Part shown: positions 1 to 25,837 of the stretch, piece after piece
How positions within the stretch are numbered: the first letter of the stretch is position 1
Layout: the number at the start of each line of letters is the position of its first letter
Source: a virus
DNA: 25,837 nt
IMG/VR virus record: IMGVR_UViG_3300043569_000189
Span: 1-25,837 of that record
Direction: 5' to 3' (one strand)
Program-made: the position numbers and the translations under genes
The notes under the pieces: generated by a model
The model's database searches: none
What the model saw: only the letters and a program-made list of their open reading frames with translations
What the model was told of the DNA's origin: nothing

Positions 1-456
1 TTTTCCCTGACGTGTAAAGAGCCAAGAGGTAAGCTCTCGTGTCGGATGTTGAAGAAGACGAAGCTGGAGCTCTCCAGCGGCGAACGGTATTACGAGGCGC
101 CCTCTGAGGGAGGAAAGGGAGACCAGACGCTTCTCCACCTTCAGACGGAGGATACGACTATCGTAACGCACAGCGCCCAGTTCCCGGAAGGTATGCACGG
201 CTTTGCGTGTCCCCTTTGCTTTGTACGTGTCCACTACTTTGCTAATCACGTGGACAGCAAGCTGGGCAGGGAGACCAAAACGCGCTCGTATTTCCCGGTA
301 GACCAGGGCGTGGAGGCTCTTCCGACCAAAAGCTTTCTGCTCAAAAGCCACGTGGGAGGCATAATTGCAGGCTGCATTTACAGTACGAATAGTGTCCAAC
401 AGGGCTTGAGCCTGGATCTCATCTGGAAGGAGCTTGATTACAGCAGTCAATTGCAT
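1..456 (-). CDS. tnpB: TnpB-family RNA-guided endonuclease, N-terminal 152 residues (cut by window edge)
   Basis: The open frame starts at ATG 456 and runs off the window at base 1. It encodes the wedge/REC-side N-terminus typical of OrfB/TnpB. Visible features are an AACNYAS segment near residues 28-34, a HALVYREIRARFGLP segment near 49-63, and an AVHVISKVVDTYK helix. The catalytic RuvC part lies outside the window. Family knowledge: TnpB is an omega-RNA-guided DNA nuclease that helps IS200/IS605 elements persist. The protein is very different from the TnpB at 15919-17037, although the upstream 67 bp is identical. The DNA looks more GC-rich than that copy. No clear Shine-Dalgarno (SD) sequence precedes the ATG; a TTGACA box lies in the LE. 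A plus-strand ORF across the same bases is a shadow. Confidence 0.85.
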   Translation of the reverse strand, partial: MQLTAVIKLLPDEIQAQALLDTIRTVNAACNYASHVAFEQKAFGRKSLHALVYREIRARFGLPAQLAVHVISKVVDTYKAKGTRKAVHTFRELGAVRYDSRILRLKVEKRLVSLSSLRGRLVIPFAAGELQLRLLQHPTRELTSWLFTRQGK

Positions 457-544
457 GCTACTCAACCCATTGAAAGTCTACTATACAAGAAAGGAGGTGT
501 CAAGAGCGCATTCCTCTGTCGGCTGAAGCCGACAGTCTCCTGCG
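1..544 (-). mobile_element. Partial IS200/IS605-type (tnpB) element, left-end half
   Basis: The left window edge cuts an insertion element read on the minus strand. Its left end (LE) is a double hairpin followed by a tnpB start. The LE is identical over 67 bp to that of the complete element at 15841-17072. The element begins one base after the stop codon of the Rad50 C-terminal half, next to TTTGAG, which is also the sequence flanking the other copy. No tnpA transposase gene is visible. The right end is outside the window, so whether the element is complete is unknown. Confidence 0.85.
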
Positions 545-553
545 CTCAAATTC
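487..553 (-). repeat. IS left end, copy 1 (identical to 15832-15898 in inverted orientation)
   Basis: These 67 bp are identical to the left end of the complete element. They contain an inner 8-bp stem with a 4-nt loop at 516-535 (CTGTCGGC / GCCGACAG), and outer 7-bp arms GAGCGCA (504-510) and TGCGCTC (541-547). Purine/pyrimidine internal loops separate the two stems. Such subterminal hairpins are what Y1 transposases (TnpA) recognise in IS200/IS605 elements. Confidence 0.9.
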
Positions 554-1163
554 TATGAACAATTGATTTCCCATCTCTCTTCTCTATTAAATATACTGTG
601 TCCGCCACCTGTGCCAAGCGGTCCGAATGCGTTATCAAAAGAATGGAAACTCCCAGTTGATCGGATATCCTTCTCAAGAATTCTCCAGCTCGCTCGATGT
701 TTGATTCGGATACTTGTCTAAACGGTTCATCTAAAACAAAGAATGGTTCAGGCTTGGGACTAGACATAGACCAACAAGCCATCCTTACCGCAAATGACAA
801 AAGGTCTATCACCCCACCGCCCACTTGGTCTTCGGGATCCAAGATGGATCCAGTGGTTGGCGATATAAGCTGAAGGTAGCATTCCACTTGGTTACGCTTC
901 CGAACGAACTCCAGTCTACAGTCATAATCAACACCAAACACTGCTTTCAGCGCCTTAGTGCAAAGTGTGGACAAATTCTTTTGAGCATGTTCTTGGAGGA
1001 AAATAGACAGGTTCCCCAACACTTCGGATGCTGCGTTATGATAAGTCAACTCTTCCTCCAACTGTCCTCTTCTCTCTTCTAACATCTGGAGGTCCTTTTC
1101 CAACCGTTTCCTCTCAGCGTCCATTCGGTTCCAAATCATCTCCAATTCATCAGCCTTCTTCAT
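546..1163 (-). CDS. Rad50/SbcC/gp46-like ATPase, C-terminal half as a separate protein
   Basis: This is the C-terminal lobe of an SMC/Rad50-type ATPase. An N-terminal coiled coil covers about residues 1-65. Numbered from the GTG one codon upstream, the ABC signature region VGGGVIDLLSF lies near 115-125, the Walker B and D-loop FFVLDEPFR near 142-150, and the H-loop LLITHSD near 176-182. There is no Walker A and no zinc-hook cysteine pair, so it must pair with the N-terminal half at 2350-3267. Together they would form the ATPase of a Mre11-Rad50 (T4 gp46/gp47-like) nuclease that processes DNA ends for recombination-dependent replication. GTG 1166 and ATG 1163 are both possible starts behind an AGGAGG site. 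It overlaps the coiled-coil gene by 14 bases. The stop codon abuts the IS insertion point. Confidence 0.9.
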   Translation of the reverse strand: MKKADELEMIWNRMDAERKRLEKDLQMLEERRGQLEEELTYHNAASEVLGNLSIFLQEHAQKNLSTLCTKALKAVFGVDYDCRLEFVRKRNQVECYLQLISPTTGSILDPEDQVGGGVIDLLSFAVRMACWSMSSPKPEPFFVLDEPFRQVSESNIERAGEFLRRISDQLGVSILLITHSDRLAQVADTVYLIEKRDGKSIVHRI

Positions 1164-1419
1164 CACTGGTGTCCTCCTGGGGGCTCAATTGCAGCTTAGA
1201 GAGGATTCGGCTATATTCATTGAAGATCAAATTTGACAATTCCTCAATAGACGCTTTGAATTCCTCGGCCAACTTTTCGGCGTCTTCGATTGACTTACAT
1301 CCCCATTCATTGAGAAGCTGATTCTTGATCGCCTCTAGCTGTCCCTCGAGCTTGAAATACTGGAGTTCGGCATTTTTGATCTTCTCTTTCAATTCAAGAA
1401 GCTCTTTTTCAGTTCCCAT
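1150..1419 (-). CDS. Small coiled-coil protein between the Mre11-like nuclease and the Rad50 C-half
   Basis: This is an 89-residue protein starting at ATG 1419 behind AGGAG (8 nt spacing), overlapping the end of the nuclease gene by 11 bases. It is almost all charged helix with heptad-like leucines (starting MGTEKELLELKEKIKNAE). It has a single Cys in an NEWGCKS turn near the middle and an acidic tail. The position between the two ATPase halves suggests it is a detached piece of the Rad50 coiled coil or an accessory of the complex. Unlike a real zinc hook it has no CxxC. The function is inferred from position only; I do not recognise a family. A longer in-frame upstream extension has a weaker start and is unlikely. 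Confidence 0.7.
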   Translation of the reverse strand: MGTEKELLELKEKIKNAELQYFKLEGQLEAIKNQLLNEWGCKSIEDAEKLAEEFKASIEELSNLIFNEYSRILSKLQLSPQEDTSDEEG

Positions 1420-2392
1420 CGATCGACTCCTGTGCCTCTCGGAATAAATCATACAGGATGCGGACGACACGTGGATGAACGTGATATTTCTCTTCAATGA
1501 TTTTGAGAAGTTGATCTATGTTGGAATCGACATCCACCTGACCTCGTAATTCTGACAATGATTGAACGAAATCATCTATCAGTTTACTGTCAATCCCGTC
1601 AGCTTTGTCTTCTCTCAGTGCGAAAGTATCCTGCGGTTCAGGAATTTCCATCTCTACCAGCCTCCCCCCTTCTACATCTAGCAAATACACCGATGGATTG
1701 GGAGGATTGAGGAAAGGTCCTAAAGCCTGAACGGTCAAAGGTCCCGTGTTTATCAAAAGCCGTTCTCCTCTCCATATCCGAAATGGAAGATGATAATGCC
1801 CAGTTACCATTATGTCGAAATCATATTTTTCGAACACTTCATCCACACCCATCACATCTTCACCCATCGTCCACACTGCTTCATAGTCAGGAGTCCGTAT
1901 TGCCAAGTGTCCCAGGAGGATTCTCTTTCCATGAATGTCGATGGGATCCGGCGGTATCTTCTCTCTTTGCTCCGCTTCCCAATACACACCGTTGACAACT
2001 TTCACATGCCTCCCCACTTCAAGGACGTAAAGGGCACTTTTAATTTTGTGAGCGAAGGAATGATAAGGTAGATCATGGTTGCCATAGATGGTAATGAATT
2101 GCCTGGGAAGCATCTTTACCGCCATTGCTATTAGCTCTGGAGAAGATCTCCAGTGATGGAAAAGATCCCCAGCGTGCAAAACTGGACAATCATAAAGACT
2201 TTGGAGAGCCGAGACCACCTCCATGTTTCTCCATTGCACATCAAGAAACCCCTCAGTTCGACAGGCTGGAATTGAGTCCCTCAGGTGCCAATCTGCGGTC
2301 AGTATAGCATCCACCCGCGGAGGCAGCTTCCGGTTGAACAGAATTTTAGCTACATCTTTGGATAAATGCTCGAATTTAGTGGACGGCCACAT
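1409..2392 (-). CDS. Mre11/SbcD/gp47-like metallophosphatase nuclease
   Basis: This is a calcineurin-like phosphoesterase carrying all the metal-binding motifs of Mre11/SbcD: TADWHL (Asp, His), HAGDLFH (Asp), IYGNHDLP (Asn, His), LLGHLAI (His) and VTGHYHLPF (His-x-His). A C-terminal extension of about 100 residues may dock the Rad50 coiled coil. It should be the nuclease subunit of the end-processing complex with the two ATPase halves on either side. The start chosen is ATG 2392, about 10 nt after AGAGG and overlapping the end of the upstream ATPase gene by 43 bases. A TTG at 2401 is possible but too close to that site. It is unusual that the nuclease gene separates the two halves of its partner ATPase. 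Confidence 0.93.
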   Translation of the reverse strand: MWPSTKFEHLSKDVAKILFNRKLPPRVDAILTADWHLRDSIPACRTEGFLDVQWRNMEVVSALQSLYDCPVLHAGDLFHHWRSSPELIAMAVKMLPRQFITIYGNHDLPYHSFAHKIKSALYVLEVGRHVKVVNGVYWEAEQREKIPPDPIDIHGKRILLGHLAIRTPDYEAVWTMGEDVMGVDEVFEKYDFDIMVTGHYHLPFRIWRGERLLINTGPLTVQALGPFLNPPNPSVYLLDVEGGRLVEMEIPEPQDTFALREDKADGIDSKLIDDFVQSLSELRGQVDVDSNIDQLLKIIEEKYHVHPRVVRILYDLFREAQESIDGN

Positions 2393-3267
2393 ATCGGACA
2401 AACCTCTGGAAGAATCTCATTCCATCGTGTTTTCAGTTGATCAAGAGTGGTTTTGGTCTTGTTAAGGTCTGATAGCACTCTCCTGAATTCGTTCAATATG
2501 CCTCCAAGTCTATTATAACGCTGAATCAGGTCTTCCTTTTGGGAAATTTTTTGATCTAATCTGCTAATCCTCTTGGACAGTTTCATATACACCTTCAAGG
2601 TCTGTATCTCATATTGGATCTTGTAGTGATCTTCTATATTTCGGGTGAGATTGTTTAAGGATTGTTTTAACTTTTCCAGTTTCTCTTCCTTTCGTTTCAA
2701 CCTCTGTATCTCATTGTAGATCTGAAGAAGGTCCGGGTATCGAGACAATTCTATGGATATTGCCTCGGCTTGAGATTTCAAGTGGACTATGTCAGCGTTT
2801 AGCCGCTTGATCTTCTGTCTAAGGAGATCTTCAGCTATGAAGATCACATTCATACGGGTGATCTTCTGAATGTAGTTGGCCCGCTCTCCGGGTGAACTTC
2901 CCAGCAAGAATGGTGGATCGGATTGGAACTGAAAATTGATTCGGTCCACTTTGAAGAAATCAGAAATCTCACGGGGCACTTGGAGCTTCACAGCATTGAG
3001 GACTTGTCCATTTATCACGTATACATTCCGTTTATCATCCCGAATCCTTGAGACCCACCCGTGATTGGTCTTAAGTAGAACTTCAGTTGGTCCTCCCCAG
3101 TGAGACCGGAATGATTCACCACTGGGCCGATTCCAAAACAACCACCTTAAGGCTCGAACCACTGCGGTCTTTCCCGAGTCATTATCGCCAAGGAGAGCAG
3201 TGATCCCAGCAGGGATTTGAATCTCGGAGTGATTATGACTCTGGAAGTTTCGGAGAACAAGTTTCAT
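2350..3267 (-). CDS. Rad50/SbcC/gp46-like ATPase, N-terminal half ending at a half zinc hook
   Basis: This is the N-terminal lobe of a Rad50-type ATPase. It starts with KLVLRNFQSH, has Walker A GDNDSGKT at residues 27-34 and a Q-loop-like NFQFQSDPPFLL segment. About 150 residues of coiled coil follow. It ends 12 residues after CPIC (C290, C293), the Rad50 zinc-hook motif. In a standard SbcC the chain would turn and run back to the C-terminal ATPase lobe. Here it stops, and the missing lobe is encoded at 546-1163. The start overlaps the upstream gene by 4 bases (ATGA), indicating translational coupling; no good SD sequence is present. Confidence 0.92.
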   Translation of the reverse strand: MKLVLRNFQSHNHSEIQIPAGITALLGDNDSGKTAVVRALRWLFWNRPSGESFRSHWGGPTEVLLKTNHGWVSRIRDDKRNVYVINGQVLNAVKLQVPREISDFFKVDRINFQFQSDPPFLLGSSPGERANYIQKITRMNVIFIAEDLLRQKIKRLNADIVHLKSQAEAISIELSRYPDLLQIYNEIQRLKRKEEKLEKLKQSLNNLTRNIEDHYKIQYEIQTLKVYMKLSKRISRLDQKISQKEDLIQRYNRLGGILNEFRRVLSDLNKTKTTLDQLKTRWNEILPEVCPICGRPLNSSIYPKM

Positions 3268-3845
3268 TTCATTACCGAAATGGTCTCGGGAAAAACGTTG
3301 TTTACAAAATCGTCCAGCTTCATTATCGCATAAGATAGTGTTAAGTTTGGACTAAACAAAATTACAACCGGAATGTCTGCCTGGCTTCGAATGGAAATGA
3401 AGGACACAATCCCCGCGTCCGAAGCCATATGTGCCGGAAGGCATATCATCTCATGTCCCCGATCCTTCTTATAGATTAAGATGGGATATCGCTTATGTGC
3501 TTCATCAAAGCAAAGATGTTCCAAATCTTTCAGAAACTTAACCAGAATTCCGTTATCTCGAGCATTGTCAGAGATGGAATCAGGGGTTTTGTATCCACGC
3601 TTGATCTCAATTACAGCGCAATCGGTGAGACCTTTTCCCTCTGGTTTTACCGCTATCACATCACCCCACCCGGGTGTATCAGGTCTTTTCCCTCTAGCCC
3701 AAGAACCACTTCCAGGTGACCGCCAAAATATGGAACCATCCTCTCCATTGCTCCACCACAGAGAGAGCTTCCTACATATAGCTCTCTCAAATGATGTACC
3801 CTTATTCTTGCTGTCCTTCCTCTTCTTCCTCTTCGCCTGGGTCAT
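3264..3845 (-). CDS. PD-(D/E)XK-type nuclease, Holliday-junction-resolvase-like
   Basis: This is a basic N-terminus followed by a restriction-endonuclease-fold pattern: GTSFERAICRKLSLWW (helix with the first Glu), a RSPGSGSW segment, GDVIAV (catalytic Asp) and AVIEIKRGY (E-x-K). That order fits RecU/Hjc-like resolvases and phage recombination endonucleases, and the position between RecA and the gp46/47 module agrees. It probably resolves branched DNA made during replication. ATG 3845 is preferred (193 aa) because the upstream TTG at 3878 has no ribosome site. ATG 3845 itself has only a weak site and lies inside the end of the recombinase gene, so coupling is likely. The exact class is uncertain. 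Confidence 0.78.
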   Translation of the reverse strand: MTQAKRKKRKDSKNKGTSFERAICRKLSLWWSNGEDGSIFWRSPGSGSWARGKRPDTPGWGDVIAVKPEGKGLTDCAVIEIKRGYKTPDSISDNARDNGILVKFLKDLEHLCFDEAHKRYPILIYKKDRGHEMICLPAHMASDAGIVSFISIRSQADIPVVILFSPNLTLSYAIMKLDDFVNNVFPETISVMK

Positions 3846-4941
3846 AGGGAAGCTCAACTGTATCAGATGAATTCGCAAATCTGGGCAATCTCTTTACAGT
3901 GAATTGATCTTCCACTTCATTCCATATGCGGATCACTTGTTGCTTAAGAGCATTTTGGAGGCCCCTCTTCTCCACTATGGCAATGGACTTCTCAAGAGAC
4001 TTACTGAGCTTCTCGTCTTCCACGCAATACACTTGTGCGCCAGTCATCTCTTTTACATACTGGAGATTTTCCCGTATGTCGTCAATCCCATAGTCATAGA
4101 GAATGGTCAATGAGGCGGAGCGAAATGGCTTCCAGATGGAGCTTTTGAACACCTCCACCTGGACTTCCACCCCAACTATTCTTGAGATGGTTTTTGATCC
4201 AATAGTTTTCTCTTGCTTAATGGGCTTGGGCTTAGATGTCCGGAGCCTCAGGCTGGAATAGAATCCAATTGCCTCCCCTCCAGGGGATATGTATTTTTGT
4301 CCGAAAGGACCGGCTTCCAAGTTTTGCCGAATCTGGTTGGAACAGATGAGGAGATACCCCTTACTGGCCAGAACGCGGCAGGTTTTTCTCAGCTCCTCGC
4401 TGAATTCTTTGGCGCGTCGCATTCCCATCTTGTCTTCATCTTCCATTTCCATCTCGGTAGACAAAGCAGCTAGAGAATCAGCAAATATGGCACTGGGACC
4501 ATCCGGGTTCTCAGGCTCCCACTTGCGGATGGATCGAAAGACCTCGGAAATAGTGTTAGGCATGGTGTAGGAGATCTTCTCTTTCTCTACCCCAAAGAGA
4601 GTGGCAAATTGAAAGTTTAGCCGTCCCTCAGGATCGTGGAACATAACATTGCCTCCTTCACGGAGGATCCTCCCCGCTATTTCACACAGCAAGACAGTTT
4701 TTCCAGACCCCGAAGGACCGAACACTTCAACCATTATGCCGAAAGGGATTCCACCCTCTGGATAGATCCCGCCTGATATGGCTAGGTCCAAGAGAGTGGA
4801 TCCCGTGCTTATAATTCGTACAGGACAGACCTCTTTCTTTGAATCCTCCTTCCCTCTGTCTTTAGCTTGTTCAATCCGCTTCGATATTTGTTCATCCAGT
4901 GGCACTTCTTGATTTGGTGGATTCTTTCTCTGGAACCGCAT
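3802..4941 (-). CDS. RecA/UvsX-like strand-exchange recombinase
   Basis: This is a 379-aa recombinase with the RecA core: STGSTLLDLAISGGIYPEGGIPFG, Walker A GPSGSGKT at residues 75-82, a HDPEGR segment at the position of the catalytic Glu, Walker B AIFADSLAAL near 150, and a SNQIRQN loop. The C-terminus is strongly acidic (a run of Glu), as in RecA and UvsX tails. It should form filaments on single-stranded DNA and drive recombination-dependent replication and repair with the SSB and gp46/47-like genes next to it. It starts 2 bases after the SSB stop, with GAGGGA about 9-10 nt upstream. Confidence 0.95.
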   Translation of the reverse strand: MRFQRKNPPNQEVPLDEQISKRIEQAKDRGKEDSKKEVCPVRIISTGSTLLDLAISGGIYPEGGIPFGIMVEVFGPSGSGKTVLLCEIAGRILREGGNVMFHDPEGRLNFQFATLFGVEKEKISYTMPNTISEVFRSIRKWEPENPDGPSAIFADSLAALSTEMEMEDEDKMGMRRAKEFSEELRKTCRVLASKGYLLICSNQIRQNLEAGPFGQKYISPGGEAIGFYSSLRLRTSKPKPIKQEKTIGSKTISRIVGVEVQVEVFKSSIWKPFRSASLTILYDYGIDDIRENLQYVKEMTGAQVYCVEDEKLSKSLEKSIAIVEKRGLQNALKQQVIRIWNEVEDQFTVKRLPRFANSSDTVELPYDPGEEEEEEGQQE

Positions 4942-4943
4942 CT

Positions 4944-5960
4944 TTAGTCATCCCTCGTGCATTCATCCCAAACCTTGCATGTTTCGCATTCCGGTCTACT
5001 TCCACCATCTCTCTTATATACGTAACCATGCGGACACTTTTTTTCTCCAGATTCGGGAACTTTATCAATAACAAGTTTTATTCGTCTTGTGGGCGAATCA
5101 TCTAGTGGGACATCGTCATCTTCATCTTCATCATAACTCTCTCGACTTAAAGTGACTTTGCTACTGAAGGACTTAATGTCTTCATCCTCTTGCTGGTTGT
5201 CTGATTGCTTATTATAACTTGTAAGATCACCTTCAAAAAACAAATCCTTGATTTCGTCATATCCCATCACCACAAGCATTTCATCTAAGTTCGGAACTTT
5301 GTCAAGTATGGACATGTCATATTGCTTTTGTCTGGGTTCAAAGTCAATACGAATTGCGGTGCCAAATGTCTTCTTAGCGAAAACTTGCTCATCAAATCGT
5401 ATTCGGAGAGTGTAGCCATCTTCCAGAGATGGAAATCTTTCGTAATCTGGATCTGCCTCCAACTCCTCTCTTAAAAGCTTCCCAAAGTGATGAAAAGCTA
5501 CATTCCAAATGTGTATGGTTTCATCATGATCTTTCGACTTCTTTGGAATAACGACATAAAGGTTCCGTCCTGATGGTTTAAGTGGCTGCATACTATTCCA
5601 GGTAACACCTTTTTTAAGCTGAACGGAGCGGTATTCACAGATTGGACATTTAGAACCCACAGATGACGGACACACAATGACTTTGTTCTCAATTCCCACG
5701 CCTCTGTGAATTTTGAACGGTCTTGTATACCAAAGGGATCCTGGTGTTGCAATATCTTTTGCATCGTCTCTGTCTGGATGCTTAGGGTCAGTCACTCTGT
5801 AAGGCAAAAAGTCTAGCCATACTACTGAGCCAGGTTTCGGATTGAAAAGCTGAATTCCACGTGGTAAGTTCAAGTATCCAACCAAGTTGCTACTGGATTT
5901 GTCTATGCTCGATAGTATTTTTCCAACGAAATATTTCTTAGTGCCATTTGCTGTTTTCAT
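4944..5960 (-). CDS. Phage single-stranded DNA-binding protein (gp32-like)
   Basis: This is a 338-aa protein typed as SSB from composition and position. It has an OB-like N-terminal half (KYFVGKILSSIDKSSSN, LPRGIQLFNPKPGSVVWLDFL). A zinc-type CPSSVGSKCPICEY cluster follows. A long acidic stretch (DEDEDDDVPLDD) precedes a C-terminal Cys motif, CPHGYVY ... CETCKVWDEC. The order of zinc cluster, OB-like core and acidic tail is the pattern of many phage SSBs. ATG 5960 is chosen because GAGGAGG stands 6 nt upstream. The frame stays open 37 codons further but without a site. It overlaps the membrane-protein gene by 23 bases. Being next to the recombinase, it probably coats the single strands on which RecA/UvsX loads. 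Confidence 0.85.
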   Translation of the reverse strand: MKTANGTKKYFVGKILSSIDKSSSNLVGYLNLPRGIQLFNPKPGSVVWLDFLPYRVTDPKHPDRDDAKDIATPGSLWYTRPFKIHRGVGIENKVIVCPSSVGSKCPICEYRSVQLKKGVTWNSMQPLKPSGRNLYVVIPKKSKDHDETIHIWNVAFHHFGKLLREELEADPDYERFPSLEDGYTLRIRFDEQVFAKKTFGTAIRIDFEPRQKQYDMSILDKVPNLDEMLVVMGYDEIKDLFFEGDLTSYNKQSDNQQEDEDIKSFSSKVTLSRESYDEDEDDDVPLDDSPTRRIKLVIDKVPESGEKKCPHGYVYKRDGGSRPECETCKVWDECTRDD

Positions 5961-6147
5961 CGTCTTCCTCCTCTTGTTGTTCGTCCTTAGTTTCATAGTA
6001 TATCTTGTAGTCTTCCAGTGTTCGCAAAAACGTCGTAAGCCATCCTGCCATCTGTGCTTTACTCCAGACATAGATTAGAAACGGTATTACGATCATTAGA
6101 ATCGTAACAGCTAGTATCGCTATAAGGATTATCGTCCAGAAGTCCAT
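5938..6147 (-). CDS. Small single-span membrane protein
   Basis: This 69-aa protein has one clear hydrophobic helix (residues about 4-28, ending in YVWSK), a short amphipathic part, then an acidic tail rich in Glu/Asp/Gln. There is no cleavable signal peptide pattern; an N-out or N-in single-pass anchor is likely. It has a ribosome site GAGGG about 9 nt before ATG 6147 and follows the 156-aa gene by 3 bases. Its 3' end overlaps the SSB start by 23 bases. I do not recognise a family. Being embedded among replication genes, it may tether replication or recombination proteins to the membrane, but that is only inference from position. Confidence 0.75.
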   Translation of the reverse strand: MDFWTIILIAILAVTILMIVIPFLIYVWSKAQMAGWLTTFLRTLEDYKIYYETKDEQQEEEDDENSKWH

Positions 6148-6150
6148 GCT

Positions 6151-6621
6151 CTAATCCCTCTTGTTTAGTTTCTTCGCAATTCTACTGTCTACATATTTCC
6201 CTTTTATGTTCTCCCACTCTTTCTCCAAATTTCTAGGAACCTTTGGGCCGGCAAAGTATTGTTGACCATGCAGTTTCACTAAGTTCTCTAGTGCAGATTT
6301 TTTAGTCTCAAGCGCTTTAACGGCTGCAGATGCTATCTCGTATTCGTATTTGGCATCAATGTAACGTTTCATCGCTTCTTGGTATTCAGGTTGCATAGCT
6401 ATCATTCTGTTTAGTTCCGATTCGGTCATTTTTCTTTCTGAGCTTTCTCGTATTCTCTTGTCTAGCTTGGCTTCTACAAGTTTTATCTCTTCCTTGTATA
6501 TGTCCATCTCTTTTCTCTTGTCAGCACAATACATCCCGTATTCAAGCATCAGGTATGGTTGTCTAAGCCACTCAATGTCTAATGCAGATTCGTCTATGCT
6601 TATGTCTTCCAGGTAGTTCAT
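6151..6621 (-). CDS. Coiled-coil phage protein, possible recombination-mediator analogue
   Basis: This 156-aa protein is mostly charged helix (residues 30-120). It ends in a conserved-looking LHGQQYFAGPKVPRNL motif near residues 117-132 and a basic tail. It follows the clamp loader with an ATGA overlap and has AAGGG about 9 nt before the start. There is no catalytic motif. The position just before SSB and RecA suggests a loader or mediator role like that of T4 UvsY, but this is inference from order and size, not from recognisable homology. Confidence 0.75.
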   Translation of the reverse strand: MNYLEDISIDESALDIEWLRQPYLMLEYGMYCADKRKEMDIYKEEIKLVEAKLDKRIRESSERKMTESELNRMIAMQPEYQEAMKRYIDAKYEYEIASAAVKALETKKSALENLVKLHGQQYFAGPKVPRNLEKEWENIKGKYVDSRIAKKLNKRD

Positions 6622-7538
6622 CTGGCTATTCCCTTATAGACTGTATAACATGCTAGCACTAGTCTTGACTTTCCTTCATAGAATGGTGTTGAGAATACTT
6701 CCATTATCGCTCCTGCAATTGGATTATCTTCTTTCATCAGTATAGACGCACAGTAGTTTAAGACGTGTCTCCTTACATTTTCTACATCTTTAGTGTCTAG
6801 TCTCTCTAGTATCTTACATATGCCCTTCCATCCGTTTTGTTTCATTAGTGCTCTACATAGTTCTATACTAGCAGCTTCATCAGATAAGAGTTTTATGACC
6901 GCATTCTCTCTTTCATCCTCTGGAAGTTCTAACACTCTTTCCAATAGTTGCAATGCCGTTCTCGGTAAACCTTGACTCTCCTCTATTATTTGATCATAGA
7001 TTGCCTTAGTTAGTCTCTCACCTTCAGCTCTCACCACCCTTCTCAAAAGAGTCAACATATCATCATAACTAAGCCTCTCCAACATGTAGGTAGCACACCG
7101 GCTTCTTACAGTCGGAGGAAGCTTTTCCGGCTGTGTGGTGCAAAGGAAGAAGAACGTATGACTGGGAGGTTCCTCCAAAAGCTTGAGGAAAGCATCAAAT
7201 GCCTCCCTTGTCATCTGGTGAGCTTCGTCTATGATCCAACAACGACTCTTAGAGCCCTGCCAAAGGGGAGGAAACTCTGTAATGTTCCAGATCTCCCTCA
7301 CCGTATCAATGCCACGGAAGTTCGCAGCATTCATCTCAATGAAATCATTTCCTCTGGCCCCCAGATAGTCAGCACAAATCCGGGCCAGAGTCGTCTTTCC
7401 AACCCCAGTGGGTCCAGCAAAGAGAAATGTATGAGGAGGATCCGGTTTGGAAATAGCATTCTTAAGGGACTCTATGACCTCAGCTCTTCCAATCACTTCA
7501 TCAAAGCTTTTGGGTCTATATTTCAGATGGAGTGGCAT
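6618..7538 (-). CDS. DnaX-like clamp-loader AAA+ ATPase
   Basis: This is a 306-aa AAA+ protein with LKYRPKSFDEVIG at the N-terminus, Walker A GPTGVGKT at residues 42-49, Walker B WIIDEAH at 101-107, sensor 1 FFLCTTQ and the SRC arginine-finger motif at 146-148. It is short and lacks the DnaX zinc module and tau C-terminus. It probably forms a homo-oligomeric loader for the clamp encoded at 10219-11265. CAGGAG lies 7 nt before the ATG, and a TATAAT promoter sits just upstream at 7571-7576. The promoter makes this gene the head of the clamp loader, mediator, SSB, RecA and nuclease block. Confidence 0.95.
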   Translation of the reverse strand: MPLHLKYRPKSFDEVIGRAEVIESLKNAISKPDPPHTFLFAGPTGVGKTTLARICADYLGARGNDFIEMNAANFRGIDTVREIWNITEFPPLWQGSKSRCWIIDEAHQMTREAFDAFLKLLEEPPSHTFFFLCTTQPEKLPPTVRSRCATYMLERLSYDDMLTLLRRVVRAEGERLTKAIYDQIIEESQGLPRTALQLLERVLELPEDERENAVIKLLSDEAASIELCRALMKQNGWKGICKILERLDTKDVENVRRHVLNYCASILMKEDNPIAGAIMEVFSTPFYEGKSRLVLACYTVYKGIAR

Positions 7539-7570
7539 GTATTCTCCTGAAACATTTCCCTTCTACATTG

Positions 7571-7576
7571 ATTATA
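7571..7576 (-). promoter_or_regulatory. Putative -10 box before the clamp-loader gene
   Basis: A perfect TATAAT on the minus strand in the context GGCTATAATCAAT lies about 33 nt before the clamp-loader ATG. The same GGCTATAAT core precedes the helicase-loader gene (14229-14234). The -35 region is weak; an AT-rich stretch lies upstream. Confidence 0.6.
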
Positions 7577-7612
7577 GCCAATATTTCAAACACATTGAGA
7601 TTTTTTATATGT

Positions 7613-10222
7613 TCAAAAATTTTCCCAAAAGCTTTTCTGAGATAACGGCTCATTAACTCCAGCCAATTCAAATTCAACCTTAAGCGGGACGTTGATCCAT
7701 GACCAATTTTTCACCAATTTATCTTCCGCCAAATCTTTTAGTTCCCTTGCACACCATGTTACTTCATCTGGTGGACATTCTACAACTAGTTCATCATGGA
7801 CCTGGCTTACAAGCATGCTCTTCATTTTATTTTGTTTTAATTTTTTGTTGAACTCAATCAGGACCCAAAGCAAACAGTGAAAGGCAGTTCCCTGTATAGG
7901 GTAATTAGTAACTTGTTTACGATCCATCAATCCACTGCATCTAAATCCAGTCAAAAGCTCTATGTATCCGTGTCTTACATAGAACCTCCAGATCTTGTCT
8001 TTCCACAGAGTATATTGGCGATATCGTTCATTCCAAAATGAATCTTCGACCTTACGAACATGCTCTATAAAGTTATCGAAAGATATCAGCTCACCTTTAC
8101 GTCCAAGCTTAACTAGTCCTTTGTTCTTAAGATGGATCAAAGCTGGTGTTCCATCTTTGAGCTTTGCCATAGTTGCCCACTTGATCAAATTCCTGGCGCA
8201 ATTTGCATAGTAATCTCCATAAAACTCTGGAAAAACAAATGAGTTCTTAGCAGCTTGTCTCAAAATTGATTCATCTGGATGATGCTTATCAAGACTATCA
8301 AGCATGAAAAGTTCTATAGCCATATCACGGTGCATATCCCCAGCAATAACGTCATCTATAAGTTTCGAATCCTGAGTATATACACATGCAATCCTGACCT
8401 CTATTCCAGAGAAATCCATAGACAAAAATTGATTTCCAGGTCTCGGTATCAAAGCCCTTCTGCAAATCTGCATGAGCTCTTTGTCACGTTTTGGAATGTT
8501 CTGAAAGTTTGGAGCTTCAGATGAACTCCTAAAGGTTCTGGTGGTATGGAGATGGAAAAAAGGATGAATAATCCCATTGACTTGTTCTCTCAGATAGAGA
8601 TCGAGATAGGCCTCCCTAATTTTTTTGAGCTTGCGGATTTCAAGAATCTTATCCAACTCTGATATGCCTAGCTCCCTCAAAGCTTCATCATCCGTAGATC
8701 CACGTCCAGAACCTGTAGTCTTTACTGGTTGAATTTTTTTGTATTGATAGAGAAATTTAGACAATTGGTCGCTGGAATTGACATTAAATCTGGCCGGTCC
8801 AATGAACCGCTGCCACTCCCTCCCAAACTCAGATTCTCTGACTTCATTGGAAAGCTGGTCAATCCTATTAGCAAGTTCTCGTTTCTTAGTTTCACAGTCT
8901 TCAACATCTACCCTAATTCCATTTTGCTCCATATCGGCTAAGGCCAAGAGACCATCATGAAAGAACCAGTATGCCTTGAGAAGAGATCGATTTTGTAACA
9001 TTTGTCTTTTCTGAATCTGGAACAAGCGATAAGTAAGCAATGCATCCATTCCACAATACGTTAGAAGATCTCGGATTCGTTCAGGAGATGATAAAAGCTG
9101 TTCTACACGATTTTTAGAATTGGAATTTTTGCTGTCGGATTGAAGGAAAAGTGCAACTGATTCATCATAGTCAGCTATGCCAAAATTGACGTATGATTGG
9201 AATTTTAATCCAACAATACCAGGTCGATTATCTAATATGTGAGCTGCAAGCATGGTGTCCCACATCCATCCTTTTACCTCACATCCAAGGATGGTTCTGG
9301 ACCATCTTTCTTCATACTTGAGATTATGTGCTATCTTACGAATGTTTGGATTAGTTAAAACGTTACAGAGTAATTTTTGGTATCCTGAATCCGAGCAATT
9401 TTCTGCAGTTATTGGAGCAATTAGAGATGCAAATGCTTGATCTGGGCTAACAGCAATTGCTACAGCCACGATTCTATGACCATTGGCCCAGGGCTTGAGT
9501 CCAGTAGTCTCATAATCAATAGCAATTATGGAATCGTTGGGAATTGTCTCTAGCCAAGATAAACCGTCCATAATCTTGATTAACTTGGACTCATCATCAA
9601 ACTTGGGGAAAGGTTCCTCTAGCTTAGCTAGGGCTTCTCTCAAGTGTTTAGTCCAGACATTGGATACCTCAGGTCCCTTAGCCCTCAAGACAAAACTGGG
9701 GTGATAAGTTGGACAAATCCATGCCTTCATTTTCCGGTCTGGTATTTTCCATCCGGACCACCTCTCCATGCCACCAATATCCTTCTTCCAAGAGCTTCCA
9801 ATCACAGACTCCACAGCACAAGCTCCAAGGAGAAGGATCAACTTTGGTTTAGCTTTCTCTATGGCAGAGAGGACCTTCCCTCTACAGCAAGCTATCTCCC
9901 TCCTCGTTGGGGTTCGATTGTCTCCGGACGGGCCAACCGGTCTACAGTTGACTGCATTTACGCTGATACAATCCTCAAAAAGGTCTATCCCCAGCCCTTC
10001 AAGGGTTCGTCTAAGGAGATTCCCAGCTCGACCTTGCCAGGGCTTTCCACATGCATCCTCCGACTCCCCTGGTGCCTCTCCAACGATCACAATACGCTTT
10101 TTTCCGGATCCATATGGGAGAATGCAAGGAGACTTGGCCTTTTGAAAAAGACCACACTCCTTGCAGCTCCCCTCTACTCCATTCAGGGAATTGGGAGGAA
10201 AAATGATAAGTGGCTGGATCAT
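7613..10222 (-). CDS. Fusion protein: family-4-like uracil-DNA glycosylase + 3'-5' exonuclease + family A DNA polymerase
   Basis: The 869-aa replicative polymerase has three parts. Residues 1-205 are a uracil-DNA glycosylase: GEAPGESED near 48-56, VNCRP near 91-95 and HPSFVLR near 174-180. Cysteines at 20, 23, 93 and 112/113 match the four iron-sulfur ligands of type 4 enzymes. Residues about 225-410 are a DnaQ-like exonuclease (D236-x-E238, HNLKYEE, YCGMDALLTYRL). Residues 410-869 are the PolA fold: motif A DFSGIEVRI from D603, motif B RQAAKNSFVFPEFYG, motif C QVHDELVVE. There is no 5'-3' exonuclease domain. It overlaps the clamp gene by 4 bases (ATGA) with no clear SD, so it is probably coupled to it. 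The glycosylase part may remove or sense uracil ahead of synthesis. Confidence 0.95.
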   Translation of the reverse strand: MIQPLIIFPPNSLNGVEGSCKECGLFQKAKSPCILPYGSGKKRIVIVGEAPGESEDACGKPWQGRAGNLLRRTLEGLGIDLFEDCISVNAVNCRPVGPSGDNRTPTRREIACCRGKVLSAIEKAKPKLILLLGACAVESVIGSSWKKDIGGMERWSGWKIPDRKMKAWICPTYHPSFVLRAKGPEVSNVWTKHLREALAKLEEPFPKFDDESKLIKIMDGLSWLETIPNDSIIAIDYETTGLKPWANGHRIVAVAIAVSPDQAFASLIAPITAENCSDSGYQKLLCNVLTNPNIRKIAHNLKYEERWSRTILGCEVKGWMWDTMLAAHILDNRPGIVGLKFQSYVNFGIADYDESVALFLQSDSKNSNSKNRVEQLLSSPERIRDLLTYCGMDALLTYRLFQIQKRQMLQNRSLLKAYWFFHDGLLALADMEQNGIRVDVEDCETKKRELANRIDQLSNEVRESEFGREWQRFIGPARFNVNSSDQLSKFLYQYKKIQPVKTTGSGRGSTDDEALRELGISELDKILEIRKLKKIREAYLDLYLREQVNGIIHPFFHLHTTRTFRSSSEAPNFQNIPKRDKELMQICRRALIPRPGNQFLSMDFSGIEVRIACVYTQDSKLIDDVIAGDMHRDMAIELFMLDSLDKHHPDESILRQAAKNSFVFPEFYGDYYANCARNLIKWATMAKLKDGTPALIHLKNKGLVKLGRKGELISFDNFIEHVRKVEDSFWNERYRQYTLWKDKIWRFYVRHGYIELLTGFRCSGLMDRKQVTNYPIQGTAFHCLLWVLIEFNKKLKQNKMKSMLVSQVHDELVVECPPDEVTWCARELKDLAEDKLVKNWSWINVPLKVEFELAGVNEPLSQKSFWENF

Positions 10223-11265
10223 TTGACCAAAGCTACAACATATGTCTGTCTTGATTCTTCATCCTCCTTTTGAAGGATTAGCACGCCCACTGAATTCAGC
10301 TCAGCCAATCCAAATTTGTTGCAATTATCAAATTCGTTCAAAAGGAACTTATGGTCTATCCGGATATCAAAGATTAAGTCATCATCGTCACATTCCAGTT
10401 GTTCATGAAATTTACCGTAGCTACTTTCCCCTTCTACACTCAAGATCAATCCTTCCTTCTTTATCCTCACAAAATTTTCATCGTTAAGGAAAAGAGACGC
10501 TCTCTTTATCACCGGTTCTATCATTGGAAGTGTTGATCTATCATAGAGAACCGCACCACTTACACTACTCCAAAACCAACCAAGTTCATGAAAAGTTATT
10601 CCAGCAGGTCTTACTCTCACAATCAAACTACTTCCTTCAGAGCCAAACTCCAGTATGTCCTCGGATACCTTTAGCAAGTTAAATTCATACTTACTTAAGC
10701 ATTGAGCCACATCAATGTCAAAAACCAGACTTCCATTAAATTCGAATGAGTGAAATTCCGACTTCCACGCCCTTGGACCATTAGCAGCTTCTAATCCGAA
10801 TGGGGTAAGATGGACATATTTGAGATGTGGGTTACTAACACTTTTTGATGCTATGGATGCTCCTTTCTTCAACAAACTAGGGAAACTTTTAGGCAATAGT
10901 ATGCTTGTATCAAATTTCGGTTCATCGGTCCACATAGAGTTAATTTCTGTAGGATGGAGAGTAAAGGAACAATCTATACTTCCACATTTCATTGTCATGG
11001 TAGATCCGGTTACCCCAATTTTCACTGTTTGATCGGAAGGCAAAGATCTAACTATCTCGAAGAATTGTTTGTAAAGCGTAATGCCTAAGCAAGAGTTTAT
11101 TGATTCTGGAAGCGGGACCTTCGCACCTACTGAAAACGATTGAGATACTAGACCTATTTGGCTAATCATCAACTCATATGGTATTATAGCTCCTTCTAGT
11201 GAAGATACTGGTTCCATCAAACTGACTATGTCTTTCAGTTCACTCGAGTTTATTTCCACCCGCAT
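10219..11265 (-). CDS. DNA polymerase sliding clamp (divergent DnaN-like)
   Basis: This 348-aa protein has three-domain beta-clamp proportions. Domain 3 carries the clearest pattern: SGAVLYDRSTLPMIEPVIKRASLF, then RIKKEGLILSVEGES, DIRIDHKFLLNEFD, and a final TYVVALVK like the DnaN C-terminus. Domains 1 and 2 are weaker matches. It should encircle DNA and tether the polymerase encoded immediately downstream. GGAGGAGG stands just upstream of ATG 11265. The start overlaps the 212-aa gene by 26 bases. The call rests on length, the domain 3 pattern and the location between loader and polymerase functions. Confidence 0.85.
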   Translation of the reverse strand: MRVEINSSELKDIVSLMEPVSSLEGAIIPYELMISQIGLVSQSFSVGAKVPLPESINSCLGITLYKQFFEIVRSLPSDQTVKIGVTGSTMTMKCGSIDCSFTLHPTEINSMWTDEPKFDTSILLPKSFPSLLKKGASIASKSVSNPHLKYVHLTPFGLEAANGPRAWKSEFHSFEFNGSLVFDIDVAQCLSKYEFNLLKVSEDILEFGSEGSSLIVRVRPAGITFHELGWFWSSVSGAVLYDRSTLPMIEPVIKRASLFLNDENFVRIKKEGLILSVEGESSYGKFHEQLECDDDDLIFDIRIDHKFLLNEFDNCNKFGLAELNSVGVLILQKEDEESRQTYVVALVK

Positions 11266-11878
11266 TTTCCTCCTCCAGTCTCTTGATAAAACTATTGATT
11301 TGCAACTTGTCCCTCAAGAAAGACAATCCTCGGCACACTTTCACGAAACGCATTGCTTCTGGTATTGTCCTCTTCACATTAGATTTTCCACCGGATTCTA
11401 CATAGATCTTATTTCCAGCTTTGGCCAGTTCGATTATTGAATCAAACTTAAAGTCCGCTTTTTCAGCCGCTATGGCTACAGCTTCTATTCTTGCTAGTCT
11501 ATTCCACATCCACACTTTTTTCCTTCGTTCGTATGGTTTCCTTCGTTTTTTGTTTTCGAGTTTCTCAAAGTCTCTTAGGATGTTTTTGGCCTTCTGTTTC
11601 TTTTGGATCTCAAACAGTGTCTTGGCTCTATTCAGTCTTGCTCGTTCACTCTTAAGTGGTGTAACCTTCGGAACATCGGCCCCTAGTCTGGATAATACTG
11701 TCTTTGTCTCCTCTGATATCACATCATGATTCCAGTCAATCAATGTAGCAGCTTCTCTAAGACATGTAGCAAGATATACTTTGTCTTCTTCCTCTGGATT
11801 TATTTTTGGTTCTAATCCTAATACTTCATTCAGTTCTATTGCGGCGTTGGCTAGTCTTTCTTTGGCTATGCGAATCAT
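11240..11878 (-). CDS. Phage protein of unknown function, 212 aa
   Basis: I see no catalytic motif. The N-terminus (LANAAIELNEVLGLEP, then a helical CLREAATLI and ISEETKTVLSRLG) resembles a small helical domain I associate with phage replication regions, without a known role. The middle is very basic (KKQKAKNILRDFEKLENKKRRKPYERRKK in outline, residues 93-122) and could bind DNA. The C-terminal 80 residues are mixed helix. It is the first gene after the promoter at 11903-11908 and precedes the clamp with a 26-base overlap, so it is probably co-expressed with clamp and polymerase. GAGAGG lies about 10 nt before the ATG. Confidence 0.75.
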   Translation of the reverse strand: MIRIAKERLANAAIELNEVLGLEPKINPEEEDKVYLATCLREAATLIDWNHDVISEETKTVLSRLGADVPKVTPLKSERARLNRAKTLFEIQKKQKAKNILRDFEKLENKKRRKPYERRKKVWMWNRLARIEAVAIAAEKADFKFDSIIELAKAGNKIYVESGGKSNVKRTIPEAMRFVKVCRGLSFLRDKLQINSFIKRLEEENAGGNKLE

Positions 11879-11902
11879 TTATGAATTGCCTCTCTACTAG
11901 GT

Positions 11903-11908
11903 ATTATA
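11903..11908 (-). promoter_or_regulatory. Putative -10 box before the 212-aa/clamp/polymerase operon
   Basis: TATAAT on the minus strand (context ATCTATAATACC) is 24 nt before the ATG at 11878, in the 61-bp gap after the helicase. TTGAAT lies upstream but only 13 bp away, so no good -35 is seen. Confidence 0.5.
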
Positions 11909-11939
11909 GATAAAAACCCGAATTCAAGAAAAATTTCAA

Positions 11940-13508
11940 TCAAAAATTTGTAAAGCTCCACAAAACCGGTCTCCCTATCTGAAGTCTCCCTAGAAGCCAA
12001 ACAGGTTTTAGCGGGTCATAGTCAGATTCTCTAACCACGATTTCGTTGATCCGTATAATACCAATTCTCTTTTCCTCTACACTTTGGTTTAATCCATACA
12101 TAGCGCTCACATGGGCAAATTTACGTTTATCTTCACTAAAATCACTCATTGTAAGAAGTTCTCTTTTGTATCCTTGGGCCTTAATTTGGGTAGCTGTAAT
12201 CACAAGACAATTAAATTCTTGAGATATAGCACGTAATCTCTGCCATGTTCTTCCTTGCTGATGTCGATAGTCCATTCTGTAAGAATCTGGATCTGGAGCC
12301 ATTATATCTGCATAGTCAATTATGATTACATCTGGGACAAATCCTTCATTGCGCTTCAAAAAGAGAATCTTGTTTCTAACTTCCCTAGTGTTAAGTGTCT
12401 CATTCGGATATGTAAGTAATCTGAAGGATCCTTTGTGTGTTCTCCCAAACTTGGTAAGTAATTCGTGGGCTTCTTTGTCAGTCAAAGCAGGAACTGGAGG
12501 TTGCCATCTAAGCCATGGAAAACCTTCGATCTCATCACAGTTTCTACATGTCTTATGGTTCTGGAAGTCATTGGCCACACTAACCAGCATATCCATTGTC
12601 AATGTTTTCTTCTTGTCAGCATTAGATGGAAATACTTGCTCACCAAAGTCTTCTCTTACTTGCTTATCACACATATCTGTCAAATTCTTCCAGCAATCCA
12701 ACTCAGGTATCCACATTCCCTTGCAATACCAAGGCTCATTGGATCTTCTAGCAAGCCAAATAGCTATTCTTCTCAGTTGTTGTTCCTCGGTCATATCTCC
12801 AGCTTGGAAGAACAAAACCTTGGAACCGGTTCGAATCGCATTCATCGCAAGTTCTATCAACATAAAAGTTTTACCAATTTTCTCCCTCCCCATCAAGGCC
12901 ACAAATGCCCCCCGGTAAAACTCTCGGTCCCAGAATTTCCCGAGGGCCTTTGGGGTTCGAATGAGAGGGTCTGCCCTCTCAGCAAAGGCCTTTTGGATCT
13001 TAGGAAACGTATCCTCCGAAAAAGGATCGATGGGGATTCCAAACTCCGATTGAGCATCAATGTCAATTCCTTCCCAGAGTGCTGACTCGGCTTTATCAAT
13101 TTCATTTCGTTCTAAACATTCAGCGGCTTTGTTCATCTGAAAGATAATTCTTCGTTTTCGCAGGTATTGAATCGATTGATCTATCAGGTAGTCAAGGTCA
13201 GGATCTTCGTTGCTGGCAAGAGAAGCATAAATAGATGCTAAGACTGTCTCAATCCATTCTGCCATATCTTTGCTGAGTTTGGAAAGATGGGAATAGAAGA
13301 TAGCTCTAATGTTTTCTCGTGGAGGCTTAGCATATTCGTTCCAGTAATTCAAGCACCATCTGGTTATAGTTCTAGCAGCATCGGACTCTAGAATCTTGGG
13401 ATCTAGGTACGGAAGGACCTTCTTGGTAAATTCTTCCGAGAGGATTAGAGCTTCAACAATTTTCCGTTCAATGAATTCCAGTGCCTCTTCTTCAAAAGCC
13501 ATGATCAC
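11940..13508 (-). CDS. DnaB-like replicative helicase with a Cys-containing insertion
   Basis: This 522-aa RecA-fold helicase has an N-terminal helical domain (residues 1-150), Walker A GREKIGKT at 207-214, Walker B PDVIIIDYADI near 393-402, the ITATQIK motif near 437-443 and a KRKFAHVSAMYGLNQ segment near 462-475, as in DnaB arginine-finger regions. A roughly 110-residue insertion after strand 2 (about 255-365) holds five cysteines (262, 272, 280, 321, 324), including CRNC, and may bind zinc. It should be the hexameric fork helicase loaded by the AAA+ protein just upstream. GTG 13508 and ATG 13502 are both possible. The gene begins 7 bases after the loader stop. Confidence 0.92.
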   Translation of the reverse strand: MIMAFEEEALEFIERKIVEALILSEEFTKKVLPYLDPKILESDAARTITRWCLNYWNEYAKPPRENIRAIFYSHLSKLSKDMAEWIETVLASIYASLASNEDPDLDYLIDQSIQYLRKRRIIFQMNKAAECLERNEIDKAESALWEGIDIDAQSEFGIPIDPFSEDTFPKIQKAFAERADPLIRTPKALGKFWDREFYRGAFVALMGREKIGKTFMLIELAMNAIRTGSKVLFFQAGDMTEEQQLRRIAIWLARRSNEPWYCKGMWIPELDCWKNLTDMCDKQVREDFGEQVFPSNADKKKTLTMDMLVSVANDFQNHKTCRNCDEIEGFPWLRWQPPVPALTDKEAHELLTKFGRTHKGSFRLLTYPNETLNTREVRNKILFLKRNEGFVPDVIIIDYADIMAPDPDSYRMDYRHQQGRTWQRLRAISQEFNCLVITATQIKAQGYKRELLTMSDFSEDKRKFAHVSAMYGLNQSVEEKRIGIIRINEIVVRESDYDPLKPVWLLGRLQIGRPVLWSFTNF

Positions 13509-13515
13509 CTAGTTC

Positions 13516-14193
13516 CTACTCAAGGTCTTTGAGAAACTCAGATTCGCTTTTGGTGATGTGAACGATGTGATCTTTACACATTTCACTTATTCTTGTTGGA
13601 ATTTTGTCATTTGATAATCTCTCAGCTAGTTCCTTTAGCGAAAAGTTGGAGGTAAATACCGTTGGTAGCACCCAGTTATAGCGATACTCGATTATCTGGA
13701 AAGTCGTCTCATATGCCCATGGTGTCATCCGTATTGCTCCAAGGTCGTCAAGGATTACGTACTTGGCTTTTTGAATTTGGTCGACAGGATCAATGTTTTG
13801 TTGTTCAGCATATTCTTCATCAAGGACAATTACGTCGAATGTTTTCAATTTGCTATACAGGGATCTCAGATTGCTATAGAGTAATGGCAACGACACAAAC
13901 CTGAATTCTTTGGCAAATTTAGGAAGGTCACTCGAGAGTGCTTTTATGATTTCATCTCTACTGGAAGGCAAGTTGGCTTTCATCTTGACCATGGTTCCAG
14001 CCATAATTCTTACAGCCATAACGGTCTTTCCACTCCCCGGTGGTCCCCAGAGGTAAACACTCTCACCAAGGTGGTTCGAGAGGGGCCCATCCAGAGAAAA
14101 ATCTTCCTCCTTGAGAAGAGAAATTACTCTTGGAGGAACCCCACAAAGCTCCAGTAGCATTGTCCTCGAGACTTCTCTATGTCTCCTGTCCAT
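13516..14193 (-). CDS. DnaC-like AAA+ helicase loader
   Basis: This protein is about 225 aa. Walker A GPPGSGKT is near residues 50-57 from ATG 14193, Walker B is KYVILDDLGAI, sensor 1 is PTVFTSNFS, and there is a C-terminal arginine pair (TRISEM). This is the pattern of DnaC/DnaI and phage helicase loaders. Its product should bring the helicase encoded next to it onto DNA opened by the initiator at 14261-15733. ATG 14193 is preferred because AAAGGA stands 5-7 nt before it. An upstream TTG at 14223 adds ten residues but lacks a ribosome site and lies only about 5 nt from the TATAAT box. Confidence 0.92.
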   Translation of the reverse strand: MDRRHREVSRTMLLELCGVPPRVISLLKEEDFSLDGPLSNHLGESVYLWGPPGSGKTVMAVRIMAGTMVKMKANLPSSRDEIIKALSSDLPKFAKEFRFVSLPLLYSNLRSLYSKLKTFDVIVLDEEYAEQQNIDPVDQIQKAKYVILDDLGAIRMTPWAYETTFQIIEYRYNWVLPTVFTSNFSLKELAERLSNDKIPTRISEMCKDHIVHITKSESEFLKDLE

Positions 14194-14228
14194 CCTTGTT
14201 CCTTTCGTATTTTCGGTTTTCAATATTC

Positions 14229-14234
14229 ATTATA
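14229..14234 (-). promoter_or_regulatory. Putative -10 box before helicase loader/helicase
   Basis: TATAAT on the minus strand (context GGCTATAATGAAT), 35 nt before ATG 14193. The GGCTATAAT core equals that of the clamp-loader promoter. The -35 element is weak. Confidence 0.55.
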
Positions 14235-14260
14235 GCCGCCGTCACAAAAATCAGAAAAAT

Positions 14261-15733
14261 TTACCACCAATCACGGAATCCTGGCTCCCAGCCACGAAAA
14301 CGCAAGTTCGGGTTCACTCCTAGCGGACGTATCTTCCCATCCCAGCCAAGGGATCTGGGGTCTAGTTCTATTGACTCCACATTGTCCAGCCATGAATAGT
14401 CTGGTTTGGGTTTGGTTGTGGAATCCTTGGTCGGAGGATTTTCAACCACTTGGCGCTTCTTGAACAAGACAAGCTTGGAAGGGTCATCGTTCCATCTTTC
14501 CTGGAGGAGCCAGTTTCCTGCATCTGGGATGAATTGGGGCTCCTGCCATCTTTCTGATTTCTTCTGTGCCTCTATGGCACCGAGGATCTGACCGAGAGTT
14601 GGACGTTTGTCCCTCGGTCTCTTGCATATCTTGGACCACGCCATCCTGGCTTTTCCAAGACAGTCGATCTTGGGGTAGAACTTTCTGAACGTTTCAAACA
14701 TGGTTGGGGTAATGGGCTCGTTCCAGAAATCCTGGATGTCATACTCACTCATCCAGAGTGGGGGGATTTTAACTTGACGCTTTTTGCGGGGTTTATTCTC
14801 TCCAGATGGCTTGGAGGGGGGATTGTCTGTGCTTGATTTTTTGTCTTCAAATTTTTCTTCCTCGGGATTGGAGGATTTGGACTTGGATGACTTGATCGAT
14901 CCAGTTTCTCCATTTCCACTAGAAGGGGGATTTGGAGAGGGGTCTGGACATGGAAAATACTTCGTATTTTCCATATTATGATTATAATCATTATTGTTTT
15001 TATTATCAGTACTGTTGTTATATATAATACAGGGAGTATCGAAGATACTCCCATGTCCCAATTCGCAATCCTGGCCCTCTTCAAAACCCGCGCCGGCTCC
15101 ATCTGGTGTTGTAAGTGTTGAATATTGTTGTGGTTTTTGATCATTTGCATTTCCTAATTGCTGGTTTTGCTGGTTTTGTTGGTTTTCTTCAATTAGGCTT
15201 TTTTCTGGTTGCTGATTTTTCGCAATTAGGCTTTTCCCCACTTCAATTAGGCTTTTTCCCACTTCAATTAGGTTTTTTCCTATTTCAATTAGGCTCTCTT
15301 CCGGTAATTGGTTACTAGATCTAATCGATTTTTTCTTCGTATTTTTCATTGCTTCGTAGTATGTTCCATTGCGTGGTGGGTTCATTAGCTCAAGGTCATC
15401 CTTTAGTATTTGAGTTACTATCATATCATCTGGAAATTTGTTCTTTTCTTCAGTGAGGGTCCATATTGTGCCAACGGTCCGTTTGGTGAGTGAATTTCTG
15501 TAGTAGAATTTCTTAGCATAGCCATGCTTTCTCAGTAGTCTTAGGTATAGTCCGACCTTAGATAAATCCTCCTTGGTTTTTCCATCTAGTAGAAGTTTCA
15601 AGTCTTCCATTTTGAAGAATTTTGGACACACATCTATTGCAACTGTTAAGAATCCTTTGAGCTTAAGGTCCAATTGTGGGTCATGTTTATATATTATTCC
15701 AGTTTCCTTGCTATTTTTTCCTGCAGTGTCCAT
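14261..15733 (-). CDS. Replication initiator / replisome organiser (lambda O-like architecture)
   Basis: This is a 490-aa protein in three parts. Residues 25-115 look like a winged-helix DNA-binding domain (GFLTVAIDVCPKFFKMEDLK, then GLYLRLLRKHGYAKKFYYR). Residues 135-325 are disordered: SLIEVGK heptads (146-170), Gln/Asn runs, then Ser/Pro/Lys. Residues 330-430 match the C-terminal module of phage O-type and DnaD-like proteins (FYPKIDCLGKARMAWSKI, ILGAIEAQKKSERWQEPQFIP, NWLLQERW), which in that class contacts the helicase or its loader. The start ATG 15733 has AAGGAGG 6 nt upstream. The loader and helicase follow directly. The low-complexity part coincides with iterons and an AT-rich tract in the DNA, as in lambda O. 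The family call is by architecture, not by a confirmed match. Confidence 0.75.
   Translation of the reverse strand: MDTAGKNSKETGIIYKHDPQLDLKLKGFLTVAIDVCPKFFKMEDLKLLLDGKTKEDLSKVGLYLRLLRKHGYAKKFYYRNSLTKRTVGTIWTLTEEKNKFPDDMIVTQILKDDLELMNPPRNGTYYEAMKNTKKKSIRSSNQLPEESLIEIGKNLIEVGKSLIEVGKSLIAKNQQPEKSLIEENQQNQQNQQLGNANDQKPQQYSTLTTPDGAGAGFEEGQDCELGHGSIFDTPCIIYNNSTDNKNNNDYNHNMENTKYFPCPDPSPNPPSSGNGETGSIKSSKSKSSNPEEEKFEDKKSSTDNPPSKPSGENKPRKKRQVKIPPLWMSEYDIQDFWNEPITPTMFETFRKFYPKIDCLGKARMAWSKICKRPRDKRPTLGQILGAIEAQKKSERWQEPQFIPDAGNWLLQERWNDDPSKLVLFKKRQVVENPPTKDSTTKPKPDYSWLDNVESIELDPRSLGWDGKIRPLGVNPNLRFRGWEPGFRDWW
14951..14973 (-). other. Perfect hairpin with GAA loop, inner side of the AT-rich tract
   Basis: Ten-bp arms TGGAAAATAC (14951-14960) and GTATTTTCCA (14964-14973) flank a 3-nt loop that reads GAA on the minus strand, closed by C-G. 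C(GAA)G loops are known to make exceptionally stable DNA mini-hairpins. Confidence 0.8.
14974..15031. other. AT-rich candidate DNA-unwinding tract
   Basis: 58 bp with 9 G/C bases, containing the 14-bp perfect palindrome ATGATTATAATCAT (14978-14991) and a TATATATAAT run. It encodes Asn/Asp-rich linker of the initiator. Confidence 0.65.
15032..15052 (+). other. Perfect hairpin with GAA loop, outer side of the AT-rich tract
   Basis: Nine-bp arms GGGAGTATC (15032-15040) and GATACTCCC (15044-15052), with loop GAA on the plus strand closed by C-G. Together with 14951-14973 it brackets the AT-rich tract; the two GAA loops are on opposite strands. Confidence 0.8.
15153..15293. repeat. Iteron array, core CAATTAGG
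   Basis: Five direct cores start at 15190, 15223, 15244, 15265 and 15286 (spacings 33, 21, 21 and 21, close to whole numbers of helical turns). Each is followed by a GCTTTTTCC-like tract. One inverted core, CCTAATTG, is at 15153-15160. Because 21 bp is seven codons, the array also encodes SLIEVGK-type heptads. Three 9-bp TGGTTTTGC-like repeats lie between, at 15162-15188. Confidence 0.85.
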
Positions 15734-15798
15734 CTTTGGCCTCCTTGGGTGTTTTAATTATTAGATGATATTGGATGCTGTTTTCCTGTTTTTAGGGC

Positions 15799-15840
15799 CT
15801 ACTTCTTTCTACCTCGCTTGAGAATTTCATCGAATTTGAG
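15799..15840 (-). pseudogene. 3' remnant of a small gene interrupted by the TnpB element
   Basis: Reading minus strand from the IS edge, CTC AAA TTC codes LKFDEILKRGRKK and stops at TAG 15801. It lies between the IS and the initiator start and has no start codon of its own. It is the likely C-terminus of the ORF whose first part is at 17181-17071 or so. The two parts are in frame if the right junction is at 17070/17071 or 17067/17068, and out of frame if the element ends at 17072. Confidence 0.5.
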
Positions 15841-15898
15841 CGCAGGAGACTGTCGGCTTCAGCCGACAGAGGAATGCGCTCTTGACACCTCCTTTCTT
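15832..15898 (+). repeat. IS left end, copy 2
   Basis: Identical over 67 bp to 487-553 (inverted). Inner hairpin arms CTGTCGGC (15850-15857) and GCCGACAG (15862-15869), loop TTCA. Outer arms GAGCGCA (15838-15844) and TGCGCTC (15875-15881). The identity begins with GAATTTGAG, partly target-side sequence, and includes the TTGACA box. Confidence 0.9.
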
Positions 15899-15912
15899 AT
15901 ATGTGATATAAT
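15882..15912 (+). promoter_or_regulatory. Putative tnpB promoter, possibly leaderless
   Basis: TTGACA at 15882-15887 and TATAAT at 15907-15912 with a long 19-bp spacer. Transcription would begin about at the ATG (15919), and no SD sequence precedes it, so tnpB may be translated from a leaderless or nearly leaderless mRNA. Confidence 0.45.
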
Positions 15913-15918
15913 ATAATC

Positions 15919-17037
15919 ATGAAAACCGTTAAAACTGTCAAATGCAAACTTCAAGTTAATGCTAAACAAGCTGCTATCTTTCTGGAAACGTTGAACCGGT
16001 TTGCTGCTGCCTGCAATGATATTCTGCAGGTTTCGTTGAGTAGCAAAACAACTAACAAGATAAAGTTGCACCATCTTTGCTACTACACCATTAAAGAGAA
16101 ATACGACCTGCATGCTAACCTTGTTATCCGTGCCATTGCACGTGTAACTGGAGCCATCAAAAAGAAACATAAGCAACCTAAACCCAAGAAGTTTAACCCT
16201 ACCAGCATGAGTCTTGATGCTCGCACATTCTCTTTTATTGAGAAACGGGAAGAGGTTTCTATCGCCACCATCAACGGTAGACTTAAACTTAAACTTGATA
16301 TTGGCGACTTCCAGCGCGGTCTTCTTGCTGGGCAAAAGCCTACCGCCGCTACTTTGTGTTACAACCGCAGAACCAAAGAATTCTATATCCATATCGTCGT
16401 GAACCGCGAAGTCCCGTTTCCGCCGAAAGACGGCAACATCATCGGCGTTGATCGTGGCATTTATAATCTTGCTACCACATCTACTGGTTTGAAGTTTTCC
16501 GGACGGCAGGCCATGCACATCCGAAAGCGATACGCTCGGTTGCGGCAGGCGCTTCAGACCAAAGGCACGAAGGGGGCCAAACGCCTCTTGAGACGGCTGT
16601 CGGGAAAGGAGCGCCGCTGGATGGCTGATCTCAACCACAGGATTTCTAAGGCGATTGTCAACCTTTGCAAGTTCGGTGACGTGATTGTTATGGAAAACTT
16701 GAAACATATCCGAGACCGTATTCGTGTTGCTAAAAAACAGCGGTGTATTCAACACACCTGGGCCTTTGGACAACTTGGTCAATTCATCGAATACAAAGCC
16801 GCTGAACGTGGCATTGCTGTGGTTTATGTCAATCCCAAACATACTAGCCAACGCTGTCCAAAGTGTGGGTTCGTTGCTAAAGGCAATCGCAAGGGTCATA
16901 TCTTTCACTGCACCTCCTGTGGTTTTAGTGGTCATGCAGATATTGTAGCCGCAACCAATATCCGTCAGGTCTATCTTGAGGCGCTGACGGATGGGCCTTT
17001 GTCAACAGGCCCTGAAGCATCAACCGCTTGCGGTTAG
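15919..17037 (+). CDS. tnpB: TnpB RNA-guided DNA endonuclease
   Basis: This is an intact 372-aa TnpB. RuvC-like catalytic residues are D178 (NIIGVDRGIYNLA), E259 (VIVMENLKHI) and D341 (SGHADIVAATNI). The zinc ribbon is C313-x2-C316 and C331-x2-C334 (CPKCG, CTSCG). The N-terminal wedge/REC part covers about residues 1-170. All catalytic positions are kept, so it should be able to cut DNA using an omega RNA made from its own 3' end. Such cutting favours element retention after TnpA excision. It is on the opposite strand to the surrounding operon. It shares little with the other TnpB in this window. A long minus-strand ORF over it is a shadow. Confidence 0.96.
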   Translation: MKTVKTVKCKLQVNAKQAAIFLETLNRFAAACNDILQVSLSSKTTNKIKLHHLCYYTIKEKYDLHANLVIRAIARVTGAIKKKHKQPKPKKFNPTSMSLDARTFSFIEKREEVSIATINGRLKLKLDIGDFQRGLLAGQKPTAATLCYNRRTKEFYIHIVVNREVPFPPKDGNIIGVDRGIYNLATTSTGLKFSGRQAMHIRKRYARLRQALQTKGTKGAKRLLRRLSGKERRWMADLNHRISKAIVNLCKFGDVIVMENLKHIRDRIRVAKKQRCIQHTWAFGQLGQFIEYKAAERGIAVVYVNPKHTSQRCPKCGFVAKGNRKGHIFHCTSCGFSGHADIVAATNIRQVYLEALTDGPLSTGPEASTACG

Positions 17038-17092
17038 ATGCAAGCCCCCGAATTTATTCGGGGGTAGTTGACTTATTTCAGGATCTTGTAAG
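16930..17092 (+). ncRNA. Predicted omega RNA (reRNA) with guide running into flanking DNA
   Basis: In characterised TnpB systems the guide RNA covers the 3' part of tnpB and the right end, and its guide is the roughly 16-20 nt just outside the element. Here that guide would be about 17073-17092 (starting TTATTTCAGGATC). The right-end hairpin at 17045-17064 would form the last scaffold stem. The 5' limit given is only approximate. Confidence 0.5.
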
Positions 17093-17181
17093 AAGTCAAT
17101 CCTGGCTGGTATGATTGTTTCGGAGTTGGCTTCGTTGTAATTGGATGAAGTGAGTGATACTTGTCTGTCTATAGTGTCCAT
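17020..17181 (-). pseudogene. 5' part of a small gene interrupted by the TnpB element
   Basis: ATG 17181 has a GAGAGG site about 6 nt upstream. The frame reads MDTIDRQVSLTSSNY, then NEANSETIIPARIDFLQDPE, and then runs into the element, where it ends after 17 foreign residues at 17020. Native sequence ends near 17068-17073. The continuation LKFDEILKRGRKK lies on the other side of the element at 15840-15799. The restored protein would be about 50 aa, unknown, located between primase and initiator. Like the initiator it starts MDT. As it stands a 53-aa hybrid may be made. Confidence 0.6.
17045..17064 (+). other. IS right-end hairpin
   Basis: Arms CCCCCGAA and TTCGGGGG with loop TTTA, 7 nt after the tnpB stop, followed by TAGTTGAC. 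This is typical of IS200/IS605 right ends and also serves as the distal omega RNA stem. Confidence 0.85.
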
Positions 17182-17207
17182 GCTAACCTCTCTTTTGGGA
17201 TTTAATT

Positions 17208-18125
17208 CTAGCTCAGAAGGTCCTGAGCTAGCTTTCTCGCATCACTAAGTGGAAGAGATCCCGGGTCCTTTATCCAGTCTGGAAGCCTCCCCACTTTTGC
17301 TTTCTTTCCGAGCATTCCAAGTTCCGAGGCTAATTTACTGGCCTGAGCTTGAGCTTTAGGTTCATTGTCAAAGAGAATGACTATTCGATCAAAAAGTGAT
17401 GCTAGAATTCTAACTTGAGAGATCTTATATCCAATGCCGAATGTTGCGGCGGATCTTTTTCCTAATTTCCAAACGTCAAAAATACCTTCTGCCACAATAA
17501 TTGAGTTGTAAGATAAAGACTCTGGGTGTAAGTATATAATATCTTTGTGGTTGATGATTTCCTTATGGGTTGGGCATGCTTTATATTTCGTTGGAGATTT
17601 TTCTGTAATGTCTCTAGCTTGGAATGAGACCATTTGGCCTCTCCAGAAGATTGGAGCGAGGATCCTGTACTTAAAATCTAAACTGTCCAGCACTGAAACT
17701 GGCCCGGTTCCCAGGACCCCCCATTCTTTCTCTATTTCTTCAGGATCCAGGCCTCGCTTTTCGAGATACAATTTGTGTGATCTCTGAAGGGGCCCGCATC
17801 CTGATGGCAAATCTAATTGTTTCGGTTGTTTTTGTTGTCTCTTTTCACCTCCTTTTGGGATTGGTATGCCATCGGCTCTTTCTATTATGTCTGAAAGCTC
17901 TCTCCAGTCAAGTCCCTCGGCTAGTTTCCGTATGGTGCTTTTTGTATCGTGCCACCCACACCTCCAGCAATAGAAATATTCTCCATCTATGTTCCAACCA
18001 AGGTGGTATCCAGGGTTTCCCGTGCACCAGGGACATTCTATGTTTATCCACCCCTGGCGGTAGTGTTTATGGCCTGGGGGTGCTGGACGGATTCCGAGAC
18101 AAGAAAGGAGGTAATCCATCTTCAT
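17208..18125 (-). CDS. DnaG/TOPRIM-type DNA primase
   Basis: This is a 305-aa primase. The N-terminal zinc-binding domain has C31-PW-C34 and C53-WR-C56. A charged linker follows (residues 85-105), then an RNA-polymerase-like region and a TOPRIM domain with VAEGIFDVWKLG (E213) and ILFDNEPKAQ (D253, N, E). There is no helicase domain, consistent with a separate helicase gene. It makes RNA primers for the lagging strand. The ribosome site GGAGG is 8 nt before ATG 18125. The site, start codon and first codons form a perfect 11-bp hairpin (18107-18138), suggesting translational control. The gene follows the sigma-like gene in the same operon, and an 8-bp hairpin overlaps its stop codon. Confidence 0.92.
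   Translation of the reverse strand: MKMDYLLSCLGIRPAPPGHKHYRQGWINIECPWCTGNPGYHLGWNIDGEYFYCWRCGWHDTKSTIRKLAEGLDWRELSDIIERADGIPIPKGGEKRQQKQPKQLDLPSGCGPLQRSHKLYLEKRGLDPEEIEKEWGVLGTGPVSVLDSLDFKYRILAPIFWRGQMVSFQARDITEKSPTKYKACPTHKEIINHKDIIYLHPESLSYNSIIVAEGIFDVWKLGKRSAATFGIGYKISQVRILASLFDRIVILFDNEPKAQAQASKLASELGMLGKKAKVGRLPDWIKDPGSLPLSDARKLAQDLLS
17209..17230 (-). other. Hairpin at the primase stop codon
   Basis: Arms TAGCTCAG (17209-17216) and CTGAGCTA (17223-17230), perfect 8 bp with a 6-nt loop, covering the primase stop. No U-tract follows on the minus strand, so it is not a standard terminator. It could protect the 3' end or limit coupling. Confidence 0.5.
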
Positions 18126-18138
18126 CTGGATTACCTCC
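18107..18138 (-). promoter_or_regulatory. RBS-sequestering hairpin at the primase start
   Basis: On the mRNA, GGAGGTAATCC (18138-18128) pairs perfectly with GGATTACCTCC (18117-18107). The start codon ATG 18125-18123 lies in the 10-nt loop. The downstream arm continues TTTCTT and closely resembles the 3' tail of 16S rRNA (GGATCACCTCCTTT). The ribosome site is therefore both unusually long and fully paired within the message. Confidence 0.8.
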
Positions 18139-18146
18139 TCTCTAGC

Positions 18147-18653
18147 TTAGTATGACAGTTGTGCTTTGATTTCGTTGATCACTCCCCATACCTGGTTCCA
18201 CTTCCATCCTAGCTTTCTTAGGTAATTCCGGACATATGCCCGGGACTCTCTTGGAGTGTCTCTGATAAATTCAGATGGACTGGCAAGGATCATTTTTACC
18301 AGTGTTTTTGCCTCATTGGAGAGGCCTGAATAGATGTCGAGAAAACCCTGGCTCTCCAGGGAGGGGACCTTATCGACGGCATTGTCTCCGTCTTCATCCT
18401 CGGTGGGGAAAAAATTTGAGATGGGGATCTCTTGTGAGGATTCGGAGAACCTGGAGGCCAGGGTTTTCATCCGGTAATGAATATAGTTGATTGCCCAGGT
18501 GTCGAGGCTTGATTTCCCGTCTTGATAAGTGCGGCGGCTTTCCAGAACGGCGAGCCATGCTTCTTGTATCAGGTCTTCTTCATCTAGCCAGTGAGGAATG
18601 ACTTTCGTGGCGGGGCAAAGGGCGATGGCTTTTCTTACTAGGGTCTCATCCAT
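18147..18653 (-). CDS. Sigma-70 region-2-like transcription factor
   Basis: This 168-aa protein has a sigma region 2 pattern: WLDEEDLIQEAWLAVLESRRTY, then SSLDTWAINYIHYRMKTLASRF, corresponding to the core-binding and -10-recognition helices. The C-terminal half (LSNEAKTLVKMIL, then RNYLRKLGWKWNQVWGVINEIK) looks like a helix-turn-helix but not a standard region 4. Small sigma-like proteins of this kind occur in phage replication regions. It may direct host RNA polymerase to middle or late genes. GAGGTG stands about 5 nt before ATG 18653. The mRNA has a long structured leader (18654-18770). A second sigma-like gene lies on the other arm at 21476. Confidence 0.75.
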   Translation of the reverse strand: MDETLVRKAIALCPATKVIPHWLDEEDLIQEAWLAVLESRRTYQDGKSSLDTWAINYIHYRMKTLASRFSESSQEIPISNFFPTEDEDGDNAVDKVPSLESQGFLDIYSGLSNEAKTLVKMILASPSEFIRDTPRESRAYVRNYLRKLGWKWNQVWGVINEIKAQLSY

Positions 18654-18729
18654 TTTTCACCTCTACAAAAGTAGAATAGCCATCGGGGGTTCGGGGCATC
18701 TTAAAGACTTGATTGAGATTCTCTTTCAT
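18646..18729 (-). CDS. Possible 27-aa leader peptide overlapping the sigma-like start
   Basis: ATG 18729 begins MKENLNQVFKMPRTPDG and ends at TGA 18646, inside the first codons of the sigma-like gene. The AAAGG before it is too close to be an ideal site. It could couple translation to the downstream gene or be chance. It fills most of the leader. Confidence 0.3.
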   Translation of the reverse strand: MKENLNQVFKMPRTPDGYSTFVEVKNG

Positions 18730-18760
18730 TGCCTTTCAGTCCCCTCTTCTGCCCGATGGC
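18679..18760 (-). promoter_or_regulatory. Long-range inverted repeat in the sigma-like gene leader
   Basis: GCCATCGGG (18760-18752 on the message) can pair with CCCGATGGC (18687-18679), a perfect 9-bp stem enclosing about 64 nt. It lies between the promoter and the ribosome site. A regulatory leader fold is possible. Confidence 0.45.
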
Positions 18761-18770
18761 TTCTGGAGAT

Positions 18771-18799
18771 ATTATAGTCGAATCTCAAAATTCCTTCAA
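18771..18799 (-). promoter_or_regulatory. Promoter for sigma-like/primase/initiator operon
   Basis: TTGAAG (18799-18794), a 17-bp spacer and TATAAT (18776-18771) on the minus strand. The predicted start near 18764 gives a leader of about 110 nt before the sigma-like ATG. Confidence 0.75.
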
Positions 18800-18808
18800 G
18801 CCAATTCT

Positions 18809-19045
18809 TCACGGCAATCTTCTCCAAACTTTCCTATCCCACGACCCGGGCCTGTTGACCTTCCTCCAGCCCAGATCGCGGGCCAGGTGGTAGAGCTCCC
18901 GGTGGACCGCTTTAGGGTCGCCGAGGAGGGCTACCAGCTCGGCTACTTGACCGAGGTCCTCCTGGGTCCAGGGGTCCTCGGTGAGGAATGGGTAAAATCT
19001 CGCAGCTGTGTTGAGGGTGTATGCTTTCAAATTCCGGATCGCCAT
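18809..19045 (-). CDS. Small phage protein of unknown function, 78 aa
   Basis: The protein is MAIRNLKAYTLNTAARFYPF followed by acidic and then basic helices (DLGQVAELVALLGDPKAVHRELYHLARDLGWRKV), ending WDRKVWRRLP. It is probably a helical, possibly DNA-binding, protein, but no family is recognised. GGAGGTG stands about 5 nt before ATG 19045. It is the only gene between its own strong promoter (19064-19111) and the sigma-operon promoter, so it is likely expressed early and strongly. Small early phage proteins of this kind often alter host functions; that is speculation here. Confidence 0.7.
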   Translation of the reverse strand: MAIRNLKAYTLNTAARFYPFLTEDPWTQEDLGQVAELVALLGDPKAVHRELYHLARDLGWRKVNRPGSWDRKVWRRLP

Positions 19046-19063
19046 TTTCGCACCTCCATCATG

Positions 19064-19111
19064 TTTTCTGAGTATATTATAATCTGTTCAAAAAATTTGT
19101 CAAGAGAAAAA
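19064..19111 (-). promoter_or_regulatory. Strong promoter, 48-bp copy 2 (before the 78-aa gene)
   Basis: TTGACA (19103-19098), a 16-bp spacer and TATAAT (19081-19076). The 48 bp are identical to 21315-21362, which precedes the SNF2 gene. Conservation extends past both boxes into the spacer and the initial transcribed bases. Confidence 0.9.
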
Positions 19112-19130
19112 ATACCATCGAAAAAATTTT

Positions 19131-19574
19131 TCACTTCCCGTCCCCAATGAATTTCTGAGCCACTGCCTTGGCCCGGCTCATTGGGGTTCGGAGAGCCAGG
19201 CAGTAGAGGATCCCCCGCTTGTCCTCACGGATGGAGAATCCCGTAGCCAAAGCCTCAGCATCCAGGATTTCTCCACCCCTGAGTTCTAGGCACAGGAGCT
19301 CAAACTTAGCCGGTTTTGGATTTGGTATTGGATAGATTCTTACCACCAGTTTTTCGCCTTCGACCTCGTCCGGCTTTTCGAGTTTTTCGAGTCCTCGGTG
19401 GCTTCGATACCAGCGGTCTTCCTTGCTCACTAGAACCACACATGGCCATCCCGCCTTTGGGGGTCTCCCCTTTGGGAACTTGACCACCGCTGGCATCTGA
19501 CACTTGTTGTGGTAACCTCGTTCGTTGAAACTGGACAGGATGCTCTCGCTCACATTGGCTACTATCTTTTTCAT
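19131..19574 (-). CDS. Phage protein of unknown function, 147 aa
   Basis: ATG 19574 has GGAGGTG 5 nt upstream, so this start is preferred over the upstream ATG 19640 (169 aa). The frame begins MKKIVANVSESILSSFNERG. It contains a basic Pro/Lys segment (VKFPKGRPPKAGWPC), a possible beta-rich domain (KLVVRIYPIPNP, FELLCLELRGGEIL) and a C-terminal helix (MSRAKAVAQKFIGDGK). There is no recognised motif. It overlaps out of frame with the Cys-rich ORF upstream. It is in the SNF2 operon, before the promoter that serves the 78-aa gene. Confidence 0.7.
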   Translation of the reverse strand: MKKIVANVSESILSSFNERGYHNKCQMPAVVKFPKGRPPKAGWPCVVLVSKEDRWYRSHRGLEKLEKPDEVEGEKLVVRIYPIPNPKPAKFELLCLELRGGEILDAEALATGFSIREDKRGILYCLALRTPMSRAKAVAQKFIGDGK

Positions 19575-19713
19575 GGCGCACCTCCACTTTTGGTTTTGGT
19601 CGGTGTTGGCAGATGCAATTCTGCCAATCCGGATAGGCATTTTCGCATCCGGCGCAAGTGGCTCTCCATTGCTGGAGGCCCTTGCACCACCAGAATCTTG
19701 ACTCTTCCATCAT
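19306..19713 (-). CDS. Cys-rich ORF overlapping the 147-aa gene
   Basis: ATG 19713 overlaps the SNF2 stop (ATGA) and follows GAGGAGG, so initiation here is plausible. The first 45 residues hold a zinc-ribbon-like set of cysteines (WWCKGL, TCAGCEN, NCICQH). After residue 47 the frame runs 269 bases through the 147-aa gene, and its sequence becomes low-complexity Arg/Lys/Gly, typical of a shadow frame. Possible explanations are a true overlap, a shorter original gene that lost its stop, or a frameshift joining it to the 147-aa frame. Confidence 0.45.
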   Translation of the reverse strand: MMEESRFWWCKGLQQWRATCAGCENAYPDWQNCICQHRPKPKVEVRHEKDSSQCEREHPVQFQRTRLPQQVSDASGGQVPKGETPKGGMAMCGSSEQGRPLVSKPPRTRKTRKAGRGRRRKTGGKNLSNTKSKTG

Positions 19714-21296
19714 GCCCTCCTCTCAATTTCTTCCACCAGAAGCCGAACCAGGTTCTCGTCAGCCTCGGCTTCCTTGCCGTCCAGGACCATCTTTACCACC
19801 TGCCGCTTTTGATCCAGAACCTTTGCCATATCCTCCTCGATGGTCCCGGCGGCGACAAGGTAGTAGACATTGACTGCACACTTTTGACCAATCCTGTGGC
19901 ATCGGTCCTCCGCCTGGTCCAGGAGGGCCGGGGCCCAGGGGAGTTCTATGAATACAACAGTGCTGGCCGCGGTTAGGGTGATTCCCATTCCAGCGGCTTG
20001 AATGTTCCCCAGAAACACCCGGATTTCCGGGTTGTTCTGAAACTGATCAACATACTCCTGTCGCTTCTGGGCGGGGGTGTCTCCATCTATCCTGACTGAT
20101 ATCTTTTGGAAATGGGATTCCAGTTTGTCTCCAATTTCCTTATGGTGGTAGAAGACTACCACCTTTCCATTTCCGTTTCCACCAGTGCTTTCCAGAACAT
20201 CCTCAAGCCACTCTATGACTTGAGGAAGTTTCTTGTTGACTATAAATTGTCTAAGATATTCAATCTTAGACAGGATGGTCGTGATTCGGGTTCCCTTCTC
20301 TTCATGGAGCCAGTCTCTGAACTCCCTCTCTAGTTTATTGTATTCTTTGGATTCAAACTGGATGGGAACCACTGTCCTGATTTTATCAGGAAGCTCGGTT
20401 AGGACATCGGCTTTTTTGCGACGGATCATAACCGTGGATGTGAGGAGCTCATGAAGCTCTTTGGTCCGAGAAGCACCGCTGAAGTCCCATCCGAACCGGG
20501 TCCAGCGGGCCCCGCAGTATCTTTGAGCATAGTCCCAGAACTTGGGAAAAGTTCTGGGATCTATCATATGAAGGATGGTGAATCCTTCCACAGGACGGTT
20601 GATGATTGGGGTTCCACTGAGTCCGATTATATGCGGAACCCCTCGGGCGAGCTCTTGAAGAGCTTTGGTCCGCTTTGCAGACTTGTTCTTGATCATCGAG
20701 GTTTCATCAATGATCAGAACTTTGGGATCCATTATCTTGAGCTGGCTAAGCCAACTCAAGAGGATGTCATAATTGATGATATAAATGTCGGCCTTGGGGA
20801 GAGTGTCAGCGTCTTTTCCAAAAATGACGTGGATGGAAGTAGCTTCATCGAGCCACTTCCTGGCTTCTCTAGCCCAATTCAGTTTGACTGAGTTGGGGCA
20901 GACTACAACGGTGGGTCGCTTATCGGGATGGAGCCTGAGCCAAGCCAGAGCTTGGATGGTTTTACCCAGGCCTTGTTCGTCTGCAATGAGGGCCCGGCCG
21001 CCTCTGGCCTCAATGAATTGGACTCCCTTTTCTTGGAATGGGAAAAGGGAGAGTCCCTCAGGAAGGGAGATTTTATTGGTCTCGGATTGGGTTTGGTCCT
21101 CGATGCTAAATCCCCACTTCTTGAGAAGTTCAAGGGTGCTGGGGAGGGCTGGGGCTTCCCAGTGCTTCACTTTGGAATCGTTTACGAAGCGTCTTTGTGG
21201 AAGTTCACGAACTTTCGCGACTAGGGCGGGGTCATATCTGAAGAAGATCTTCACTACCTTGGCCCCTCCTTCTCTCTGTTTGATTACCGCCCTCAT
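19710..21296 (-). CDS. SNF2-family DNA translocase/annealing-helicase-like protein
   Basis: This 528-aa protein has a short N-terminal domain (IFFRYDPALVAKVRELPQRR, then KVKHWEAP, residues 15-65) resembling the HARP module of SMARCAL1-type proteins. The SNF2 motor follows: DEQGLGKT (106-113), NYDIL, IIDETSMIKN (195-204), SGTP (227-230), AAGMGITLTAAS and DQAEDRCHRIGQ (460-471). It should translocate on double-stranded DNA and may remodel forks or reanneal strands rather than unwind. It is first in the leftward operon, directly behind the 48-bp strong promoter. GGAGGTG stands about 5 nt before ATG 21296. The coding DNA holds three unusually good hairpins. Confidence 0.93.
   Translation of the reverse strand: MRAVIKQREGGAKVVKIFFRYDPALVAKVRELPQRRFVNDSKVKHWEAPALPSTLELLKKWGFSIEDQTQSETNKISLPEGLSLFPFQEKGVQFIEARGGRALIADEQGLGKTIQALAWLRLHPDKRPTVVVCPNSVKLNWAREARKWLDEATSIHVIFGKDADTLPKADIYIINYDILLSWLSQLKIMDPKVLIIDETSMIKNKSAKRTKALQELARGVPHIIGLSGTPIINRPVEGFTILHMIDPRTFPKFWDYAQRYCGARWTRFGWDFSGASRTKELHELLTSTVMIRRKKADVLTELPDKIRTVVPIQFESKEYNKLEREFRDWLHEEKGTRITTILSKIEYLRQFIVNKKLPQVIEWLEDVLESTGGNGNGKVVVFYHHKEIGDKLESHFQKISVRIDGDTPAQKRQEYVDQFQNNPEIRVFLGNIQAAGMGITLTAASTVVFIELPWAPALLDQAEDRCHRIGQKCAVNVYYLVAAGTIEEDMAKVLDQKRQVVKMVLDGKEAEADENLVRLLVEEIERRA
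20248..20272. repeat. Perfect 10-bp inverted repeat inside the SNF2 gene
   Basis: Arms TGTCTAAGAT and ATCTTAGACA, 5-nt loop ATTCA. Not followed by a T-run on either strand. Confidence 0.85.
20533..20559. repeat. Perfect 11-bp inverted repeat inside the SNF2 gene
   Basis: Arms TCCCAGAACTT and AAGTTCTGGGA, 5-nt loop GGGAA. Confidence 0.85.
21023..21051. repeat. Perfect 10-bp inverted repeat inside the SNF2 gene
   Basis: Arms CTCCCTTTTC and GAAAAGGGAG, 9-nt loop. The stem can extend by further pairs (GGA / TCC) past a 2-nt bulge. Confidence 0.8.
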
Positions 21297-21314
21297 CTTC
21301 CCACCTCCGTCGTA

Positions 21315-21362
21315 TTTTCTGAGTATATTATAATCTGTTCAAAAAATTTGTCAAGAGAAAAA
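21315..21362 (-). promoter_or_regulatory. Strong promoter, 48-bp copy 1 (before the SNF2 operon)
   Basis: TTGACA (21354-21349), a 16-bp spacer and TATAAT (21332-21327). Predicted start about 24 nt before the SNF2 ATG. Identical over 48 bp to 19064-19111. Confidence 0.9.
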
Positions 21363-21397
21363 TTTTGATCGGATAAAATTTTTTGTAAATTTTCCTC

Positions 21398-21426
21398 TTT
21401 GAGGAATTCTCGTTTTGGACTATAAT
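21398..21426 (+). promoter_or_regulatory. Rightward promoter for the late/packaging operon
   Basis: TATAAT at 21421-21426, with TTTGAG 17 bp (or TTGAGG 16 bp) upstream. Divergent from the leftward strong promoter; the two -35 regions are about 44 bp apart, so both arms are controlled from one 180-bp region. The rest of 21363-21397 is AT-rich with no gene. Confidence 0.65.
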
Positions 21427-21475
21427 ACTTTGTGTAGAGTGCTTGGGTCATGATGACACTATATGTTGTGGAAGT

Positions 21476-22066
21476 ATGGCCAAAAATTTCTCACCAAGTC
21501 TAGCGATTGGGCGGATTCTCCTTCCTGAGGTTGACCTGTTCGGTCAACATTGGACCGCTAAGGATTTCATTGCCTGGTTGGCTAAGCAGTCTCGGAAGAA
21601 AAAAGAGATGTTCATTAGAGATGTTCTGGACCACTATGGTTTGACTTCTTTGGAGTTTTATTTTGTAATTCAAGTTATGGTTATTATGCTCTTGGTGAAG
21701 TATGGTTGCACTGATGATGATGTTTTTCAAAATTGTATAGTGAAAATTTTGGATGTGGTAAGGCATTTTGACTTCACTAGGGGCAAACTTACTTCTTTCA
21801 TTCATTGTATAGTCAAGGACCGGATTACTTTAGCACGTTATCATGATCGAAGAGGTCATTCTATCTTGGTTCCATTATCTGAGTCTTTTCTGGATGATGA
21901 GGAAGAAGATTCGCCTGGTTCTTCTTCAGATGATATTACTTCCTTAATTGACTTTGCATCCCAAATGAGGTTACATAGAAGCCAAGAAGACCTTTGCCGA
22001 ATATTGAGTAATGATACTATATATCGGAGAGTTTGGAATTGGAGGACCGCGGCGAGCCAGTTATAG
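21476..22066 (+). CDS. Second sigma-70 region-2-like factor
   Basis: This 196-aa protein starts at ATG 21476, with GGAAG just upstream. An in-frame TTG at 21443 has no site. The middle resembles sigma region 2: CTDDDVFQNCIVKILDVVRHF, then TRGKLTSFIHCIVKDRITLARYHDRR. An acidic segment (DDEEEDSPGSSSDD) follows, and no clear region 4 is seen. It is first in the rightward operon ahead of terminase genes. That suggests it controls or is part of the early-to-late switch, perhaps with the other sigma-like protein at 18147. The assignment is by pattern only. Confidence 0.55.
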   Translation: MAKNFSPSLAIGRILLPEVDLFGQHWTAKDFIAWLAKQSRKKKEMFIRDVLDHYGLTSLEFYFVIQVMVIMLLVKYGCTDDDVFQNCIVKILDVVRHFDFTRGKLTSFIHCIVKDRITLARYHDRRGHSILVPLSESFLDDEEEDSPGSSSDDITSLIDFASQMRLHRSQEDLCRILSNDTIYRRVWNWRTAASQL

Positions 22067-22470
22067 AAGAAAAGACTGATGGATATAAGTCTTGGGCCGA
22101 GGTCAAGGTTAATCGTGACGTTGCGGTGTTATTGTTGCTATCATTGAGGTATAGGATTGATTTTCGGATTTTACTATATTTGTATGAGAAGTTTCGTGAA
22201 GACGTGTTCTTCTTCTTTTTCCTTTTAGCTGGAAGGGAGGTCCGCTTTCCCACTCATCAAAAGTTGCTTAGATTGATCAGTTCGGCTAGTGATGTTATAT
22301 CAGATCAATCTTCAGATGATTTTAATTCTTTGTTTTTGTCCAAGATTTTGAGTGATTATGGATATGATGGAGAAACTATAAAGATCCCGCTTTCGGATCG
22401 AAAGTTGTTTTGTTTGGGAATTTATGGGGACATGGATGGAGGTTCAGACGATGAAACCGGACCAAATTGA
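22033..22470 (+). CDS. Phage protein of unknown function, 145 aa
   Basis: This ORF starts at TTG 22033 behind GGAGAG and overlaps the sigma-like gene by 34 bases. It has a leucine-rich helical first half (VAVLLLLSLRYRIDFRILLYLYEKF), then DVFFFFFLLAGREVRFPTHQKLLRLI, which could be a helix-turn-helix or a hydrophobic core rather than a membrane span. The C-terminus is acidic. The position between a sigma-like factor and terminase genes suggests a regulator, but no family is recognised. Confidence 0.65.
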   Translation: MELEDRGEPVIEEKTDGYKSWAEVKVNRDVAVLLLLSLRYRIDFRILLYLYEKFREDVFFFFFLLAGREVRFPTHQKLLRLISSASDVISDQSSDDFNSLFLSKILSDYGYDGETIKIPLSDRKLFCLGIYGDMDGGSDDETGPN

Positions 22471-22699
22471 TGAAATTTTGGAGCGAGAGGGGTTTTATTG
22501 CCCAGCTCTAAGATTGAGAACGTTGAAACCACCTTGCAAGGATCTGAAATCCCGTCCAGAAACTTCTGAATCTGTTCTGACTTATGGAAACTACATCTGG
22601 CTGAAAACTCCAATCGTTCCCATAGTTTGTCGGGATTGTGACGCATACCACCCGCCAGTAAGTGTTGAACAATCATGGCAGATAAAGAAAAACAGCTGA
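22451..22699 (+). CDS. Small Cys-containing protein, 82 aa
   Basis: ATG 22451 has GGAGGT 7 nt upstream and lies within the end of the previous gene. It has the start MKPDQIDEILEREGFYCPAL, then PPCKDL, then PIVCRDCDAYH. Four cysteines in this spacing suggest a zinc-binding fold. Function unknown. The next gene begins 25 bases before its stop. Confidence 0.65.
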   Translation: MKPDQIDEILEREGFYCPALRLRTLKPPCKDLKSRPETSESVLTYGNYIWLKTPIVPIVCRDCDAYHPPVSVEQSWQIKKNS

Positions 22700-23073
22700 C
22701 TTTTCGCTATAGAGATCTGGATCGAGCACTAAAGTTCTTAACTGAAGCCAGGGACCTTTTAGTTACTAAGTATGAAAAGATGTTGGAGGAAAAGAGTGAT
22801 TCATTGTCTGCTAAGCAAATAGAGCAAATGATATCTACACTGCATAAGTTTATCCCGGTAGAGATAAATCTAATTCGCGAGTCAAAGAAGGTTCGTAAAG
22901 AGCTTGAAGATTCATCATCTGTAGAAGAAGTCGTGAATATATTACTTACTTTGGATGCTAAAGATATTAGAAAAGTTGAAAGGTTAGTTTATAAGTTATT
23001 GGCTAAAAAGCAAGCTGAACGTAAGCCATCTAAGGAAGTTCCGAAATTTTCTAGAGCCAAAGGGCTAAATTGA
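22675..23073 (+). CDS. Candidate small terminase subunit or terminase-associated protein
   Basis: This 132-aa protein is helical and charged (LDRALKFLTEARDLLVTKYEKMLEEK, then SAKQIEQMISTLHKFIPVEINLIRE) with a basic C-terminus. The size, helical content and place directly before the large terminase (1-base overlap, TGATG) fit a small terminase, but there is no diagnostic helix-turn-helix. The ribosome site before ATG 22675 is poor, so coupling to the overlapping upstream gene is likely. Confidence 0.5.
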   Translation: MADKEKQLTFRYRDLDRALKFLTEARDLLVTKYEKMLEEKSDSLSAKQIEQMISTLHKFIPVEINLIRESKKVRKELEDSSSVEEVVNILLTLDAKDIRKVERLVYKLLAKKQAERKPSKEVPKFSRAKGLN

Positions 23074-24956
23074 TGAGAAAGGAAATAAAGTCTGCTTTCA
23101 AGAGACTAAGATTATCCGGTCTTGTTGCTAAACAGGTATCCGATATTATTCCTCCCCACTTATGGATAGACAATCCCAAGTATTGTGGTCCCGCAGTCCA
23201 ATTGGCCGATTTCTGGAAAGAGAAATTTGTGGAAGTGGCTTCGGGATCATTCAATGAGGTAATCATCATTGGTAGCATTGGTGGAGGGAAGACTACTTTT
23301 GCCAACGTCCTCTTGATGCGGAAGATTTATGAAATGAGTTGTTTTCGACCCATTCCGTTTCTCTTCGGTCTTATGGAAGGAACCATTATCAGTTTCATCT
23401 ATTTCAGCGTCACATTGAAACAGGCTATGAGGACCGGCTATGGAACTCTGATACAAATGTTAGACGCAACTCCATATTTTCGCAATGAATTTTCCCGAGA
23501 CACTGATATTGATAGTGAGATCCGATTGGGCAACCGAGACATTGTGATTTATTCTGGATCCACTTTCGAACACCAGATTGGATTAAATTTGATTGGGGCG
23601 GTTCTGGATGAGGCCAATTTCTACCGTGCTAAAGATCCATTTCGCAAGGCTCAGGAAATCTATACCGCTGTGGCCAATCGGAGAAAATCCCGCTTTGTGG
23701 TGAAAGGGAAAGACATGGGTCTTTCTATCTTGGTCAGTTCGGCTGAAGAGCCCAGTAGTTTTGTCGAGTCTCGAATAAGAGAATCTGCCAATGATCCTTC
23801 TGTGAAAGTGATAAGTGCTGTGGGATTCGAGATTCGAAGGTCTGCTTATGGATCGAAGACATTTTGGGTTTTTACTGGTGCTGAATTCGTATCTCCTCGC
23901 ATAGTGGATAATCATAGCGATTTAGCAGCAGTGCTCGAATACTTCAAAGTGCCTCCCGAGTTCATTGATAGGATTAGGGACCTTCCCCTGTCAATGGCGA
24001 TAAAGGAACTTCCCGTTGAAGTGCGAACTTATTTCAAAGATGTCCCCGTCGAATTCCGCAGGTCTTTTGAGCAAGATCCAGTCCGAGCTGTGAAAGATGT
24101 CCTCGGTATTTCGGTAGGATCCGAGGGCAGGCTGTTCAGGAGTATTTTTGCCTATGAGGACTGTCTAGCCAAGGAACCATCGCCATTCGGTAGAGACATC
24201 ATCACTTTATCTTCCAAGGATTCTGTAAAGATTCAGGATTATTTCAATTTGAGTTTTGTCAAAAGTAAAGAACATCCGCGATACATCCACGTGGACTTAG
24301 GCACTCGTAGGGACCGAACTGGAATGGCCTCGGCTTATGTGTCGGGAATTAAGGACACAGAGCTGGGACCGCTTCCAATCGTTTCGTTGGATTTCATAGT
24401 GGGATTCGAAAGAGATGATCGGCACCCGGATGATGAAGTCCCTATCTGGAAGATTCGGGAATTCCTTCTGTGGATGAGGGAGCGGGGAATCAATATTGCT
24501 AAAGTCACTTTTGACCAATATCAGAGCTTAGATACGCTTCAACTTTTGAAACGAAGCAATTTCAATGTGGACCGGCTTTCGGTTGATAAGACTGATGAGC
24601 AATATTTGAATCTGGTAGCGCTGTATTTGGAGCGGAGATTGAGACATCCGGAGAATTTGGTCTACCGAAGAGAGTTGTTTATGTTGGAATATGATGATAA
24701 GCATAAGGTGGATCATCCCGCTGGCGCTTCCAAAGACCTGGCCGATGCGGTATGTGGTGCGGTTTGGAATGCTACATCTGAATTCAGGCCAGGAATCCAC
24801 GACTTGGCTTCTAAGCAACGTGATTTTGGTCCCAGCATTGATGAAATTATGATCCAGACTTTCAAAGATCGAACAATGTCCGTCAAGTGGGATAATTGGG
24901 AGGAGTTTTTCAAGGCTCACGCCAAAACTAAAAAGAAAGGAGGATTTCCGCTATGA
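23073..24956 (+). CDS. Terminase large subunit (DNA packaging ATPase/nuclease)
   Basis: This 627-aa protein from ATG 23073 (AAAGGG about 9 nt upstream) has Walker A GSIGGGKT at residues 67-74. Walker B is LIGAVLDEANF, with the catalytic Glu after Asp. A coupling-motif-like LVSSAEEPSS follows. The RNase-H-fold nuclease domain has HVDLGTRRDRTG (first Asp), KVTFDQYQS (second Asp) and KDLADAVCGAVWN (third Asp region). It pumps DNA into proheads and cuts the concatemer. A stretch of about 60 residues around 300-360 (SMAIKELPVEVRTYF...) is an extra linker between ATPase and nuclease. Confidence 0.95.
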   Translation: MRKEIKSAFKRLRLSGLVAKQVSDIIPPHLWIDNPKYCGPAVQLADFWKEKFVEVASGSFNEVIIIGSIGGGKTTFANVLLMRKIYEMSCFRPIPFLFGLMEGTIISFIYFSVTLKQAMRTGYGTLIQMLDATPYFRNEFSRDTDIDSEIRLGNRDIVIYSGSTFEHQIGLNLIGAVLDEANFYRAKDPFRKAQEIYTAVANRRKSRFVVKGKDMGLSILVSSAEEPSSFVESRIRESANDPSVKVISAVGFEIRRSAYGSKTFWVFTGAEFVSPRIVDNHSDLAAVLEYFKVPPEFIDRIRDLPLSMAIKELPVEVRTYFKDVPVEFRRSFEQDPVRAVKDVLGISVGSEGRLFRSIFAYEDCLAKEPSPFGRDIITLSSKDSVKIQDYFNLSFVKSKEHPRYIHVDLGTRRDRTGMASAYVSGIKDTELGPLPIVSLDFIVGFERDDRHPDDEVPIWKIREFLLWMRERGINIAKVTFDQYQSLDTLQLLKRSNFNVDRLSVDKTDEQYLNLVALYLERRLRHPENLVYRRELFMLEYDDKHKVDHPAGASKDLADAVCGAVWNATSEFRPGIHDLASKQRDFGPSIDEIMIQTFKDRTMSVKWDNWEEFFKAHAKTKKKGGFPL

Positions 24957-25729
24957 AATGGAGGAAGGTGGAAGGAGAAGTCAAGTCATTTCCAGAACAA
25001 AATCAACCGATTCACGTGTTGATCGCAACTCCCGCCTATGGTTGCATGGTTCACACGGATTATCTTCATTCGGTGATCGGCATTATGGATGAAGCTAACC
25101 GGAATGGATTCCTAGTCACAGTGATTACTATTGGAAACAATTCCCTTATCACTCATGCCAGAAATGATCTTATCTCATTCTTCGTTCAGGAGTCGCAGTT
25201 TACGCACATGTTGTTTTTGGACGCGGATATTGGGCTTCCTCGGGGGTCTTTGACTAAGCTTCTGTCCAGGAATGTTGGTGTAATAGGAGTTCCCATTCCA
25301 TTGAAGGGATTTTCTCCGAATGGTGAACCTGTGATCACCTGTGGAAAGATTTTTATGATGGATGATTCTGGATTGGCTTCGGTCGAATACATAAACACTG
25401 CGGTTTTACTCATAGAGAAACATATTGCGGAAAAGATCTGTAAGCTCAGTAACACTTACCGATCCAACCCGGCTTTCCGCCGTGGTGGACAATTGACCGA
25501 GACTGGTTGGGATGTTTTCCGAGTGGGAACTGGGTTGATTCCGGAGTGGTATTTGCCCGAGGACTTTTACTTTTGCTATCGATTGAGGATGGAATTGGGA
25601 GTGGAGATTTATGCTGATTTTTCCATTCCAGTGTCGCATTGTGGGGTGTATGAGTTTCGGACCACGCCTGAGTTTCTTCAGTCGGTGGTTGATAAATTTT
25701 TCACTGGATCGCATTCTGAGTCAAAGTGA
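24953..25729 (+). CDS. GT-A-fold glycosyltransferase-like protein
   Basis: This 258-aa protein overlaps the terminase end by 4 bases (ATGA), with AAAGGAGG upstream. It has IHVLIATPAYG at residues 20-30, then ARNDLISFF and MLFLDADIG with DAD at 90-92, the metal/nucleotide-sugar motif. LPEDFYFCYRL lies towards the C-terminus, where GT-A enzymes keep a catalytic acidic residue. It could glycosylate a virion protein or DNA base. Its place between terminase and the next structural gene suggests a virion-related target, which is inference. Confidence 0.75.
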   Translation: MKWRKVEGEVKSFPEQNQPIHVLIATPAYGCMVHTDYLHSVIGIMDEANRNGFLVTVITIGNNSLITHARNDLISFFVQESQFTHMLFLDADIGLPRGSLTKLLSRNVGVIGVPIPLKGFSPNGEPVITCGKIFMMDDSGLASVEYINTAVLLIEKHIAEKICKLSNTYRSNPAFRRGGQLTETGWDVFRVGTGLIPEWYLPEDFYFCYRLRMELGVEIYADFSIPVSHCGVYEFRTTPEFLQSVVDKFFTGSHSESK

Positions 25730-25778
25730 GAGAGCCTAGATTTAGATTTTTAGTGATGAGTTTGAAAGGAGACCAATT

Positions 25779-25837
25779 TTGAACCTCTTCGAGAAACTGG
25801 TTTTCAAGCTTGGATTCAAATCAGGAGCATCTCCCAC
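25779..25837 (+). CDS. Start of next late gene, possibly portal (cut by window edge)
   Basis: TTG 25779 follows AAAGGAG by 7 nt. The visible 19 codons read MNLFEKLVFKLGFKSGASP. Portal genes usually follow large terminases and often begin with such a short hydrophobic-basic segment, but too little is visible to assign it. Confidence 0.5.
   Translation, partial: MNLFEKLVFKLGFKSGASP

Follow-up and report, generated by a model that had tools for sequence, protein, structure and literature searches.

A putative lambda-type replication origin inside a phage initiator gene carries a mirrored pair of GAA-loop hairpins

Results

The window analyzed here is the whole of a viral contig of 25,837 nucleotides, which represents a partial genome. 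Its replication genes follow the order DnaG-type primase, initiator, helicase loader, DnaB-like helicase, clamp, UDG-PolA fusion polymerase and clamp loader. The minus strand encodes the primase (17208-18125; PHROG 47, 3e-30; 1e-9 against the dnaG model TIGR01391, under that model's cut-off), the 490-aa initiator (14261-15733), a DnaC/IstB-like helicase loader (13516-14223; PHROG 50, 1e-24; IstB_IS21, 5e-8) and a DnaB-like replicative helicase (11940-13508; PHROG 19, 6e-44). The polymerase unites a UDG domain and a family A DNA polymerase with a 3'-5' exonuclease domain in a single 869-aa protein (7613-10222). An IS200/IS605-type TnpB gene (15919-17037; also 15826-15902) lies between the primase and initiator genes on the opposite strand, and an inverted 77-bp copy (97%) of the left end of this element is found at 483-559, far from any TnpB.

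We identified the initiator as an ORF with PHROG matches. Its C-terminal part resembles the phage primosomal and replication-initiation families PHROG 9327 (4e-8) and PHROG 9474 (2e-7), and the protein aligns with the initiator of a related locus, L009, at 2.6e-26. Pfam returned no family at E <= 0.1, Phage_rep_O (PF04492) included, the family that lambda O matches at 6e-36. An AlphaFold model supports a winged helix at the N-terminus (residues 23-93; 15455-15667, minus strand), presumably the domain that binds the iterons described below. The best model, covering residues 1-151, predicts elements in the order H-E-H-H-E-E with pLDDT of about 77-90, corresponding to moderate confidence. The top matches in a structure search were generic winged-helix proteins with Z scores of only 5-6; in the PDB fold search none was clearly set apart from the many winged helices, and no specific relative was supported.

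The word CAATTAGG occurs six times in the 25.8-kb contig, each time within the initiator gene, a count that was never reached in dinucleotide shuffles (mean of 0.96 matches). Five direct copies on the plus strand, at 15286-15293, 15265-15272, 15244-15251, 15223-15230 and 15190-15197, are spaced 21, 21, 21 and 33 bp apart, and a sixth core is inverted at 15153-15160 (minus strand). The word search thus recovered the same array that an earlier note on this DNA had described. Leu-Ile is encoded as CTA ATT in all five direct iterons, an agreement with a probability of about 3e-7 by phage codon usage, and the inverted iteron encodes other residues. In its other reading this copy gives QLGN, keeping the DNA word apart from the SLIE peptide repeat. 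The identical codons, together with an inverted copy that specifies different residues, therefore argue that the DNA word is kept and not the peptide repeat alone. A two-iteron DNA pattern searched across viral contigs yielded 95 stretches, which we treated as chance occurrences and reused as background DNA.

Toward the 3' side of the gene, about 120 bp from the inverted iteron over an interval that includes the first of two hairpins, lies an AT-rich tract that is presumably the unwinding element (14975-15031). It holds 9 G/C in 57 bp, is the only place in the whole contig to reach the minimum of 9 G/C per 58 bp, and contains a 14-bp palindrome at 14978-14991; the composition and the palindrome agree with the earlier description, the bounds enclosing 57 bp. 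The tract is bracketed by two perfect hairpins. The proximal hairpin, on the iteron side (15032-15052), is GGGAGTATC(GAA)GATACTCCC, with a 9-bp stem and a C(GAA)G loop on the plus (non-coding) strand. The distal hairpin (14950-14974), ATGGAAAATAC(TTC)GTATTTTCCAT, presents its C(GAA)G loop on the minus (coding) strand. Its stem extends to 11 bp, one more than first noted; the 9-bp proximal stem and the opposite-strand loops were as noted.

Read 5' to 3' on their GAA strands, the hairpins are GGAAAATAC-GAA-GTATTTTCC-ATGTCC and GGGAGTATC-GAA-GATACTCCC-ATGTCC. They are inverted copies that share a loop, a closing pair, a GG/CC foot and a 6-nt 3' tail, and their stems differ at 5 of 9 pairs with every change compensated by pairing. 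Both tails point outward. That of the proximal hairpin (15053-15058, plus strand) faces the iterons, and that of the distal hairpin (14946-14951, minus strand) faces away from them, its first two bases also taking part in the two outermost pairs of the 11-bp stem. This common outer tail, GGACATGG / CCATGTCC, at 14946 and 15058, had gone unmentioned in the earlier note, as had the uniform CTA ATT codons of the direct iterons.

The two hairpins are the only perfect ones of at least 8 bp with a 3-nt loop in 25.8 kb. Synonymous recoding of the linker produced a single such hairpin in 6% of trials and two in 1 of 20,000, which argues that the pair is not a product of chance. The control treats the protein as fixed, and the DNA may in turn have shaped the low-complexity linker. 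When the region was folded as single-stranded DNA, z was about -5 on both strands, and 1.62 Mb of fetched viral DNA contained one other C(GNA)G hairpin of at least 9 bp. A search for the hairpin-plus-tail pattern returned 54 stretches whose stems were all imperfect (7 of 9 pairs at best), and a search of Rfam returned no match.

The arrangement corresponds to that of lambda in several respects: a winged-helix-type initiator, iterons inside its gene (four in lambda), an AT tract on the gene's 3' side, an inverted repeat, and a loader gene next to the initiator gene. Together with the adjoining helicase gene, the initiator's C-terminal matches, and relatives that have the same gene and iteron plan, these features make it highly likely that the region is a phage replication origin inside its initiator gene, and the lambda-like origin proposed earlier is well supported. 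The turn in GC skew follows gene direction, lies near 20 kb and not 15 kb, and does not help to place the origin. The window differs from lambda in its initiator, which belongs to another protein family, in carrying its own DnaB and primase, in the approximately 100 bp that separate the inverted iteron from the first hairpin, in its 3-nt GAA loops with equal outward tails, and in a second, mirrored hairpin between the iterons and the AT tract.

The paired hairpins had been described as foreign to the lambda layout. For the distal hairpin this does not hold. In lambda gene O (L253) the iterons and AT tract are followed directly by an inverted repeat (559-590), and 80alpha and several related phages likewise have a repeat or hairpin past the AT tract. 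The description does hold for the mirrored proximal hairpin, which precedes the tract and shares its loop and tail with the distal one; this second hairpin is unusual. The replisome-organizer genes of 80alpha and TP901-1 type phages, which a tblastn search with the L107 initiator finds, resemble the window's in being HTH initiator genes, and Staphylococcus 80alpha has in-gene repeats, an AT tract and a short hairpin. Phages of this type lack the GNA hairpin pair, however, and the C-terminal domain of the 80alpha protein, Phg_2220_C, was not found in the window initiator. For Stx phages, the iterons themselves have been discussed as hairpin-forming (PMC7466680).

Tblastn of the initiator protein against phage records gave no match, no relative was found in bacterial genomes, and none was found among the fetched loci that covers this exact origin. 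Two close relatives (L333 and L334), with a 95% identical polymerase and 89-93% identical DNA over 552-10287, are on contigs that stop at the polymerase gene or within it, before the initiator gene. Helicase relatives (L008, 52%; L009, 45%) and many primase relatives were also fetched, and their origins differ in sequence from that of the window. Short repeats lie inside the initiator gene in L009, L010 and L107. In L008, the closest helicase relative, repeat arrays (AGGACAGCTGAG plus AT-rich units, 4890-5250) precede the initiator gene and are not inside it. Probable inteins were seen in the DnaB-like helicase of L114 (5099-7777) and the SNF2-type helicase of L008 (32-2449).

We scanned about 0.96 Mb, made up of the helicase, primase and genome-contig sets, for C(GNA)G hairpins with a stem score of at least 7. 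Besides those of the window there were seven (in L114, L188, L190, L207, L222, L240 and L338), all of them in the initiator gene, and in at least L114, L188, L222, L240 and L338 the hairpin lies directly past the iterons, the usual setting being iterons followed by an AT tract. The primase-based set gave five matches in 150 kb 3' of the primase versus none in 539 kb elsewhere, and the genome-contig set gave a single match, in L338, past iterons and an AT tract. Several of our chance estimates use regions picked after the first matches were seen; L338, which comes from a later and separate set, shows the expected placement. As random viral loci contained 6 such hairpins per 1.24 Mb, the relatives' total is ordinary and it is the placement that stands out. 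Six of the seven hairpins present their GNA loop on the non-coding strand.

These seven loci resemble the window in having a related primase or helicase and a C(GNA)G hairpin in the initiator gene, but each has one GNA hairpin, without a mirrored equal-tail partner. No tail or priming triplet common to the relatives' hairpins was seen, which weakens the case for a conserved primase code, and a second primase scan (A6) returned the same contigs and no new GNA hairpin. In other relatives the corresponding place, 55-81 nt beyond the final iteron, holds strong hairpins with different loops, and many relatives have none. With all loops counted, hairpins past iterons are only mildly enriched (1.7 per kb vs 0.5-1.1), so we make the strong claim for GNA loops alone. 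Another AT tract, in the related initiator gene of L206 (5964-6078), is bracketed by AGAGTGTAAA(GAA)TTTACACTCT and GTGGCACAA(AAAA)TTGTGCCAC, the first of which also resembles an inverted repeat element of the array.

Hairpins of the same kind are found in IncQ plasmids. L115, L118 and L116 carry ssi-like hairpins with GAA, GCA or GGA loops closed by C-G; those of L115 and L118 are inverted on opposite strands, and those of L115, separated by about 83 nt and with matched tails directed outward, lie beyond 22-bp iterons. The IncQ order is iterons, 22 bp apart in L115, then an AT-containing stretch and the two 9-bp hairpins. The L115 plasmid, pEcl1-2, has two copies of its iteron and ssi-like region (2586-2935 and 5400-5790). 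We take these hairpins, which the records leave unannotated, to be ssiA and ssiB, from the description cited next and the RSF1010 sequence. In RSF1010 each strand has a single 40-nt ssi site that the RepB' primase recognizes; the hairpin of the site occupies nt 7-27, a priming motif follows on its 3' side, and both plasmid strands are believed to be replicated in leading-strand mode (PMC4434180).

The window and the IncQ plasmids are identical in order and strand topology: each strand bears one of two inverted hairpins, which lie beyond the iterons and have tails pointing outward. They also share the C(GNA)G loop and a 9-bp stem. The IncQ sites, however, are GC-rich, have a bulged T, are intergenic, and are read by RepB', whereas the window's hairpins flank an AT tract, lie inside a gene, and occur in a partial contig whose primase gene is of the DnaG type. 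IncQ tails carry GTGTG; in the window, whose tails read ATGTCC, neither a GTG priming motif at 3-5 nt on the 3' side of the hairpin nor the conserved ssi sequence was found. Because the tail letters and the primase type differ, the window's pair may work like ssi sites without being a member of that group.

Discussion

In what we consider the best reading, the window contains a lambda-type in-gene origin with a possible ssi-like pair that primes both strands; we offer it tentatively, at a likelihood just short of even. By analogy to lambda O, the winged-helix N-terminus would bind the iterons and the bound array would melt the adjoining AT tract. Each GAA-loop hairpin could then fold on its own single strand, the two on opposite strands, and act as a single-strand initiation site of the IncQ ssiA/ssiB kind. 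The hairpin and its outward ATGTCC tail would position a primase, either the host's or the phage's DnaG-type enzyme, our candidate hairpin reader, and one primer would be made per strand. Extension from the tail would proceed through the hairpin itself and across the melted tract, and the outcome would be two opposed leading strands that overlap at the origin and leave no gap there.

Opposite-strand priming sites are plausible, and IncQ ssiA/ssiB would be their precise precedent. A priming role for these particular hairpins is possible, though we lean somewhat against it. The phage primase is of the DnaG type, whereas RSF1010 RepB' is archaeo-eukaryotic-type; a phage that has DnaB and a loader can do without dedicated ssi sites; few arrangements are possible, the matching topology being one of them; and the mirrored equal-tail pair was found in no relative, most relatives with in-gene iterons having no strong hairpin. 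The fuller proposal, in which a lambda-type iteron/AT module is combined with mirrored, strand-specific priming hairpins of the IncQ ssi type, both leading strands are primed at fixed hairpins within coding sequence, and related uncultivated phages carry single-hairpin versions, is rather unlikely.

The chief rival retains the same origin but gives the hairpins a structural role, like that presumed for the lambda repeat: they would border the unwinding element and hold the bubble open or mark a helicase-loading zone, with no primase involved. We regard this as a serious possibility, if a rather doubtful one. The inverted repeat directly past the lambda AT tract and the 80alpha hairpin GTCGGG(CAA)CCCGAC are consistent with it, as are the strong hairpins with varied loops 55-81 nt past the iterons in L176, L222, L239, L241 and L219 (also in L234) and the unlike loops that bracket the L206 tract. 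GAA loop stability would also suit a structural element: no other kind of DNA loop is as stable as GAA, which exceeds GTA by 6 C according to work cited in PMC6479982. A structural role nevertheless does not account for the pair's identity in loop and 6-nt tail or for its opposite strand polarity, and the function of the lambda repeat on which it is modeled is not established in the cited literature. The present data separate recognition from structure weakly: equal loops and tails favor recognition, and the variety of loops among relatives favors structure.

The palindromes might instead be double-stranded sites for a dimeric protein, either the initiator or a regulator, with no extrusion. 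Inverted repeats are classic dimer sites, and the common CTTCG/CGAAG center with its GGACATGG flank could supply the recognized letters. Yet the two half-sites, although different at 5 of 9 positions, remain paired, a pattern better suited to structure than to letter recognition; a 3-nt loop closed by C-G is the hallmark of stable DNA hairpins; and neither hairpin arm resembles the iteron, so we consider dimer binding improbable. Extruded C(GNA)G hairpins could also serve as promoters for a phage single-subunit RNA polymerase that makes primer or transcript RNA, since the promoters of the N4 virion RNA polymerase are short hairpins with purine-rich 3-nt loops. This is very improbable: N4 promoter stems are shorter than those of the window, the phage encodes a DnaG-type primase, and the annotated genes of the partial 25.8-kb contig include no single-subunit RNA polymerase. 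Least probable of all is a REPIN- or MITE-like element that landed in the gene's linker as a mobile insertion, its spacer enclosed by two inverted hairpins that share a 5' foot. The 113 bp do form an inverted-repeat element, and an IS200/IS605-type TnpB gene adjoins (15919-17037). Against this reading, a single copy was seen across the window and every fetched locus; the 146-bp element found only weak AT-rich matches, none significant, in phage and plasmid records; the stems have diverged yet remain paired, and the reading frame is open; the hairpins enclose an AT tract of the sort that normally accompanies iterons; and the IS end hairpin has a different sequence.

Should the hairpins of this lambda-type origin prime their strands as ssi sites do, the consequences would extend beyond one phage. 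The cited literature leaves unsettled how lambda-type origins prime their first leading strand, and it likewise assigns no role to the lambda inverted repeat past the AT tract. Strand-specific priming by the hairpins would make this gap directly testable with a compact, defined DNA, and it would link phage in-gene origins with IncQ strand-displacement origins, designs that have been treated as separate. C(GNA)G hairpins past in-gene iterons also constitute a simple sequence signature for origins in uncultivated phages. The mirrored pair suggests that each strand of this origin may carry its own built-in starting point.
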